DNA of 64,000 nt from Gammaproteobacteria bacterium. GTDB taxonomy: Bacteria > Pseudomonadota > Gammaproteobacteria > Steroidobacterales > Steroidobacteraceae. The translations under genes and the position numbers were made by a program. The notes beneath the pieces were generated by a model. That model did no database searches and was not told where the DNA came from. It worked only from the letters and a program-made list of their open reading frames with translations. How positions within the stretch are numbered: the stretch's first letter is position 1; every line of letters begins with the position of its first letter. Positions 1-64,000 of this stretch are shown piece after piece. The DNA is taken from contig JAJFKF010000020.1 of the NCBI GenBank assembly GCA_021773365.1, forward strand, positions 1 through 64,000, written 5' to 3'.

Positions 1-19
1 CTTTTCTCGTTCTGGCAGT

Positions 20-62
20 CACGGAAATGCTTTTGTCTTCCCACGGAAATTTTGGTTTGTCT
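20..62 (+). repeat. Imperfect tandem repeat in front of the sigma gene
   Basis: The motif CACGGAAAT followed by a T-rich stretch and TGTCT occurs twice, at 20-38 and 42-62, about two helical turns apart. GGAAAT resembles the -35 box known for Escherichia coli FecI promoters, but no convincing -10 box sits at the right distance, so this is only a candidate regulatory repeat upstream of the sigma gene. Confidence 0.3.
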
Positions 63-122
63 ACTACCAAATTGTGCGGTGGGAAGACACTAAGCCATCA
101 AGTAGAACTACACTTGGCAGCC

Positions 123-692
123 ATGTCCCGAGAACCGACAATCAAGACAGCACAGCCGGGCCATCTGGCACAAACCACCATCGCGCGCTATCACCGCCAA
201 CTGCGCCGTTTTCTGCTGCGCCGCGCACCACATCCACAGGATGCGGGCGACTTGCTGCAGGAGGTTTACTTGCGTGTCCTGAGCGTCGACCGCGCAACGC
301 TGGTACGCAACCCCCAGGCTTACATGTACGGCATCGCCGCCCACGTGGCACGCGAGTTCCACGCGCGCGCGCAGCGTGAGCGGGTGACGTTTGACTCCGA
401 GGTCATCGAGATACTGACCGAGACCACCAATGCGAGCAGCGGCGATGACTTCGTCGACGGGCTCGACCTGGAGCGTCAAGTCCAGAAGACACTTACCCGG
501 CTCTCGCCTACGCACCTGAAAGTGCTGGTAGCCGACCGGCGCGACGGCCTGACGCAGGAACAGATTGCGCAAAACTTTGGCCTGTCCGTGCACACGGTAA
601 AGAAGTATCTGGTCCAGGCGCTCACCCAGGTACGTGAGGGCTGGTACGACCAACAACGTAGCGGCCCGATGGATCGGGAAACAGGAGTATGA
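123..692 (+). CDS. FecI-type ECF sigma factor (receptor-less pair)
   Basis: A 189-aa extracytoplasmic-function sigma factor that should direct RNA polymerase to promoters for iron or nutrient uptake genes. Region 2 lies at about residues 25-90 (QEVYLRVL, then RNPQAYMYGIAAHVA) and region 4 at about 125-175 (GLTQEQIAQNFGLSVHTVKK, a helix-turn-helix). The ATG at 123 gives the normal family length; an in-frame ATG at 27 would add a non-conserved tail. The stop overlaps the start of the FecR gene (ATGA), so the two are translationally coupled. Unlike the other sigma/FecR pairs here, no TonB-dependent receptor follows or diverges from it inside the window; a receptor could lie left of position 1. 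Confidence 0.88.
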   Translation: MSREPTIKTAQPGHLAQTTIARYHRQLRRFLLRRAPHPQDAGDLLQEVYLRVLSVDRATLVRNPQAYMYGIAAHVAREFHARAQRERVTFDSEVIEILTETTNASSGDDFVDGLDLERQVQKTLTRLSPTHLKVLVADRRDGLTQEQIAQNFGLSVHTVKKYLVQALTQVREGWYDQQRSGPMDRETGV

Positions 693-1681
693 ACATGTCC
701 AACCCCATTGCAGAACAGGCCACCGGATGGCTGCAGACCCTGAAGAACCCGGCGCCGGGACAACACGAAGCCTTCGTTGACTGGGTGCGCGCCGCACCAG
801 AGCATCTGCGCGAGTTCCTTCTGGCCATGACATTCAATCAGGAACTGGGCGATGTGGATTGGACGCGCATGCCGGAAGTAGAGCAGATACTCGCCCAGGC
901 AGATGCCAATGTCGTATCGTTTCCCGCTGGCACCGAAGTGCGGTCACCCACGCTGGCAGGTACCTCGTGCACACATCCACTGCGCGCTGGCCGCCACGTA
1001 GCCATCGCAGCCACGCTGGCTGTAGCGGCAGGCACCGCATGGTGGCTGCTGGCACCGGATCCGCCCGTCTACGCCACGACGATTGGCGAACAACGGCAAG
1101 TGGAGCTGGTCGACCGCTCGGTGGTCAACCTGAACTCACGCTCGCGCATTGAACTGGATTTCTCCTCGCAGGCGCGCATTATCCACCTGGACGGCGAGGC
1201 GATGTTCAAGGTGGCGCACGATCCCGCTCGTCCCTTCCAGGTATACAGCGGCAACACAGTCATACAGGCGGTGGGCACGGCATTCAACGTGCGCCGGCTG
1301 CCTTCGGGAACCACGGTATCCGTGCTCGAAGGCATAGTGAAGGTAGTGACCGGCGCACAGGAATTGCAGCTGGTAGCTGGCGAACAGGCGCGCATCGTCT
1401 TGAGTGGAGAAGTGCGCACGCGCGAACTGCCGGAATCCGCCAGCACCGCCTGGCCGCGCAACCGACTGGTGTTTCGCGACAATACTCTGGAGGATATCGT
1501 GGCGGAGTTCAACCGCTGGAACCGGCAGCAGATCCGAATCGAACGCGGTGCCAATAGCGGACGGCTGTATGACGGCGCATTCAATGCGGACGATCCGCAG
1601 TCGCTGCTCGAATTCCTGCAGCGGACTCCGGGAATCGCCGTAGAGGAAGAAGGCGAGAGTCTGACTATACGGCGGCGGTAG
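689..1681 (+). CDS. FecR-family transmembrane sigma regulator
   Basis: A 330-aa FecR protein that would hold its partner sigma factor at the membrane and pass on a receptor signal. The N-terminal cytoplasmic domain (DUF4880-like, residues 5-60) is followed by a single membrane helix at about residues 97-117 (HVAIAATLAVAAG), the periplasmic FecR domain at about 125-215 (IGEQRQVELVDRSVVNLNS, GEAMFKVAHDPARPFQV, AVGTAFNVR) and a C-terminal STN-like domain at 250-330. The ATG overlaps the sigma stop. It lacks a partner receptor downstream, where only a terminator-like hairpin and a tRNA relic are found. Confidence 0.88.
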   Translation: MNMSNPIAEQATGWLQTLKNPAPGQHEAFVDWVRAAPEHLREFLLAMTFNQELGDVDWTRMPEVEQILAQADANVVSFPAGTEVRSPTLAGTSCTHPLRAGRHVAIAATLAVAAGTAWWLLAPDPPVYATTIGEQRQVELVDRSVVNLNSRSRIELDFSSQARIIHLDGEAMFKVAHDPARPFQVYSGNTVIQAVGTAFNVRRLPSGTTVSVLEGIVKVVTGAQELQLVAGEQARIVLSGEVRTRELPESASTAWPRNRLVFRDNTLEDIVAEFNRWNRQQIRIERGANSGRLYDGAFNADDPQSLLEFLQRTPGIAVEEEGESLTIRRR

Positions 1682-1740
1682 GCCATCTGACGTCACATCC
1701 CGGAGGACTCCAAATCAACCCGCTACTGAACGTCGGTTAG

Positions 1741-1773
1741 GCCCTTGTCCGTGTTATCAGCACGGGCGAGGGC
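1741..1773 (+). terminator. Terminator-like hairpin after the FecR gene
   Basis: A 13-bp stem (GCCCTTGTCCGTG with CACGGGCGAGGGC, two G-T pairs) closes a 7-base loop and is followed by TGTTT. It lies 60 bases after the fecR stop and probably ends that transcript. The T run is short, so efficiency is uncertain. Confidence 0.5.
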
Positions 1774-2039
1774 TGTTTAGCGCCCCCCTCAGGGATCCTC
1801 TTCGGGAGCACACCGCGTGAGACCTTAACTTCGTGTCGGGCAACGCCAAGTTGTAAGCGAACAATGGTATTACGCCTCGAAATCCGTCCTACGCGAGGGC
1901 CCAGCGGAGAACGGGCGCGCAATTCAGCCCCGGAAAGACCTGTTCGGAGGCTCTGGTGGGGAAATTAAACGCCCCGAAGGCGCTATTCGCCGCAGAAAAG
2001 CGGCAGCAGACTCAGCCGGGGCGTATTCCGCAGACTGTC
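1774..2039. other. Gene-free stretch between the FecR gene and the tRNA relic
   Basis: I see no convincing gene here. Frames on both strands lack recognisable domains. Just before it, at about 1700, an RBS-like GGAGGA stands before a short frame without an ATG, which may be the ruined beginning of a lost gene. The stretch ends at the tRNA 3'-end repeat. Confidence 0.4.
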
Positions 2040-2067
2040 TGGCGGAGGGAGTGGGATTCGAACCCAC
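2040..2067 (-). repeat. Partial second copy of the tRNA-Ser 3' end (relic att site)
   Basis: Read on the minus strand, this segment repeats the T-arm and acceptor end of the neighbouring tRNA-Ser, including CCA, with about 26 of 28 bases identical. No matching 5' half can be folded from the adjoining sequence, so it is not a second working tRNA. Duplicated tRNA 3' ends are the usual footprint of tyrosine-recombinase integration. Here only about 107 bases separate the two copies, so any inserted element has gone. Confidence 0.6.
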
Positions 2068-2143
2068 GGAGGGTGATAAGTAGATCAGCAACTTACTGAT
2101 CCGATTCTCTTCGCCGTCCCCTGCAATCCTCTTCCTTCCCCGG

Positions 2144-2167
2144 ATTTGGCAATAGATTTGGCAATAG
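2144..2167 (+). repeat. Perfect 12-bp tandem repeat beside the tRNA
   Basis: ATTTGGCAATAG occurs twice head to tail, immediately beyond the 3' end of the tRNA-Ser gene and inside the segment bounded by the two tRNA 3' ends. Short direct repeats in this position are often integrase arm-binding sites; that reading is inference. Confidence 0.55.
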
Positions 2168-2174
2168 CCACATT

Positions 2175-2267
2175 TGGCGGAGGAGGTGGGATTCGAACCC
2201 ACGATAGGGTGTTAAGCCCTATAACGATTTAGCAAACCGTCGCCTTCAGCCACTCGGCCACCCCTCC
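2175..2267 (-). tRNA. tRNA-Ser(GCT)
   Basis: On the minus strand the sequence starts GGAGGGGTGGCCGAGTGG and ends with the T-arm GTGGGTTCGAATCCCAC, acceptor strand, G and an encoded CCA. The anticodon loop TTGCTAA gives anticodon GCT (serine codons AGC/AGT). The acceptor stem pairs over seven positions with one G-T, and the long variable arm is that of a class II tRNA. The 3' end points to lower coordinates, so an element inserted at this end would lie to the left, not in the conjugation region to the right. Confidence 0.95.
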
Positions 2268-2352
2268 ACGGCCCCCATAGGGGCGGGCATCATACTGGTC
2301 GGGGACGGACCGAGTAAAGGCATTCGTGGAGCGGGGATCGGGAGCCTCCTGG

Positions 2353-2381
2353 TTGCCGTTTACCGTTAATCGGCATAAAAT
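2353..2381 (+). promoter_or_regulatory. Sigma-70-like promoter of higBA
   Basis: TTGCCG, a 17-base spacer and TAAAAT form a near-consensus housekeeping promoter. A short inverted repeat (TGCCG and CGGCA) lies inside it and could be the antitoxin operator. The -10 box ends only 5 bases before the toxin ATG, so the transcript should start at or next to the start codon (leaderless). Confidence 0.55.
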
Positions 2382-2386
2382 TCGCC

Positions 2387-2665
2387 ATGATCAAGAGCTT
2401 CCGCTGCGCGGATACGCAGGCGCTGTTCGAAACCGGCAAATCGAAGCGTTTCGGCTCGATTACGAAGGTGGCCACGCGCAAGCTCGCGCAGCTTGATGCC
2501 GCTGAAACACTGGGCTTCCTGGCCTCCCCGCCCGGCAATCGGCTGGAATCGCTGGACGGCGACCGGAAGGGTCAACACAGCATCCGGGTTAATGACCAGT
2601 GGCGTGTATGCTTCAAGTGGACAAGCGAAGGACCACAAGACGTGGAAATTGTGGACTATCACTGA
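2387..2665 (+). CDS. higB: HigB-like RelE-superfamily toxin
   Basis: A 92-aa toxin of the HigB/RelE fold, expected to be a ribosome-dependent mRNA endonuclease in the cytoplasm. The N-terminus MIKSFRCADTQALFETG, the central GNRLESLDGDRKGQHSIRV and the C-terminal DQWRVCFKWT and VEIVDYH are typical of the family. It precedes its antitoxin, the usual toxin-first order of higBA. The pair sits between the tRNA-Ser and the defence-type genes, a common position for addiction modules that stabilise mobile DNA. The start is fixed by the conserved N-terminus even though it lies almost on the predicted transcription start. Confidence 0.9.
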   Translation: MIKSFRCADTQALFETGKSKRFGSITKVATRKLAQLDAAETLGFLASPPGNRLESLDGDRKGQHSIRVNDQWRVCFKWTSEGPQDVEIVDYH

Positions 2666-2704
2666 TGGGGCTTGGCTGGGTTTTTGGCTGACGAGGTATC
2701 GGTT

Positions 2705-3007
2705 ATGGATTTCAAAAACGGTATGCGGCCGGTTCACCCCGGCGAGGTATTGCGCGAGGACTTCCTGAAGCCCGCGGGACTGAGCGCCAACGCGCTCTCC
2801 AAGGCGCTGCACGTACCGGTGACCCGCATCAATGACATTGTGCTTGAGCGCCGCGGCGTCACAGCTGACACAGCCATGCGTTTGGCCCGCTACTTCGGTG
2901 GCGATGCGCGCTCGTGGCTCAATCTGCAGGCGAGCTATGACCTGCGGACCGCCGAGATTGCCAATGCCCGGCGGATCGAGCGAGAGATTGCGCCGGCTCA
3001 CGCCTGA
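2705..3007 (+). CDS. higA: HigA-like antitoxin, HTH/XRE
   Basis: A 100-aa antitoxin and autorepressor of the HigA (VapI) family. MRPVHPGEVLREDFLKPAGL at residues 7-26 opens the domain, and the helix-turn-helix follows (SANALSKALHVPVTRINDIV, about 27-46), then RRGVTADTAMRLARYFG. The ATG at 2705 is preferred to an upstream TTG because MDFKNGMRPVHPGEV is the usual start. It lies 39 bases after the toxin stop and should be co-transcribed. It would neutralise HigB and repress the shared promoter at 2353. Confidence 0.92.
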   Translation: MDFKNGMRPVHPGEVLREDFLKPAGLSANALSKALHVPVTRINDIVLERRGVTADTAMRLARYFGGDARSWLNLQASYDLRTAEIANARRIEREIAPAHA

Positions 3008-3088
3008 ACGCGCTGAAGGCGGGCCATTCACACATTCACTCATATGCCTAGTCGCCGGCCTGCTTGCTAGCCCACCTAAGGAGAAACC

Positions 3089-3844
3089 ATGTCGGACAAA
3101 CTAGCGCTCAACCCTGCCATAGTGGAACGATTAGTTGAGTTCTGCAGAGAGGCGGGTGACATAGATTCCGACGCGGGACTCGACCGCTGGTCAATCATGG
3201 TTGGTTCGTTCCTGAGGACAGCCTTGGGAGAGGAAGAAGCCAGAGAGTTTCACGGTCTACAGGAATTCAACGAATGGCACCAGAACGCACTTCGCGTCGG
3301 TCACCTTCAGGGTCTGATTGCAAGGTCGCAAGCTGATCGCATGACGGTAGAAGTCTCAAGCGGACTCCAGAAACCGAGGATGCCTCTGTCGTCACGAAAA
3401 GTGTTCGTGGTGCATGGCCACGACAATGAAGCAAAGGAAGTTACAGCGCGGTTTCTGGAGAAACTTGGGCTGTGTCCAATCATTCTTCACGAGCAGCCCA
3501 ACTCGGGCAGGACTCTGATAGAGAAGTTCGAGACATACTCGGACGACGTGGCGTTTGCCGTTGTCCTTCTCACTCCAGATGACGTCGGACGTTCACAATT
3601 GGCCGCGGCAAACCTACTGCCAAGGGCGCGGCAAAACGTGGTCCTTGAACTTGGCTACTTCATGGGGCGGCTCGGAAGAGCCCGAGTGTGCGCTCTCCAC
3701 AAGCAAGGCATCGAGCTTCCGTCCGACTATCAAGGTGTCGTCTATATCGAGATGGATACTGCAGGAGCCTGGAAGCCGAAAGTTGCACAGGAACTCATTG
3801 AGGCGAAGATTTCCATTGATTTGTCAGGGGTGGTCAGTGGTTAA
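3089..3844 (+). CDS. TIR-like predicted nucleotide-binding protein
   Basis: A 251-aa cytoplasmic protein whose C-terminal half (about residues 105-235) matches the TIR-like domain of predicted nucleotide-binding proteins (PF10137, also used as the effector domain of Pycsar TIR proteins). The landmarks are KVFVVHGHDNEAK, EQPNSGRTLIEKFE, AFAVVLLTPDDVG, ARQNVVLELGYFMGRLG and VVYIEMD. Related domains cleave NAD+ during antiphage abortive infection. The N-terminal 100 residues are helical and unassigned and may sense a trigger. It has its own RBS (AAGGAGA) and opens a run of lower-G+C genes. No cyclase is adjacent, so it is not an evident Pycsar or CBASS operon. Confidence 0.8.
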   Translation: MSDKLALNPAIVERLVEFCREAGDIDSDAGLDRWSIMVGSFLRTALGEEEAREFHGLQEFNEWHQNALRVGHLQGLIARSQADRMTVEVSSGLQKPRMPLSSRKVFVVHGHDNEAKEVTARFLEKLGLCPIILHEQPNSGRTLIEKFETYSDDVAFAVVLLTPDDVGRSQLAAANLLPRARQNVVLELGYFMGRLGRARVCALHKQGIELPSDYQGVVYIEMDTAGAWKPKVAQELIEAKISIDLSGVVSG

Positions 3845-3892
3845 CAAACGCCTACGGCCGGCACTCGCAAAGCCTTAGGCCTGGCACAATTT

Positions 3893-4741
3893 ATGTCCAA
3901 CAGATCCTACTATTCTCAGCGGGCTGGAAGGGAAGTAGCGACTGCTGCTCTTGGGCTGGTCGACCTCAAACGACTATTTAAATCGCAGTACGAACAGCTC
4001 GAGCAAGAGGGCTATTTTCAGCAAGACCTGGGATTTCACTGCGTTGACTCGGGATTCAACCCTGGACTACTCGGCACTGACCTTCAAGCCGAAATTCTGC
4101 TTTCCCTCCGGAAGCCCGATTTATGGCCCGTTCACTCAACCATAGACAAGTGGTCAGAAGACGACCTGTTCGACATGTTGGAGTTCCTCTTCGACCATAT
4201 ATCGATGCCGACGGAGCGACACTTTCACGACTACTCTGCATGTGGATGGCATTGCCACAAGTTTGATCGAGTGTCGGGCAGAACGAGGTACCGTGAGAAA
4301 CTGAACAGGCTACTCAGAGCGTATGACTCCGGATTCGAGCTAACTGAGCAGGGTGAAGTTGTTGCGATACCCCCCACCGGATTTGAACCACTGATGTCAG
4401 CCGAGCTTCCTGAGTACGACGATGCCAATGTCACCTCTCGAGTGGATGCAGCAATCAACAAGTTTCGCCGCCATCGTTCTTCTATTGAAGATCGTAGAGA
4501 TGCCGTCCGCGACTTGGCCGATGTACTCGAATTCCTGCGACCCAGGCTGAAGGAAGTGCTCCTGTCAAAGGATGAGCAGGATCTTTTCAATATAGCCAAT
4601 AACTTCGGCATCCGCCATCATCGAACCGACCAGAAGGTCGGTTATGACAAGGCAATATGGCTGAGTTGGGTTTTTTACTATTATCTGGCAACAATTCATG
4701 CTGCAGTCCGGCTAATTGAAAGGTCGAAAGGTACGACCTAG
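3893..4741 (+). CDS. Unassigned protein next to the reverse transcriptase
   Basis: I cannot assign this 282-aa protein to a family. It is soluble and acidic, with no signal peptide. Two halves are visible: an N-terminal part with DLGFHCVDSG and HFHDYSACGWHCHKFD, rich in His and Cys, and a helical C-terminal part (RDLADVLEFLRPRLKEVL, then NNFGIRHHRTDQK and WLSWVFYYYLATIHAAVRL) resembling the helical ends of abortive-infection proteins of the AbiJ/HEPN type. A canonical HEPN R-x4-6-H motif is not clear. It starts 48 bases after the TIR-like gene and ends 90 bases before the reverse transcriptase on the same strand. Both the spacing and the low G+C suggest they arrived together. Confidence 0.6.
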   Translation: MSNRSYYSQRAGREVATAALGLVDLKRLFKSQYEQLEQEGYFQQDLGFHCVDSGFNPGLLGTDLQAEILLSLRKPDLWPVHSTIDKWSEDDLFDMLEFLFDHISMPTERHFHDYSACGWHCHKFDRVSGRTRYREKLNRLLRAYDSGFELTEQGEVVAIPPTGFEPLMSAELPEYDDANVTSRVDAAINKFRRHRSSIEDRRDAVRDLADVLEFLRPRLKEVLLSKDEQDLFNIANNFGIRHHRTDQKVGYDKAIWLSWVFYYYLATIHAAVRLIERSKGTT

Positions 4742-4831
4742 CAGCCACGGAGTTTGTACTCAGCGGCGATCGCTCTTGCTCGCAGTATGCACAGTATTTA
4801 TGCCGACAATTGCGTAAGAGGATGATGGATC

Positions 4832-6328
4832 ATGAAGCGATTGGTTGATCTTTCGAATGAAGAAGCACGAAGCCATTTCTTAAAGGGCAGCAGCTACTTC
4901 AACGGTGACTTGCCTAAGTACATCAGCTTCGAGCCGATACTGGGTGGCGTTGCGGCCGTACTAAACGGGGGGAACTACGCTCAGTTTAAAGCTAGCAATC
5001 CCGATGACTTGTCAAATGTGAATTACAACTTCATCGCAAACAAGGACGGGAAGTTCTCGTGGCGCCCTTATGAGTTAATGCATCCCGCCATCTATGCCTC
5101 GTTGGTTAATGTGATATGCGATGAGGCAAACTGGAAGACCATCACAGCACGGCTAAAGGAATTCGAGGGCGGATTGGTCCACTGTTGTAGCGCACCGGTA
5201 ATGTCGGTCGACCATCAGACGGATACCGCAACGCAAATCACAAGCTGGTGGCAGAGCGTCGAACAGCGGTCGCTAACCTGCTCATTGGAGTTCAGTCATC
5301 TTCTTCATACCGATGTAACTGACTGTTATGGCTCCCTCTATACCCATAGCATTTCGTGGGCGTTGCACGGCCTAAAAGAAGCCAAGGCAAGCAAAGGCAA
5401 GAACTCTCTTCTTGGAAACAAAATCGATGCACACATAAAAGCCGGGCGCTATGGCCAAACAAATGGCATTTCGCAAGGCTCGGTCCTGATGGACTTCGTG
5501 GCGGAACTTGTCCTTGGGTATATCGACAAACAGATCAACTCAGAACTCGAGGACAGTAGCGATATCAGGATACTCCGATACAGAGATGACTACAGGATTT
5601 TTGCGAATAGCGACGAACGGGCGGAGTCAGTGCTTAAAGTCGTAAGTGACAGGTTGCGATCCGTTGGCATGAAGCTCGGAGTTTCAAAGACGTTCTCATG
5701 TAGAAATGTTATTGAAGGGTCAGTCAAACCTGATAAGTTGGCTGGAATCGACCTTCAAGACCTCGGACATTCAAACGCCAAGACAGTTCAAAAGCAGCTG
5801 TTGAGACTGCACTCCTTCGGTCAACGGTTTCCGAATAGCGGAGCTCTCAGAAGATTGGTCGGCGAGTTCCACACAAATATCGCAGCACAGACTTCTGTGC
5901 CCGCCGATGTAGAGGTTCAGGTCGCCATAGCAACGGATATCGCGTGTGTTTCGCCAGCGACATTCCCGGCCGTGGCGGGCATTTTGAGCCATTTGATTTC
6001 GCTTTCGCCGGACGCTGCCAAGGCACGACTATGGAAGAAAGTCCGAGAAAAGATGGCGCGCGTTCCCTACAACGGCTATCTCGAGATTTGGCTACAACGC
6101 GTCACTCAACCGAAGTCTCTCGGCATCAAGTTCGAGAGCAACGAGCCCATTTGCCAAATCGTTAATGGAGCGTCGCCACAGCTATGGGAATGCGATTGGA
6201 TTGCAAGCGATGCGCTAAAGAAGGCACTAGAAGTCGACAAGATTGTCGTAGCGGACGCAAAGGAGGCTGAAGAGGTTGTGCAGCCAGAGGAAGTTGAATT
6301 GTTCAAACAGAATGCAATGACTTATTGA
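4832..6328 (+). CDS. Abi/DRT-type reverse transcriptase (putative antiphage)
   Basis: A 498-aa RNA-directed DNA polymerase of the clade that holds abortive-infection and defence-associated (UG/DRT) reverse transcriptases. Visible motifs are HTDVTDCYGSLYTHSISWAL (about residue 160), GQTNGISQGSVLMDFVAE (about 210) and the catalytic RYRDDYRIF (YxDD box, about 250). The 240-residue C-terminal extension is unlike group II intron maturases, and there is no maturase or HNH domain and no msr/msd-like inverted repeat next to it, so neither an intron nor a retron is likely. The start at 4832 follows an RBS-like GAGG. Which DRT class it belongs to I cannot tell. The adjacent 282-aa gene may be a partner. 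Confidence 0.85.
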   Translation: MKRLVDLSNEEARSHFLKGSSYFNGDLPKYISFEPILGGVAAVLNGGNYAQFKASNPDDLSNVNYNFIANKDGKFSWRPYELMHPAIYASLVNVICDEANWKTITARLKEFEGGLVHCCSAPVMSVDHQTDTATQITSWWQSVEQRSLTCSLEFSHLLHTDVTDCYGSLYTHSISWALHGLKEAKASKGKNSLLGNKIDAHIKAGRYGQTNGISQGSVLMDFVAELVLGYIDKQINSELEDSSDIRILRYRDDYRIFANSDERAESVLKVVSDRLRSVGMKLGVSKTFSCRNVIEGSVKPDKLAGIDLQDLGHSNAKTVQKQLLRLHSFGQRFPNSGALRRLVGEFHTNIAAQTSVPADVEVQVAIATDIACVSPATFPAVAGILSHLISLSPDAAKARLWKKVREKMARVPYNGYLEIWLQRVTQPKSLGIKFESNEPICQIVNGASPQLWECDWIASDALKKALEVDKIVVADAKEAEEVVQPEEVELFKQNAMTY

Positions 6329-6403
6329 GGTAAACGGGGCGTCAGTGACGTCGGGCGGCGTATTGCAAACGACATGTCGGAATAGGTACGCACTGGATGG
6401 CAA

Positions 6404-7399
6404 TCAACGTGGTCGCGCTTGGATACGCGGATCACGCGCTCGCTTCAGCAGGTCTTGTGCGACCCATTCACGCTCCGACCTCGGTGGCTCCATCCGCTTG
6501 ACGAAATCCGTGGCTTCGGCGGCCAAGTCGACACGACCATTTCTCGAAAGCAGCAATGCAATCACGCGCCATCCCAGCTCTATCGGCCGGCGAGTCTCGA
6601 TTAGCTTTGTCTTTCCAGGTTCGGCTTTGAGCGTTCCGGCCAATAGCTCCGTTGCGACTGATTCAGCTCGCTGTTGCATGTGCGTGGACACACGGTTGCT
6701 GTCAGTCATCGGCCGATGGATACCGTCCAGCTTGCGCGGCCTGGTGACGCCCCGCACCACCCGCTCGGTCGCATTGGCTGCGATGCCTTGTGCGCGCAAA
6801 TGCCGAGCGAACTCGCTCCTCCACTCACGCAGGGTAGCCTTGTAGATATTGAGACGTTGCCCCTGATCGCCTGCCGCGCGCACGACCAGATGAACATGGG
6901 GATGCGCCTCGTCGGTATGCAGTGCCAGAGCGTATCGATGCTTGAACGCGAACTGTTCGCGAGCGAACGTCCGGCTCGCGGCCAGGAGCCCGTCGGGTGA
7001 AGTCCCCGCTGGCATGGACAGCACAATATTGTGAACGAGCTTGCTGGGCTTACGCCCCGGCTTCCCGCTGTGCTTCGATTGGGACTCAAGGGCATCCATT
7101 TCGAGGTCCCATTCGCCTACCAGCCGCTTACCCGCTTCCTTCCCATCGAGCTTCTCCCCATCGTCGGTTTCAATCTGGAAATCCTTACGGCCGATGTACT
7201 TCAGGTGTGCCGCGACCGCCTTGGGGCTGGTGCCGCCCCCAGATACTTTCACCATGACTTCAGGAACGCGGCGAACCGTGCGCGCGATCTGCGCCACATG
7301 CGCCGGCAGCAGGATTCGGTCGGAACGCCCCGCTCTCGCGTAGCTGGCGATGTCCAGGAGCGGAGTGCCTTCACGCGCCCTCAGCAGCCGTTTAGGCAT
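6404..7399 (-). CDS. MOBP-like relaxase
   Basis: A 331-aa relaxase/mobilisation nuclease that would nick oriT and lead the DNA strand into the conjugation pore. The first half holds the relaxase fold, with VMVKVSGGGTSPKAVAAHL, VHNIVLSMPAGT and the metal-binding triad in ALHTDEAHPHVHLVVRA (motif III, about residue 165). Relaxases of large elements often have long C-terminal helicase or primase domains; this one does not. The ATG at 7399 overlaps the last 8 bases of mobC, so the pair is coupled. It is the last gene of the leftward conjugation block and converges on the reverse transcriptase. Confidence 0.9.
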   Translation of the reverse strand: MPKRLLRAREGTPLLDIASYARAGRSDRILLPAHVAQIARTVRRVPEVMVKVSGGGTSPKAVAAHLKYIGRKDFQIETDDGEKLDGKEAGKRLVGEWDLEMDALESQSKHSGKPGRKPSKLVHNIVLSMPAGTSPDGLLAASRTFAREQFAFKHRYALALHTDEAHPHVHLVVRAAGDQGQRLNIYKATLREWRSEFARHLRAQGIAANATERVVRGVTRPRKLDGIHRPMTDSNRVSTHMQQRAESVATELLAGTLKAEPGKTKLIETRRPIELGWRVIALLLSRNGRVDLAAEATDFVKRMEPPRSEREWVAQDLLKRARDPRIQARPR

Positions 7400-7925
7400 A
7401 GCCCCGCTCCCAAGCCTCCCGATTCGCCTGCAGCGGTGCCCGGACATGGTCCCGCAGGCCCTCGCAGACCTTGAGGATGCCCCGTAGATCCTCCTTGCTC
7501 GGCCCTGTCAAGCGACCGCTTTGGTGTGCCAGCCGGACCACCTGGTTGAGGTTGCGTCCGACGGCAATCAGCTCGGCGATGGACCGCCGGAGGTTGCGCA
7601 GCTCTTCTTTCGGCAGGGGCGTCAGGGACCGCAGGTGCGCGCGCATCACCATCGATGCGTAGGTGGCGACCGGCATTTTGCGGGCCGCAGCCCGCTCGTG
7701 CAGGAGCTGCTGGTCGTCTGGAGACAGCCGCACCGTGAGCCGTGCCCCGCGCATGGGTCTGGGGTCTGTCGGCTTGCCTTCCGGGACACCGGCGCTTTGA
7801 AGCATCAGTTCGATGGCGCGTTTCAGGAGCGCCGATTCTGTCATCTGTTGCCGCCCGGCGAGCCCACGAAAGACGGCCTTTGTCTCAGGCGAAACACGAA
7901 CGGCGATGATTTGATCGGCAACCAT
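7392..7925 (-). CDS. mobC: MobC-like relaxosome accessory protein
   Basis: A 177-aa oriT-binding accessory protein. The N-terminus (ADQIIAVRVSPETKAVFRGL) looks like a ribbon-helix-helix DNA-binding region, a second similar stretch follows (ARLTVRLSPDDQQLLHERAA), and the C-terminal half has the MobC signature ELIAVGRNLNQVVRLAHQSG. It would open DNA at oriT for the relaxase encoded immediately downstream. The gene begins 34 bases from the nic-like sequence at 7959, the expected place for a relaxosome gene. Confidence 0.88.
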   Translation of the reverse strand: MVADQIIAVRVSPETKAVFRGLAGRQQMTESALLKRAIELMLQSAGVPEGKPTDPRPMRGARLTVRLSPDDQQLLHERAAARKMPVATYASMVMRAHLRSLTPLPKEELRNLRRSIAELIAVGRNLNQVVRLAHQSGRLTGPSKEDLRGILKVCEGLRDHVRAPLQANREAWERGYA

Positions 7926-7930
7926 TGCCG

Positions 7931-7970
7931 ACGATGTTAAACAATAGCGGACGATAGTCTATCCTGCATT
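7931..7970 (+). other. Candidate origin of transfer (oriT) with MOBP-type nic
   Basis: The sequence CTATCCTGC at 7959-7967 matches the nic core of RP4/Ti-type MOBP origins (ATCCTG with cleavage before the next C). It directly follows the palindrome GATAGTCTATC (7953-7963) and two direct GACGAT copies (7930-7935 and 7950-7955). It lies between mobC and the antirestriction gene, where an oriT is expected. The nicked strand would be the plus strand, with the break between 7966 and 7967. This is a motif and position argument only. Confidence 0.6.
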
Positions 7971-8135
7971 AACGCCTTTTTAGCCCAAAAAGTGTGCAGC
8001 GTTGTTTGATCTGATTTCTGGACTGTCCCTGATCCGTGGACCGGCGGCCAAGTCCCTGGAATGCTGGCGCCGACTGTTCTTGTTATGGGCCGCATGTTAC
8101 CACCACTGACCGCCACGGTGAATCCGCCGGACTGC

Positions 8136-8176
8136 GGGAGCGTCAATCCTCAGTCAATCTGAAGATCGACGCTCCC
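8136..8176. repeat. Inverted repeat behind the antirestriction gene
   Basis: GGGAGCGTC and GACGCTCCC (9 bp, perfect) flank a 23-base loop just beyond the stop of the leftward antirestriction gene. It may act as a terminator or as a binding site near oriT. There is no T run, so intrinsic termination is not supported. Confidence 0.4.
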
Positions 8177-8183
8177 GGCAGCC

Positions 8184-8615
8184 TCAGTCAATGGCCGCGA
8201 AAATCTCCCCCGCTTCCCTGTGGCTCAGGGCGAAATCCCGGAGCCGGTGGAAGTGCCGGGCGATGTGTTGATCGTTGTATTGGAGCGACAGGTGGCTGAA
8301 GCAGAAGAGGCAGGCCACGATCCCGGTGGCGTCCGTTGTCATTGCCCCGGCGTAACCGTTGCTCTCCACGTTGAGTTGCACCTTGTCTCCCGCGCTCGGC
8401 CGCATGTAGAAACCACCATTCGACAGCTCCAGGAAATCCCACATTCCGCCCGTATACTTCTCATCGAACTGGCGCATGAAGTCATAAATGGTCTGCTCCA
8501 CCAGGAGCATGCGCGACCCAAAATGTCGAGGTAAGGTTCCGATCCTGGCATGGTCAGAAACGAGATAGGCTTCGATCTTCCCGTTTTCGGTCTGCGATTG
8601 AGTCGAAAGGTTCAT
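8184..8615 (-). CDS. ArdB/KlcA-family antirestriction protein
   Basis: A 143-aa protein of the ArdB/KlcA family, which protects incoming conjugative DNA from type I restriction without mimicking DNA. Recognisable parts are RIGTLPRHFGSRMLLVEQTI, MWDFLELSNGGFYMRP and MTTDATGIVACLFCFSHLS, and the length is the family norm. It has a strong RBS (AAGGAGA). As the gene nearest oriT on the far side from mobC it may be among the first to enter a recipient, a usual position for antirestriction genes. Confidence 0.9.
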   Translation of the reverse strand: MNLSTQSQTENGKIEAYLVSDHARIGTLPRHFGSRMLLVEQTIYDFMRQFDEKYTGGMWDFLELSNGGFYMRPSAGDKVQLNVESNGYAGAMTTDATGIVACLFCFSHLSLQYNDQHIARHFHRLRDFALSHREAGEIFAAID

Positions 8616-8938
8616 CGGTCGTCTCCTTGTGTGACGGCGGGCGAAATTGCCCCCTCACCCCTCGCCCAACCTTCCCCACCGAACGCATCGAAGCTGCCGG
8701 CGGTGGCCCTTTTGAAAAATCCATGACCGGCGCTTCGCCGGCGCAGCAGCGCCGTTCCTCGGCGCTGGCATGGATTTTTGCCAGGCAACGTCGAACGGAG
8801 CCGGGCGACAGCGGTGACGTGCAGCGGGGCGTGACAGGCGTCTCGCCTGGCGCGTCCTGTGCTCCTCGTGTACGCCTATCAACAGATCGCAGGACGCGCC
8901 ACAAGCTGCGTGACACGCCCTGCTGCGGCAACCGACCC
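8616..8938. repeat. Gene-free spacer with nested palindromes
   Basis: No gene is supported here; the open frames on both strands have no recognisable domain. The stretch holds two perfect 11-bp inverted repeats: AAAAATCCATG (8715-8725) with CATGGATTTTT (8769-8779), enclosing further GC-rich hairpins, and GGCGCGTCCTG (8849-8859) with CAGGACGCGCC (8890-8900). Similar palindromic spacers separate the next accessory genes to the right. Confidence 0.6.
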
Positions 8939-9337
8939 TCAGTACATGGCCAGTGTCGGCACGCGCCTCCACCGCTTCTGGACCAGCGAGTAGATGTCAT
9001 CGATGGAAATATGCAGGGTCTCTCCGGTGTCCTTGACGGCGGTCGCCCAGCCGGTGAGATATCTGAGTTTCTCCGCCCCGCATTCGCAGTAGATGAAGAC
9101 TTCGCCCGGTGCAAGATGCGGAACGACCTCGGTCGCGATATCGAGCTCAATGGTCTCGTCATTGATCCAGCGGAGCGATGGCCAGCCACCCGAGTCGCTG
9201 CGATCCACCAGCAACGCGAACGTATCCTGCTTCTCCACCACCACCACATCGGGAAGTGTCGCAGCCCAGGCCTTGAATGCTTCCCGATCTTTCACGCGTA
9301 CGTACTTCGAACGCGCGCTGCCGTACCAGTTCGCCAT
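8939..9337 (-). CDS. Hypothetical protein of the conjugation module
   Basis: A 132-aa soluble protein I cannot assign. It starts MANWYGSARSKYVRVKDREA and contains a Trp- and acid-rich middle (LLVDRSDSGGWPSLRW), GEVFIYCECGAEKLRYLTG and DTGETLHISIDDIYSLVQK. The composition suggests a small mixed alpha/beta cytoplasmic protein. The start at 9337 is the first Met of the part that reads as normal protein; the upstream frame runs through the palindromic spacer. It is transcribed with the leftward accessory genes of the module and is probably cargo typical of this element family. Confidence 0.65.
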   Translation of the reverse strand: MANWYGSARSKYVRVKDREAFKAWAATLPDVVVVEKQDTFALLVDRSDSGGWPSLRWINDETIELDIATEVVPHLAPGEVFIYCECGAEKLRYLTGWATAVKDTGETLHISIDDIYSLVQKRWRRVPTLAMY

Positions 9338-9399
9338 TGAAGTTCTCCAGATGGTTTCGGGCGGGTTTGCCCGCTGACCGGGGATCACGGCGCGCGCAG

Positions 9400-9480
9400 C
9401 CGTCAAGGATCGAAGACCGCCGTGAGGCGGCGAGTGCGTCCTCGCGCTCGTCCTTGACGGCAAGCACGGCGTGATAGGCT
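9400..9480. repeat. Intergenic palindromic module, copy 1
   Basis: CCGTCAAGGA (9400-9409) and TCCTTGACGG (9451-9460) form a perfect 10-bp inverted repeat around a GC-rich core, followed by AGCACGGCGTGATAGGCT. The same arrangement returns at 9618-9697 and, more diverged, at 10682-10760, each time just upstream of a gene in the leftward accessory block. Confidence 0.7.
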
Positions 9481-9528
9481 GTCCACCTCGAAGAACCCGC
9501 CCGTCTTCCGTTCTCTTCCGGGGCGCAC

Positions 9529-9565
9529 AAAAAAAGGGGGCGAGCGTCATCCGTGACGCCCGCTC
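9529..9565 (-). terminator. Rho-independent terminator, leftward
   Basis: On the minus strand GAGCGGGCGTCA and TGACGCTCGCCC form a 12-position stem (one mismatch, one G-T) with a 4-base loop, followed by CC and seven T. It would end leftward transcripts from the gene at 9704-10075 and so separates it from the 8939-9337 gene. Confidence 0.75.
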
Positions 9566-9617
9566 CCGGTACGATCTGCCAGTCTCGCTCAGGCCGCGAG
9601 CATGTCGGTTGCGATCT

Positions 9618-9697
9618 GCCAAGGATCGCCAGACCGCCGTGAGGCGGCGGGCGCGGCTTCGCGCCCGTCCTTGACAGTGAGCACGGCGTGATAGGCT
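9618..9697. repeat. Intergenic palindromic module, copy 2
   Basis: This segment repeats copy 1 closely: a CCAAGGATCG arm, the block AGACCGCCGTGAGGCGGCG, the arm CGTCCTTGAC and the tail GAGCACGGCGTGATAGGCT. It ends a few bases before the stop of the next gene to the right. Confidence 0.65.
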
Positions 9698-9703
9698 CGC
9701 TCA

Positions 9704-10075
9704 CTACAGGAATCCCGCCCTCTTCTCTTCTTCCCTCCAGTCGAGCCGGACGTCGCTGCTCTCGCAGTCATCGCAGCTGTGGCCTTTGTCGAAGATATTG
9801 ACGACCTCCCATACTTTGGCTTCAGCGTCCCATCGGGCGGCGGCATCGGCGCATACGTTTTCACCGCCGCACGCCGAACAGAGCGGCATCGTCCTGGGTT
9901 GTGCATCGTCGGCGTCCGTGCTTGTGACAGGAGAGTCAGCGAGGATGGTCTGCACGCGCTCGCGCCATTCAGCGAACCATTCGACAAGATCGGCGCCGTC
10001 AACGGGTTCATCGCGTTTGAAGGCCTCGGCCTGATACGCCAGCGCCTCATTCAGCATGACTTCGAGGGTATTCAT
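9704..10075 (-). CDS. Small protein with a putative zinc ribbon
   Basis: A 123-aa cytoplasmic protein of unknown function. The first 50 residues are helical and acidic (LVEWFAEWRERVQTIL). Two Cys pairs, CSAC at about residue 66 and CDDC at about 100, are spaced as in a zinc ribbon, flanking AKVWEVVNIFDKGHS. The terminator at 9529 lies downstream and a palindromic module lies at its 3' edge. It belongs to the accessory set between radC and the antirestriction gene; a role in DNA or RNA binding is only suggested by the ribbon. Confidence 0.6.
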   Translation of the reverse strand: MNTLEVMLNEALAYQAEAFKRDEPVDGADLVEWFAEWRERVQTILADSPVTSTDADDAQPRTMPLCSACGGENVCADAAARWDAEAKVWEVVNIFDKGHSCDDCESSDVRLDWREEEKRAGFL

Positions 10076-10119
10076 GTCAGCGTCCTCCAGTGAATATGGA
10101 TTGATCGGGATACGACGGA

Positions 10120-10620
10120 TTACAAAAGCCCCCGCTCGGCCATCGACACCACCTGATCGGAGCCGACAACCAGGTGATCGAGCACGCGCACGTCGATGAG
10201 CATCAACGCCTCGCGGAGCCTTTGGGTCATCTGCTCATCGCTGGTCGAGGGCTCAGCGACACCGGAGGGATGGTTGTGGACCAGGATGACCGCAGCTGCA
10301 TTGTGAGCCAAGACTTCCTTGACGACCTCACGTGGATACACTCTGGCGGAATCAACGGTGCCTCGAAACAGCTCCACTGTTTTCAGGATCCGATGCTTGG
10401 GGTCCAGCAACACCAGACAGAACACCTCGTGTTCCCGGTCAGCCAGCACCAGGTGCAGATGTTCGCGAAACAGAGCCGGGGATTGAACATGACAGCCCCG
10501 GCGAAACTTGCGAGACAATGCTTGCCGTGCGGCGCCCAGCACTTCCTCCTGGCTGGCCGCCCGGTAGTCGTCGGCTTCGCGAACATACAAGGCGCGGGCG
10601 ATGGAATTGAGGTGAGACAT
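10120..10620 (-). CDS. radC: RadC-family JAB-domain protein
   Basis: A 166-aa RadC-like protein with the JAB/MPN metalloprotease-like fold. The metal-binding stretch AAVILVHNHPSGVAEPSTSD (about residue 112) holds the HxH and the downstream Asp of the JAMM motif, and the fold is completed by LVLLDPKHRILKTVELFRGT and LDHLVVGSDQVVSMAERG. The N-terminal helix-hairpin-helix part of chromosomal RadC is missing, as is usual for copies on mobile elements. Despite the name, a role in DNA repair is not established for these proteins. The ATG at 10620 is preferred because upstream sequence belongs to the palindromic spacer. Confidence 0.88.
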   Translation of the reverse strand: MSHLNSIARALYVREADDYRAASQEEVLGAARQALSRKFRRGCHVQSPALFREHLHLVLADREHEVFCLVLLDPKHRILKTVELFRGTVDSARVYPREVVKEVLAHNAAAVILVHNHPSGVAEPSTSDEQMTQRLREALMLIDVRVLDHLVVGSDQVVSMAERGLL

Positions 10621-10681
10621 GATCGTGCTCCAGGGTTTTCGGGCGGGTTTGCCCGCGCCCTGGCTGCCCGCCGCAGCGCAG

Positions 10682-10760
10682 CCGTCAAGGCCGCGCGTGA
10701 GCGCGCTCGCGAGCACGGGGCGAAGCCCCGCGCGCAGGCCTTGACGGCGAGAACGGTGGG
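10682..10760. repeat. Intergenic palindromic module, copy 3
   Basis: CCGTCAAGGCC (10682-10692) and GGCCTTGACGG (10738-10747) form a perfect 11-bp inverted repeat. Inside is a tight hairpin CGGGGC-GAA-GCCCCG (10716-10730), and a tail related to copies 1 and 2 follows. It lies upstream of radC. Confidence 0.65.
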
Positions 10761-10823
10761 CTACGCTCGCTCCTGTCTCAAACCCGCCTCTTCTTCTTTG
10801 TCTTTCCAGCCGATGGCGCAGTG

Positions 10824-11432
10824 TTATCGGGTGGTATCGTCGCGCTGACGGCGCGGGTTGCGCTGTTCGGAATCTTTTTGCGCTGGCGGGTCCTTCAACC
10901 GCACATCCGGAATGGGATCGCCGTGGGCGACGGAGTTTGCCATTGCCTCGCGCACCAGCGCGAGAAATTTGACGCGGTCCTGCGGATGGGCGATGCGTCG
11001 CGCGGCGATGTGCTCGGCGCCGCGCAGCGTCAGGAAGGTTGAGACAAGTTCCGGATGACGGCGCACGGCTTCGCGTGCATCGGTATGGCGATCGCGCACC
11101 TGGCGGGCTAGACGGATACGCTCGGCGAAGTGTTGGACTTTCTCCACCTCCCAGCGCGTGCGGTGGGTGTGCTTGTCCGCATGGCCGGCGGCCTGTTTCA
11201 CGGTGACCGGCTCGCGGGACACGCGCCGCGCACCAATCATTTCACCGATGTTCGGCCGGGTACGGCCCGCGCGCACGGCACGCTCAAGGTCTTTGCCCCA
11301 CAGCAGGCGCACGCCGGCGCGGGTCGCGACCTTGAGGTAGTAGGAGGCAGACTCGCCTTGACGGAACTGATAGGACGCGGGGCCGTGCTCGAGCAGGCGT
11401 CCGACGATGAGTGGGTTCGCCCGACGCTGCAC
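10824..11432 (-). CDS. KfrB-like / LPD7-tail protein (shorter paralogue)
   Basis: A 202-aa protein that repeats the C-terminal half of its upstream neighbour (11443-12636): GRLLEHGPASYQF, SYYLKVATRAGVRLLWGKDLERAV, EPVTVKQAAG and the helical RHPELVSTFLTLRGAEHIAA each have a counterpart there. This unit occurs in KfrB-like proteins and in relaxase-associated proteins of conjugative elements; its function is unknown. I place the start at a GTG just after the neighbour's stop, because the next upstream ATG (11534) would overlap by 92 bases. It is basic, so DNA contact is plausible. Confidence 0.65.
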   Translation of the reverse strand: MQRRANPLIVGRLLEHGPASYQFRQGESASYYLKVATRAGVRLLWGKDLERAVRAGRTRPNIGEMIGARRVSREPVTVKQAAGHADKHTHRTRWEVEKVQHFAERIRLARQVRDRHTDAREAVRRHPELVSTFLTLRGAEHIAARRIAHPQDRVKFLALVREAMANSVAHGDPIPDVRLKDPPAQKDSEQRNPRRQRDDTTR

Positions 11433-11442
11433 GGCCGCCCCG

Positions 11443-12636
11443 TCAGCGCGCGCGTTGTGCGTCGGGCTGATGAACTCGGGGCTGCGGCCGGCGCACCGCG
11501 TTCTCGCGCAGGGCAACAGGATCCAGTGGCTCACCGCGCTCGATGGATTCGGCGATGAGGACGCGGGCGCGGTCCAGCAATTGCTGGCGGGTCTTGGGAT
11601 CCTTGAAGTCCCGTTCGGCGCCGAGACGCACGGCCTGGAGCTTCAAGTACGAGCCCTGCAGTTCGGGGTGTTTTTTGACCGCTGCCTGGGGCGTGAGCTT
11701 CTCGTCGCGAAAGACGCTGGCCACGCGCTGGCGCTCGGCCAGGAAGTCGGTGCGCTCCACAATCCATTCGTTGCGGTGGGCGTCCTTACGTTTCCGGCCG
11801 ATCACTTCGCCCTCCTCGTCGCGCTCAAGGGCGGAGACGGTGACGGCCTTGCGGCGCACGGCGCGGACGGTGACTTCATCGCCAATCTTTGCGCCGCTCA
11901 ATGAATGTTTGACGGCGCGCTCCAGATCCACGCCCCACACCTCCCGTTCGCCCTCCTTTGTCTTCAGGCGCACAAAGTAGGAGCTCCCCTCCAGCGGATC
12001 GCGGCGATAGGTGTCGTAACCATGGTCCAGGAGCTTCCCCGTGTAGGCGGCGCCGCGCTGGGCCTGGCGATCTTCGGCGGACCTGGCCGCCTCACTCTTG
12101 TCGGCCGGGAGCGGCCCACGATGCTTGGCGAGGGCGCGCACGAGCTGCGCCTGCTCGAGCTCAGTGGGCGTGTAGCCCTTGACGGTAAGACCCACGGCCT
12201 GCGCGGCCACCCAGGCTTCCTTGCGGAACCGTTCGGTGCCGCTGACGGCAATCGCACCCCAGCCGCGGGCCTGCGCGATAGACACCAGGCTCCGTACCAG
12301 CTCGACATTTTCGGAGCGGGTGGTGAGCTTCTGGCCGCGATCCACGAACGCCGGCGAGCCGTCGGGAAAGTAGTACTTGCCGCCGATGCCGATGAAGCGC
12401 TCGAAGACGCCATCGGGAATGGCCCGGGATTGGGGCGATTTTGAGCCCGAACCTGGAGTTGCATTTTCGGCGGTACGGGTGGCCGACACCGAGGCTTCCG
12501 CCTCAGGCCCTTTGCCCTTGGCCTGACCGCGCAGTTTCAGAGGCCGGAGGATGTTCTCCGTCTCCGCGGCGGGCGCCGCGGGCGTGCGTTTCCGGGCTTT
12601 GCCGGATCTTTTCTGGTCTTCAGGTTCTCTACTCAT
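11443..12636 (-). CDS. LPD7/KfrB-domain protein of the conjugation module
   Basis: A 397-aa cytoplasmic protein. A disordered basic N-terminus (to about residue 70) precedes a large-polyvalent-protein-associated domain 7 (LPD7: YYFPDGSPAFVDRGQKLTTR, RGWGAIAVSGTERFRKEAW, GLTVKGYTPTELEQAQLV) and a KfrB-like unit (GKLLDHGYDTYRRDPLEGSS, EVWGVDLERAVKHS, DAHRNEWIVERTDFLAERQR). In other elements LPD7 is found fused behind relaxases, so here it may be a separately encoded relaxosome or coupling accessory. It lies between virD4 and its own shorter paralogue on the same strand, 8 bases after the virD4 stop. Confidence 0.75.
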   Translation of the reverse strand: MSREPEDQKRSGKARKRTPAAPAAETENILRPLKLRGQAKGKGPEAEASVSATRTAENATPGSGSKSPQSRAIPDGVFERFIGIGGKYYFPDGSPAFVDRGQKLTTRSENVELVRSLVSIAQARGWGAIAVSGTERFRKEAWVAAQAVGLTVKGYTPTELEQAQLVRALAKHRGPLPADKSEAARSAEDRQAQRGAAYTGKLLDHGYDTYRRDPLEGSSYFVRLKTKEGEREVWGVDLERAVKHSLSGAKIGDEVTVRAVRRKAVTVSALERDEEGEVIGRKRKDAHRNEWIVERTDFLAERQRVASVFRDEKLTPQAAVKKHPELQGSYLKLQAVRLGAERDFKDPKTRQQLLDRARVLIAESIERGEPLDPVALRENAVRRPQPRVHQPDAQRAR

Positions 12637-12644
12637 AGGGACTC

Positions 12645-14600
12645 CTACCGCTCATTGAAGGCAGCGAGAAAGTTGTCGACGGCGGTATCAAGTTCATCTT
12701 TCGACAGCTCGCCGCCTTCTGCCGGCCGCGGCAGGTCGATTCGATCCAACTGGGTTTCAAAATCCTCGAGGGTGATCTCATCGATGCGCTCGATATCTTC
12801 CACGGTCGATGCACGGTACTTGGGTGCCGGCTCCGCCGGCGGCAATTCGGTATCGACGGCGGGCGCCTGGGGCGCCAGCGGTGCGGGCGGTCGCCCACCC
12901 GGCGTGGCGTGGGCCGGTGGCGGGAACAGCCGTTTCTTGAACACCGGATCCTGGAAGTAGCGGTTCTTGCGGCAAAGAATGGGGCGCAGGCCTTCATAGA
13001 GGATGATCTCGTGGTCGCGGCCGAGATCTTTGACTTCCTGCGGCAGCAGCAGCGGGCGTCTTTGTTCGCTGACATTGATGCTGCGCGAGCGACCCTTGCG
13101 ATCGAAGAGACTGACCACCGGGCGGGAATGCGTCTTGACCTTCACCGTGGTCTGCCCGAGCTCCTGGGAGATTTCATTGGCCTCGACGAAGTCCTTGGGC
13201 GCGTAGAGCACGCGCGCGGCAAGGCTCTTCAGCATGGTGTCGGCGTTGTAAGGACCATAGATTTCGCGCAATTGGGAGAGCGCCTGGATGACGAGAAACA
13301 GACGCACGTTGTAGCCAGGCAGGTATGAGATGGCCTGCGAGAGGATGGGAATGCGGCCAGGGGCGGCCATTTCATCCAGCATGGCGAGCACCTGGTACTT
13401 CAGTTCCGGGTTGTGCTCAGGCAGTTCGCGGGTCTGCAGCCCCAGCGCCTGTTCGATGAAGAGGTTCAGGAGCTGGCGCAGGAGCGGTAAGTCGCCGGGA
13501 TTGATGCCAAGATAAATAGAGATCGGTCGCTTGCGTAAGTCCCGCAGATCAAAGTCATTGCGCGAAGTGGCGGCATCGAGCAGGGGATTGGCGAAGAGGT
13601 CCAGGCGCGAGGTGAAGGTCTTGCGGATGGAGGAGGCGGTCACCGGCGCCAGATCCATGATGTCGGAGATGGCGCGCACGCACGGGGAGCTCAAGGGGAA
13701 CTTCCCGCTCTGCCGCCCGCCGATGACGCGCTTCCAGTGCGCGCCAAACCCTTCTGCATCGGTGGCCATGCCCTGACGCAACACCTCGCCCAGCGTGGAC
13801 GGCAGTGAAGGGGTCTCGAGTACGTACAACGTCATCCCGAGAAACACGCTGCGCGCGCTCATGGTCCAGAACGGATCGGTGCCGGGCACCTCCGGGAACA
13901 AAATCGCGCCGATGCGCTGCACATCGTTGATGCGAAGGTTCGGATCCGGAGAGACGTAACTCAGCGGGTTCCAGCAGGCGGTGTTGCCGGACTCATCCAG
14001 CGGATTGAACAGGTAACAGGCCTGCCCGATGCGCTGACGGAAACCGGCGGTGAGTTGCCAGTTCTCAAGCTTCACATCCAGGCAGATGAGCGAACCCGGC
14101 CAGGACAGCAGGTTCGGCACCACGACGGCGGTGCCTTTGTCGGCACGCGGCGGCGCACACACGATAGCGCCCTGCTGACCGCCGAGGATGAGGTAGCGCC
14201 GGCCGTAACGGCCGAGGAACAGGCCCTCGCCGGCGAACAGTCCCGCGCGGGCGATCTCGGAACGGCGGGCGAAGCGCGCATCGCCGTGCAGGGCGCGGGG
14301 CTTGCGCGCCAGGGCAACCGCCATCACGGCGCCGACCAGGAGGAGGCCTGCGCCCGAGGAGCACTGCAGGCGTGTGCGCAGGTCGGCTCGGTGGCCATAG
14401 TAATAAGAGTAGCGGGTGATGGTCAGCGGCGAGGCCTCCAGCGGGTTCAGGCCGATCCACCATAGAAAGAGGTACCCGGCCAGGTACTGCGACAGCACCA
14501 GCACGCCAATGCCGACAACCGCGATCCTGAGGCTCCGTCCCCCAACTCGCGGGCGCCTAGCCGGCCGCTGCCAGGCCGCGGCGTTTGCGCTCGGGGGCAT
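12645..14600 (-). CDS. virD4: VirD4/TraG-type coupling protein
   Basis: A 651-aa inner-membrane ATPase that would link the relaxosome to the type IV secretion channel. Membrane segments lie near residues 26-46 (RIAVVGIGVLVLSQYLAGYL) and 82-98. The Walker A-like stretch is CAPPRADKGTAVVVPNLLSW and the Walker B is VLAMLDEMAAPGR; the TraG signature FWTMSARSVFLGMTLYVLE is present. Walker A reads PPRADKGT rather than the usual TRSGKG, a mild deviation that keeps the Lys. The C-terminus is proline-rich and acidic. The ATG at 14600 overlaps the virB11 end by 44 bases. Confidence 0.93.
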   Translation of the reverse strand: MPPSANAAAWQRPARRPRVGGRSLRIAVVGIGVLVLSQYLAGYLFLWWIGLNPLEASPLTITRYSYYYGHRADLRTRLQCSSGAGLLLVGAVMAVALARKPRALHGDARFARRSEIARAGLFAGEGLFLGRYGRRYLILGGQQGAIVCAPPRADKGTAVVVPNLLSWPGSLICLDVKLENWQLTAGFRQRIGQACYLFNPLDESGNTACWNPLSYVSPDPNLRINDVQRIGAILFPEVPGTDPFWTMSARSVFLGMTLYVLETPSLPSTLGEVLRQGMATDAEGFGAHWKRVIGGRQSGKFPLSSPCVRAISDIMDLAPVTASSIRKTFTSRLDLFANPLLDAATSRNDFDLRDLRKRPISIYLGINPGDLPLLRQLLNLFIEQALGLQTRELPEHNPELKYQVLAMLDEMAAPGRIPILSQAISYLPGYNVRLFLVIQALSQLREIYGPYNADTMLKSLAARVLYAPKDFVEANEISQELGQTTVKVKTHSRPVVSLFDRKGRSRSINVSEQRRPLLLPQEVKDLGRDHEIILYEGLRPILCRKNRYFQDPVFKKRLFPPPAHATPGGRPPAPLAPQAPAVDTELPPAEPAPKYRASTVEDIERIDEITLEDFETQLDRIDLPRPAEGGELSKDELDTAVDNFLAAFNER

Positions 14601-15693
14601 AGTAGACCTCGGTGATACAACGCTGGCGCTGCTCGACGCCGAACTGCACGACCACATCGATCAGCCTGTAGAGCAGGTGCTTGATATCGGCGCGGGCGAG
14701 TTCGCGGCCAGCCTCGCTTTGCTTGACCAACAACACCAGCTGCTCGAACGCGAGTTCCGCGCTGGCGGCATGGATGCTGGTAATGGAGCCGGGGTGGCCG
14801 CTATTGACGTTGCGCAGGTAATCGAAGGCCTCCTCGCCCCGCAGCTCCGCGAGCAGGATCCGGTCGGGTTTCATGCGCAGGCAGGATTCCAGGAGCTGCT
14901 TTGGTGTCACCTTCGCCAGCCCCTGCCCGTCCTTGGAATAAAACAAACGGACGTGGTTGGGATGGCGGTCCAGGACCAGCTCCTGTGCATCCTCGATGGT
15001 GATGAGTCGTTCATCGCCGGCAATCTCGCGGATGAGCGCTTTGGTCAAGGTGGTCTTGCCCGAGCCGGTCGGGCCGCTCACCAGGATGTTCTTGCGGCTC
15101 CTGACGGCCAGGCGCATGAAGTCGGCGTACTCGCGGCGCCCCAGCAGCCGCAGCAGCGTCTCCTCCGTCTCGTCCAACGCATCGCTCGCCCGACGCGTGG
15201 CGGCGAAGATGCCGCGCCGCTCCAGTTCCTCGATGGTCCAGACCTCATCCGCTGGTCGACGAATGGTGATGGCCACGGTTCCTGTACTCGTCGCCGGCGG
15301 CAGCACGATCTGGATCCGCTCGCCGCTGGGCAGCGAGGCGGACAGGAGCGGGGATTCGGCATCGATGCGCTGACGGGTGGAGTTGGCCACCAGCTTGGCG
15401 AGATTCAGGCACCACTCGTAGGTGGCGAACGGAAGCGGCTCGCAGCGCCAGCCCGCGCGCGTTTCGACGTACGCCTCGCCGGGCCGGTTGATGCAGACTT
15501 CCGTAATCTCCGGATTGGTGAGGAGCGGCCGCAGGGCGCGCAGCGTGAGCTCCAGCGCAGAGGCCTCCGTGCCGACCGCATGCCAGGCGCCCCTGAACTC
15601 GGCCGTCGCCGCCCGCGAATCGCCCGCCACAGCCGGCGCAGGCGCGCCCGTGGTCCGGCGACTAACGACCGACTGCGGCGGGCCGAAGGTCAT
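14557..15693 (-). CDS. virB11: VirB11-type secretion ATPase
   Basis: A 378-aa hexameric traffic ATPase of the type IV secretion system, acting on the cytoplasmic face of the inner membrane. The N-terminal domain (LLTNPEITEVCINRPGEAYV, RIDAESPLLSASLPSGERIQ) is followed by the RecA-like domain with Walker A NILVSGPTGSGKTTLTKAL, the Asp box ERLITIEDAQEL, Walker B DRILLAELRGEEAFDYL and the His box GSITSIHAASAE. The start at 15693 overlaps the virB10 end by 32 bases, indicating coupling. Confidence 0.95.
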   Translation of the reverse strand: MTFGPPQSVVSRRTTGAPAPAVAGDSRAATAEFRGAWHAVGTEASALELTLRALRPLLTNPEITEVCINRPGEAYVETRAGWRCEPLPFATYEWCLNLAKLVANSTRQRIDAESPLLSASLPSGERIQIVLPPATSTGTVAITIRRPADEVWTIEELERRGIFAATRRASDALDETEETLLRLLGRREYADFMRLAVRSRKNILVSGPTGSGKTTLTKALIREIAGDERLITIEDAQELVLDRHPNHVRLFYSKDGQGLAKVTPKQLLESCLRMKPDRILLAELRGEEAFDYLRNVNSGHPGSITSIHAASAELAFEQLVLLVKQSEAGRELARADIKHLLYRLIDVVVQFGVEQRQRCITEVYYAPERKRRGLAAAG

Positions 15694-16861
15694 ACACAGT
15701 CCTGAAATCCAAATCACGGGCCACCAGCACCTGGATGCGATCGCCCTGGGGTTTGACGACGGTGGGCGGAATGTTGACGGTGGAGCGCAGGACCTCAGTG
15801 GCGATGTCCTGTGAGGTGGAGGGGTTGTAGATGACGGTGCCGCCTTGGCCTGTCGATTGCACCTCCCGCTGAATGGCCCCGTCGATGACGGAGATCAGGA
15901 TCGCCGCCCCGAAACGCTCAATGAAATGGCGGTCCACCGCCCCTGGCAGACCAGAACGCCCCAGTTCGTCCGTCCCCGGCGAGGCCAGCGGCACCACGAC
16001 GCCCGTGGGCGTGCGAGCCTCGGTCCACAGCACAAAGATGCGCGAGGATCCGCGCTCCACCCGCCCGCGCGTCTCGCCCACCAGCTTGGTGCCGCGTTCA
16101 AGCAGCACCACCTGGCCATCCGCACCGAAGGTGTCGGTGGCCGTCACACAGGTCGTCATGCCGGGCAGCGTGGAATCAATCGCGGTCTCCAGCGTGCAGT
16201 CGAGGAATGCGCCCTTGGGTAACAGCAAACGTCGAGTCGGCAGCACCTGCGCCCGCACCGCCGGCGTGGTGCCGGGCTGCAGGAGCGCATCGAGATCGCC
16301 GCCGGCAGGCGCGCTCCCTTCCGCCCCACTCTCTTCCATAAACGCCGGCCCCGACTCTGCAGCACTCGCCCCTTGCGCACTCGATACGCGCGTCACCACC
16401 GCACCGGACAGCTTGCGCTTCAGCACAAGGTCCTCTGGTGGCGGCGTCGGCGGCCGCGCCCCGCCGTAGGCCGCGGGCGCGCTCCTCACAGGTGGACTCC
16501 ACGAGGACGCTGATTCCGGGGGTTCTTCCGGCGCAGGTCCCAGAACATCCGCGAGCACCGGTGGCGGTGGATCGATCCGGCCCAGGGGCGGCAGCACCAT
16601 CTCGCCCTTGGCCTTGTCCCTGGCGCGGGACTGCGCGACCTCACCGGCCGCCGAGCGGCTGGCGAACACCTTCATGTAGTACCAGCCCATCAAACCTAAG
16701 GCCATTGCGCCCATCAGGCTCATGGCCAGCAGATTGCTCACGCGCGATTGCAGGGACGGCGGTCGATTGACGGCCGCGGCGCCGCGCTCGCCGGCGACAG
16801 CTTCCGGCACGTCCTCTTCCGTGACCGCCTGGGCGTCCGGTGTGCGACGGAACAGCTTCAC
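15662..16861 (-). CDS. virB10: VirB10-type core channel protein
   Basis: A 399-aa protein that spans from the inner to the outer membrane. A cytoplasmic tail is followed by one membrane helix near residues 44-64 (LLAMSLMGAMALGLMGWYYM), a proline-rich periplasmic linker (RIDPPPPVLADVLGPAPEEP) and the conserved C-terminal barrel-forming domain (LLLPKGAFLDCTLETAIDST, VVLLERGTKLVGETRG, RIFVLWTEARTPTGVVVPL). It senses ATP use by VirB11 and VirD4 and gates the channel formed with VirB7 and VirB9, both encoded just upstream. Confidence 0.95.
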   Translation of the reverse strand: MKLFRRTPDAQAVTEEDVPEAVAGERGAAAVNRPPSLQSRVSNLLAMSLMGAMALGLMGWYYMKVFASRSAAGEVAQSRARDKAKGEMVLPPLGRIDPPPPVLADVLGPAPEEPPESASSWSPPVRSAPAAYGGARPPTPPPEDLVLKRKLSGAVVTRVSSAQGASAAESGPAFMEESGAEGSAPAGGDLDALLQPGTTPAVRAQVLPTRRLLLPKGAFLDCTLETAIDSTLPGMTTCVTATDTFGADGQVVLLERGTKLVGETRGRVERGSSRIFVLWTEARTPTGVVVPLASPGTDELGRSGLPGAVDRHFIERFGAAILISVIDGAIQREVQSTGQGGTVIYNPSTSQDIATEVLRSTVNIPPTVVKPQGDRIQVLVARDLDFRTVYDLRPAAVGR

Positions 16862-17661
16862 AGCCCGGGCTCCTTACGTGCGCGCATGACCTCGGGCGAT
16901 ACCGTTCCGGTGTCCAGGCGTTCGCCCGCGCCGGAGAAACCTTTGTTGACGATGCAAGCCGTCAGCTTTCCCCGGCGAAGGATCAGCTTGCGGGCCACAC
17001 GATGAATGACGACCACGCCCTCTTCCACATGGAAATTCAGGAGCGACTCGGTGTCATCGTCATTGCGCACGAAGATGGCGGGCAGTTCCGCGCGGACGCT
17101 GAATGTCAGGCGTGTATGAATGCCATCGTCAAAAGCCGCCAAAGGTTTCAACACCTTCTCGCCACAGAACCAGTAGTCCGTATTCCGCGGCCGCTCCGCC
17201 GGGGCGCGGGCAAGGGCGTCGGAGACGCGCGCGCCGGCGCCCGCTTCCGCAAGTACCCGCGGGTCGGCGGGATAGTTGAACCGGACGGCGTAGATAGCCT
17301 CCCTCACATACCGCTCCGGCGGCTCCGTTCTCGCCGAGTAGTCAAACCGGTAGGCGCGGCGATTGGTATAGATAATGAGATTGGTGGCCACCACGGGCGC
17401 GGCGGGCTTGAGATGCACCTGGTTGCGGAAGCCGTCGATGGCCACGGCCTCAAGATCCCCGCCCGCCTTGCCGGCGAACACTTCGCCCTCCTCAAAGATC
17501 AGTTCGATCACATAGCCCACAACCCCGGCGAGCTTGTACACCTCGTCCGGGCTGTAGAGCGCTGTGCGGATGCGTGCATCGGTCACGCCCTTGGCCGGAA
17601 CAGTCTCGGCCTGCGCCAGGCTCATGGCGCCGATCAGCAAAATGACCGCTGCTGTCTTCAC
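16858..17661 (-). CDS. virB9: VirB9-type outer-membrane core protein
   Basis: A 267-aa periplasmic protein with a signal peptide (MKTAAVILLIGAMSLAQA). The N-terminal domain contains VKGVTDARIRTALYSPDEVYK-type sequence (split by variation), VVATNLIIYTNRRAYRF and RYVREAIYAVRFNYP; the C-terminal domain contains NTDYWFCGEKVLKPLAAFDD and GVVVIHRVARKLILRRGK. With VirB7 and VirB10 it forms the outer-membrane ring of the channel. Its start overlaps the virB8 stop by 4 bases and its stop overlaps the virB10 start by 4 bases. Confidence 0.93.
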   Translation of the reverse strand: MKTAAVILLIGAMSLAQAETVPAKGVTDARIRTALYSPDEVYKLAGVVGYVIELIFEEGEVFAGKAGGDLEAVAIDGFRNQVHLKPAAPVVATNLIIYTNRRAYRFDYSARTEPPERYVREAIYAVRFNYPADPRVLAEAGAGARVSDALARAPAERPRNTDYWFCGEKVLKPLAAFDDGIHTRLTFSVRAELPAIFVRNDDDTESLLNFHVEEGVVVIHRVARKLILRRGKLTACIVNKGFSGAGERLDTGTVSPEVMRARKEPGL

Positions 17662-18380
17662 GACCCAGCCCCCGCGCTCGCCGCAGCCGACGGAGTTGAG
17701 ATCTCCGGCTGCGCCTGGAACTCCACGATCTTGAAGCCCAGGGGATTCCAGCGGCGAAGCTTGGGATTCTCGGACGGTTCGCCGTAGACGAACTGAATGG
17801 TCGAGATCCAGTGACTGACCTGCTCCTCCCCGCCGCCCGAATTTCGCCGGGACCTGGCGTAGCGCACCTGGGCAAGATCCCGTACGCCATTGGCGCGATC
17901 AAAGAAGCTGATGGAACTGACCTGCGCGCGCACCACCGAGCCGTCCTTGTGACGGTTCAGGGGTGAGTCGGGATTGGCGCGGTTCCATTGCGCCGACCAG
18001 CGTTGATTGCGCGCGGCACCGTGGAAGGCGGCGCACTCCTCGTAGTCGCTTTCGGCGGTGGCGTGGTTGAAACGCTCGCAGACGGTGACATAGTGGTCCA
18101 GAAAGTAGCGGGTCACTGCCTCCGGCATATCCGCGCCGCCCGGAAAGGCGGGTACCACATCGACAATCCCGGTGCTGTTATCCACGCGGATGACGAAGGG
18201 CTCCACGCGCTTCAACGGCATCAACAACATCAGCGCGACGATGGCCACGGCGCTCATCAGCACGGCCACTGCCGCCACGCGCCAGGCGATGCGCATGCTG
18301 CGTTCTGCCATGGCCACGCGGTTCAGATCCCAGGCGGTGGCCTCGGCGAAGTAGGCTTTAAGGTCCGGGTCCTTCTTCAT
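17658..18380 (-). CDS. virB8: VirB8-type assembly protein
   Basis: A 240-aa bitopic inner-membrane protein that nucleates the secretion channel. A short cytoplasmic part (YFAEATAWDLNRVAMAERS) leads into a membrane helix near residues 32-54 (AWRVAAVAVLMSAVAIVALM) and the periplasmic NTF2-like domain (VEPFVIRVDNSTGIVDVVPA, YFLDHYVTVCERFNHATAES, RDLAQVRYARSRR). Family length is typical. It overlaps virB7 and virB9 by 4 bases each. Confidence 0.93.
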   Translation of the reverse strand: MKKDPDLKAYFAEATAWDLNRVAMAERSMRIAWRVAAVAVLMSAVAIVALMLLMPLKRVEPFVIRVDNSTGIVDVVPAFPGGADMPEAVTRYFLDHYVTVCERFNHATAESDYEECAAFHGAARNQRWSAQWNRANPDSPLNRHKDGSVVRAQVSSISFFDRANGVRDLAQVRYARSRRNSGGGEEQVSHWISTIQFVYGEPSENPKLRRWNPLGFKIVEFQAQPEISTPSAAASAGAGS

Positions 18381-18538
18381 GGCGTGCGCGCTTCCGTGGT
18401 GTTCTTTGTCGCCGGCGCGTTGATGGGTTCAAGTCGCCAGGTGCAATCCACCCGTTTCGCGCCGCTCGCACAGGCGGTGAGCACCAGTGTCGCGAGCAGC
18501 ACGCCTGTCGCACGTACCCATCGTTTGGGCGCTGTCAT
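18377..18538 (-). CDS. virB7: VirB7-like lipoprotein
   Basis: A 53-aa lipoprotein between virB6 and virB8. It has a basic start, a hydrophobic stretch (VLLATLVLTACASG) and the lipobox LTAC, so Cys at about residue 23 should be lipidated and anchored in the outer membrane. The mature part holds a second Cys (VDCTWRLEP), as VirB7 proteins do for a disulfide with VirB9. Its ATG overlaps the virB6 stop and its stop overlaps the virB8 start, each as ATGA, which supports a translated gene despite its size. Confidence 0.85.
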   Translation of the reverse strand: MTAPKRWVRATGVLLATLVLTACASGAKRVDCTWRLEPINAPATKNTTEARTP

Positions 18539-19545
18539 ACCGGCCTCCTGCGCAAAGTGTTGTCGCGGCGGGCGATCCGGCGGATGCCGCGCTGGGTGTG
18601 GTAACCGGCCTTGCGCGAGAGGCTGTCCGTGCGCAGGGTCTCCCGATCCATCAGCAAACCCCGTCCGAACTGTCCGCCCCGGCGAGTCGCGCCCTTGAGC
18701 CGCCCCAAGCCCCAGCCGATTGCCCCGGACACCGCGCCGAAGGAGGACAGCGCCACCCCGCTCGCCAGACCCTGCGCCATGGGTGGGACCTGCTTCATGA
18801 TGAGAAAGGTGAGCCCGGCAGCGATGCAGACTTTCAGTGCATGACCGATCTGGATATCACCCCCGGCGCTAGCCGCCTGCTCAGCGGCGGAGGAGATCAC
18901 CTGCATCATGAGCGCGGCCACCAGTACCACCAGGATGGTGATGAAGGCGTAGTTGGCGAGCTGCGCGATCCAGCTCTCAAAGAAGCGCTTGGTGGTCTCG
19001 AAGAACAGAAACGCGACGAACAGCGGTCCCAGCGCGATCAGCACCGACAGCGCAATGCGCGAGAGCGCCAGCAGAAACATGGTGTAGACGGCCGTGAGCC
19101 CCACGATCATCCACACGGCAAATCCTGCGATATAGAACCCAAAGTTGCCGTCGAAGATGCCGCCCTTCTCGATCAGCAGCGATGCGGCCGCATCGCCATC
19201 GAACATGATCTCATCGACCACACCGACGGCATCGTCTGCCCCCAGGACGCCGGCGGCCAGTTGCGCGGGGGCGAAGAAGAAGGTGTCCACGATCAGTTCG
19301 TTGTAGAGCCAAAACTGCAGCGAGATGCCGAGCACCAGGGCAAGGGTCAGCAGGCGTTTCACGCCCACCATGAAGGGCTCCTCGACCTTGCCGGTAAGTT
19401 GCAGGTAGCCCCACACCACCACGTAGAACACGCCCAACGTCACGATGGCCGGCTCCAGCAAGGTGGCCATGCGCGCGGTCTTCTCGCCGATGTAGGTGGC
19501 CAGAATCGTGGTCAGCCAAAGATCGAATTCGCCAAAAAATCCCAT
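18535..19545 (-). CDS. virB6: VirB6-type polytopic channel protein
   Basis: A 336-aa inner-membrane protein with five to six hydrophobic segments, for example AIVTLGVFYVVVWGYL, LLTLALVLGISLQFWLY, IAGFAVWMIVGLTAVYTMFL, VLIALGPLFVAFLFF and YAFITILVVLVAALMMQVI. The IALGPLFVAFLFFETTKRFF stretch is typical of VirB6/TrbL. The C-terminus is a basic cytoplasmic tail. The ATG at 19545 (MGFFGEFDLW) is preferred over an upstream start that would overlap the exclusion lipoprotein gene. Confidence 0.92.
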   Translation of the reverse strand: MGFFGEFDLWLTTILATYIGEKTARMATLLEPAIVTLGVFYVVVWGYLQLTGKVEEPFMVGVKRLLTLALVLGISLQFWLYNELIVDTFFFAPAQLAAGVLGADDAVGVVDEIMFDGDAAASLLIEKGGIFDGNFGFYIAGFAVWMIVGLTAVYTMFLLALSRIALSVLIALGPLFVAFLFFETTKRFFESWIAQLANYAFITILVVLVAALMMQVISSAAEQAASAGGDIQIGHALKVCIAAGLTFLIMKQVPPMAQGLASGVALSSFGAVSGAIGWGLGRLKGATRRGGQFGRGLLMDRETLRTDSLSRKAGYHTQRGIRRIARRDNTLRRRPV

Positions 19546-19555
19546 CAGAGCGCGC

Positions 19556-19876
19556 TCAGAGATCCTGCGCCCGGTTGCCCCCGACGACGATCTCGCCGGG
19601 CGCAACCTGGGTCATGCCGTTCGCAGGGTCCGGCAGCGGGAGCGCGGGCGGTATGTCGCGCAGCGAGCGATGGCTCTGAAGCCGCTCGGCCTGTTTGGCG
19701 TTGATGCAGTCGGGGGTCTTGCCCAGCGTCCCCGGATCGTTGGCGCAGCGCTCAAGCGTCGCGTCCCGCAACATTTCGTCCGCTCGATAGTCGTCCACCG
19801 TATGACGCGCCGACTCGGGCGTGGGCGAGCAGGCGCAGGCCATGAGCACAACCACAAGGAAGGAGAACAGGCGCAT
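19556..19876 (-). CDS. eexN: EexN-like entry-exclusion lipoprotein
   Basis: A 106-aa lipoprotein with signal and lipobox MRLFSFLVVVLMACAC. The mature part carries the family signature: VDDYRADEMLRDATLERCAN followed by DPGTLGKTPDCINAKQAER. EexN-type proteins sit in the recipient membrane and block redundant uptake of the same element. The gene lies between virB5 and virB6, the usual place for exclusion genes in VirB-type conjugation operons. Confidence 0.85.
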   Translation of the reverse strand: MRLFSFLVVVLMACACSPTPESARHTVDDYRADEMLRDATLERCANDPGTLGKTPDCINAKQAERLQSHRSLRDIPPALPLPDPANGMTQVAPGEIVVGGNRAQDL

Positions 19877-19886
19877 GGCGACTCCT

Positions 19887-20567
19887 TCAGTTGTTCAGGC
19901 CAACCGGCGGCAGACTTCTGAGCGAACCAATGTCGGCAATGGCGCGCTCGCGCGCTTGCTGTTTCCTCGCCCACTCCTCGGCCTGCGCGGCCTGGAAGAG
20001 GAGCTGCAGCTTGGTGTGTTCGTTCTGGAGCATGAGCTGCTCGGCTGAAATCCGCGCCTGCAGATCCATGATGGCCTTCGGATCCTGCGCGGTGCCGATA
20101 GCGTCGATCAGCTGCTGAAGCGCGGCGAAGCGCTGACTGGTGGCCGCCAGCGCCCGCTGGGTGCTTACCTGCAGCATGGCGGCCGACCGCCGTGCCGCTT
20201 CGAGTTGCGCGCGTTCCTCGGCCGACAGGCGCGCGGTCTGCTGCGCCGTCAACACCGAGTTCGCCGCGACAATGGCGGCGATCTCGGCGGTCATCCCCGT
20301 GCCCAGCGCCTGCCAGTCCGGCGGCAGGTACTCGCGTACCGTGCCCTCGAGCAGCCGCTCCATGCCTCGATTACCAGTGATCGCCTGGTATTCGGCTTCA
20401 GCCTGCGAGAGGTGTTGCCGCGCGGTTTCGAGCTGGCGCTTCAGCGCGCGAATCTGGCTGCGCAGCTGCGTAATGGCCCGCACATCGATCACGGCCATGG
20501 CGGCCTGAGCACTGGTGGAAATCACGCCGGAAATAAGGATACCCACCAGCAATACACGCTTCATCAT
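19887..20567 (-). CDS. virB5: VirB5-type minor pilus protein
   Basis: A 226-aa secreted protein with a signal peptide (VLLVGILISGVISTSAQAAM). The mature chain is almost wholly helical and coiled-coil prone (AITQLRSQIRALKRQLETAR, QLIDAIGTAQDPKAIMDLQA, LQNEHTKLQLLFQAAQAEEW), as in VirB5/TrbJ proteins at the pilus tip. It overlaps virB4 upstream by 4 bases. Confidence 0.9.
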   Translation of the reverse strand: MMKRVLLVGILISGVISTSAQAAMAVIDVRAITQLRSQIRALKRQLETARQHLSQAEAEYQAITGNRGMERLLEGTVREYLPPDWQALGTGMTAEIAAIVAANSVLTAQQTARLSAEERAQLEAARRSAAMLQVSTQRALAATSQRFAALQQLIDAIGTAQDPKAIMDLQARISAEQLMLQNEHTKLQLLFQAAQAEEWARKQQARERAIADIGSLRSLPPVGLNN

Positions 20568-22963
20568 GACGAACTCTCCTGTTCAAGAAAAAGGGGAAGC
20601 CAGCGTTTAGGATCGGGACCAACCTCACTGATCAGACGGTGGACCTCCTCCACCGTCTGCGCGCGGCCGGAGATGACTTTCAATTCCGCGTCAAAGCCCT
20701 TGAGATCCAGCTCGCACACCACGCTGTGGTGGCCCTGCTTGATGAGGAACTGGCGGGAGCCGGGCTCCAGCTGCTCCTTGATGAGTTTGAACTCGCGCTC
20801 GGAGAGCCCGAAACCGTCCATGTAGTCTTCGGCATTCGCATCGGCATTCGGAAAGAACACCTTGGTGGGCGTCTGTTCGATGATGGTGCGACTGATGGCG
20901 CTGCCCAGCACATCGCTCGGGCTTTGCGTCGCCATGCACATGACGCCATTCAACTTGCGCCAGGTCTTCGGTCCGTCCTTGGCGAAGCTCTCAAACGCTG
21001 AATCGGCGAGCAATCGCCAAAACTCATCCATCCAGCACACCAGTTTCCGCCCGTCCAGGAGCTGGCGGACCAGGTGAAACAGGTACAGCGTCAGCGGCGC
21101 TCGGGTGGCGGTGTTGTCCAGGAAGTCGGTGACATCCACGCCAAACAATGCGGCGTGACTTAACCGCTCGGCCATCTCATCGCGACCATGATCGAACACC
21201 CAAGCGTAGTCTCCACCTGCGCTGGCGCACCAGCGTTTCAGGCGGGCGTGTACGCCGTCGGCACGAGTAGCATCGGTGAACTCAATTAGCCGCGACAAGC
21301 GGCGCGTCTCAGGTTCCAGCGCCAATGTGCCGCGCAGGGCGTGGTCGAGATCGGCTTCCTCACCCACCGACAACGGCGCACCGGCAACAAGGCTGCGAAG
21401 CCAGGTTTTCAAGAACTCCACGTTGCCTGGAGTGGCTTCAAGCTGGAGCGGGTTGCAGCCTGTTGGCGCACCGTTCTTCAGCGGCAGATACGTACCGCCC
21501 ATCGCCCGCACCAGGATCTCAAGACCCCGATCCTTGTCGATCACCACCTGCGTAACGCCCTGGCGCGAGAGCATGGCCACGAGAAATTCAACAAACACGG
21601 TCTTCCCCGAACCGCTGGGACCGCAGATGAACGTATGCCCGATGTCCTTGCGACTCCCGCCATCCGGGTCGTTCGGGTCGCTGGCATGGAGCGAGAAGTA
21701 ATACGGCGAGCGTGCGCTCGTAATCAGCAAGGTCAACGCATTCCCCCAGTGGTTGCCCGTCGCGCGGCCGGCGGGAAAGTTGTGGAAGGCAGCCATCCCG
21801 GAGAAATTGCGCGAGGTGATGGGCGCCTTGCGCGGACGCATCGAGAAGCACCCCGGCAACTGCGCCCAGTACGCGGCCTCCAGCGCCAGGTCCTCGCGCG
21901 CGACGGTCATGCCGGTGTCGGCCAGCAGCGTACGGGCGAGCGCCACGTCTTCGTTGAGGCGTTTAAGGTCGTCCGACAACACCTGCAAGGTCAGATGATG
22001 ATCGCCCATCACAAACGCATTGCCGGTCAGCTCGTCCAGCGCATCCTTCAGCTCCTCGGCTTGGGTGACAGCGAAGTCGCCGGCGTTGGACATCTGGTGG
22101 TACTGGCGCTGCAGGAGGCCTTGCCCGGCCGCCTTGGTCAGAAAGGCGAAGGATTGGGTCAGAACGAACGGAAACGGCGTGGACAGCAGCGCGTCATACA
22201 TGCCTGGCATGGTCGGCGTCGGATATTCCTTGACGCCGAGCATCGCCCCGAAGCGTGTAGAGGAAGGCGATCGATATTCAATCGCCTCGGTTCCAAAAAT
22301 AACGCGTGAGCTGGTCAGCACTTCCCGAATCGGGGCGCGCGGCAAGGGGACCGCCTGAGCTTCGGCGTTGATAAAACAGCCCAGGAATTCCAGCGCTCGC
22401 GAGTAGCGCCGGCCGCCGCGCTCGTAGATGCCCAGCACTTCGGCGTCATAGCGCGCGAGTGATGAGAGCAGTGTCTGCCGCAACTTCTCGCTGGCATCCA
22501 GTCCATCGGCGAGCTGTGCGCAATCATCATCTCCTGAGCGCTTCTTCAGGAGAGAGGCCGCCCAGCTTGAGGCTACCCCGCTCACCGGCCGGTACACCAC
22601 CGAGAGATACAGGTCGTTGACCATGAGGGTCTGCTCGCCGAGCCGCTGGCGGTACTTTGTCGCCAGCCCTTCAGCGAACGCCCCACCTCGCCCACCGCCC
22701 GGTACCGACCGCTCGCGCCGGCGAATGACGTGCGTCCACAATGCCACCTGGGCACTGGCGACATTGCGCCACAGTACGTTCAACCGCTCATGCCAGTTGT
22801 TCAGCACTTCATCGTCGGCACTTTCGAAGCTGGCACCGGCGATTTTGAACACCTGGACGAAACCGCCATCTATCGTGCGCACGACTTCGGGTGCGACGTG
22901 GGCGGTATAGGGAATCCGGTGCGCGGCGGACATCTCGCGCCGAAGGGCGGCGGCGCGTTTCAT
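20564..22963 (-). CDS. virB4: VirB4-type secretion ATPase
   Basis: A 799-aa ATPase that powers pilus assembly and substrate transfer. The N-terminal CagE/TrbE-VirB part (to about residue 400) includes NNWHERLNVLWRNVASAQVA and GMAAFHNFPAGRATGNHWGN. The C-terminal ATPase has Walker A GHTFICGPSGSGKTVFVEF (about residue 448), VVIDKDRGLEILVRAMGGTY, Walker B KLVCWMDEFWRLLAD and the arginine-finger region MATQSPSDVLGSAISRTIIE. Start and stop overlap virB3 and virB5 by 4 bases each. Confidence 0.95.
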   Translation of the reverse strand: MKRAAALRREMSAAHRIPYTAHVAPEVVRTIDGGFVQVFKIAGASFESADDEVLNNWHERLNVLWRNVASAQVALWTHVIRRRERSVPGGGRGGAFAEGLATKYRQRLGEQTLMVNDLYLSVVYRPVSGVASSWAASLLKKRSGDDDCAQLADGLDASEKLRQTLLSSLARYDAEVLGIYERGGRRYSRALEFLGCFINAEAQAVPLPRAPIREVLTSSRVIFGTEAIEYRSPSSTRFGAMLGVKEYPTPTMPGMYDALLSTPFPFVLTQSFAFLTKAAGQGLLQRQYHQMSNAGDFAVTQAEELKDALDELTGNAFVMGDHHLTLQVLSDDLKRLNEDVALARTLLADTGMTVAREDLALEAAYWAQLPGCFSMRPRKAPITSRNFSGMAAFHNFPAGRATGNHWGNALTLLITSARSPYYFSLHASDPNDPDGGSRKDIGHTFICGPSGSGKTVFVEFLVAMLSRQGVTQVVIDKDRGLEILVRAMGGTYLPLKNGAPTGCNPLQLEATPGNVEFLKTWLRSLVAGAPLSVGEEADLDHALRGTLALEPETRRLSRLIEFTDATRADGVHARLKRWCASAGGDYAWVFDHGRDEMAERLSHAALFGVDVTDFLDNTATRAPLTLYLFHLVRQLLDGRKLVCWMDEFWRLLADSAFESFAKDGPKTWRKLNGVMCMATQSPSDVLGSAISRTIIEQTPTKVFFPNADANAEDYMDGFGLSEREFKLIKEQLEPGSRQFLIKQGHHSVVCELDLKGFDAELKVISGRAQTVEEVHRLISEVGPDPKRWLPLFLEQESSS

Positions 22964-23331
22964 GGGAGCACCCCCACTTGAGGGTGCAAGACGCGTCTGC
23001 GCCCTGCGGCGTCAGGTAAATCCAGCATCAGCGGGCAATAGCTCGCGCCTTTCCAATACCGCGCGCTCGTCAACAGCCCAAGAAGTCGCGTCCTCGCCCA
23101 GACCAGCAGCAGATCGAAGTAGCGTGGATCGCGGGCACAGAGGAGCGCCGAGACCCCGTGGATCGGGAGGGCCAGGAGGAGCACCAGGAGGTTCTTGGTC
23201 AGCAGGAACGCCTCCATGACGAATACCAAATTCATCATTATGGCAACGTAGGTCACCCCGAACCGGATAGGCGGCCGCGTGACCGCGACGAACAGCGTAT
23301 CGGCCATCAGTCCTGCGTTGCGGTCCTCCAT
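22960..23331 (-). CDS. virB3: VirB3-type inner-membrane protein
   Basis: A 123-aa protein with the VirB3 layout: a short start (LFVAVTRPPIRFGVTYVAIM) and two adjacent hydrophobic segments (MMNLVFVMEAFLL and LVLLLALPIHGVSALLC), then the motif DPRYFDLLLVWARTR. It works with VirB4 in pilus assembly. It begins 3 bases after the virB2 stop and overlaps virB4. Confidence 0.92.
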   Translation of the reverse strand: MEDRNAGLMADTLFVAVTRPPIRFGVTYVAIMMNLVFVMEAFLLTKNLLVLLLALPIHGVSALLCARDPRYFDLLLVWARTRLLGLLTSARYWKGASYCPLMLDLPDAAGRRRVLHPQVGVLP

Positions 23332-23334
23332 GCG

Positions 23335-23625
23335 CTAGACCCCGAACATGCCCTTGATCCAATCCACAATCTGCGGCGCCCCGAAGATGGCGGCAATTCC
23401 GATAATTGCACCAATGACCCAGCCCCAAGAGACCTTCCCCACCGCCGCCGCGATCGCCAACCCAATGACAATCAGGACGGCAATCGGAGTCGCGATCGTC
23501 AGCGCGAAATCGACTAGTGAGTTGGCCCCCGTATCGAAGGGCGACGCCTGCGCCCATGTCCGCGAAGGCAATGCCACCACCAGCACCCATACGTCCCTGA
23601 TCCCCGCCCATCCAGTTCGGTCCAT
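23335..23625 (-). CDS. virB2: VirB2-type major pilin
   Basis: A 96-aa prepilin. A leader (VWVLVVALPSRTWAQA) is followed by the two pilin helices TIATPIAVLIVIGLAIAAAV and WGWVIGAIIGIAAIFGAPQI, then DWIKGMFG. It is the first surviving gene of the secretion operon. No virB1-type lytic transglycosylase precedes it; instead the sequence runs into an inverted repeat and an insertion-sequence fragment. Confidence 0.9.
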   Translation of the reverse strand: MDRTGWAGIRDVWVLVVALPSRTWAQASPFDTGANSLVDFALTIATPIAVLIVIGLAIAAAVGKVSWGWVIGAIIGIAAIFGAPQIVDWIKGMFGV

Positions 23626-23682
23626 TCCGCACCCCTATCGTTGTGGTCCAGCTATCGAACCACCGGGGCGGATCCACAGACA

Positions 23683-23719
23683 GACCGCGATTCGGTCCAA
23701 AACGACTCAAATCGCGGTC
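23683..23719. promoter_or_regulatory. Inverted repeat upstream of virB2 (operator candidate)
   Basis: GACCGCGATT and AATCGCGGTC form a perfect 10-bp inverted repeat around a 17-base spacer, 58 bases upstream of the virB2 ATG. Its place in the presumed promoter region of the secretion operon suggests a repressor site. No repressor gene is recognisable nearby. Confidence 0.5.
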
Positions 23720-23749
23720 AACGGCAGCTCAGGGTCAACGCCCGGGAGA

Positions 23750-23940
23750 TAATGGACATTGAGGGCTGGCGTAGATTTGTGCGTCACCTGAAGGACCGCG
23801 GCCTTAAAGGCGTCAGCCTCATTATTTCGGATGCCTGCAGGGGATCGATCAAAACGGTCGCGGAAGTTTTTCCGGGCGCAGACTGGCAGCGCTGCGCGGC
23901 GCATTTCTATCGCAACGTGTTCAGCCATGTGCCGACCAGT
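23750..23940 (+). mobile_element. Internal fragment of an IS256-family transposase
   Basis: The plus strand encodes WRRFVRHLKDRGLKGVSLII, SDACRGSIKTVAEVFPGADW and QRCAAHFYRNVFSHVPT, the central block of mutator-type (IS256) transposases with one catalytic Asp (ISD). No N-terminus, C-terminus or terminal inverted repeats are present. It is a decayed scrap that marks a deletion or recombination point between the conjugation module and cluster A. The left edge is uncertain; the right edge lies at about 23940, where a broken gene on the other strand begins. Confidence 0.75.
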
Positions 23941-24272
23941 CGGCATCTATGGCCACAATATCATCAAGGCCATTGCGATCACTGACGAAAGCAATATGTC
24001 GCCCATCGGGAGTACAACGCGGAAACGCATCCCAATACACGCCTTTGGAGAATCGTCGCGCTTCACCTACCCCGACCGGCAAAACATCAAGATCGCCAAG
24101 CATATCAAAGACGACTGATTTTCCATCAGGAGACACATCAATCGACAAGGCAGTGCCCAGCATCGACCAAACAAGTCTCGCTACCACCCGGCTTCAGGGG
24201 CAACACCCCGACCACCACGGGCAGGATGCATAGGAGATCGGAAAGCGCCGCAACCCATATCAATGTTTTCAT
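23941..24272 (-). pseudogene. N-terminal remnant of a TolB-like propeller hydrolase
   Basis: A gene beginning at an ATG at 24272 encodes a signal-like start (MKTLIWVAALSDLLCILPVV) and then, in another frame, the TolB/WD40-like propeller text VSPDGKSVVFDMLGDLDVLP, ARRFSKGVYWDAFPRCTPDG and RHIAFVSDRNGLDDIV. Such repeats open TolB-like amidohydrolases and peptidases. The frame change near 24190 and the abrupt end in the IS256 scrap show that it is dead. Confidence 0.65.
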
Positions 24273-24310
24273 CGACAATCCGCGCTTACCGTCAGACAAC
24301 ACCGGATCGT

Positions 24311-27300
24311 TCATTGCAGAATCGGAGCACGCTTTCGCTCACGAGGGAGAATGGCCGTCGGAGTCATCTTTCTCGTAAAGAACATGGCGTCAAAGTGGGA
24401 CGGCCAGAACTCCCGCATCGGGCCATGCCCCAACGGCCGGGAGGAGATCGGTTCGGTACGCAACCAGTGGTTAACCGGCAATGAGCGCAGATCGAGAAAG
24501 GCATTCTCGAAGCCCGCTTCACGCAGCATGCCTTCCAGCGCCTCCCGAGGCTGCGACTCGACAGGCCAGGACCGACCGCCGACCGTGCCATATGTTCCGC
24601 TGTCGGCAACAAAGCCGACGACATAGTAGTCTGAACCTAACGCCTCACGGACAAACGTCCCCATAGTGGGGCTGGCACGTCCGGCGACGGAGCTGTGCTG
24701 CAGACTAGCAGAGTTGTCCATTAAATGGGACGAAGCGGCCCAAAGTATGAACTTGTGCCCGGCGTAGCGGCGATTGACCAGATACAGCAGATTCTCAGCC
24801 AGTCGCTCATCACGAACATTAGCCTGGGCATCCCGACCGCGACCGTCGACCAGCCGCATCCGCCGTTCTTGCACCACTCGGTTCGCGACCGTACGCAGCC
24901 AGAACTCGACCTCCTGCGCGCCGTGAACAGCGGTGAAGTCTACTCTGTGGTCTTCGATGGTCTCGTAGATGTCCAGCAAGGCATCACGCACCGGACGCCA
25001 CAGCGCTTCCGGAGCGTTAGCGTATTCACGATCGTGATGACTGCGTAGAATGAAGTCAGTGGCCAATGCCCGTGTACGCTTATCAATCAGCGCCGGGTCG
25101 ACTTTATCGACAAACGAGAATAAGCGCTCGGCATACTCCTGCCGCGCGCCCGAGAGCAGGCAATCGAACCCCGCCATCGTCAACGGCTGCTGTGTAGCGT
25201 AAGTTTTGCGCGCGTATTTGTATACATCCAGGGTCTCGGAATTCCAGCCCCAGCCAAACGGCCCACTGGTATTTGCTGCCAGCGGCTCGATGGGCACATC
25301 GGTCTCCAACAACTCCCCGGCCACGCGACACGGGAACATACCAAGCTCCCACGCCAGCACATCGAAGCCCATTTCCTGATGCAGAAACTTCACCAAACGA
25401 GCCTTCGCCCGGAACGTGGCTCCGTCCTGATGCGTCTGTTCACCCAAAGCCACCACCCGTGCGCTGCCAATGAGTGCCTTGATTGGTGCCAAGTCGGTGA
25501 AATCTTCATCTCGTAGATCAAGCGAGCGCACTGTCACGGCCCTGTCGCGCAATTCCTCTATCCGGCCGCTGAGTACGCCCTGGGGCTGGATAGATGGTGC
25601 TTGCACCGCGGCCTTACCGGGCGAGGTGTGTACGCCCAACCTCCCCTGCTTTTCCTTGGCGGGGCCCGAATTAGCATCGGTCCACCAGCCGGGAGCAGGC
25701 TTGCCCCTGAGATAATGATCAAAAAACTGCTGCTTACGAAAAGCGTAGTCGAGTCTGTTGGCCGGCTTCTTGAGTACGTGATTTTCACCCTCATACTGAA
25801 GCATGACCACGGGTTTGCGCAATCTGCGCAGCGCATTGTAGTACTCCAGGCCCTGCGTGAAATCAACAGCACCGTCCTTGTCGTTGTTCACCAGCAGCAA
25901 CGGCGTGGTAATTTTATCGACATAGGCAACCGGGGAATTGCGCACAAAGGAGTCCCAGTACTTCCAATATCCGCCGGAGAAACGTCCCTGCCCGCTCTCG
26001 AAATGAGTCATGTTACTGCGGCCCGTATTCTTGTATATCAATCCATACATGCTCACTAAATCCGTAAGCGGAGCGCCCGCGACCGCAGCTTTGAACAGGT
26101 CGGTTTGTGTAACTAGAAATGCGGTTTGGTATCCACCCCAGGAATATCCATACAAACCGACTTTACTCGCCTCAACCACGCCGGTGGCGATCGCTGCACG
26201 CAATGCAGGAAGCACGCACCACATCGCGGACATCCCCGGATCATTCACGACGTAATTGATATCGGGCATCAGCACCGCATATCCGTTGCCGGTATATAGA
26301 GCCGTATCCAGCTTCCAGTCCAGATCCGGATGATTAAAGTGGTGGAATCGATCTGAAAGGCGCTCGTAGATATAGACGATAGTTGGATAGCTCTGCCCCG
26401 GTTGATAGCCAGCCGGCAGATACAAGCTTGCCTGCAATCGCTTGCCTGCAAACCCTGCGCGCGGTGAGTCGCTATGAAAGTCAATCAAACGCGCACCAGC
26501 CGACCAGGCATAGTTCGTCAACTGCTCCCGACCATCACTAAGTCGACGCGGGTTAGCCAGTGTTGCGTCCGCGGCATACAAATCAGGATAAACAGTTGAC
26601 GTCGATCGTTGATATATCAGCGTCGGCGCATTCCTGGCCTTAAGCAATAGGTCATAGGCGGCATCTTCCCACACCAGCACCTCCAACTCAGGCCGGTGTG
26701 GTATTAGACGTGCAACGCCACCTTTCTTGGTCCACTCGCCGAACATGTATAGATATTGAGGCTTGTCCAGGTCAATGCCGTTGTCGTCCTTATAAACCGG
26801 CAGGAAACTGTATCTGATCTGTTGCCGGCGGCCGTTCCCAGTCAGGTTGATTGCGCTCTCACCGGCCGCAGAAACCTTCCAGAAATCCCATTGATCTCTG
26901 AGCACTACGCTGCGGCTGTCGGCCGTCCACCCCAGAGGCAGTGCAGGTGGATCGCTTATATTTCGATCATTCTCGACATCTACAAAAGAAACGTCGATTC
27001 CGTTCGTAATGTTTACCGACGTTCCGGATGGCGCATCGAATACGTAGAAGTTGCGATCAGCGTAGTAGAGAACTTTATTGCCGTCAGGAGACTGCGCGTA
27101 TATCCACCGTAGGCGCTTACCCGCAAGTTTGCGCATTCCGGTTTCCATATTAACCATATAGACGTCCTGGTAGCGCTGCCCCTGCAGAGAGTCAGTCAAA
27201 TCGTAGGGTGTCTCGTCCAGACCTAACGCCCAGTGCCCCTTGCGAGGCGGCTTCACCTCACCCAGATGCTCGTCCGCAAGACGAATAAACTTCCTGTCTG

Positions 27301-28441
27301 CTACCCGCCACCCGGCCAGATAGCTGGCTTTTCTGTCCACCTTTTCACGATAGCGCTGCTCGCTTTGTAGACGAATGTCGTTCCAATGCCAAAGCACCAA
27401 ATCGACCTTATCTTCTTCATCGTTGCTTTTATCCCGTGTCTTTCTCTTGGTAATACCGAACAGCAACGTCTTGTGGTTGCTTGTCCATTGAGGAGTGCGA
27501 TCAGAACTGATTACCATTCCCTCTGGAAAGAGGACATCTTCTGCGGGATCATATCGCACACTGCGCAAGGGCTTTCGAGTAACATCAGAAATCCCAACCA
27601 ATGAGTAACGCGGCGAGTCATCACTCTCGTCTTCAACCCCTCTCAAGAATACAAGTGCACTACCCTCCTCGCTCCACGACAATCGCTCGTAGCGTGATCT
27701 GCTACTATCAAGTGTCGTCACCACACCTGTCTTGAGATTGCGTACCTGTACCGCGTTGCCAACCTGCTTGTCTGCAGCAATTGCCCAGGCTAACGAATGC
27801 CCCGCCTTGTCGAAAGCAAACTCGGCGACATTGCTGATGGTTACATCACGTCCGGAGTCCAAATCTCGCACAACAAGAGCGCCGCCCGTAGGCGCCGATT
27901 CACCCTCTCTGCTTTCATCATCAGCGGGAGTTGGCGCCCCATAGTGATGCAAAGCAACCGCTGCATCATGAAGCTCTGAGAAGGCAAACCTCTTGACTTC
28001 TGGATACTCTGTTTTTTCTCCGGTTGCAAGCTCGAGCAGAGTAACGCCTTTCCTTATTTCCTGTTTGTGCTTTTTCAACTCACGCGCCTTCTCGTAAGGC
28101 GGAAACGTCTCAAACGCAAGCCATGCGCCGCTTGCGGAGAACTGCGTCATGCCAGATCCAGCGTCACCGGCAGGATAGCGATACTCTCTGTTTCCATCGG
28201 TCGCGCGCACAACAACTTCACTGTTCCCCACCAAGGGGCTGAAGTAGTAGACCACCCACTTACCGTCTGGAGAAATCAGTGGATTGACAATTTTCTTCCA
28301 GCCCAAAGCATCTTCCGGCGTCAGCGCACGTACCGTACCGTCCCCGGCAGGCGCCGCTGCCGCACAACACGGCATCATGTAAAGCATCATACTTACAGCC
28401 GCCACAAGAAAAGCAGCGGCCCGGCCACCGGATATCTTCAT
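24311..28441 (-). CDS. S9 peptidase fused to an erythromycin-esterase domain
   Basis: A 1376-aa exported protein. After a signal peptide (AAAFLVAAVSMMLYMMPCCA) comes a beta-propeller, then the S9 (prolyl-oligopeptidase) hydrolase with nucleophile GLYGYSWGGYQTAF (about residue 764), Asp in LLVNNDKDGAVDF (about 852) and His in YEGENHVLKK (about 885). A linker rich in Ala, Gly and Pro leads to an erythromycin-esterase domain (about 950-1376) with the signature RVVALGEQTHQDGATFRAKA (about 999) and FDVLAWELGMF. Each part alone matches a family; the fusion is unusual. The ATG at 28441 has an AAGGG site 8 bases upstream. It follows the cluster A receptor gene in the same direction and probably degrades what that receptor imports. 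Confidence 0.88.
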   Translation of the reverse strand: MKISGGRAAAFLVAAVSMMLYMMPCCAAAAPAGDGTVRALTPEDALGWKKIVNPLISPDGKWVVYYFSPLVGNSEVVVRATDGNREYRYPAGDAGSGMTQFSASGAWLAFETFPPYEKARELKKHKQEIRKGVTLLELATGEKTEYPEVKRFAFSELHDAAVALHHYGAPTPADDESREGESAPTGGALVVRDLDSGRDVTISNVAEFAFDKAGHSLAWAIAADKQVGNAVQVRNLKTGVVTTLDSSRSRYERLSWSEEGSALVFLRGVEDESDDSPRYSLVGISDVTRKPLRSVRYDPAEDVLFPEGMVISSDRTPQWTSNHKTLLFGITKRKTRDKSNDEEDKVDLVLWHWNDIRLQSEQRYREKVDRKASYLAGWRVADRKFIRLADEHLGEVKPPRKGHWALGLDETPYDLTDSLQGQRYQDVYMVNMETGMRKLAGKRLRWIYAQSPDGNKVLYYADRNFYVFDAPSGTSVNITNGIDVSFVDVENDRNISDPPALPLGWTADSRSVVLRDQWDFWKVSAAGESAINLTGNGRRQQIRYSFLPVYKDDNGIDLDKPQYLYMFGEWTKKGGVARLIPHRPELEVLVWEDAAYDLLLKARNAPTLIYQRSTSTVYPDLYAADATLANPRRLSDGREQLTNYAWSAGARLIDFHSDSPRAGFAGKRLQASLYLPAGYQPGQSYPTIVYIYERLSDRFHHFNHPDLDWKLDTALYTGNGYAVLMPDINYVVNDPGMSAMWCVLPALRAAIATGVVEASKVGLYGYSWGGYQTAFLVTQTDLFKAAVAGAPLTDLVSMYGLIYKNTGRSNMTHFESGQGRFSGGYWKYWDSFVRNSPVAYVDKITTPLLLVNNDKDGAVDFTQGLEYYNALRRLRKPVVMLQYEGENHVLKKPANRLDYAFRKQQFFDHYLRGKPAPGWWTDANSGPAKEKQGRLGVHTSPGKAAVQAPSIQPQGVLSGRIEELRDRAVTVRSLDLRDEDFTDLAPIKALIGSARVVALGEQTHQDGATFRAKARLVKFLHQEMGFDVLAWELGMFPCRVAGELLETDVPIEPLAANTSGPFGWGWNSETLDVYKYARKTYATQQPLTMAGFDCLLSGARQEYAERLFSFVDKVDPALIDKRTRALATDFILRSHHDREYANAPEALWRPVRDALLDIYETIEDHRVDFTAVHGAQEVEFWLRTVANRVVQERRMRLVDGRGRDAQANVRDERLAENLLYLVNRRYAGHKFILWAASSHLMDNSASLQHSSVAGRASPTMGTFVREALGSDYYVVGFVADSGTYGTVGGRSWPVESQPREALEGMLREAGFENAFLDLRSLPVNHWLRTEPISSRPLGHGPMREFWPSHFDAMFFTRKMTPTAILPRERKRAPILQ

Positions 28442-28594
28442 TGACATGCCCTTCAGAAAATACAAGCGATTTCTGGCCGCGATCAAGGCAAGATCACGGT
28501 GCGTGCATTCTGCTCAGTACGAAGCAACCGTCTCACCGAAGATAACTCGCCGGTAATACGGAGCCCTCTGGTTGTACCGGGTGCGGTTACCAGA

Positions 28595-31500
28595 TTAGTG
28601 GAAGGATTTGCGTACCGAAATTGTGTAGCGGCGAAGCCGTGGATCGCCATAGTAGCTGTATCCAGGACTGATCGTGTCGGTGGACGCGATAATGGGCGGA
28701 ACCTTGTCGAAGACGTTCTGAACGCCAATTGAGATTTCGCTATTGGCGAAGACGCTCCCCAGTAATCCCCTTAGCCCATCGACTCGGTATGAGGCATACA
28801 TATCGTGATACATCTGGCTCGGCAACATCTCAGAGCCCTGAATTGATATTTGTCGACTTACCGTTGCCGCGGTAGCTGTGGGTGTATATACACGATAGCC
28901 ATCATAGTACTGGGCATTCCAGTTTAGCGACAGCGGCCCCCGATCCCAGGTCAAACCCATATTGCCGCGGAACTTCAACGGCCCGCCCGTATATCCAACG
29001 TACTCGATCGACGGACTATCCGGCAATAACAGGTTCTTGTAGTGCGGCTGATAAGTCGCCACTGCATACCAACGCAACGCCCCAATACGGGTGTCCATCA
29101 AGTAATCAGCTTGCACATCGTACGCCTCTACTTTTGTCCTCGCTATATTCGTTGCACTGGCATCTATCGTGAGAATAGGCCCAGCCCACTCGGTCGCATC
29201 GTCCGGCAATTTTTGACCACGAATAATCCGATCCGGATATCTGCTCTCATTGTCCAGCAGGAACTGGATACTCGGGTTGTAGATTTCATCGTCCTTGTCG
29301 ATCTGCACGTAGTCGATCGAAACTCTCAGCCCCGGAATAAACCGCGGCGTAAGAATCATACCCAACGACAAGCTCTCGGAACGCTCGGGAGAAAGATCAG
29401 GATTCCCGCCTCGCAACAGTTCAAGCGGAGGCTGGAGCGGCGCACCGGAGATATCACTATCACCACGCCGTGGGTCCGGGACGCCAAGCCCAAACTGGAA
29501 ATACGAGGCTGACTTCCCAAGCTGGGAAACACTCGGCGGAAGAAATCCAGTACCGAAACTTGCACGAAGTGCGACGCTTTCGCTCGGCGCATATCGCAAA
29601 GCAATGGTGTAGTCGGTCGATTGAACGTCATTCATCTTAATATTTGCACCCGGCAAATCGACGGCATCTTTCGACGCCACCAACAGATCGAAGTTTGGAT
29701 CACCCGCTGACATATATAGATCGTGTCGCGCTGAGACCTGTAGCTCTAAGTCGCGGACCATGGACCATCTGGTGTTGCGCGAAGAGATCAGCGGTATTCT
29801 CCCCTCCAGATAGTACGAATCAACGTCTCCGGAACGAGGATGGTTGTACCGTATGTCTTGCTGCCCGCGTACGAAAAAATTAGGCGTTTGCGAGAAAGCC
29901 GCGGCAATTCTCTCCTCTCGCCGAGAAATAATGGAGGACAGCGTCAAAGCACCCGCCGGCAGGTCGACGATCGGTCCTGACAAACGCAAAGTGATATTCC
30001 GCAACTTGTTCTCGTATGGCCCGTTAAAGGTATTTGGTGACGGCAACACGTAGGGAGCGAAGTCTGCAATGGCGTCGGTATAAGTCGTATAGTCCAGCAG
30101 CGCATCCAGCGGTGGTCCGCTTGTAAGCGTCGGATCGCCAAGAGCCTCGCTGGGATTGCAACCGCAATACATAGCAAGCAGCCAGGAATAATCAGTTGCA
30201 AAATAGGTGCCGGTGAGGTCCGAGCGCGACCGGCTCCAACTGTAATCAAGTTCACCGGTCCAGTTATTCGGCAGACGGGCGATCACACCTGCAATAGCGC
30301 GATCGGTAGTGGAAGTCTGTTGGATTGAGTCGTTGAATCCGGGTATTGGAAATCTCACGTAAATGGTCGAGGTAAAAGGGTTGGCCGGTGAGATAGGATG
30401 AACGGTGGTGCCCGAGCGGGCGCTGGAAGTATATGAACGCCCTTCATTTCCCAGGCGAGAAATATCAACAAAAGCTTCAATATTTGAGCTGAATTCCCGG
30501 CGTACGCTCAGTGTATATGACTCCATGGAAGGCGAAGCCACCAGGCCGCGCTGACCGCCCTCAACACTATCAAGCGGATAGTCCAGGTTATATTGCCCGG
30601 CATTGACTATAAGTGCCGATACTCCATCCGCGGCAACGCCCCCGTACCCGATTGGAACATGTGTGTTTACCGCGCCGAGGGACATGCCGCCATACTGCGA
30701 CTTTAATCTCAACGGCTGCTGCACGCCACCTATGAAACTATAACTGACGATATTCGTCGCGCTGCCCAGCGGCGGGAAAGTCGCCGTATAGACGGTGGTT
30801 GGGTCGTTGGCCACGGCAAGTCCAAAAGCGCGCTGCGAGAAATCACGATCCGCAATCACCATTCGGTTGGCGCTTGAATGAGTTGCCGTGAACAATATCT
30901 GCGTGCGCCCACCCTCCAGGCTGAAACCGGCAGTCGCGTCCAAACGCAAATTGGCGGCATCAGTGTCGAATGTATTCACATAAGTAGCATTGCCTTCGAT
31001 GCCCCGATAATCACGGCGCAGTACGATGTTGATCACCCCACCAGTAGCACTGCCGCCGTAAATGCCGCCGGCTGTGGCAGGCAAGACTTCGACGCGCTCA
31101 ATGGCTGCCAGCGGAATTCCGTTGATATCGGGCTGCAGCGGGAACCCGCTGTTGGTAATGCCCGGCATTCGCCGTCCGTCAACCAGGATGAGTGTCTCGT
31201 CGGCACCTAGTCCTCGCAGATTAATGCTTGAGGCCGTGCTTGCGTTGCCCGTTGCCGGCCCTTGACCATTGTTAGTTGTGGATGCATTCATAGGTAGGCG
31301 TGTCTTCAGGAACTCCTCAAGATTCACCGCCTGGGAACGCTCGATGTCCTTGCTATCAAATATTACATAAGGCTGCGGAGCATCCTCGGAACGTTTGATG
31401 TCGGTATTGCCCGAACGCTTACCCTTGACCAGCATCTCCGGTATGCCCTTTGAGCTGTCATCGTCACTCGCCTCACCCCTGGTGTTGTGCTCGGCGCTAG

Positions 31501-31966
31501 TTTCTGTGGTTGTCTCGGCAGGCAAGTCAGCACGAGTAAGTTTCAATCTTCTCATAGTTGCCGCGCTCCGATCACCTGCCGGAGCTACTGTCGCGGTGAC
31601 CTGAAGCCCACCTTCGTCATCAAAATCAGCCTTAAGACCAGTGCCTTTAAGCAGCAACTGGAGGGCCCTTCTCTTGTTGAATTCACCCTTAACAGAGGTC
31701 GACACTATGCCGTCCAGCGCCTCATAGGGAATCAGAAATTCCATTTTCGCCTGCCGAGCATAGACCTCCAGTGCGTTTGCAACCGGCTGTGCGGGAATAT
31801 CAAAACGCAGGGTTTGCTCGGGCACGATCCGTTCTGCATGACCAGCCGGCATGAACAGCATCCCGGAAACCAGCAGCAGAAGGTTCGCAAATATGAGTAC
31901 CAATCGAAGCGACAGCTGCGGCCTGATGCGCGTGTGTGCGGTATTTATCCCCGTCTGCATTGTCAT
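28595..31966 (-). CDS. TonB-dependent receptor with STN domain, cluster A
   Basis: A 1123-aa outer-membrane receptor. The signal peptide is followed by an STN signalling domain (LRFDIPAQPVANALEVYARQ to about residue 115), a spacer, a TonB-box-like KGIPEMLVKG, the plug (VNLEEFLKTRLPMN, SINLRGLGADETLILVDGRR, VEVLPATAGGIYGGSATGGV) and a long beta-barrel ending DPRRYTISVRK-like at FH. The STN domain should contact the FecR protein encoded 89 bases upstream. GGAGG lies 7 bases before the ATG, and a cluster-specific promoter element lies at 32011-32040. The ligand is unknown; the downstream peptidase-esterase suggests a peptide or ester-containing natural product. Confidence 0.92.
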   Translation of the reverse strand: MTMQTGINTAHTRIRPQLSLRLVLIFANLLLLVSGMLFMPAGHAERIVPEQTLRFDIPAQPVANALEVYARQAKMEFLIPYEALDGIVSTSVKGEFNKRRALQLLLKGTGLKADFDDEGGLQVTATVAPAGDRSAATMRRLKLTRADLPAETTTETSAEHNTRGEASDDDSSKGIPEMLVKGKRSGNTDIKRSEDAPQPYVIFDSKDIERSQAVNLEEFLKTRLPMNASTTNNGQGPATGNASTASSINLRGLGADETLILVDGRRMPGITNSGFPLQPDINGIPLAAIERVEVLPATAGGIYGGSATGGVINIVLRRDYRGIEGNATYVNTFDTDAANLRLDATAGFSLEGGRTQILFTATHSSANRMVIADRDFSQRAFGLAVANDPTTVYTATFPPLGSATNIVSYSFIGGVQQPLRLKSQYGGMSLGAVNTHVPIGYGGVAADGVSALIVNAGQYNLDYPLDSVEGGQRGLVASPSMESYTLSVRREFSSNIEAFVDISRLGNEGRSYTSSARSGTTVHPISPANPFTSTIYVRFPIPGFNDSIQQTSTTDRAIAGVIARLPNNWTGELDYSWSRSRSDLTGTYFATDYSWLLAMYCGCNPSEALGDPTLTSGPPLDALLDYTTYTDAIADFAPYVLPSPNTFNGPYENKLRNITLRLSGPIVDLPAGALTLSSIISRREERIAAAFSQTPNFFVRGQQDIRYNHPRSGDVDSYYLEGRIPLISSRNTRWSMVRDLELQVSARHDLYMSAGDPNFDLLVASKDAVDLPGANIKMNDVQSTDYTIALRYAPSESVALRASFGTGFLPPSVSQLGKSASYFQFGLGVPDPRRGDSDISGAPLQPPLELLRGGNPDLSPERSESLSLGMILTPRFIPGLRVSIDYVQIDKDDEIYNPSIQFLLDNESRYPDRIIRGQKLPDDATEWAGPILTIDASATNIARTKVEAYDVQADYLMDTRIGALRWYAVATYQPHYKNLLLPDSPSIEYVGYTGGPLKFRGNMGLTWDRGPLSLNWNAQYYDGYRVYTPTATAATVSRQISIQGSEMLPSQMYHDMYASYRVDGLRGLLGSVFANSEISIGVQNVFDKVPPIIASTDTISPGYSYYGDPRLRRYTISVRKSFH

Positions 31967-32010
31967 CCCTCCACAGCTAAAATGGCGCGGATGTCGCGCG
32001 TTTTGCCTAG

Positions 32011-32040
32011 ATGACGCTCGGACAGTGTAAAACCCTGCAG
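32011..32040 (-). promoter_or_regulatory. Cluster A ECF promoter candidate (receptor operon)
   Basis: On the minus strand CTGCAGGGTTTT, 8 bases and CGAGCGTCAT stand about 45 bases before the receptor ATG. Exactly the same two boxes with the same spacing occur on the plus strand at 33813-33842 in front of the divergent esterase operon. The CGTC core is typical of -10 boxes of ECF sigma factors. Confidence 0.75.
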
Positions 32041-32055
32041 CGGCTTGAATAATAT

Positions 32056-33039
32056 CTACTCAGCGGGCTCAGGACGGGCCGTGCGGCTGACGACTACAAT
32101 CTTCCCCGCATCACGACGTACCCAAACCGGGAAATTCTCTTCCAGACGCGCGAGAAACGCCGGCATATCGGTGGCGCGAAAGTAGCCACTGACGCGGATG
32201 TTAGCGGCAGCCTCGTCCACAACAGCAAAATGCACCTGATTGTATCGGCCAAGCTCGGCGAGCACCTCACGCAGGGTTTCACCACGGAAACTTACCATTC
32301 CGTCATGCCATGCGAGCCTGCGTTCCAACTCCTCAGGCGCTATGGGGAAGACTTTATTCAGCTGCGATGATGCCGCAGATTGTCCCGCACGCACCATAAC
32401 CGGGCTACCAGCACCGGACGAGGAGCGAAAGCTCACCGCCCCCTCCAGCACCAGGACATCTACTCCGCTATTGTCAATGCGCACGGTGAATTCCGTACCT
32501 ACCGCACGGATAAAATGACCGCCGGCCTCTACGATAAATGGCCGCTGCGGCTGATGCGCCACTTTAAAGCGCGCCTCGCCGCGCTCGAGCTGCACCAGTC
32601 GTTCATTCTTTTTAAAATCAACGAACACACGGGAATTGGTATTCAGCTCCAACGTTGACGCGTCCGCCAACGCAATGCGGCGCTGCTCGCCGACGGCAGT
32701 CTGAATGGATCCTGTACCCGTATGACGGACCACAAGCGCGGAACTGATAAAAATTGCCGCCATGCCTGCAGCCACGACCGCTGCCACAACCCACCGGCGG
32801 CGGCGGCGGCTAGCAGAAGTATTTCCGGTCTTAACTGTGACGCCATTGAGATGGCTCAATAATTCCAGCCGCCGCCAGGTTCCCGCCAGTTGAGCGTAAA
32901 TTTCACGTCGCTGGGGATCCGCTGCCGCCCAGTCCTCGAACTGCCTGCGGTCATGGTCTGTTACAGATTCAGATTGCAACCGCACCAGCCATTCGCTGGC
33001 CTCATTGCGCATAGTTCTCAACGGTACAACGGAACTCAT
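32056..33039 (-). CDS. FecR-family sigma regulator, cluster A
   Basis: A 327-aa membrane regulator. It has an N-terminal FecR domain (NEASEWLVRLQSESVTDHDR), a membrane helix at about residues 90-110 (WVVAAVVAAGMAAIFISSAL), the periplasmic FecR core (VGEQRRIALADASTLELNTN, RGEARFKVAHQPQRPFIVEA, IRAVGTEFTVRI) and a C-terminal STN-like domain (GETLREVLAELGRYNQVHFA). The ATG at 33039 overlaps the sigma stop as ATGA, which I prefer to the upstream ATG at 33072. Confidence 0.9.
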   Translation of the reverse strand: MSSVVPLRTMRNEASEWLVRLQSESVTDHDRRQFEDWAAADPQRREIYAQLAGTWRRLELLSHLNGVTVKTGNTSASRRRRRWVVAAVVAAGMAAIFISSALVVRHTGTGSIQTAVGEQRRIALADASTLELNTNSRVFVDFKKNERLVQLERGEARFKVAHQPQRPFIVEAGGHFIRAVGTEFTVRIDNSGVDVLVLEGAVSFRSSSGAGSPVMVRAGQSAASSQLNKVFPIAPEELERRLAWHDGMVSFRGETLREVLAELGRYNQVHFAVVDEAAANIRVSGYFRATDMPAFLARLEENFPVWVRRDAGKIVVVSRTARPEPAE

Positions 33040-33650
33040 CGTCCGTCTCCCTGCTTGCATTTTCCACAACATCCCTGGTTCTTACACTGCACAAAGAACT
33101 CGTGGCACGCCTCCACTCCCCGCGCCAGATGGCTCTCTACGCTCTTTAGCGAGATTCCAGATTTGTCTGCAATCTCCGCGTAGGACAAATCGCCCTTCAT
33201 GCGCATGAGAACAATTTCCCTGCGCCGCGCGGGAAGGCTTGCAATAGCCGCTCGCGCACATGCCAGATCCTGGATCTGCGACAACATCTCATCCATCGGC
33301 TGCACATCGCCATCCGGAAGTCCAACGGCGACATCCTTGGCAAGAACGGTTGCCGTCACCCTGCGGTGGCGGATATGACTTATTGCCAGATTACGTGCCG
33401 TCTGGAAAAGAAAACCGCTCGGCGAGCTGATTCGCGCTGCATCTCCTGCATAGACCCTCAGGAACGCCTCCTGAGCAAGCTCCTCTGCATCGTCGGCGCT
33501 AACAAATCGAGTCAGATAGCGCTTTAGCGCGGGAAACTGCCTGGCAAAGAATCGATCGAAACGACCATCGTTCGGTAACTGCGCATCCTGCGGCGTACCT
33601 TCTTGCAGGCCCGTATCGGGACAATCAACAGGTTCAAGCGATATGCGCAT
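33036..33650 (-). CDS. FecI-type ECF sigma factor, cluster A
   Basis: A 204-aa ECF sigma factor. Region 2 is seen in FDRFFARQFPALKRYLTRFV and AEELAQEAFLRVYAGDAARI, followed by GFLFQTARNLAISHIRHRRV; region 4 is LPARRREIVLMRMKGDLSYA then EIADKSGISLKSVESHLARG. It carries a Cys-rich tail (CKNQGCCGKCK) not seen in the other sigma factors here. Unlike clusters B to E, I find no copy of the cluster's promoter element before this gene, so it may be expressed from an ordinary promoter and act on the receptor operon and the esterase operon. Confidence 0.9.
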   Translation of the reverse strand: MRISLEPVDCPDTGLQEGTPQDAQLPNDGRFDRFFARQFPALKRYLTRFVSADDAEELAQEAFLRVYAGDAARISSPSGFLFQTARNLAISHIRHRRVTATVLAKDVAVGLPDGDVQPMDEMLSQIQDLACARAAIASLPARRREIVLMRMKGDLSYAEIADKSGISLKSVESHLARGVEACHEFFVQCKNQGCCGKCKQGDGR

Positions 33651-33812
33651 CTTTGCTCCGGCAGCACAGGATATCAGAGCGCTGTTGACTATATTCTCCT
33701 GGCCAACAGGAACGTAGTTAAGGACGGTCAGATCGCACAGTCAACTCCCGCCGTGAATTTGCCACGACATTGCCGACGGAGCAAGGCTCCAGCAGGAAAA
33801 ATTTACGCCGCA

Positions 33813-33842
33813 CTGCAGGGTTTTATGCTGCTCGAGCGTCAT
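33813..33842 (+). promoter_or_regulatory. Cluster A ECF promoter candidate (esterase operon)
   Basis: CTGCAGGGTTTT, 8 bases and CGAGCGTCAT repeat the element at 32011-32040 on the other strand. Its -10-like box overlaps an in-frame ATG at 33841, so that ATG cannot be the start of a transcript made here. The downstream ATG at 33913 is the better start for the esterase gene. Confidence 0.75.
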
Positions 33843-33912
33843 GATTAAAGATGGGCTGCTCAATTGCACCCTTACCGCTGGAGTCCTGCGGACACGTGGA
33901 TCCCCGTGCGCC

Positions 33913-35271
33913 ATGAATCCGAACAGTCTTCGCAGCATATTGTTACCCACCCTGCTTGCCACCTGCTGGACGACCGCAACCTGGGACCGTATGCCGCGGC
34001 AAACCACCGGATCAACCGATATCCGCGCCCGCCTGGCGTCCTTGCAAGCGCAAGCCATTGAGATACGCTCCATTGATCCCGCAGATGACAACTTCTCAGA
34101 TCTCATGCCGCTTGCAGTAAAGATTGGCAGCGCACGAATCGTTCAGCTCGGCGAATCGACGCATGGGGACGGCGCCACATTCATGGCTAAGACGCGGCTG
34201 ATCAAGTTTCTTCATCAAGTGATGGGATTTGACGTAGTTGCATGGGAGTCAAATATCTACGAATGCGCCCTAGCAGATTCGGCGCTGCGTAACACACGCT
34301 CCGATGCATCAGAGGCTGCCAGCATCGGGGTCTATGGAGTATGGTCATCCGCGCACGAATTGCGCTCGCTCTTTGAATATATCCGCGCTTCAAAGACAGG
34401 GGCACGGCCGATTAATCTGATCGGCATCGACTGCCAGAGCACGCCTCAACTGGCCGACGCCCTGTTTGCCTACTTCGAACGCACCCTCCCAGGCACAGCA
34501 GATAGCAACGATCGAGCGTCACTGCGAGATTTTCTTGAGGCGGCCTTCCAGGGCAATTACGCACCATCCCCTAAGCAGCGCAAATCCATCCGCGCGATAC
34601 TCAAACGCCTCATGGTTGCTGCCAGCGACGAGCACCCGCGCCGCGACAAGCACGAGGCTCAGTTGATAGTACGTACACTGCGTAATGTGCTCGAATTCGA
34701 ACAGATGTTTTCGGCGCAAGCCGCAATCCCGCAAACAGCGAATCCACCCAAGGAGGATATCCGCGATGTTGCCATGGGAAGGAATCTTGCCTGGCTTGCC
34801 AATAAGTACTACCCCGACCGGAAAATCATCGTCTGGGCAGCAAACTTCCACGTTAATGAAGACCCAGGCGCTCTTGAGCCAGTGAACTGGACCAGAACGT
34901 CAATGAGCGGCTACGTAACTGAAGGAAAGCAAGCAGCGCAGCTACTAGGCGAACAACTATATACCATCGGTTTCACCGCCTATAGCGGCAGTCATGCACG
35001 TATTAACCGTCGGTCATATCAGCCGATTCACATCCCCGTTCCAGCTGCTGGAACTTTCGAGGATGTATGCCATCAGACCGGCCGTCGATTCCTGTTCGTC
35101 GACTTGAAGAACTTGCCTCAGGGACACTGGGTACGCGAACCACAACTCATAGCCCATCCGATCGGATACGGGCCGATGGCAGGAGAGTGGTCAAAGGCTT
35201 TCGACGCGCTTTTCTTCATAGACGAAATGACACCCGCAACACCGCTTCAACGGACTTTTTCCGCCCAATAA
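33913..35271 (+). CDS. Erythromycin-esterase family hydrolase, cluster A
   Basis: A 452-aa exported hydrolase of the erythromycin-esterase superfamily (PF05139). The N-terminus MNPNSLRSILLPTLLATCW looks like a signal peptide. The catalytic block reads RIVQLGESTHGDGATFMAKT (about residue 80) followed by FDVVAWESNIYE; in Ere enzymes the His of this GE-x-x-H motif is the general base. Later matches are IDCQSTPQLADALFAYFE and KIIVWAANFHVNED. It is homologous to the C-terminal domain of the fused peptidase on the other side of the sigma gene. Such enzymes open macrolide lactones, but many homologues do not act on erythromycin, so the substrate is open. Confidence 0.88.
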   Translation: MNPNSLRSILLPTLLATCWTTATWDRMPRQTTGSTDIRARLASLQAQAIEIRSIDPADDNFSDLMPLAVKIGSARIVQLGESTHGDGATFMAKTRLIKFLHQVMGFDVVAWESNIYECALADSALRNTRSDASEAASIGVYGVWSSAHELRSLFEYIRASKTGARPINLIGIDCQSTPQLADALFAYFERTLPGTADSNDRASLRDFLEAAFQGNYAPSPKQRKSIRAILKRLMVAASDEHPRRDKHEAQLIVRTLRNVLEFEQMFSAQAAIPQTANPPKEDIRDVAMGRNLAWLANKYYPDRKIIVWAANFHVNEDPGALEPVNWTRTSMSGYVTEGKQAAQLLGEQLYTIGFTAYSGSHARINRRSYQPIHIPVPAAGTFEDVCHQTGRRFLFVDLKNLPQGHWVREPQLIAHPIGYGPMAGEWSKAFDALFFIDEMTPATPLQRTFSAQ

Positions 35272-35282
35272 ATGAGAGCTAC

Positions 35283-37694
35283 ATGACACATCGGAGTGCT
35301 TACAAAGTCCGGGGCCGGCCAGGAGCAGCTGTCTGGACAGTTGTGCGAGTTGTTACTCGGCCATACAAGATAGCAGCACTTTCGATAATCAATGCACTAG
35401 TCGTCGCGCCATGTATGGCAGCACAGCCCGCTTATGCACCCGCGCAGGTAACTACTTCGGCATATCGATCGGCAGAGCGCTTCCTTGGCGCTAGCAAACT
35501 GGTACTGCACGGAAGTGTCCTCCCGACCTGGATTGACAAAGACGACTTCTGGTACAAAGTGGTCACCAGGCGCGGAAATGAATACATCTTGATCGACTCC
35601 TCGCGGCATACACGGCATCCTGCATTCAATCACGAACGCCTTGCTGCTGCGCTGTCAGCCGCCACCGCAGAGCAGTACAGCGCGTACGAATTGCCTATTT
35701 CATGGTTCAAGTATAACGAGGACAGAAGTGCGATTTCTTTCAAAGAGGCGAATAATAACAAGCGCGCATGGACCTGCGATCTTGGAAACTACGCATGCAC
35801 CATGGAATCCGCGAGTCCTGCGGCCGAGAGCAATATCTCACAGACAAGAAGACCATCGACCGTGCGCTCGCCCAACGGACAACGCGCCGTATTTATCCGT
35901 GACGACAATCTCTGGCTGCTGGATGTGGCCACCCAGCAAGAACGGCAGCTGACAATGGATGGCACACAAGACTATGGTTATGCTACCAACAATTCCGGCT
36001 GGACAAAAAGCGACAATCCCGTGGTCGCCTGGTCGCCGGATTCCAGGAAAATCGCGACATTCAAGCACGACGCACGCCAGGTCGGCGAGATGTATCTAGT
36101 GGAAACAAAAGTTGGTCACCCCATACTACATCGATGGAAGTACCCGCTTCCCGGAGATGCGCATATCTTCATGATTGAACGGGTGATCATCAATGCAGAT
36201 TCGGGGAAGGTTACCAGACTCGACATTCCACCTGATCCGCATCGCTCCACCACCTGTGACCACGTTGTGTGCGGCGGTAAGTTTGCCGATACACAGTGGA
36301 GTTCCGATAGCAGCCAACTGGCATTCGTATCAATGTCCCGTGACTACCAGCGTGCACAACTTCGAGTTGCGAATGCGCAAACCGGAAAGGTGCGCAATAT
36401 TCTTGAGGAACGCGTGGACACATTCTTTGAGTCAGGAAACAGAGCTGAGAACTGGCGCTTTCTCCCGGAAAGCAATCTGGTGATCTGGTTTTCAGAACGC
36501 AGCGGCTGGGGACACCTGTACTCGCATGACCTCAGGACCGGCGTATTGCAACAGGCAATTACTCATGGAAGCTGGGATGTATTGAGAATCCTGCATGTTG
36601 ATATCAGAAACCGGACCATCTATTTCGAGGGCTCAGGCCGCGAGAAGGACCGCAATCCTTACTTCAGGCACCTGTATAAAGTGAGCTTTGACGGAGGTAT
36701 TGTCACAGCGCTGACACCTGAAGATGCAGATCACACCATCTATCTATCCCCATCCGGAAAGTACTTTGTGGATACATTTTCCAGACCGGATGTTCCGCCG
36801 GTTTCACTGCTGCGGCAAATCAACGGTAAACCGCTACTTGAACTGGAGCGCGCCGATATTTCGCAGCTTGAAGCCCTTGGCTGGAGGCCGCCGATGCCGG
36901 TCACAGTCAAGGCGCACGACGGCACTACAGATTTGTACGGACTGGTATTCAAACCGAAGGCTCTCAATCCGGATCTGAAGTACCCAATCATTAATAAAAT
37001 CTACCCGGGACCGCAGACTGGCAGCGTTGGCCGGCACAACTTCTCTCCCCACGGCGCCCTGCAAGCACTAGCCGAGCTTGGCTTCGTGGTGGTAGCGCTT
37101 GACGGCATGGGCACGCCGCAGCGATCGAAAGCATTTCATTCGGCCTACTACGGCAACATGGGCGAGAACACGTTACCGGACCAGATCGCAGGAATGCAGC
37201 AGCTTGCGCAACGCTATCGGTGGATTGACATTGAGCGGGCGGGAATTTACGGCCATTCAGGCGGCGGATATGCAGCTGCTGCCGCAATGTTCCGCTATCC
37301 TGATTTCTTCAAAGTCGGTATCGCTCAGGCTGGCAATCACGACAACCGTAACTACGAAGCTGCCTGGGGAGAGAAATGGCACGGACTACTGACGAACAAT
37401 TCTGATGGCGGCACTAATTATGATAACCAGGCCAACCAGCTTTCAGCCGGCAATCTGAAAGGCAAGCTTTTGCTGGTACATGGATTGATGGATTCCAATG
37501 TTCCACCTTATGGCACGTTTCTGGTAGTCGATGCACTGATCAAGGCAAATAGGGATTTTGACCTTCTGCTGTTCCCTAACAGCACGCACAGACTGGATGG
37601 AAGTTATTTGACCCGTCGTCGCTGGGACTATTTTGTTCGCTATCTGCTGGGGGCCGAGCCGCCGCAACACTACCAGATTGACATCGATCCCTAG
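35283..37694 (+). CDS. DPP-IV-like S9 family peptidase, cluster A
   Basis: An 803-aa exported serine peptidase. A long basic N-terminus with a hydrophobic stretch (IAALSIINALVVAPCMAAQP) gives export. The DPP-IV N-terminal propeller spans to about residue 540 (VAWSPDSRKIATFKHDARQV, VEEGSGREKDRNPYFRHLY-type text), and the catalytic domain has GIYGHSGGGYAAAAAMFRYP (Ser), GKLLLVHGLMDSNVPPYGT (Asp) and LLLFPNSTHRLDGSY (His). The nucleophile motif GHSGGG differs from the GWSYGG usual in DPP-IV. It starts 12 bases after the esterase stop, so the two form an operon. Its stop codon overlaps that of the convergent thioredoxin-like gene. Confidence 0.9.
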   Translation: MTHRSAYKVRGRPGAAVWTVVRVVTRPYKIAALSIINALVVAPCMAAQPAYAPAQVTTSAYRSAERFLGASKLVLHGSVLPTWIDKDDFWYKVVTRRGNEYILIDSSRHTRHPAFNHERLAAALSAATAEQYSAYELPISWFKYNEDRSAISFKEANNNKRAWTCDLGNYACTMESASPAAESNISQTRRPSTVRSPNGQRAVFIRDDNLWLLDVATQQERQLTMDGTQDYGYATNNSGWTKSDNPVVAWSPDSRKIATFKHDARQVGEMYLVETKVGHPILHRWKYPLPGDAHIFMIERVIINADSGKVTRLDIPPDPHRSTTCDHVVCGGKFADTQWSSDSSQLAFVSMSRDYQRAQLRVANAQTGKVRNILEERVDTFFESGNRAENWRFLPESNLVIWFSERSGWGHLYSHDLRTGVLQQAITHGSWDVLRILHVDIRNRTIYFEGSGREKDRNPYFRHLYKVSFDGGIVTALTPEDADHTIYLSPSGKYFVDTFSRPDVPPVSLLRQINGKPLLELERADISQLEALGWRPPMPVTVKAHDGTTDLYGLVFKPKALNPDLKYPIINKIYPGPQTGSVGRHNFSPHGALQALAELGFVVVALDGMGTPQRSKAFHSAYYGNMGENTLPDQIAGMQQLAQRYRWIDIERAGIYGHSGGGYAAAAAMFRYPDFFKVGIAQAGNHDNRNYEAAWGEKWHGLLTNNSDGGTNYDNQANQLSAGNLKGKLLLVHGLMDSNVPPYGTFLVVDALIKANRDFDLLLFPNSTHRLDGSYLTRRRWDYFVRYLLGAEPPQHYQIDIDP

Positions 37695-38776
37695 AGGTCT
37701 GATCGTGAGCTGGGCGACCCACGCTTGCCCGGCTCCTGGCTCGTTCGCTGCTGCTCGATAGCAGGATAGTCAGGGAGATCCTGGGCTTCCAGCTGCGCGA
37801 CCAGCCCGCGCACGAAATCCTTGGTATCCGCATCAAGCTCGCCCACCCGCGCGCGTACCACGCCATCGGCATCGAGCACGAAGTAGGTCGGGTACCCGCT
37901 GATGCCCCATTGCTCGACCAGGTCCGAGTTCATGCCGACGTATAGATTCACCCACGGCATGGGCTGACTTTTCATGTGTTCGACCACATCCTGCGGCTTC
38001 CTGTCCATACTGAAGGAAACCACCTCAAGCGGCTTGCCTGACATTTCCTCGTAGAACTTCGCCAGCTTCGGCAGACCAGCCACGCAGGGCGGACACCAGG
38101 TCGCCCAGAAATCCACAATGACGATCTTGCCACGCTGGCGGCTCAGGCTATCCTCTCCGCCGCCGATACGCGGTCGGCCGACATCCTGCAGACGATCGCC
38201 CACGGAGTAGTCCATCGAATTGAGCGTCAAACCCACCCACTTAATCAGTGATTGGTCATCGTTCAAATCGCGGCGCAGCCGTTCGGAAAACTGGCGAAAC
38301 TCCGTCTCGATCTGCTGGCGATGCGCAACGCTCGTATGATGGTCCGTGTGCATCATGTAATACGTGCTGATCATCGATCGCGCCAGACGGTTGCGTACCG
38401 CAGGACTCTGACTAGCCTCGTAGAATCTGCGCATGTATTCAGTGTTGGCCGGATAGTCCATCTGAAAGGTGTACAGGTATGCGGTATTCGCCGCCGATTC
38501 ACGATCGGCATGGTAATTCAACAGCAATTCTCCCAGCCGATCCAGACGCCGCTGTTTTTCTCGAGCGGACCCCTGCTCGCCGCTGCGATGTGCTTCCTGC
38601 ACAAGCTCGGTGATCTGCCGGTTGATCATTTCGAACGCCGCATCGCTGCGCGGTTCGGACTCAATGGCGGAAATCTCCTCCGCCGCAGGATCGGCAGCGC
38701 TCCCGGGCACGGCGCAGGCAGGCAAGCAGGCGCAGAGCATTGTCAGTACCGCCGTCGGGCGTACATTCATCAACAT
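37691..38776 (-). CDS. TlpA-like thioredoxin-fold lipoprotein, cluster B
   Basis: A 361-aa protein with signal and lipobox (VLTMLCACLPACAVPGSAAD; Cys in LPAC). A helical domain of about 190 residues precedes a C-terminal TlpA/ResA-type thioredoxin domain with IVIVDFWATWCPPCVAGLPK (redox CPPC) and the cis-Pro segment WGISGYPTYFVLDADG. It follows the cluster B receptor by 17 bases on the same strand and should be co-expressed. A periplasmic disulfide reductase next to a receptor suggests a ligand or receptor loops with disulfides. Confidence 0.9.
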   Translation of the reverse strand: MLMNVRPTAVLTMLCACLPACAVPGSAADPAAEEISAIESEPRSDAAFEMINRQITELVQEAHRSGEQGSAREKQRRLDRLGELLLNYHADRESAANTAYLYTFQMDYPANTEYMRRFYEASQSPAVRNRLARSMISTYYMMHTDHHTSVAHRQQIETEFRQFSERLRRDLNDDQSLIKWVGLTLNSMDYSVGDRLQDVGRPRIGGGEDSLSRQRGKIVIVDFWATWCPPCVAGLPKLAKFYEEMSGKPLEVVSFSMDRKPQDVVEHMKSQPMPWVNLYVGMNSDLVEQWGISGYPTYFVLDADGVVRARVGELDADTKDFVRGLVAQLEAQDLPDYPAIEQQRTSQEPGKRGSPSSRSDL

Positions 38777-38793
38777 TACGGCGACCTCGCGGA

Positions 38794-41700
38794 TCAGAAA
38801 TTTTTACGCAGCGTCAGGCTGTAGCGACGCAGGCGCGGATCGGCGTAAACACTGTAACCACCGAAGGGACTGCTGGTAGCAATGATCGGCGGAAGGGTAT
38901 CGAAGATATTCTGGATACCGACCAGAATCTCCGCATCCCGCAGCAGGCCGCCGAACTGCGGCTGCTCACCGAAGCGGTAGCGCAGGTGCAGGTCATGATA
39001 AATCTGCCGCGGAATGGTATCCGACCCCTGGCCAGCAGAACTCAGCGTAGCAAACTCCGGAGTGGCATCGGCCTGATAGACCAGATAGTCATCGTAATAC
39101 TGAAAACTCCAGCTTGCGGCCCACGATCCACGGTCCCAGGTCAGCCCACCGTTACCGCGCCACTCGAGCACACCGCCGTTAAAGCCCACTGAATCGACCG
39201 GTTGTGCGTCCGGGAGAATCTGCCGTCGCAGATGCGGCTGCCAGGTGAACAGCGCGAACGCCCTGAAGCTACCATAACCATCCGTGCGCCAGGTGTAGTC
39301 CAGCTGGGTGTCGTAGGCTTCCAGGAAAGTGTTCGACAGATTGGCCAGCCGCAAGTCCATGCTGGAGATTGCTCCGCCCGTGAAACCCATGTCGATGTCA
39401 TCCTGGGTCAACTGTTCGCGTTCGATTCGATCAGACAGTATGCCTTCGTTATTGAGAATATCCTGGCTTGACAGCCCGAATATTTCGTTAGTCTTCTCGA
39501 TACGCGTGTAGTCCACCGACAGGCGCAGGCCCGACAGCGCCACTGGCGTATAAATCAATCCAGCCGACCAGCTACGGGACTCTTCTGGCTGCAGGGCGGT
39601 GTTGCCGCCTTCATACGTCGGCACAAAGGCTACGAAGAACTGATTGCCGCGCTTCGGATCGTTGCCGAAAATTACGCCATTGAGATCAAAGCGCTCGAAC
39701 ACCTGGTTGAGCGACGGCGGCAGAAATCCGGTGCCGTAGCTCGCACGCAATGTCAGCTGCTCCACCGGCTGATAACGAAATCCCACGGTAAAGTCGGTGG
39801 AGTTGACTTTGTTTATGTTGCGCCCGAATTCAGGCAAGGGGTCATCAGGCGAGAACACTATCGTGCCGAAGCCTACATCAGCGCTATCGGTCTTGTAGTC
39901 GTCGCGTCGCGCGGAAATCTGCAGCTGCAGATCGCGCACGTAGGGACGGGCGTTGACCTGTGAAACCAGCGGAATTGCCGCTTCCACGTAGACACTGCCC
40001 ACCGACTGCGAACGCTCGGGGTTATAAATAACCGGGTATTGCACTGCGCCGTTATTATCGAGACCTCGCAGATAACCCTCCTCGGAAACTTCATCGCGAT
40101 ATTGCGCTGCTGCCGTCAAGCTTAATGCGCCGGCCGGCAATCGCATCAGCGGCCCACCGATACGCAGTGATGTCTGTTCCAACTGGGTATGAAAAGGCCC
40201 GGAAATGAAATTCGGAACCAACCCCAGATAACCCGCGCCAGCGTAGTCAAACGGAAAGGCGTTGGGATCGCGGGTGAAGTCAATCTGGCCGGTGAACAGC
40301 GCCGTGCGACCAGCGTTGTTTAGCGCACTACCGGAGGCATAGTAGAAGCGTGAGCGGCTCCAGCTGTGCTCACCCTGCAGCGTCCAATCGCGCGGCAGGC
40401 GTACGATCAAACCACCCGCGGCCTGCTGTGTTTCACTTTCCGAGGGATAATCAAAATCCAGTTCGGGCGTCGGAAAGGTCACCTGCACCCGGTTCTCGAA
40501 GGGGTTCACCGGATTGCCGGGATTCAGCACGATCGAGTTGTCAGCAAAGGATACGGCGCTGCTGCCGTTGTTCTCAAAGTGTGACAGGTCCAGGAACGCC
40601 TCAACCCGACCGCCGAATTCCCGGCGCAAGTTCGCCGAGGCGGACTGAGTCTGAGGGTTATTGATTAAACTCCGCCGCGCACCCCCGGCATCCTGCGGCA
40701 AGTCCAGGTTGTAGCTGCCGGCGTTGGCGGCCAGCCCCGCACCGCCATCGGAACTCGCGCCGGCATAGCCGTACGAAGCGGAAGTGATGCCCGAACCGAT
40801 TGATTCGCCGCCAACGAGGGTCAAAGCACGGCTGGTCATACTCGCGTTGAAACCCAACGAACGGAAATTCGGCGTGGCTCCGATAGGCGTAGAAAAAATC
40901 GAGTCCTCGGAAAATCTTGTTGGGTCATTACGCTTTAGCAAAGCCCGTCCGCGCGCGGCGAAATCCCGTTCACCCGTCAACAGTCGATTGGAATCGGCAT
41001 AGCTGGCGGAGAGCATGATGTTTGTTTTTCCACCCTCAAGCGCAAACCCAAAACTGCCCTCGATACGCCGCTGCGCGGCATCGGAATCGAAGGTATTGTC
41101 ATAGTTAACCGATAACTCACCCCCGGTGTAGTCACGCCGCAGAACGATATTGACGACACCACCGGTGGCGCCGCCACCGTAAATTCCCGAGGCGGTGGAC
41201 GGCAGCACTTCGATACGCTCAATGGCATTCAGCGGAATGCCATTAATGTCGGGCTGGTTGAGCTCGTTGGTGCTGAAGGAATCACTGATTCTCGGCATGC
41301 GTCGTCCATTGACCAGCACCAATGTCTGGTTGGTGCCCAAGCCGCGCAGGTTGATTGAGCTTTGGCTGCCGAAACGCAGTCCAACATACTGACTGTTGGT
41401 CTCCCCCACTGTATTCATCGGCAGGCGGGTCTTAAGGAAGTCCTCGAGGCTGCTCGCCATGGAACGATCGATCTCGGCGCGCTCGAACACCACGTAGGGC
41501 TGCGGATCGTCTTCGGTGCGTTTGATATCGGTGTTACCCAGCCGAGAGTCCTTGACCAGAATCTCGGGGATGGACATTTTCTCCGCCGTCAACTCCTCCG
41601 GATCAATGGTTGCAACAGCGGCAGGGGTTTCGCGCGTGCTTTTGGGTGAATCGCTCGCTTGCGCCCGCGCCAAGCGCATGCTCGCAGGATCGATCGTGGT

Positions 41701-42042
41701 AGTGCGGCTCGCCGTCGGTCTACTTCTCTCATTGCGCTGGCGGATGCCATAGGTTTTATCGTTCACCACGTAGGCTTCGAGACCGCTTTCGTGCAGCAGC
41801 AACGCCAGCGCCGCTGTGGGCTCGTATTTTCCGGTCAGCGCCGGCGCGGATTTACCCTCGGTCAAGTCAGACTGAACGGCCAGCTGAATGCCGGACTGAC
41901 GGGCAAATTCACGCAGCGCCGTAGACAGTGGCTGCGCGCGGATCTCGAGATTGATCGGTCCGGCCACAGCACCGGTGGCCCCCGCGCCGCAGGTGGCGAC
42001 AATCAGAACTGCGCAGCTGAATAGAAAACGATGGCCTTTCAT
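38794..42042 (-). CDS. TonB-dependent receptor with STN domain, cluster B
   Basis: A 1082-aa receptor. The signal peptide (FLFSCAVLIVATCGAGATGA) is followed by an STN domain (NLEIRAQPLSTALREFARQS to about residue 110), a TonB-box-like SIPEILVKDSRLGNTDIKRT, the plug (SLEDFLKTRLPMN, SINLRGLGTNQTLVLVNGRR, STASGIYGGGATGGVVNIVL) and a barrel ending SLTLRKNF. The ATG at 42042 is chosen over an upstream one because a promoter element lies at 42082-42108, and the upstream start at 42117 would precede it. It is closely related to the receptors of clusters A and C. Confidence 0.92.
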   Translation of the reverse strand: MKGHRFLFSCAVLIVATCGAGATGAVAGPINLEIRAQPLSTALREFARQSGIQLAVQSDLTEGKSAPALTGKYEPTAALALLLHESGLEAYVVNDKTYGIRQRNERSRPTASRTTTIDPASMRLARAQASDSPKSTRETPAAVATIDPEELTAEKMSIPEILVKDSRLGNTDIKRTEDDPQPYVVFERAEIDRSMASSLEDFLKTRLPMNTVGETNSQYVGLRFGSQSSINLRGLGTNQTLVLVNGRRMPRISDSFSTNELNQPDINGIPLNAIERIEVLPSTASGIYGGGATGGVVNIVLRRDYTGGELSVNYDNTFDSDAAQRRIEGSFGFALEGGKTNIMLSASYADSNRLLTGERDFAARGRALLKRNDPTRFSEDSIFSTPIGATPNFRSLGFNASMTSRALTLVGGESIGSGITSASYGYAGASSDGGAGLAANAGSYNLDLPQDAGGARRSLINNPQTQSASANLRREFGGRVEAFLDLSHFENNGSSAVSFADNSIVLNPGNPVNPFENRVQVTFPTPELDFDYPSESETQQAAGGLIVRLPRDWTLQGEHSWSRSRFYYASGSALNNAGRTALFTGQIDFTRDPNAFPFDYAGAGYLGLVPNFISGPFHTQLEQTSLRIGGPLMRLPAGALSLTAAAQYRDEVSEEGYLRGLDNNGAVQYPVIYNPERSQSVGSVYVEAAIPLVSQVNARPYVRDLQLQISARRDDYKTDSADVGFGTIVFSPDDPLPEFGRNINKVNSTDFTVGFRYQPVEQLTLRASYGTGFLPPSLNQVFERFDLNGVIFGNDPKRGNQFFVAFVPTYEGGNTALQPEESRSWSAGLIYTPVALSGLRLSVDYTRIEKTNEIFGLSSQDILNNEGILSDRIEREQLTQDDIDMGFTGGAISSMDLRLANLSNTFLEAYDTQLDYTWRTDGYGSFRAFALFTWQPHLRRQILPDAQPVDSVGFNGGVLEWRGNGGLTWDRGSWAASWSFQYYDDYLVYQADATPEFATLSSAGQGSDTIPRQIYHDLHLRYRFGEQPQFGGLLRDAEILVGIQNIFDTLPPIIATSSPFGGYSVYADPRLRRYSLTLRKNF

Positions 42043-42081
42043 GTGGTCCCCCTGCTGGTACGACTCGGTCTCATGGGTACT

Positions 42082-42108
42082 GACCTGCGCACCGCGGAGG
42101 GTGGCCCC
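42082..42108 (-). promoter_or_regulatory. Cluster B ECF promoter candidate (receptor)
   Basis: On the minus strand GGGGCCACC, 12 bases and CAGGTC lie about 40 bases before the receptor ATG. The same boxes with the same 12-base spacing precede the cluster B sigma gene at 43795-43821. Confidence 0.7.
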
Positions 42109-42113
42109 CTCTA

Positions 42114-43193
42114 TCAATCGATTTCTGCGGGTATCCGCTGAATTACATAGGCGCCGGATCCGGCATGCTTGACCCGCACGCCCGGCAGTGAGTCGATATA
42201 CGCCAGCGCGGATTCCGGATCATGGGCATCAAAGGAACCCGTGAGCCGCAGTGAACGCAGTGCCGAATCATCGATAACAACCTCGACGCGACGATAACGC
42301 TGGAACTCGGCGACAACCGCCTCCATGGAAACCGCCTCGAACTCCACCCGGCCGCGCGTCCAGGCGCTGGCGCGCTGCACCGAAGGAATGGCAGCCGTAA
42401 CGATACTGGCGCCCGCGGACCCGGCGCTGCGGTCCGGCGGCAGAATGCGTGCTTCCTGGCCTTTGTTGAGCTGGTCGGCCTGATCTGCGGCATTGCGGAC
42501 CTCGACCAGTCCGTCCACCACGCTGACTACCGTGGCGCCCGGATCCATCCGCACGTTGAACTGCGTGCCCAGCGCCTTGACCGTGGCGTCGCCGGCCAGC
42601 ACCTCGAACGGCCGATCCGCATCCCGTGCCACCCGAAAGAAGGCCTCCCCGGAATACAGCTCAATGAGGCGCTGTTCAGCGGAAAAGCGCACCCGCAAGG
42701 CGGAATTGGTGTTGAGCGACACTACGCTGCCATCCTGCAACGTCACAATCCGCTGCTCACCGAAGCCGGTGGCGTAACGATTGTGGTGAAACAACCCATA
42801 CCAGGCGACGGCGCAGGCCAGTACGGCCACACCTGCGGCCACACCTGCGGCCAGACGGGCGATGCGCCCTCGGTCGCGGACCGTTGCGGGCTTACGACGC
42901 GTCGATTCGAGGGTACCGCGGGCCACAAACGAATGATGCTCAATCACTCCCGCATCCTTGCCGGCTCTCGCCTCCTCGACCCATTGTTCGATCTGCCCGG
43001 CCGGCAGGGGCGCGGCCGTCAGGTCATGACGCAACAAAGTCAGTTCCAACAACGCACGCACATGCGTGGGCGATTCGCGCAGCCAATCGGTAAAGGCAAC
43101 CCGCTCCATCGGCGTGAACTCGCCGGCAGTCAGCTGCGCCATCCACTCCGTTGCGGCGGCACTAATATCCATGGTGCTGTCTTGTTTGTTCAT
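42114..43193 (-). CDS. FecR-family sigma regulator, cluster B
   Basis: A 359-aa membrane regulator. It shows a DUF4880-like N-terminus (ATEWMAQLTAGEFTPMERVA), a membrane helix near residues 108-128 (LAAGVAAGVAVLACAVAWYG), the FecR core (FGEQRIVTLQDGSVVSLNTN, SGEAFFRVARDADRPFEVLA, VKALGTQFNVRMDPG) and a C-terminal STN-like domain (VVAEFQRYRRVEVVIDDSAL). It starts 2 bases after the sigma stop. The 71-base gap before the receptor holds the second copy of the cluster's promoter element, so the receptor can be induced separately. Confidence 0.92.
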   Translation of the reverse strand: MNKQDSTMDISAAATEWMAQLTAGEFTPMERVAFTDWLRESPTHVRALLELTLLRHDLTAAPLPAGQIEQWVEEARAGKDAGVIEHHSFVARGTLESTRRKPATVRDRGRIARLAAGVAAGVAVLACAVAWYGLFHHNRYATGFGEQRIVTLQDGSVVSLNTNSALRVRFSAEQRLIELYSGEAFFRVARDADRPFEVLAGDATVKALGTQFNVRMDPGATVVSVVDGLVEVRNAADQADQLNKGQEARILPPDRSAGSAGASIVTAAIPSVQRASAWTRGRVEFEAVSMEAVVAEFQRYRRVEVVIDDSALRSLRLTGSFDAHDPESALAYIDSLPGVRVKHAGSGAYVIQRIPAEID

Positions 43194-43195
43194 GG

Positions 43196-43786
43196 TTAAA
43201 TCACATCCGAAAGCGATTCGCGCATCAGCGCATAGCCGCGCGCCACGGCGCGCTTGACACTGCGACGGGTGGTACCAAGCCGCTCGGCAATCTGCTCGTA
43301 GGTCAGATCCTCCTGCGCCTGCAGCGCCAGCGCGGCCCGCGCCAGCGGCGGCAGCTGCGCCAGCGCGCTGCTCACCTGGCGACCGCGCGACTCCCGGTCG
43401 GCAAGCTGTTCCGGCCCGGGCTGGGCGGCGGGCTCGTATTCCTGGTGGGCATCGAGGCCGGTCCCTTCCAGCGGCTGCCAGCGCTGCTGGCGCAGTCTGA
43501 AGTCGTGGGCCACATTTGCTGCAACGCGAAATAGATACGCCTGTGGGTTCTTGACCACCTCGGCGCGGTCGAAGCGCAGCAGCCGCAGGTAGACCTCCTG
43601 GCAGACGTCCTTGATATCGCTCTCCACGACGCGGCGTTTAGCGAGGAAACGCTGTAGATCGCCGGCATATTCGCGCGCCCAGCGGGCCAGGCCGGCGGTG
43701 GAGCCGCGGGACGTACTCCCCTTGGGTTCCTTCTGGAAAGAAGCTGTCCCCGGCTGGGATGCGGGGGTGTCGGTCATTTGGGCCAT
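43196..43786 (-). CDS. FecI-type ECF sigma factor, cluster B
   Basis: A 196-aa ECF sigma factor. Region 2 appears in RWAREYAGDLQRFLAKRRVV, IKDVCQEVYLRLLRFDRAEV and NPQAYLFRVAANVAHDFRLR, region 4 in LPPLARAALALQAQEDLTYE then QIAERLGTTRRSVKRAVARG. The ATG at 43786 is only 9 bases after the -10-like box of its own promoter, so the message is leaderless or translation starts at the next in-frame ATG (43777). Autoregulation is likely because the same element precedes the receptor. Confidence 0.9.
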   Translation of the reverse strand: MAQMTDTPASQPGTASFQKEPKGSTSRGSTAGLARWAREYAGDLQRFLAKRRVVESDIKDVCQEVYLRLLRFDRAEVVKNPQAYLFRVAANVAHDFRLRQQRWQPLEGTGLDAHQEYEPAAQPGPEQLADRESRGRQVSSALAQLPPLARAALALQAQEDLTYEQIAERLGTTRRSVKRAVARGYALMRESLSDVI

Positions 43787-43794
43787 ACATGATA

Positions 43795-43821
43795 GACCTG
43801 TGGGGGGGGCAAGGTGGCCCC
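43795..43821 (-). promoter_or_regulatory. Cluster B ECF promoter candidate (sigma gene)
   Basis: GGGGCCACC, 12 bases and CAGGTC on the minus strand, identical in both boxes and in spacing to the element before the cluster B receptor (42082-42108). The spacers differ, so the match is not simply a duplicated segment. Confidence 0.7.
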
Positions 43822-43926
43822 TGCGACATTATTTGGGGCTGGATGGGGGCTGGGGTTTGGGTGACAGCTGTCCCGGTACCGGCGATTCAGCTCACCTGCG
43901 AAGGGGCATGATCGAAATATAGTCCG

Positions 43927-44310
43927 CTAAAGTCCCGGGTAGGCGAATGGGCTGCGTATCGCTGCAGTCACGCGCGCATACAAATGAAATGGGACGTACG
44001 GATTAATAATAAAACTTACGTCTTCTGCTTCCAGTCGCACCGCGAGGTCACGCCATTCCTTCATCGGGAGAATCACACCAAAATGCGGGACGGGTACACC
44101 GTGACCATCCGCGGCGTTAAGAACCTTATCTCCTGCACCTGGCTAGAGGTTCGCAACGATCTTGTGCCCGTAACAATTGAAATCTATCCACGTCTCGTAA
44201 CTGCGCCCTTCCGGAAAGCCAAGAAGCTCGCCATAGAATTTCCTCGCGCCGACAGGATCGTTTACCGGAAACGCAAAATGAAACAATGTGACTGATGGAA
44301 AGTTATTCAT
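43927..44310 (-). pseudogene. VOC-family (glyoxalase-like) protein, broken
   Basis: From an ATG at 44310 the minus strand encodes [40 protein letters not shown] and KIVANL, the first half of a vicinal-oxygen-chelate protein. A TAG at 44143-44145 interrupts it, and the same frame goes on with GVPVPHFGVILPMKEWRDLA and VRLEAEDVSFIINPYVPFH, the second half. The C-terminal metal-site strand is missing after about 43996, where the frame becomes unrelated to a stop at 43927. The gene therefore has both a nonsense codon and a lost end. Confidence 0.8.
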
Positions 44311-44401
44311 TCACTTGACCCATGAAACCTGCATACGGCCCAGCCAGTCGCACAATGCTCCCGGTCCGGGAGACCAGGCAACCGTGCGGTACGGGCCGGC
44401 C

Positions 44402-44775
44402 TTAGCGGCCGAAGCGCCGGGTGAACGAGATCGAATAGCGCCGCAGGCGAGGATCGCCGTCAGTGCTATAGCCGGCGATCGGATTAGTGCTGGCGCTGGC
44501 TAGGATGGGCGGGCTATCGTCAAGCAGATTCTGCACTGAAGCGAGCAGCTCCACGTTGTGCAAAAACTCCCCAGCAAACCCCAACACATCTGCGAAGCGA
44601 TAACGTGCGAACACATCGTGATAGATCTGTGTGGGCGTCCTTTCCGCACCCTGACTGCGCACCAGCGTGTCGCGTATGGACGTAGTGGAGGTATAGACAC
44701 GTGACTCATCGAAGTACTGCATGTTCCAGCCAAGATCCCACTGACCGCGACTGAAACGCAATCGTGGGAGAATGT
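44402..44775 (-). pseudogene. C-terminal fragment of a TonB-dependent receptor
   Basis: About 120 residues of receptor barrel end remain: LRFSRGQWDLGWNMQYFDES, RVYTSTTS, PTQIYHDVFARYRFADVLGF and GDPRLRRYSISFTRRFGR. The text closely follows the C-terminus of the receptor at 46775-50065 (SRGAWDLGWNLQYYDASRVY, PTQTYHDVYGRYRF). It lies downstream of the cluster C sigma/FecR pair, in the usual receptor position, so that pair once had its own downstream receptor. A stop 26 codons upstream shows that nothing more of the gene is left. Confidence 0.85.
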
Positions 44776-45003
44776 CGGCGGTAGGCCGCCGGCGACGCCA
44801 TTAATCAAGTTTCACCGGTCTATCGACTTTCAACCAATGGAGGACGACATGTAAACCCACCTATCCCCTGCGGTCCCCGCCGCTCAACTGACTCTCAGGC
44901 CTGGCGCCGCGCGCGGCGTTGGTGCGGACGTCCGCTATAGCTGAAGATATGTATGCGCTACTTTCTGCCGTTCGCGCAGAAATGAGGTTGTGGTTTTTTC
45001 CGT
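44776..45003. other. Gene-free stretch upstream of the receptor fragment
   Basis: I see no gene and no copy of the cluster C promoter element here. The sequence joins the FecR stop to the receptor fragment and is probably what remains after the deletion that removed most of that receptor. Confidence 0.5.
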
Positions 45004-46041
45004 TTACCGCAGCTGGATGACAATCTCTCCGTGCCGTCGCTGCACCTGCAGCTCAGGTTCTCTGCGTAGCAGTTCGGCAAGCGCTTCAGGATCGTCCGCG
45101 TCGAAGATCCCACGGTAAAAGCGCGTGCCGGGCGGGATACCTGTGATCCGCAGTTGCGTTATGTTATACCGGTTGAACTCAGCCGCGATAGCTTCCAGCG
45201 GGGCGCGCTCGAATTTCAGGCGGCGTTTACTCCAAGCCTCCACGCGTTTCACGTCCGGGTGTGCCGCGCGACGAATGTTGCCATCGAAAGTAACCATGGC
45301 CTGTTCGCCGGCGGCCAGTTCCTGCCAGGCGGTCTTCTCTGCCGAAGGCAGAGGGCCTGAACGGGCCGCGATGCGCACCCGGCCTTCGAGTACTGTGACG
45401 TCTGTCCCCTCGGGGCGGTCATAGACATTAAATTGCGTGCCCACTGCAAGCACGACGGCGGCCCGGGTATGTACGCGGAATGGTCGTGATCGGTCCTGCG
45501 CTACTTTGAATATCGCCTCTCCGCGGCGCAGTTCGACCTTCCTTTCATCCGACGCGAAATCCACCTTGATTTGCGAATCGGTATTGAGTTTGACGATGGA
45601 GGCATCTGCGAGCTGTACCGTGCGTTGTTCGCCGACCTGCGTGGAAAAATCACGGCCTGAGTAATGCTGCCAGCCCAACCAGCCGAGTCCCATCACGGCA
45701 AGTGCGGCGCAGGCGGCAACGGCGAAGGTGCGCCGGCTGCCGCGCTCAAGGCCTGCGCCGTTGTCATCGGAAACAGGAGCGCAGTGCGGCAATCGAGCAA
45801 CGTCGCCGACGGCCTCGCGCAACAGCGCGTCCACATCAGATTGTGAGGCATTGAGCCAAGTTAACTCGTGGTGGAGCCAAGTAGCCTCCAGGAACTCACG
45901 AATATGTACCGGCGACTCCCGGCACCAGGCGGCAAAAGCGGCCGCATCCCGCGACCGGCCGGCCCGCAGAATTTCCAGCCACTGCGCGGCGCGCTGCGCC
46001 TGCAGCCGATCGATGCGTTCGTCCAGCAGCAATGAGGTCAT
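45004..46041 (-). CDS. FecR-family sigma regulator, cluster C
   Basis: A 345-aa membrane regulator with DUF4880-like N-terminus (QRAAQWLEILRAGRSRDAAA), a membrane helix near residues 105-125 (FAVAACAALAVMGLGWLGWQ), the FecR core (VGEQRTVQLADASIVKLNTD, RGEAIFKVAQDRSRPFRVHT, VLAVGTQFNVYDRPEGTDVT) and an STN-like end (APLEAIAAEFNRYNITQLRI). The ATG at 46041 overlaps the sigma stop as ATGA. With its downstream receptor reduced to a fragment, its likely partner is the divergent receptor at 46775. Confidence 0.92.
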   Translation of the reverse strand: MTSLLLDERIDRLQAQRAAQWLEILRAGRSRDAAAFAAWCRESPVHIREFLEATWLHHELTWLNASQSDVDALLREAVGDVARLPHCAPVSDDNGAGLERGSRRTFAVAACAALAVMGLGWLGWQHYSGRDFSTQVGEQRTVQLADASIVKLNTDSQIKVDFASDERKVELRRGEAIFKVAQDRSRPFRVHTRAAVVLAVGTQFNVYDRPEGTDVTVLEGRVRIAARSGPLPSAEKTAWQELAAGEQAMVTFDGNIRRAAHPDVKRVEAWSKRRLKFERAPLEAIAAEFNRYNITQLRITGIPPGTRFYRGIFDADDPEALAELLRREPELQVQRRHGEIVIQLR

Positions 46042-46592
46042 GGCCGCTCTCCTTCCTTTCCCCGTGTCTTCAATAATACTTTCACCCTTGCACAGGCCTC
46101 CGACACATAGTTCGTCACGGTACTTGCCAGCAGGCCAGTACGGCGGGCGATCTCTTCGTGAGTCATGCCCTCGCGCTTGGCCAGCAGCAGCACGGCGCGT
46201 TGCATGGGCGGCAGTCGGGACAATGCATAGCTCAAATCCTGTTCGATGCCCACCTGCTCTGCCAGGTTGTCCGGCGAGGCGTTTTCCGGCGAATCGGCCG
46301 CGAGCTGCATTGCTTCCGAATCGCAGGCGACCAGAGCGCGCTCCTCGCGTTCGTGCCACTCGATAACCAAGTGCGACGCGATGCTGTATAGATAGGCTTG
46401 TGGATTGCGTACCTCTTCTCGCTGCGGCAGCTGCAAGAAGCGCTCGAAAATCTCCTGCGTGAGATCCGGCGCATCTCCCGGACGCCGTACCCGCTGGGCG
46501 ATGTAGCGGTGAAGCGCGGGCGCATACTTGCGAAAGACGCTGCCGACCGGGTGCAGTGTTCGTAGGTGCCGTTTGGACTCGGGGTTGGGCAT
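46038..46592 (-). CDS. FecI-type ECF sigma factor, cluster C
   Basis: A 184-aa ECF sigma factor. Region 2 is seen in FRKYAPALHRYIAQRVRRPG, LTQEIFERFLQLPQREEVRN and PQAYLYSIASHLVIEWHERE, region 4 in LPPMQRAVLLLAKREGMTHE then EIARRTGLLASTVTNYVSEA. An in-frame ATG at 46625 lies 2 bases after the -10-like box of the promoter and would be upstream of the transcript start, so I use the ATG at 46592. Confidence 0.85.
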   Translation of the reverse strand: MPNPESKRHLRTLHPVGSVFRKYAPALHRYIAQRVRRPGDAPDLTQEIFERFLQLPQREEVRNPQAYLYSIASHLVIEWHEREERALVACDSEAMQLAADSPENASPDNLAEQVGIEQDLSYALSRLPPMQRAVLLLAKREGMTHEEIARRTGLLASTVTNYVSEACARVKVLLKTRGKEGERP

Positions 46593-46627
46593 GGGGCTGC
46601 AGCGGCTGGACTGACTCCTGGTCATTA

Positions 46628-46694
46628 GAGGGCCGGCGCTGTCAAAACCTTAGTTTTGTCCAAAATTTCTAAGGTTTCGGCCGCGGCAGCCCTC
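46628..46694. promoter_or_regulatory. Cluster C divergent ECF promoter pair
   Basis: CTAAGGTTT, 11 bases and GCCCTC occur on the minus strand (46653 to 46628, toward the sigma gene) and on the plus strand (46669 to 46694, toward the receptor). The two -35-like boxes face each other across 15 bases containing TTTTG-TC-CAAAA, making a large nested inverted repeat. Identical boxes and spacing on both sides point to one sigma factor reading both. Confidence 0.75.
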
Positions 46695-46774
46695 CCAGAG
46701 GGTACCGCGGGTGAGACTGTGGCAGGCCTGCCCGCTGAACTACCGGCAAAAGCGACTTCAGGGGAGCGGTATTT

Positions 46775-49700
46775 ATGAAAATCAACTTCGCCATTCTGCT
46801 CGCGGCCTTGGCCGTTGCGCTCAGTTCGATGAGCCGCGCGGCGGAATCCTCCACGCAGTATCGCCTCGATATTGCGCCGCAACGGCTGGGCGCAGCACTG
46901 ATGGCTTTCGGCGAGCAAAGCGGCGTACAAATCCTCATGAAGATCCAGAACGAGGCGATCGAGAACGCCGCCACGCCGCGGCTGAGTGGGGATTTCACCG
47001 CGCGAGGCGCGCTGGATCGGCTTCTGGAGAATACCGGGTTGAATTATGAGTTCGTCGATAAACGCACGGTGCGAATTACCGCCGTGTCGGCGGGGGAGCG
47101 GGCGCAGATGCACCGCGCGGCTAACAGCCAGATGCGCCTGGCGGATGCCTCCGCCGCTTCGCAGGGGGTAGCAGTTGCCCGTAGGAAAGATAAGAATTTA
47201 AAACAAACAGATGAAGAGCCGGCTGGCCCTGCGGCCGATTCAAGCTCAGCGGGTATTCCAGAGATTCTGGTCAAGGGCAGCCGCAGCTCCAACACCGACA
47301 TTCGCCGTACCGAGGATGATGTGCAGCCGTACGTGGTGTTCGATGCCGAGGAGATCGGACGATCTATGGCGCCGGACCTGGAAACTTTCTTAAGAACCCG
47401 CCTTCCGATGAATCAGTCGCGCAGCAGCAACGGTCAGAGTGTGACCCTTGTTCTAGGCAATCAAAGCAGCATCGATCTGCGCGGACTGGGCGCCGATCAG
47501 ACCCTGATTCTGGTCAACGGCCGGCGCATGCCGGGCGTGGCGACTAGCGTGGATTTCTACCAGCCGGACATCAACGGCATTCCCATTTCCTCGGTGGAGC
47601 GCATCGAAGTACTGCCGTCCACGGCCGGCGGCATCTACGGCGGAGGGGCCACCGGCGGGGTGGTGAATATCATTTTGAAGCGCGACTACAACGATCTGGA
47701 AGTCACCGCCCGCTACGACGGCACCCTTGCCGGCGGCGGCGCGCAGCGGCGCCTGGACGCCACGGCGGGCTTTTCCCTGGAGGGCGGACGGACCAACATC
47801 ATGCTCACGGCCAGCTACCGTGACGGCAATCCCTTGTATATCGGCGACCGGAACTTCACCGCCCGCGCCCGCGCCTTGCAGGATGAGAACAATCATGTTG
47901 CCTTTCGCACCTCAAGTACCCCGGTGCACGGCTACACCACCAATATCAGGAGCGCCAACGGCAGCAATCTGGTGCTCAAGGACGGGATGCGTTCGCTGAA
48001 CTCACCCATCGCGTCTGTGCCGGTGGGTTATGCGGGGCCCGCCAGTGACAACGGTGCGGCGTTTCTGGGCACGGCCGACCGATACAGCCTGGCGCTGGCC
48101 GACGATGTGGTGGGCAATCAGTACTCGCTGCTGAACGCCCCTTCGGTGCGCTCGCTGCAGCTCAGTGTGCGGCGGGAGTTCACCGATCGCATCGAAGTGT
48201 TCGCCGATGCCGCTCGCTACGACAACCGGTCGGTGCGCATGGGAAGTTCAGGCGTGCAATCTCTGGTCAACGTGATCTTGCCGGCAGGCCCAAACAATCC
48301 ATTCACCCAGGCGGTGAGGCTGTCGGTGCCCTTGGTGGGCTACGAGGGCGACAGAATGCGCACTCCCTCTGCCTCCCTGAGCGAACAGCTCAGCGTAGGT
48401 GTGATCGTGCGCCTGCCGCGGGAGTGGATGGTGCAGGGGGAGTACAGTCTGGGTCGATCGCACTTCACCTATAAATTCCCGGGAACCCTCCTGACCGCGG
48501 ACGGCAGCGCCGCGCTGATCGACGGGCGACTCAATCTGTTAAGAGATGTGAACGCCTACCCGCTGGACTTCTCGGCCTTCTATCCGGGTGAGACTGGCCG
48601 TCGCACCACCGGGGAATTTCTCGGGGAACCGAAGAGCGCCACTCTGCGGGTGTCCGGCCCGTTGCTGCAGCTTCCCGGCGGCCCGGTGCGCCTGGCCGCC
48701 CTGCTGGAGCGCCGCGAGCAGTTTACCGGAGATCGAGTCGTAGCCAGCTACCCGTTGGGCGGGGGCACGCCCACCTCTGTCTACTATCCTGAAATAGGCT
48801 CAAGCACCGACAGCGGGTACGCGGAGCTGAACGCGCCGTTGGTTTCGGCGGCCAATGCGCGGCCGGGGCTGCTGGGCCTGGACTTGCGCGCCTCCTATCG
48901 CTACGACACCACCAAGACCCGTACCCGACCCCTCGGGGCGGGGTCGTCCTTCGTGATCGTTCCTTCGCCCGACGGTCCATTTCCGCAGGTGCCGTTTCAG
49001 ACCAATAGCGTGACGGGTAACCAGTACACGCTGGGCTTTCGCTACACGCCGTTGGAGAACGTGACGCTGCGGATCAGTTATGGCGAAGGGATACTGCCGC
49101 CCGTGCCTTCGCAGCTGGCTGAGGCGGATCTTTCTTCACTGGCCGAACTATTTTTAAGTGACTATCTTGATCCCAAGCGCGGCGGGTTGCCCGTCGACGC
49201 CACAACGGTCGAGCTATATTCGTTCATGGGCAACTTGCTGCTGCGTCCGGAGCACTCTGCCAGCTGGTCCGGCGGGCTGATTTTCACGCCCGCCATTCTG
49301 CCGGGGTTCAGATTGTCGGTGGACTACACCCGCATCGAGAAGACCGACGAGATTGGCTATCTATCCGAACAGCGGCTGCTGGATCTGGAAGATGATTTTC
49401 CGGGCGCCGTTGTGCGCAATGAGCTGACCGCGGCGGACGCGGCGCTGGGCTACACAGGTGGGACGATCCGGGTATTCAGGAGCGGTAACGTGAATATCGC
49501 CCGGAGCCTGATGGAGGCGTTGGATATCCAGGCCGACTACAGCTGGGAGACGCGCCTCGGCTCCTTTGCCGCCAGTGTGATGGCGACCGTGCAGCCGCGC
49601 CTCTCGCAGCAGGCCGTGCCGGACAGCGCGGATCTCAATACGGTGGGCTACAGCGACGGCCCGCTGAAATGGCGGGCCAATGCGGGCCTGCGCTGGAGTC

Positions 49701-50065
49701 GCGGCGCCTGGGACCTGGGGTGGAATCTGCAGTACTACGATGCCTCTCGGGTCTACACCAGCACGACCTCGACAATTGGCCGTAACAGTGCGTTGCTCAA
49801 TGCGGTGCTCAATCAGGGTTCAGAATTGATTCCGACCCAGACCTATCACGATGTGTACGGCCGCTACCGTTTCGAGAACGCGCCCGGCTTCGCCGGCGGT
49901 CTGCTGGAGAACACCGAGTTGCAGATCTCGGTGCAGAATGTGTTCAATACCAGCCCGCCCATCCTGGCTTCTGCTAGCCCCTTCACCTTCGGCGGCTATG
50001 CCACCGAAGGTGATGCCCGCCTGCGGCGCTATTCCGTCGCCTTCACCAAGCGCTTCGGACAGTAG
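46775..50065 (+). CDS. TonB-dependent receptor with STN domain, cluster C
   Basis: A 1096-aa receptor. The signal peptide (FAILLAALAVALSSMSRAAE) is followed by an STN domain (RLDIAPQRLGAALMAFGEQS to about residue 110), a TonB-box-like SAGIPEILVKGSRSSNTDIR, the plug (DLETFLRTRLPMN, SIDLRGLGADQTLILVNGRR, STAGGIYGGGATGGVVNIIL) and a barrel ending RRYSVAFTKRFGQ. It diverges from the cluster C sigma gene and shares its promoter pair. Its high similarity to the receptor fragment at 44402 suggests duplication, with the upstream copy now lost. Confidence 0.92.
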   Translation: MKINFAILLAALAVALSSMSRAAESSTQYRLDIAPQRLGAALMAFGEQSGVQILMKIQNEAIENAATPRLSGDFTARGALDRLLENTGLNYEFVDKRTVRITAVSAGERAQMHRAANSQMRLADASAASQGVAVARRKDKNLKQTDEEPAGPAADSSSAGIPEILVKGSRSSNTDIRRTEDDVQPYVVFDAEEIGRSMAPDLETFLRTRLPMNQSRSSNGQSVTLVLGNQSSIDLRGLGADQTLILVNGRRMPGVATSVDFYQPDINGIPISSVERIEVLPSTAGGIYGGGATGGVVNIILKRDYNDLEVTARYDGTLAGGGAQRRLDATAGFSLEGGRTNIMLTASYRDGNPLYIGDRNFTARARALQDENNHVAFRTSSTPVHGYTTNIRSANGSNLVLKDGMRSLNSPIASVPVGYAGPASDNGAAFLGTADRYSLALADDVVGNQYSLLNAPSVRSLQLSVRREFTDRIEVFADAARYDNRSVRMGSSGVQSLVNVILPAGPNNPFTQAVRLSVPLVGYEGDRMRTPSASLSEQLSVGVIVRLPREWMVQGEYSLGRSHFTYKFPGTLLTADGSAALIDGRLNLLRDVNAYPLDFSAFYPGETGRRTTGEFLGEPKSATLRVSGPLLQLPGGPVRLAALLERREQFTGDRVVASYPLGGGTPTSVYYPEIGSSTDSGYAELNAPLVSAANARPGLLGLDLRASYRYDTTKTRTRPLGAGSSFVIVPSPDGPFPQVPFQTNSVTGNQYTLGFRYTPLENVTLRISYGEGILPPVPSQLAEADLSSLAELFLSDYLDPKRGGLPVDATTVELYSFMGNLLLRPEHSASWSGGLIFTPAILPGFRLSVDYTRIEKTDEIGYLSEQRLLDLEDDFPGAVVRNELTAADAALGYTGGTIRVFRSGNVNIARSLMEALDIQADYSWETRLGSFAASVMATVQPRLSQQAVPDSADLNTVGYSDGPLKWRANAGLRWSRGAWDLGWNLQYYDASRVYTSTTSTIGRNSALLNAVLNQGSELIPTQTYHDVYGRYRFENAPGFAGGLLENTELQISVQNVFNTSPPILASASPFTFGGYATEGDARLRRYSVAFTKRFGQ

Positions 50066-50075
50066 CCCGGATCTC

Positions 50076-50387
50076 TCACCGGGTGGACAGCGCCGCGATC
50101 CGCGTCCGGGCCTGTGCCAGCGTGATCGTGCCGCCGTTCACCTCGGCCACCGCGTGGTTCCCCTCAGCGATCGCCCGTTTGAAATGGACGCGCTTGCCCG
50201 GGTACTCCCTTGCCATCCGCTCGAAGTACTTGATGAAGGCGTCCTTGCCGTCAGCAACCTCAGGGTTGTGCTGAATGTAGACGTCGCCAGCGTACCGCTC
50301 GATGCCCTCGGCCGGCTCACATTGATTGAACATCAGGCCGTAGAACGCACTGACGGCCTTCTTGTTTTGCTCAAGTCGATCGTTCAC
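50076..50387 (-). pseudogene. NTF2/SnoaL-like protein, truncated
   Basis: About 85 residues match a SnoaL/NTF2-like family: NKKAVSAFYGLMFNQCEPAE, GIERYAGDVYIQHNPEVADG and FIKYFERMAREYPGKRVHFK. The family normally continues through a strand pair that closes the cone-shaped fold; here, after IAEGNHAV, the sequence turns into unrelated AEVNGGTITLAQARTRIAAL and stops. A GTG at 50387 has an AGGAG site 8 bases upstream and is a likely start. The missing C-terminal third makes it non-functional or strongly altered. Confidence 0.65.
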
Positions 50388-50424
50388 CGGCGACGCTCCT
50401 GAATGTCCGCCCAACAAAATGTAG

Positions 50425-50463
50425 GCCGCATATATGCGGCAATAAATTTCCGTAGTTCTACGG
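50425..50463. repeat. Two adjacent palindromes
   Basis: GCCGCATATATGCGGC (50425-50440) is a perfect 16-bp palindrome; CCGTAG-TT-CTACGG (50450-50463) follows 9 bases later. They lie between the truncated NTF2-like gene and the thioredoxin-like gene and may be regulator sites. Confidence 0.5.
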
Positions 50464-50642
50464 CATAAGACGGCTGCCAGATCCCTACCATGTTGATTTT
50501 ATTAGAGTCTGCTTGAGGTAGGCCGTCAATAGTAATGCAGGCATATACCGCTCGGATCCCATCACGCATCAAGGATGCGACGTTCCCATTCGCCGTTCGT
50601 GAAACGTCTCTATTCATCCGGATCAATACAGACATCTTCATC

Positions 50643-51557
50643 ATGAGCCTGCCCTCGCTATCGCCAGCCGCACTCCTTGCCACCACCACCCTGACCCTGC
50701 TTGGTACCGCCGCCGTAGCCGAAACCCCCACCCTTGCAATCGGCGATCCCGCCCCCCCCATCGAGGCCATGGCCTGGATCAAGGGCGAGCCGGTGAAAAC
50801 CTACAAACCCGGTCACGTGTACGTCGTGGAATTCTGGGCCACCTGGTGCGGCCCCTGTATCGCCTTCATGCCCCATCTCAGCGAGCTGGCGCGCCGGCAT
50901 GCTGGCAAGCTCACGGTTATCGGCGTGAACGTGATGGAGGCCAGGGGCGGCGATCCGCGCGTGGGGGCGGTGCGCACCTTTGTTGAACGCAAGGGCGCGG
51001 AGATGGACTACACCGTGGCCATGGACGACCCGGCCACCGGCCCGGTGTTCGAGGCCTGGATGAAGGCCGGAGGATCATCCGGGATTCCCACCTCCTTCAT
51101 AGTCGATGGCGCTGGCAGCATGGTGTGGATGGGCCACCCCCTCGGTGAGCGCTTGGCCGACTTCGACCGGGCCTTGGAGCAGGCCCTGGCCGGTAACAGC
51201 GACCTAGCGGCCGCGAGGGCAGTCCAGGCAGAAACAAATACGCAGAACGAGGCCCGGCAGCGCCGGCAAAGGGAACTCAAGCCATTGCGGGACGCGCAGG
51301 CCCGCCAGGACTATCCGACAGTGGTGACCGAGGCGCACAAACTGGCGGCGCTCGATCCGAACCGCTACCGGGCGATGATGTTCTGGGCCGAGCTGGCGGC
51401 TCTGATGGAGATCGACGGGGAGCAGGCGCAGGATCTGGCCAGGCGCCGGGGCGCAGATCCTGTCTTCCGTCGGCAGATCGGTTTAGCCAATGAGAAGGCC
51501 TACTGGGAAAGCGTGAACGAGGCGCTGAAAGGGGGCCGGAATCCTCCCCCACCATAG
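50643..51557 (+). CDS. TlpA-like thioredoxin-fold protein, cluster C
   Basis: A 304-aa exported protein. The signal peptide (SPAALLATTTLTLLGTAAVA) leads into a thioredoxin domain with TYKPGHVYVVEFWATWCGPC (redox CGPC) and the cis-Pro segment SSGIPTSFIVDGAGSMVWMG. A helical C-terminal part of about 120 residues follows (EARQRRQRELKPLRDAQARQ). The domain order is the reverse of the cluster B protein. The start at 50643 is the first Met before a normal signal peptide. It probably serves the cluster C receptor although the truncated gene lies between them. Confidence 0.88.
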   Translation: MSLPSLSPAALLATTTLTLLGTAAVAETPTLAIGDPAPPIEAMAWIKGEPVKTYKPGHVYVVEFWATWCGPCIAFMPHLSELARRHAGKLTVIGVNVMEARGGDPRVGAVRTFVERKGAEMDYTVAMDDPATGPVFEAWMKAGGSSGIPTSFIVDGAGSMVWMGHPLGERLADFDRALEQALAGNSDLAAARAVQAETNTQNEARQRRQRELKPLRDAQARQDYPTVVTEAHKLAALDPNRYRAMMFWAELAALMEIDGEQAQDLARRRGADPVFRRQIGLANEKAYWESVNEALKGGRNPPPP

Positions 51558-51775
51558 GGCCGGCGACAACCAGCCCTCCTGGGCCGATAATCGATGCCGT
51601 GTCGATTCTCCTGCACGCGTTGCGGCAGGACCCAGCTGCGGGTGAAGCTGCGCTGAGCAGATGCACTGAGTCGCCCCGCAAGTTAAGAGTTCGTCAGTCC
51701 GCCCCGTTCCGAAGCGGCGGTCGCAAGCGTCGTGACCAGGACGAGGTTCCCACACTGAAGGATGAGGTATTTCCC

Positions 51776-52029
51776 ATGAGACAGATTGCAATTCTGGCGC
51801 TGGTTCGGGGACAACCCACATACCCTGATGTCTACCCACCGCTCAGGCACCGACTTTGAAGCCGTCGGCCCTGGAGGGCCACTACTTTTTCATGGGCGAC
51901 AACCGGAATAGCAGCCAGGACCGTCGTTTTCCAACAGTCGGCTTCGTACCAGAAAAGAACATCGTAGGTCAGGCTCGGCGAATCTTATTCAGCTGGCACC
52001 TGCCGGGCTTGCGTGGGAGCGGGTTCTAA
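51776..52029 (+). pseudogene. Signal peptidase I (LepB-like) remnant
   Basis: The plus strand from about 51850 encodes [40 protein letters not shown] and SWHLPG, the conserved box E region (MGDNR) and C-terminus of S26 signal peptidases. The catalytic Ser and Lys regions are absent. An ATG at 51776 with a hydrophobic start (MRQIAILALV) may be the original N-terminus in another frame, with the middle deleted. It is not functional. Confidence 0.7.
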
Positions 52030-52067
52030 AAAAATGTGATTGAGGGATATCTGTAGCACGACACCGG

Positions 52068-53051
52068 CTATCGCCTGGCTTCGATGCGCACGGTGCCGTC
52101 TGTATCGGTGCGCACTTCCACCGGCAAGGCACTTTCCAGACTGTTCAGCCATTTGTCGATATCCCGCTCAAACACGGTGCCGGTGACGGCGAGTTCGCCG
52201 ATGGCTTCATCCTCAATACTAATGCGGCGGGTGGAGTAACGCGCAAGATCGGCGATTACGTCGGCCAGCGGTTCAGCACGGTACTGGCGCTGCCCTTCGC
52301 GCCAGGAGGCCACCGCGGTAGAGGCCATGGTGATCGTTTTCGGGGGGAGCTGCGGTCCGAGGCGCAACTGCTGCCCGGCCATGAGCTGCGTTACCCCCGC
52401 CGGACTGCGGGCCTCGACCAGGCCCTGGGCCACGGCGATGACGGTATGCGTGCCGGTGCGCCGAACATTGAACGCGGTGCCCAGTGCACGCACTGTGGTA
52501 TCGCCGGCGTGTACCACGAATGGCCGCACCGGATCACTGGCAACCTCGAAGAAAGCCTCGCCCTGCTCGAGCCTGATTTCGCGCCGGGTAGCGGCAAACT
52601 GTACCGTGAGGCGCGAATGTCCGCCCGCGGTGAGCGTAGAGCCGTCACTCAAGGGCACGCGGCGCAGTTCGCCGACGGTGGTTTCGATGGCTCTGTTGTG
52701 AGCGCCGCTCGGCATCAAATCGGTGCCGACGTACAAAACTGTGCCGGTGAGCAGCACTACCACCGACGCGGCCAGCGCCAGACGGGGTTTGTTCGTCACT
52801 CGCGCCGGCTGCGGCATTTCGGCGGCAAGCTGCATTGCTGAAGGCCAGGGTAGCTTGGGGAGGGCATCGATGCACTCCTGCACGGTTTGCAGGCGGTCGA
52901 AGGCCTGGCGATGGCGCGGGTCCTCGGCCAGCCATGCCTGCCAGGCGGCCAGCCGCTGCTCGCCGACTCCGCGATCCTGCAGTTCCAGCATCCAGTCAGC
53001 CGCCTGCAGCGCTACGGGATCCGGTATCGGTTCAAAGGCCTGACTATCCAC
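52068..53051 (-). CDS. FecR-family sigma regulator, cluster D
   Basis: A 327-aa membrane regulator. It has a DUF4880-like N-terminus (ALQAADWMLELQDRGVGEQR), a membrane helix near residues 93-113 (LALAASVVVLLTGTVLYVGT), the FecR core (VGELRRVPLSDGSTLTAGGH, QGEAFFEVASDPVRPFVVHA, RALGTAFNVRRTGTHTVIAV) and an STN-like end (EPLADVIADLARYSTRRISI). I choose a GTG start at 53051 that overlaps the sigma stop by 8 bases; the next upstream ATG would overlap by over 90. Confidence 0.9.
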   Translation of the reverse strand: MDSQAFEPIPDPVALQAADWMLELQDRGVGEQRLAAWQAWLAEDPRHRQAFDRLQTVQECIDALPKLPWPSAMQLAAEMPQPARVTNKPRLALAASVVVLLTGTVLYVGTDLMPSGAHNRAIETTVGELRRVPLSDGSTLTAGGHSRLTVQFAATRREIRLEQGEAFFEVASDPVRPFVVHAGDTTVRALGTAFNVRRTGTHTVIAVAQGLVEARSPAGVTQLMAGQQLRLGPQLPPKTITMASTAVASWREGQRQYRAEPLADVIADLARYSTRRISIEDEAIGELAVTGTVFERDIDKWLNSLESALPVEVRTDTDGTVRIEARR

Positions 53052-53655
53052 GGTGGGTTTCTTCCGACAAACCGGATGTTCCGGCGGTCGCGCGCATTTG
53101 CGACTGTGCGGCCAGTCCGGCCTGGCAATGCACAAAGGCCTGCAGGATGTAATGACGCACGGTGCGCGCCGCCACGCCCATGCGCGCGGCGATCTGCACC
53201 GGATCGAGACCCTCCACGCGATTGAGCAGGAAGGCCTGTCGGCATTTGGGCGGTAGCTCCTGGAGGCATTGGCTGACGATCTGTACCTCCTGGTGACTTA
53301 CCGCGGCGCGCTCCGGACCGGGCATTTCCCCAGTATCGTCCAGCAGGCGGGTGCGGTGTAGCTCGGCGCGCCGTTCGCGGCTGCGGATGCGGTCCACAGC
53401 CAGGTTGGCGGCGGTCTTATATAAGAATGATCGCAGGAAGCTCACCGCGCCGGGCTGGTCCAGATCCAGCATGCGCACATACGCCTCCTGGGCAACTTCC
53501 TGGGCCTCCTGGGTGGAGCGCAGTCGCACGGCGAGGAAGCGCGTCAGCGCCTCGTTATGCTCGCGGAACAGCTGCGCTACGGTCTCGGCCCGCACACCAT
53601 CCAGCCGCCGGGCGGTAGCCGGCATTCCGGGGATTAATTTGTCCGGATTATCCAC
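53044..53655 (-). CDS. FecI-type ECF sigma factor, cluster D
   Basis: A 203-aa ECF sigma factor. Region 2: FREHNEALTRFLAVRLRSTQ, AQEVAQEAYVRMLDLDQPGA and LRSFLYKTAANLAVDRIRSR. Region 4: LPPKCRQAFLLNRVEGLDPV then QIAARMGVAARTVRHYILQA. The GTG at 53655 has GGAGA at the right distance. An in-frame ATG at 53730 lies upstream of the gene's own promoter boxes and is excluded on that ground. It is similar to the cluster E sigma factor, and both belong to receptor systems with the same divergent layout. Confidence 0.87.
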   Translation of the reverse strand: MDNPDKLIPGMPATARRLDGVRAETVAQLFREHNEALTRFLAVRLRSTQEAQEVAQEAYVRMLDLDQPGAVSFLRSFLYKTAANLAVDRIRSRERRAELHRTRLLDDTGEMPGPERAAVSHQEVQIVSQCLQELPPKCRQAFLLNRVEGLDPVQIAARMGVAARTVRHYILQAFVHCQAGLAAQSQMRATAGTSGLSEETHRG

Positions 53656-53695
53656 CGCATCTCTCCGTGGACGGACTACCCATTCTCGTACGGCT

Positions 53696-53779
53696 GCTAT
53701 GACGTCCGAGCGCCCTAATCTGGCAAACAATCTGCCAGAAAAGTCACTTTGCCAGATTTTGACCTCCGGACGTCATAGC
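53696..53779. promoter_or_regulatory. Cluster D divergent ECF promoter pair
   Basis: TTTGCCAGATT, 8 bases and CGGACGTCATAGC occur on the plus strand (53748-53758 and 53767-53779, toward the receptor) and on the minus strand (53727-53717 and 53708-53696, toward the sigma gene). Both boxes and the spacing are identical, giving a 13-bp outer and an 11-bp inner perfect inverted repeat. A further palindrome TCTGCCAGA lies at the centre. The CGTC core suits an ECF -10 box. Confidence 0.82.
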
Positions 53780-53814
53780 GTGCAACCGAACGACAACTGC
53801 CCTTGGGGAACAAT

Positions 53815-56800
53815 ATGCAAAATGGCTGGCGCGCTTTTCCTATCTTAGAACCGTTGTGCTCAATTCTGGCATGCACGCTCTTGTTGTGCAGCGTCAGTGT
53901 GCTAGCAGGTGAGTCGCAGCAGGGCCTGCGTTTCGAAATTCCTGCCCAGCCGTTGCAAAGCGCACTACTGACCTTCTCGCAGCAGGCCGGCGTGCAGCTG
54001 GTGGTTGCCGATGAGACGATAAAGGGCCTGAATACTTCAGGAGTGCATGGAGAATATTCGCCCAACGAGGCGCTTGATCTGCTGCTGCAAGGGTTGGGTC
54101 TGAAATATCGAGTGACCGATGAGCGTACCATCGCCATCAGCACTGTGACGGCGAAGCGGGTGAGTCGCGCGGCCGCCATTATGCGTCTTACAAACTCCGC
54201 TGCCAGTGACGAACCTGAAGCGGCAGGCGATGAAAAGAATCGCGCGGAGAGCGAAAAGCGGACGACAGAACAGCAGTCCCCCGTAACGAGTGCGGAGGGT
54301 AAGGACTCAGATTCCGAAGTCGTGGTTACCGGCAGCCGTGTCGCCAGAACACCCAGTCAGTTGGCCGCCAATGTGATCACGCTGAGCGCCGAGGACTTGC
54401 GAGCCACCGGTGAGAGTACGTTGGAGAAGGCCTTGCGTCAGCTGCCGCAGAACGTGCTCGGCGCTACCGAGGTCGGCGCAACGGTACCCGATGGCGGGAT
54501 GACTTTCAATGGAGCACTGAACATTACCGGAGGCTCAAACATCAATCTCCGTGGCCTGGGTAGCGAATCCACACTGGTGCTGGTCGACGGCCGGCGTATC
54601 GGCAAGTCTGGCATCTTCGGTGGCGCTTCGGATGTATCCGGCATTCCGCTGAATGCCGTGGAGCGTGTGGAGATCATGCTCGATGGGGCGTCCTCGGTGT
54701 ATGGCTCCGATGCAGTCGGCGGTGTGGTCAATATCATTCTGCGCAAGGACTACGAGGGTGCGGAAGCAACCTACCAGTATGGTGCGCCCCAGGAGGGGGG
54801 GTTCGATGAGCATGTGGCGACTATATCCGGCGGTTTGTCGTGGGGTGCTTTGCGGTTGCGCGCCACCTTTGAACATTTCCAGGGCAGCGATCTCGATGCT
54901 GCCGAGCGGCCAGAGCGGATCATTTCCGAGCGCTACGATATGCCGGCTGGCATCCAAAGCAATGCGGGCTTGTTTTACACCTACAACGGCCAGAACTATC
55001 TGCCGGCCGATCTGGCGGCTATGGGGTTAACCACCACTTCCCCAGGCATAAAACGCATCGTTTATACGCGCCTGCCCGAAGGCCAGGACGGCAACAATCT
55101 TTCGCTGGATGATTTTCTGCCGCTGGAAACGCGTAATCTCGGGCCCGGCTATAACGATGACCTGCGCCAGGGTATTACCTTGATTCCCGAAATCAAGCGC
55201 AACAGTATCCAGTTTGGTTTCGACCAGGAATTTTCGGTAGCTGGCAGGCCGATGATGCTGAGCGGGAATCTGTACTATTCTGATCGGGAGACTTACTCAG
55301 CCAGAGGCGCGTTCAAGGCCTCTTTTTCCTTGCCCGCTTCCGATCCGCGCAACCCGTTCGCCAGCACGGCGAATTTCTTCTGGCTGATCCCGAGCCTGGG
55401 GAACGAATATTTTCAGACCGATCAGCAGATCGCCCGTGGCAATCTTGTGCTGGAAGGACATATTGGGTCGGACTGGCGCTGGACACTGGCGGCCAGCGAC
55501 GCCCGGGATGAGATCGATTCGTTGAATATCAATTCGCCCGACTACTTTGCACTCTTTTTTACCGATGCCGATTTCGTGGCAAGCGATATTGTGGCGGCCA
55601 ATAGTCCTGCGACCCTTGCAGAGCTTATCGCCGATCCGCTGCCCGTGGCCGCAACCAACGAGGAGCGTATTGCCGAGATAAGTGCCCGGGGCAGATTATT
55701 CGCTCTGCCTGGCGGCGATGTGTATCTTGCCTTGGGTGGAGAATGGCGCGAGGAGTCATTGAGCTCAATGTCGCAAACCACCATTGTTCAAGCCGTGGGC
55801 GAGTTCAATGGTAGCCTGCCGCAGTTCTCGTACGACACTGATGTTTCAAGAACGCAGCGATCGGCATTCGCGGAAGTGTTGCTGCCTATTGTCGCTGCAC
55901 CAAATGCCAGGGCCGGCATCGCGCACTTGACCCTGACCGGCTCTGGGCGCCATGACTCCTACGACAGATATGGCGACTCGAATACTTGGTCAGCTGGGGT
56001 GATCTGGAGTCCGTTTGAACAGTTGCGCTTCAAGACCAACTACAGTACATCCTTCGTGGTGCCTACGCCGCGCGAGGGATTGGTTGAGACCGATAGTTTC
56101 GTAGCCCAACCACCGGGCTTCTCGTATCCGATTCGCGATGTCGCGGGCGTACCTACAGGCGAGCTGGAATATATTGGTGAACTGATCTCCGGCGGCAACC
56201 CTGATCTGCAACCCGAGACCGCTTCGTCGTGGTCGACCGGCCTGGAGTTCAGGCCGCAGAGCATCCCCGGACTGTTTCTGGGGGCGACCTGGCATCAGAC
56301 AAAGTACCGTAACCGGATTACCGAGGCGCCGGACCTGGTGCTGGTCGAAGGCGTGGACTATGTGGCGCTTTATCCCAACCTTGAGCGCAGGCAGGACGGT
56401 CTGCTGATCTGGGATACGCGCGCGATTAATGCCGCCTCGGTGGAGATTGCCGGTATTGATTATCTGGCCCGCTTTGATCTGCAGACGCCTTTCGGTCGGC
56501 TGGCTGTGTCGAGCAATATCAGCTACACGCAGAAGTTCGAACAACTGGCGTTCTCTGCAGCCGAACCGATCAACCGCGTGAAGCATCTCAATGGCAACAG
56601 CTCCTATTATTTTTCCATGGTGCCGCGCTATCGCTACAGTACTGCTGTGGGCTGGTATCGCGGTGGCTGGTCGTTCAACGTGGATGCCAGCACAGCCAGT
56701 GATGTCAGCGTCAGCTATCGCGTCGTTGGGCAGAATCTTTTGACCACCAGCACCACGCCCGTGCTGACGGATGTGCTGCTTGCCTACGACTGGGATCAGG

Positions 56801-56994
56801 CGGCTACCGCCCGCGCGCCAGGCTGGCTGGCTGGCACGCGGGTATCGCTGAAGGTTCTCAACGTGCTCAATGACCATCCGCGTACCCGGCAGATCGTAGT
56901 GGAAACGGGCGAGAAATTTTCATCCTTTTATAACGCCAACTACACCGATCCGCGCGGACGGATGTTTTACGCGACCGTGACACGGCGTTTCTGA
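53815..56994 (+). CDS. TonB-dependent receptor with STN domain, cluster D
   Basis: A 1059-aa receptor. The signal peptide (ILACTLLLCSVSVLAGES) is followed by an STN domain (LRFEIPAQPLQSALLTFSQQ to about residue 110), an acidic spacer, a TonB-box-like DSEVVVTGSRVARTPSQ, the plug (STLEKALRQLPQNVLGATEV, NINLRGLGSESTLVLVDGRR, DGASSVYGSDAVGGVVNIIL) and a barrel ending ATVTRRF. It belongs to a different receptor subgroup from those of A to C. The ATG at 53815 is preferred to a TTG 12 bases upstream. No enzyme gene is linked on its own side. Confidence 0.92.
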   Translation: MQNGWRAFPILEPLCSILACTLLLCSVSVLAGESQQGLRFEIPAQPLQSALLTFSQQAGVQLVVADETIKGLNTSGVHGEYSPNEALDLLLQGLGLKYRVTDERTIAISTVTAKRVSRAAAIMRLTNSAASDEPEAAGDEKNRAESEKRTTEQQSPVTSAEGKDSDSEVVVTGSRVARTPSQLAANVITLSAEDLRATGESTLEKALRQLPQNVLGATEVGATVPDGGMTFNGALNITGGSNINLRGLGSESTLVLVDGRRIGKSGIFGGASDVSGIPLNAVERVEIMLDGASSVYGSDAVGGVVNIILRKDYEGAEATYQYGAPQEGGFDEHVATISGGLSWGALRLRATFEHFQGSDLDAAERPERIISERYDMPAGIQSNAGLFYTYNGQNYLPADLAAMGLTTTSPGIKRIVYTRLPEGQDGNNLSLDDFLPLETRNLGPGYNDDLRQGITLIPEIKRNSIQFGFDQEFSVAGRPMMLSGNLYYSDRETYSARGAFKASFSLPASDPRNPFASTANFFWLIPSLGNEYFQTDQQIARGNLVLEGHIGSDWRWTLAASDARDEIDSLNINSPDYFALFFTDADFVASDIVAANSPATLAELIADPLPVAATNEERIAEISARGRLFALPGGDVYLALGGEWREESLSSMSQTTIVQAVGEFNGSLPQFSYDTDVSRTQRSAFAEVLLPIVAAPNARAGIAHLTLTGSGRHDSYDRYGDSNTWSAGVIWSPFEQLRFKTNYSTSFVVPTPREGLVETDSFVAQPPGFSYPIRDVAGVPTGELEYIGELISGGNPDLQPETASSWSTGLEFRPQSIPGLFLGATWHQTKYRNRITEAPDLVLVEGVDYVALYPNLERRQDGLLIWDTRAINAASVEIAGIDYLARFDLQTPFGRLAVSSNISYTQKFEQLAFSAAEPINRVKHLNGNSSYYFSMVPRYRYSTAVGWYRGGWSFNVDASTASDVSVSYRVVGQNLLTTSTTPVLTDVLLAYDWDQAATARAPGWLAGTRVSLKVLNVLNDHPRTRQIVVETGEKFSSFYNANYTDPRGRMFYATVTRRF

Positions 56995-57007
56995 CTGACC
57001 GGGCGAG

Positions 57008-57919
57008 CTAGTGGTTGCGGATCGACTGATAGACTGCGGCTACGAACTGATCTCCGGAAACATATCCGTTCCCCCACTTTGCATCCAGATCGGAAGTTGG
57101 CCGGGCTGCAATCACCGCCGCTTCCTGCATACCGGTTACCATCAGAGCCTGCACACGCTCCAGCACCGTGGTCAGCATGTGCAGATACTCGCGCAGCTGC
57201 GTGGTGCCCGACAGCGGGCCATGCCCTGGGATAATCCGGCTTTCCGCATCCGCGATGCGCAGTGCCTGCCTTACACCCTTGATGACACCAGATATCGAGC
57301 CCTCCGAGTTCAGATCGATCACCGGATACTGGCCGCTGAAGTAGATGTCCCCCATGTGGATCACGTTCTTCCGGGGAAACCAGACAATGGCATCGCCATC
57401 AGTGTGGGCATGCTCGATGTGCATGACACGGATGTCATCGCCATTCCAGTGAAAGGTCATTGCATCGCTGAAGGTAACCACCGGAAGCGCGGCTGGCGGC
57501 GCCTGCCGGCTATTGCCGATAAGGCCTCTGAATTCTTCCGGATCCAGTCTCTTGCGGACGTTCTCATGCGCCACGATGAGCGCGCCGCTCTTGCCGAGAC
57601 TTTCATTGCCGCCGGTGTGGTCGCCGTGCCAGTGGGTATTCAGCACAAAGCGCACAGGTTCCTCGGTCAGCGCGCTGACAGCCTTCTGGACGGCGGCGTC
57701 CAGAAAAGCCAACTGGTCATCGATCATGAAAGGGCCGTCGACACCGACGGACAGCCCCACGTTCCCGCCGCCGCCCGTCAGCATGTAGATGCCATCCGCC
57801 ACCGGAACCGTCCGTATTTCCAGCTCCTGCGCTGTCTGGGCCGCCACCGGCGCCGCTGCGGACAACATGCAGTTCAACACGGCTCCCGCGACCAGACATC
57901 GGCATAATGATGAATGCAT
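57008..57919 (-). CDS. Metallo-beta-lactamase-fold hydrolase, cluster E
   Basis: A 303-aa exported hydrolase. After a signal peptide (CLVAGAVLNCMLSAAAPVAA) the fold shows the zinc ligands VLNTHWHGDHTGGNESLG (HxHxDH), a later His in MHIEHAHTDGDAIVWFPRKN, the Asp in VIHMGDIYFSGQYPVIDLNS and the last His in SRIIPGHGPLSGTTQLREYL. This arrangement fits SoxH/quinoprotein-relay-type and class B-like secreted enzymes; beta-lactam hydrolysis cannot be claimed. The ATG at 57919 gives a normal signal peptide. It follows the cluster E receptor in the same direction with a gap of about 100 bases and converges on the cluster D receptor. Confidence 0.88.
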   Translation of the reverse strand: MHSSLCRCLVAGAVLNCMLSAAAPVAAQTAQELEIRTVPVADGIYMLTGGGGNVGLSVGVDGPFMIDDQLAFLDAAVQKAVSALTEEPVRFVLNTHWHGDHTGGNESLGKSGALIVAHENVRKRLDPEEFRGLIGNSRQAPPAALPVVTFSDAMTFHWNGDDIRVMHIEHAHTDGDAIVWFPRKNVIHMGDIYFSGQYPVIDLNSEGSISGVIKGVRQALRIADAESRIIPGHGPLSGTTQLREYLHMLTTVLERVQALMVTGMQEAAVIAARPTSDLDAKWGNGYVSGDQFVAAVYQSIRNH

Positions 57920-58021
57920 GTTTCCCGCCTGCCGGGCGCTATGACCAAGTCTGGCTGCTAACGGACGCGGGCGACTGAAGTTTGAACCGCAAGCACCCGC
58001 AGTCACCGGACCTGCGCCGCT

Positions 58022-61000
58022 TCAGTTGGAGAAATTCTTCCGCAGGGAAATGCTGAAATTCCTGCCGCGCAACGGACCAAACTGGCTGTAACCGCCGTTT
58101 GCCGCGCTCTCCAGTTCGGCCACATAGACCGGCGTTTCGTCCAGGAGGTTTGCGATATTCAGCGCCAGGCGAACACCGCTAAGCCACTTACCGGGAGCGG
58201 AGCTGACCTCATAGCTAAGCTGCAATCCGACTTCGTTTGCAGAATCGACCATCGCTGAGCCCTGCAGATCCTCAAGTCCAGGCCGCGCCCGGTAGCTGCC
58301 AACATGGCGCAGATTCACGCCAGCCCCGAAGGGACCGTGCTGCAGATTCACGCCGAACAAACCCCTGAACTTCACCGGCGCGCCGTTGGATTGCAGCGGA
58401 CGATTCAGGTAGTCGGTATTTGGCGCGCCCAGCGCCACCTGCACGCTGTAGTCGGTGGTAAATGTTCCGTTCCCGCTCAGGGACAGTTCGCCAAGCGCGG
58501 TATCCACCAGATAGTTCAGGCCCACATCAATGGCCTCCACCTTTGATCTGGTGGCATTCAGCCAGCCATAGAACGCCGTGAGGATTGGTCCGACTTCGTA
58601 GCCATCGTTCGGATCCACCGGACCCCGCACCACCAGACCCGCCGGCAGCCCATCCTCATTGTCGACGATGGCCTGCGGCAACTGGATGAGGAGATTGTCC
58701 TCTTTCTTGATGGAAAACCAGTCCACGCTCAAGCGCAGACCCGGGAGCGCCCGCGGCTGCAGAACCAGACCGTAGCTGATGCTTTCGGAAGTCTCCGCAT
58801 CCAGCGGCAACCCGAGTTTCGGGTCCGCAATAATGACGACCTCACCGCCAGCCTCTCCCCCGCGCTTCGGGTCGTAGACCTCCGTCGGCTGCGAATCGAT
58901 GTTGTTGTAGTCGATCAGATAAAGCGGCGGCGCCACGAACCCTGTGCCCCAGGAAGCGCGCATAAAGAAACCCTCCGTCGGCTGATAAAGCAGCGCCACG
59001 ATCGGATTGAACGTAGAGCCGAAGTCGGAGAAATCCTCCATCCGGGCGGCGACGTCCAGATTCAGTTTCTGCCGCACATCTACAGGCAGCAGCGGCACCT
59101 GGACTTCCACATAGGCGCTGAGCACATCGCGATCCTTGTCGCCCCGGGTAGCTTCGCTCACCCTCAGCGTTTCACCGGTGGCCACACTGGTGTAGTCAAC
59201 CGTGGCGTCCGAATAGCCCTCCTTGCGATACTCGACTCCACCGACGGTTTTCAGCGCCCGCCCCAGCACGTCCACACCGCCGAAGAGGCGCGCGGCCGCC
59301 TGCTTGAGATAGTGATGATAGCGGCTGTTCTGGTTGGTGTTCATCATGTCGATGGCTGCCTGCGAATTGCGCGCGCCACTACTGAAATCCAGAAACGGAT
59401 TGTAGGCAATGGCCGGATCGCTGGAGTTCAGAATGTTCGGCGACAACAGGAAGTATCCGGCGGCAACGTTCTTGTATGAACCGGCCAATTCATTTTTCTG
59501 ATAGGTCAGATCCGCAACATAGCGCCATGACGGGCTGAGCCTGCCTTCAAGACCAGCCACCGCACGCAGATCATCGACAGTGGTTTCGAAATCTGGCGGG
59601 CCGAGGTCGGTCGTAATCGTGCTGACAAAAACACGCTGCCCGAAAGGATTAAAGGCATTGGTACCTGGAACGTTCAGGAAAGTCGAACGCGTGCGCTCGC
59701 CAAACTGCCGGCGGTAACCGTAAGCGAGCTCGGAGAAGGCGTTGAATGCGGGCGTGAACCGATGATACGTATTGAGACCCACCGAGGCGCTTTCCGCGTT
59801 GTCAATCAGGCTAAGCTCATCGCCACCCGCACTGCCGAAGTTAGTGTCGAGGTTGTACACACCCGCCATGGCGTTGAACGCGGCAATACCGCCCGATCCG
59901 TCATAGCCCGCAGGTACGCCTGCAAAGTTGGCCGCCGGATTGCCGGGTATGCCCAGCGTGCCGGATGAGGCATGGATGTTGCCCCGGCTGGAGACTGGCG
60001 GAATAGCGGAATTGAAGATAAGACTGGGGCGCACCTCAAGTATTCGGTCGCGCGCACGCTCAGCCAGCCCGAGATCACCGGCGGTCATCCGGTTCTGCCT
60101 GCCCACGGTGCCGTAGAACGTCAAATTGTGATGCTTGGCTGGGCTGTTCCACCCGCTGACAAACGATAGCTTGCGATTAGCCGCATCGCCGTTACCGACG
60201 GTGTTGCCATAAGTAAAATCGAGCTCGGTACCCTGGTATTCCTTGCGCAGGATGAGATTGATCACCCCGCCGACTGCGCTGGAACCGTAGATTGCCGATG
60301 CGCCGGAGGACAGCATTTCCACCCGATCAATGGCCGCCAATGGAACGGTGCTGACGTCGCCCTGGGGACTGAACGGCATGCCGGAAGCCAGCCGTCGCCC
60401 GTTGACCAGCACCAAAGTATTGCTAACGCCAAGCCCGCGCAGATTGATCTCGGCCTTGCCGGCCTGGTTGTTGCCGCCAGAGGTACCGCCCTCAATGTTC
60501 AAGTCCTGGGTGTTGGCGGTGAAGTTCTGCACCATTTCAGTGGTAGTTTTGAAACCTGCGCGCTGTATGTCCTCGCGTGTGATGACCTGGAACGGCAGCG
60601 CATCGTTAATGGAACGCTTCACGTCCACGTTCACCGTCGGCTTGCCGAGCACTACGACCTCCGTCACTTTATCATCCTCCGTAGGGTCCGCTGATCTGGC
60701 TGCATCGTGCCCGTCGTCAGTGGCGGCGGTCGACTCAATCTTTGTCAGATGCAGAAGGTTGTCCTGTGATGCGGACATCGGTGCGGCCTTTGGATCGACA
60801 ATAGCTACCGTTTCCGCATCAATCAACCGGTAAGCCAGCCCGGTGTCCTTGAGCAGCGTCTTCAGCGCGGCAACCGCGGTAAGCTCCCCGGTGACACCGG
60901 ACGACTGCAGCTGCGGCCCTGCCGACGCCCACATCAGTACCTGCACTTTCGTTTGATTCGAAAACGCCAGCAACGCGGTATCGAGAGCCTGCGCAGAGAT

Positions 61001-61117
61001 TCTGAAGGTGTGATGCTTGTTCACATCGGCCGCAATGCAGTTGGCAGACAGGCTGCAGGCCAGCAATGCAGCCAGGAGCCCCGCTCTTGCCTTGCCGCTC
61101 ATCATGTTGCGAATCAT
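58022..61117 (-). CDS. TonB-dependent receptor with STN domain, cluster E
   Basis: A 1031-aa receptor. The signal peptide (AGLLAALLACSLSANCIAAD) is followed by an STN domain (FRISAQALDTALLAFSNQTK to about residue 105), a TonB-box-like KVTEVVVLGKPTVNVDVKRS, the plug (TTTEMVQNFTANTQDLNIEG, INLRGLGVSNTLVLVNGRRL, SSGASAIYGSSAVGGVINLI) and a barrel ending SISLRKNFSN. It diverges from the cluster E sigma gene and shares its promoter pair. The metallo-hydrolase downstream is its probable working partner. Confidence 0.92.
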   Translation of the reverse strand: MIRNMMSGKARAGLLAALLACSLSANCIAADVNKHHTFRISAQALDTALLAFSNQTKVQVLMWASAGPQLQSSGVTGELTAVAALKTLLKDTGLAYRLIDAETVAIVDPKAAPMSASQDNLLHLTKIESTAATDDGHDAARSADPTEDDKVTEVVVLGKPTVNVDVKRSINDALPFQVITREDIQRAGFKTTTEMVQNFTANTQDLNIEGGTSGGNNQAGKAEINLRGLGVSNTLVLVNGRRLASGMPFSPQGDVSTVPLAAIDRVEMLSSGASAIYGSSAVGGVINLILRKEYQGTELDFTYGNTVGNGDAANRKLSFVSGWNSPAKHHNLTFYGTVGRQNRMTAGDLGLAERARDRILEVRPSLIFNSAIPPVSSRGNIHASSGTLGIPGNPAANFAGVPAGYDGSGGIAAFNAMAGVYNLDTNFGSAGGDELSLIDNAESASVGLNTYHRFTPAFNAFSELAYGYRRQFGERTRSTFLNVPGTNAFNPFGQRVFVSTITTDLGPPDFETTVDDLRAVAGLEGRLSPSWRYVADLTYQKNELAGSYKNVAAGYFLLSPNILNSSDPAIAYNPFLDFSSGARNSQAAIDMMNTNQNSRYHHYLKQAAARLFGGVDVLGRALKTVGGVEYRKEGYSDATVDYTSVATGETLRVSEATRGDKDRDVLSAYVEVQVPLLPVDVRQKLNLDVAARMEDFSDFGSTFNPIVALLYQPTEGFFMRASWGTGFVAPPLYLIDYNNIDSQPTEVYDPKRGGEAGGEVVIIADPKLGLPLDAETSESISYGLVLQPRALPGLRLSVDWFSIKKEDNLLIQLPQAIVDNEDGLPAGLVVRGPVDPNDGYEVGPILTAFYGWLNATRSKVEAIDVGLNYLVDTALGELSLSGNGTFTTDYSVQVALGAPNTDYLNRPLQSNGAPVKFRGLFGVNLQHGPFGAGVNLRHVGSYRARPGLEDLQGSAMVDSANEVGLQLSYEVSSAPGKWLSGVRLALNIANLLDETPVYVAELESAANGGYSQFGPLRGRNFSISLRKNFSN

Positions 61118-61189
61118 ATTCTCATTCCCCCTGTGACGCCTGAGGCCGGGTGTATCGCGCAGCTGGTTGTATGCAGCTGCATAGTTCTT

Positions 61190-61264
61190 GACGACTGAAC
61201 CCCGTATTCGTGAAATGGCGGCAGCTCGGTGCCGGAGATTTCACGATTTCACAAGTCAGTCGTC
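61190..61264. promoter_or_regulatory. Cluster E divergent ECF promoter pair
   Basis: ATTTCACGA, 9 bases and TCAGTCGTC occur on the plus strand (61238-61246 and 61256-61264, toward the sigma gene) and on the minus strand (61216-61208 and 61198-61190, toward the receptor). Both 9-bp boxes and the 9-base gaps are identical while the gap sequences differ. Again CGTC ends the downstream box. Confidence 0.8.
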
Positions 61265-61292
61265 TTAAGATGTAGGCATGGCAGGATTTGCA

Positions 61293-61838
61293 ATGAGCGC
61301 CCCGGAATCGACAGCTCCACCACAACCAGCACCCGCAGATGCCGGAACGCGCATTGCGGCGCTGTTCGAGGCGCACAACCGAACTCTGCTGCGCTTCCTG
61401 AACTGCCGCCTGCGCTCCCCCCAGGAAGCCAAGGAAGTGGCGCAGGAGGCCTACGTCCGGTTGCTGCAGCTGGATTCACCCGGTGGCATTGGCTACTTGC
61501 GGGCCTTTTTATTCAAGACGGCCGCCAACCTGGCGGTGGACCGCCTCAAAAGCGCCCGCCGTCGCGAACGCATCGATCAACTGGAGTTCTTCCACGAACA
61601 GGCGGCGGCGCCCTCCCCGGAATCCGGCATTGCTGCGGAGCAAGAACTTTCCACATTGCTGAGCATCATTGAGGAGCTGCCTCCCAAATGCCGCTACGCG
61701 TTCATCAAGCACAGGTTTTACGGTAACAGCCTGCGCGAAGTCGCCGCTGCCATGAATCTTTCCGAGCGTATGGTGCGGTTGTACGTAGAACGCGCACTGA
61801 CCTACTGTCGTATCCGCCTGGAGGGAGTCGACGCATGA
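61293..61838 (+). CDS. FecI-type ECF sigma factor, cluster E
   Basis: A 181-aa ECF sigma factor. Region 2: FEAHNRTLLRFLNCRLRSPQ, AKEVAQEAYVRLLQLDSPGG and LRAFLFKTAANLAVDRLKSA. Region 4: LPPKCRYAFIKHRFYGNSLR then EVAAAMNLSERMVRLYVERA. An ATG at 61278 lies only 13 bases after the -10-like box, so the next ATG at 61293, with GGCAGGA 6 bases upstream, is more likely. Its stop overlaps the FecR start as ATGA. Confidence 0.87.
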   Translation: MSAPESTAPPQPAPADAGTRIAALFEAHNRTLLRFLNCRLRSPQEAKEVAQEAYVRLLQLDSPGGIGYLRAFLFKTAANLAVDRLKSARRRERIDQLEFFHEQAAAPSPESGIAAEQELSTLLSIIEELPPKCRYAFIKHRFYGNSLREVAAAMNLSERMVRLYVERALTYCRIRLEGVDA

Positions 61839-62971
61839 GAAATCTGGAATCCATGAAGGACATCCCACAGACCACCTCGGATCAGGCCGCATCGTGGTTT
61901 CTGCGCTTGCAGGAGGAAACGCAGGTGGAGGCGGTGTTTGTTGACTGGCAGCATTGGCTGACAGCCTCGAGCGAGCACCGGCTTGCCTACGAGAAGATTG
62001 AGGATGTCGCCCTGAGGATGCGGACGGCGCCCGCTTCCATGCTGCGCCTGCCATCAGCGCTGGAAATGCTGAACGACGACTACGATGGATCGCAGCCGAT
62101 CGCGGAGTGGAAACAAGGCCTTGCCGGCTCCATCCGCCAGCGCCCGGCAACGGCGCACCGGCTGCGCTATGCGGCGGCCGCAGGTCTCATCCTGACATTG
62201 GGACTTGGTAGCTGGCTTGGCGCCCGCCACATGAACTTCCCGGCAGACAGCGTTGCCGTCTATCGGGCAGCCGCCTGGCAACAGCAGACAATCGCGCTTC
62301 CTGATGGCTCGCGGGTGACGCTCGATGCCGGCTCCATACTGAAAACACGACTGACCTCCAGGCAGCGGCTGCTGCAGCTGGATCGGGGTGAAGCCTACTT
62401 TGAAGTCGCCAGGGACGCGCGCCCGTTCAGTGTCAGCGCCGGCATCACCCAGGTCACCGCGCTTGGCACCGCCTTCAACGTCAAACTCAACGGGGAGCGG
62501 ACAATTGTGGCGGTTATCGAAGGCAAGGTCTCGGTCACGGCAACGGCTCCTCTTGCGGAGGCGGCGGACGACACCGGGGCAGGCAGCAGCGGATCCGCTG
62601 CCCCGAATCTCATTGCCGGCCTGAAAGATACCCGCCGGCTCTCGACGCAACTGTCCGCCGGCGAGGCGGTTTCGTATGGCGCCGACAGCGGCTTCGATGC
62701 GATACCAAGCGAACAGGCCTCGCTGGCCACAGGCTGGCTAAGCGGACGGCGACAATATCGCAACGAACCCCTGCGCAATGTACTGGCCGACGTCGATCGC
62801 TACACGGGCCGACATACCGAGATCACCGATTCGGCCGCCGGCGAACTTAAATTCACCGGCACGCTCAATCTGCATAACAGTGCCGCCTGGTTGCAAGGTC
62901 TTTCGGTTGCACTGCCCGTGCGCGTCACTGAAGACGATACCGGCACCCTGATCGTTGAAATGGCGCATTGA
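61835..62971 (+). CDS. FecR-family sigma regulator, cluster E
   Basis: A 378-aa membrane regulator. It has a DUF4880-like N-terminus (DQAASWFLRLQEETQVEAVF), a membrane helix near residues 108-128 (RYAAAAGLILTLGLGSWLGA), the FecR core (QQTIALPDGSRVTLDAGSIL, RGEAYFEVARDARPFSVSAG, VTALGTAFNVKLNGERTIVA) and an STN-like end (EPLRNVLADVDRYTGRHTEI). An Ala/Gly-rich insert of about 30 residues at 235-265 lengthens it compared with the other FecR proteins here. Confidence 0.9.
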   Translation: MRNLESMKDIPQTTSDQAASWFLRLQEETQVEAVFVDWQHWLTASSEHRLAYEKIEDVALRMRTAPASMLRLPSALEMLNDDYDGSQPIAEWKQGLAGSIRQRPATAHRLRYAAAAGLILTLGLGSWLGARHMNFPADSVAVYRAAAWQQQTIALPDGSRVTLDAGSILKTRLTSRQRLLQLDRGEAYFEVARDARPFSVSAGITQVTALGTAFNVKLNGERTIVAVIEGKVSVTATAPLAEAADDTGAGSSGSAAPNLIAGLKDTRRLSTQLSAGEAVSYGADSGFDAIPSEQASLATGWLSGRRQYRNEPLRNVLADVDRYTGRHTEITDSAAGELKFTGTLNLHNSAAWLQGLSVALPVRVTEDDTGTLIVEMAH

Positions 62972-63105
62972 GCCTCGACGTCCCGCCACGCCTCGAGGCA
63001 GCCGCCTCGTCCCGGCCACGGCAGAGTCCCCATGCCGCGCAATACCACGATCTATACAACTCAAACTGCGTCATGGATGCCGTTACAAACGGCCTGAAGA
63101 ATCGG

Positions 63106-64000
63106 ATGGACTTTCGAATGAGAGCACTGCCCGTACTTGTGATTCTGCACGTTCTGACGCTGGCCGCCTGGCCTGCCCGGGAAACAGCGGCCGACACCGG
63201 CTCGGACCAGCTGCTCATTGCTGCGGGGGACGCCGCTGCGCTCGAAGCGTGCATCACGCAACATTCCGAAGAGCTAAGGCCAGTGGATTTCCAAAGAGCG
63301 CTCAGCGCCCTGCTGCGACAAGAGCGGTTTACCGACATGCTGCTCCTGAGCACCGCGGCGCTGTCCTGGTTGCACGGCCGGCCGCAGCAGGAGGAGCACA
63401 GGACTTTCTATCTGTACAAATTCAATCACAGTCGCGGCGTGGCGCTGCTGCGACTAGGACGAACGGATGAGGCGGTGGCGGCGCTCCTGGCGGCCGCCGG
63501 ATATTCGCCCGTCTCGGAACTAGGCATCGCCGTGTTTCCTTACGAGCGGGATCTGGGCGACGCCTACATTGCCGCGGGCGAGTACCAGAAGGCGCTGCAG
63601 ATTCTGGCGCCGATTTATGCGTTGACGCAGGCGCCAGATCTCGCGGACAGCTTTACCACCGCCTACGAGAAAAGTGGTCACGACCCCGCAACCACCGGTC
63701 GCTATCTGCTGACTACACGCAAGGAGCATTCGGTACGAATGACCGGCGTCGAACTGATGAACGATGATGGAACCCCCGTACGGGTCGACGCCCTGCGCGG
63801 CAAGGTAACCATCGTATTAAGCTGGTTCATCGGTTGCCCGGCCTGCCATGCGGAAGTACCGTTTCTGCAAAAACTGCTAAAGACCTACGGCGAAGACGGC
63901 CTGCGCGTGATCGCGGTGGAGACCCTCGGCGCGGGCAGCAAGGCGGTGGCCTATCACCGGAAGCACTTCAGCATCGCCTCCTTTCCCTTTCTTTCCGACC
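63106..64000 (+). CDS. TlpA-like redox protein with TPR-like region, partial (runs off the window)
   Basis: At least 298 residues of an exported protein with no stop before the window ends. A signal peptide (MRALPVLVILHVLTLAAWPA) is followed by TPR-like helices (RGVALLRLGRTDEAVAALLA, DLGDAYIAAGEYQKALQILA) and a thioredoxin-like domain beginning with GVELMNDDGTPVRVDALRGK and VTIVLSWFIGCPACHAEVPF (redox CPAC). The start may be 63106 or 63118. It follows the cluster E fecR gene by 134 bases on the same strand, so cluster E resembles B and C in carrying a redox protein. Confidence 0.82.
   Translation, partial: MDFRMRALPVLVILHVLTLAAWPARETAADTGSDQLLIAAGDAAALEACITQHSEELRPVDFQRALSALLRQERFTDMLLLSTAALSWLHGRPQQEEHRTFYLYKFNHSRGVALLRLGRTDEAVAALLAAAGYSPVSELGIAVFPYERDLGDAYIAAGEYQKALQILAPIYALTQAPDLADSFTTAYEKSGHDPATTGRYLLTTRKEHSVRMTGVELMNDDGTPVRVDALRGKVTIVLSWFIGCPACHAEVPFLQKLLKTYGEDGLRVIAVETLGAGSKAVAYHRKHFSIASFPFLSD

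Follow-up and report, generated by a model that had tools for sequence, protein, structure and literature searches.

The fusion gene and its locus

The window, by which we mean the whole 64-kb stretch of DNA that was analyzed, carries on its minus strand an ECF sigma factor (33036..33650), a FecR-type anti-sigma regulator with DUF4880, FecR and FecR_C domains (32056..33072) and a TonB-dependent receptor of 1123 aa with an STN-like N-terminus (28595..31966), all called by Pfam. The receptor lies about 150 bp upstream of the last gene of the locus (24311..28441, minus strand), which encodes a protein of 1376 aa. The adjacency of an ECF sigma factor, a FecR protein and an STN receptor identifies a surface-signaling locus of the ECF/FecR/TonB-receptor kind; the STN-like sequence of this receptor was recognized by eye, while STN was called by Pfam in the receptor of a second module. 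That module, also on the minus strand, comprises an ECF sigma factor (43196-43786), a FecR protein (42114-43193) and an STN-bearing TonB receptor (38794-42117), all called by Pfam, as well as a thioredoxin-like protein (37691-38776). Divergent from the first sigma factor, on the plus strand, lie a stand-alone protein of the erythromycin esterase (Ere) family (33841..35271, likely start 33913; PF05139, 131 bits) and a DPP-IV-type S9 peptidase called by Pfam (35283..37694), which starts 11 bp past the Ere stop. No RNA family was found in 18000-45000.

We report that the last gene of the first locus joins an S9 peptidase to an Ere domain, so that the same two enzyme classes occur on both sides of the divergent promoter, fused here and in two neighboring genes across it. 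From the ATG at 28441 to the stop at 24311, the gene forms 1376 codons in one frame throughout, without an internal stop, and Pfam places Peptidase_S9 at residues 746-912 (86 bits, cut-off 22.6) and Erythro_esteras (PF05139) at residues 1021-1357 (119 bits, cut-off 26.4), which bears out the single polypeptide proposed in a preliminary description of this DNA. A GAAGGG element lies 5-7 nt 5' of this ATG, and other in-frame starts are present just upstream (ATG 28447, TTG 28486). Residues 1-30 are alanine-rich, hydrophobic and, judged by eye, signal-peptide-like, supporting the earlier suggestion that the protein would be exported.

The two parts meet in a linker at about residues 930-960 (25562..25654, minus strand), delimited by comparison with aligned stand-alone proteins of the two families and spanned by a continuous coding frame. 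Here the C-terminal helix of the S9 peptidase runs into the mature N-terminus of an Ere protein, with neither the stop of the former nor the signal peptide of the latter. We looked for a frameshift or assembly error near 25600 and saw none: the frame is continuous, codon-position composition is unbroken across the junction, and a search of the whole-genome assembly returned the identical single ORF on a 143-kb contig, which together make a frameshift or mis-join at this point unlikely. An artefact of assembly or sequencing that joined two genes might be suspected in a draft assembly (3.97 Mb, 157 contigs) when no second genome carries the fusion, but we consider it most improbable: the continuous frame apart, the junction lies precisely between complete domains, the locus is interior to its contig, and there is no near-identical copy to cause a mis-join, the nearest paralogues in the genome sharing 57% (S9) and ~40% (Ere) identity. 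The fusion is real, an intact and unusual domain architecture built from two known families.

Two predicted active sites

The S9 half (residues 1-940; 25622..28441, minus strand) comprises a signal-peptide-like start and, according to the alignment of homologues and Foldseek, a beta-propeller and an alpha/beta-hydrolase. The preliminary description had reported intact catalytic motifs in both halves, and all four were located: those of the peptidase are GYSWGG (residues 765-770), NNDKDG (852-857) and GENH (885-888). Their positions and the alignment place the putative catalytic triad at S767 (codon 26141-26143), D856 (25874-25876) and H888 (25778-25780), which are invariant in an alignment with eight full-length homologues. 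The predicted structure of this half is of moderate confidence (pLDDT 72.8) with a strand-rich N-terminal region, and its details were left unused. Judged by its PF00326 score, triad and predicted propeller, the N-terminal part belongs to Peptidase S9 (prolyl oligopeptidase family), and more closely to a broad family of exported peptidases that are common as stand-alone proteins in Bacteroidota and Acidobacteriota. Assignment to the dipeptidyl-peptidase Dpp5 was dropped (57 bits against a cut-off of 900 for NCBIfam NF053518).

Among NCBIfam models, the hydrolase core matches best that of the AtxE2 lasso peptide isopeptidases (NF033523), at 92.4 bits and over residues 745-912 only, and lasso isopeptidases have a receptor-linked context, as does the fusion. 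The protein could on these grounds be a lasso-peptide isopeptidase fused to an esterase, with a lasso or graspetide RiPP as its substrate. We regard this as very unlikely, since the score is far under the cut-off of 400, for which reason the AtxE2 identity was dropped, and since Foldseek with the S9 model returned generic S9 carboxypeptidases, DPP-IV and acylaminoacyl peptidases, with lasso isopeptidases lower in the list; the closest solved relatives are generic S9 carboxy- and acylaminoacyl peptidases rather than AtxE2. The wide occurrence of this S9 family as a stand-alone protein also argues against it, and no lasso A/B/C, graspetide or other biosynthetic genes were found among the ORFs scanned in the window.

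The Ere half (residues 941-1376; 24314..25621, minus strand), defined by profile alignment, a structure model and Foldseek, carries the motif GEQTHQDG at residues 1000-1007. When a profile of 28 Ere proteins was aligned with Bcr135 and EreC, the catalytic residues of EreC, E47, H50, E78, R261 and H289 (PMC7979712), fell on E1001, H1004, E1032, R1210 and H1239 of the fusion. The EreC crystal is of an H289N mutant, whose Asn aligns with H1239. In the usual AHNxH motif, the first His, which is not among the five named catalytic residues, is replaced by Ala in the fused domain and in several other Ere proteins of this genome. The predicted structure (pLDDT 89.5, pTM 0.91) matched 3b55, 2qgm and 6xcq in Foldseek, with TM scores of 0.74-0.84 to Bcr135 and 0.74-0.79 to EreC; identity to EreC is ~15% in the structural alignment, and the domain is nearer to Bcr135. 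The stand-alone Ere protein across the divergent promoter shares 31% identity with it, in agreement with the homology noted earlier. By its profile score, its modeled Ere fold and its catalytic E/H/E/R/H set, the C-terminal part belongs to the erythromycin esterase family PF05139. 'Erythromycin esterase' is here the name of a family. Enzymes of the TIKI/Ere fold include peptidases (PMC6254334), so the fused domain need not be an esterase. Identity as an EreB macrolide esterase was dropped (37.8 bits against a cut-off of 750 for NCBIfam NF000209).

Rarity and probable history

A search for further fusions covered 98 genomes of relatives, 369 of the class, 299 of the phylum, 16 Ere-bearing genomes, and 247, 396 and 392 genomes of the acidobacterial, Bacteroidota and Planctomycetota phyla, together with a plasmid collection. 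In these ~1,800 genomes (some counted more than once, and with scoring in the large draws limited to the top two candidates of each) and in the plasmids, many stand-alone S9 homologues and Ere proteins were found and no other S9-Ere fusion; several genomes have both proteins, unfused. Scanning genome contigs for short exact peptides matched Ere relatives only. The fusion is likely rare. Two candidates for a second fusion were set aside: a paralogue on contig 1 of the same genome (63% over part, open frame 1542), in which the S9 domain stops 32 residues before the stop, and an acidobacterial protein (L098, open frame 1374), whose C-terminal domains are not Ere.

Phylogenetic trees place the S9 half as sister to the stand-alone contig 1 paralogue (57% identity, support 100/100), and the two nest within sequences of the acidobacterial phylum (support 100/99). 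Bacteroidota proteins, which are outside the S9 tree, reach 47-50% over part of the S9 half. The branch of the fused S9 is longer than that of its stand-alone sister (0.57 versus 0.21), which is compatible with relaxed constraint. The fused Ere pairs weakly (81/78) with another Ere of its own genome (L050), which overlaps the end of an ECF-FecR-receptor set. In the simplest history, the genome would have gained an S9 gene of an acidobacterial/Bacteroidota-type clade, which then duplicated, and one of the two copies would have joined a resident Ere from the expanded set.

The two enzymes may have come together by chance, without any coupling of substrates, if two adjacent independent periplasmic hydrolases of the kind found at receptor loci lost a stop codon and still act separately on different compounds. 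This reading is possible, if somewhat doubtful. It draws on the occurrence of the fusion in one genome only of those searched, on the genomes in which S9 and Ere are both present and unfused, and on the acidobacterial protein, in which the C-terminus of a homologous S9 likewise carries added domains, two unrelated ones of the 3-keto-disaccharide hydrolase type, so that this C-terminus tolerates passengers. Because it accepted an unrelated enzyme there, a fusion by itself is no proof that both domains work on one substrate. The preliminary description had taken the fusion to imply that both bonds lie in one substrate or are cleaved in sequence, which goes further than the fusion itself, whereas the exported single polypeptide, the intact sites and the Ere homology are supported. 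Conservation in a second genome, which would speak for selection, was not found in the genomes searched. Chance is harder to reconcile with the retention of both active sites and with the unfused pair next door: because the divergent locus encodes the same two enzymes as adjacent genes, a functional link between Ere and S9 is strengthened.

Candidate role and likeness to known systems

A larger and less expected point is that Ere enzymes are expanded beside TonB-receptor modules in this genome, which is gammaproteobacterial by 16S similarity (the best match, ~86% identity, is to plasmid-borne rRNA genes). We counted 15 PF05139 matches, 24 S9 matches and at least 150 TonB plug matches. Most Ere copies sit in ECF-FecR-receptor-Ere modules. 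Of the 15, 13 are within 5.7 kb of a plug match among those listed (at least 150), and a fourteenth, on contig 57, directly adjoins a 1187-aa receptor (L056) absent from the listed matches. Ten of the 15 lie within 2.9 kb of a listed plug match, against 23% of positions under a generous null (p ~4e-4, a conservative bound), and about half of the S9 matches are likewise near receptors. With at least 150 receptors in 4 Mb, the link of an individual gene to import gains little from its lying near one of them. In the relatives search, a strong Ere match was present in 8 of 79 genomes, this one included; the other carriers have one or two and the remainder none. Ere proteins of other phyla had no such receptors in the 8-kb flanks examined.

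With confidence that is about evenly balanced, we propose, as the most likely reading, that the fusion is a periplasmic processing enzyme of its ECF sigma/FecR/TonB-receptor uptake locus. The receptor would import a modified peptide, for instance a cyclic peptide, an acylated one or a depsipeptide. Once this has reached the periplasm, the S9 domain would use its serine triad to cleave a peptide or isopeptide bond, and the Ere domain would use water activated by His/Glu to hydrolyze an acyl bond such as that of an ester or lactone. The two cleavages would open or trim the compound and leave it usable or harmless, and the fusion would hold both steps together in one unit of export and expression. 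It is plausible that both bonds lie in one molecule, which the neighboring unfused Ere and S9 pair supports, and this molecule may be a natural product. It counts against the proposal that the ORFs scanned in the window included no lasso, graspetide or other biosynthetic genes.

The enzyme might instead serve detoxification rather than nutrition: an antimicrobial lactone or depsipeptide that enters the periplasm would be inactivated there by the fusion, much as macrolides are by Ere enzymes. The fused Ere domain retains every catalytic residue of the macrolide esterase EreC, and the sole relevant paper that we found on Ere together with prolyl oligopeptidase or TonB describes an Ere homologue of unknown function in gammaproteobacterial graspetide loci, for which a role in resistance or modification was suggested (PMC8939145). 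We nevertheless judge this role unlikely: the fused domain is nearer to Bcr135 than to EreC and far under the EreB cut-off, PADLOC gave no match, and the association of fifteen Ere copies with uptake modules speaks for scavenging.

Returning to processing for uptake, a bolder reading, which we put forward tentatively, is that this lineage has recruited Ere enzymes in large numbers to serve surface-signaling loci with TonB receptors as their dedicated periplasmic hydrolases. Each of the fifteen Ere loci would then recognize its own ester-bearing ligand, and the fusion would truly carry out two steps on a single imported compound of the peptide-ester kind. The finding links enzymes whose family is chiefly known from macrolide resistance to the import of nutrients or signals in a bacterium rich in receptors, and the fused enzyme comes with its own receptor, whose ligand should hold both cleavable bonds. 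Should the two domains share a substrate, this enzyme and its receptor would offer a handle on peptide-ester imports of an unknown class and a natural role for Ere enzymes outside resistance.

Both halves have known counterparts. The long stand-alone S9 peptidases (~900-1000 aa) of Acidobacteriota, Bacteroidota and Gammaproteobacteria are homologous across residues 20-925 of the fusion, at 46-55%, 47-50% (best) and ~30% identity, respectively, and share its triad and propeller, but end ~10-60 residues past the S9 domain without an Ere. Members of PF05139 (EreA/B/C/D, Bcr135, Bcr136) have the fold (TM 0.74-0.84) and the equivalents of E47/H50/E78/R261/H289 in common with the fused domain, which differs in being joined to an S9 peptidase and in having a putative export signal. 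AtxE2-type lasso peptide isopeptidases share the S9 fold and a receptor-linked periplasmic setting; the fused S9 is ~200 residues longer and its window lacks lasso genes among the ORFs scanned. In a Bacteroides plasmid locus (NZ_OY725954.1), ECF-FecR-SusC/D genes accompany three S9 peptidases, one of them related to the fused half, but there the S9 proteins are separate, no Ere is encoded and SusD is present. A further counterpart is the acidobacterial protein L098:5518-9621, with a homologous S9 half (49%) fused C-terminally at the same point as here, whose passengers are two PF06439 domains unrelated to Ere; this S9 family therefore takes different enzymatic passengers at its C-terminus. The novelty of the fusion lies in its domain architecture; both families are known, and it does not represent a new kind of system.

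Downstream end of the fusion gene

The stretch directly downstream of the gene joining S9 peptidase and erythromycin-esterase (Ere) domains (window 23641-24314) is a degraded gene end. It holds a Mutator-type (IS256-like) transposase remnant on the forward strand. On the reverse strand it contains a truncated propeller ORF of the WD40-like (PD40) type, and a short ORF overlaps the fusion-gene stop (ATGA).

Ere domains and TonB receptors

The 4-Mb genome containing the window encodes 15 Ere-family domains (for example, at loci L048-L057), compared with 0-2 per genome in relatives. ECF/FecR/TonB-receptor genes adjoin nearly all of them, and no fewer than 150 plug domains of TonB receptors were counted genome-wide. 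At 57008-61117 of the window (reverse strand), a metallo-beta-lactamase-fold protein adjoins a further TonB receptor, which puts another type of hydrolase in that same position.

Relatives of the fused S9 half

A stand-alone S9 paralogue (L046:9103-12393) lies in an aromatic/serine biosynthesis gene set, flanked by pheA on one side and an aminotransferase-aroA pair on the other. A second fusion within this family, from an acidobacterial-phylum genome (L098:5518-9621), carries two C-terminal 3-keto-disaccharide hydrolase (PF06439) domains. In an ECF-FecR-SusC-SusD-DUF4843-PKD locus on a Bacteroides finegoldii plasmid (L080, NZ_OY725954.1), one of three S9 peptidases is homologous to the fused half.

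Conjugative element and defence cargo

The window also carries a conjugative element (6404-23331) with a relaxase, VirB/Trb type IV secretion genes and a coupling protein. Adjoining it is defence cargo (3089-6328, forward strand): a TIR/CAP12-like effector matching PDC-S35, a PDC-S32-like protein and an AbiP2-type reverse transcriptase.
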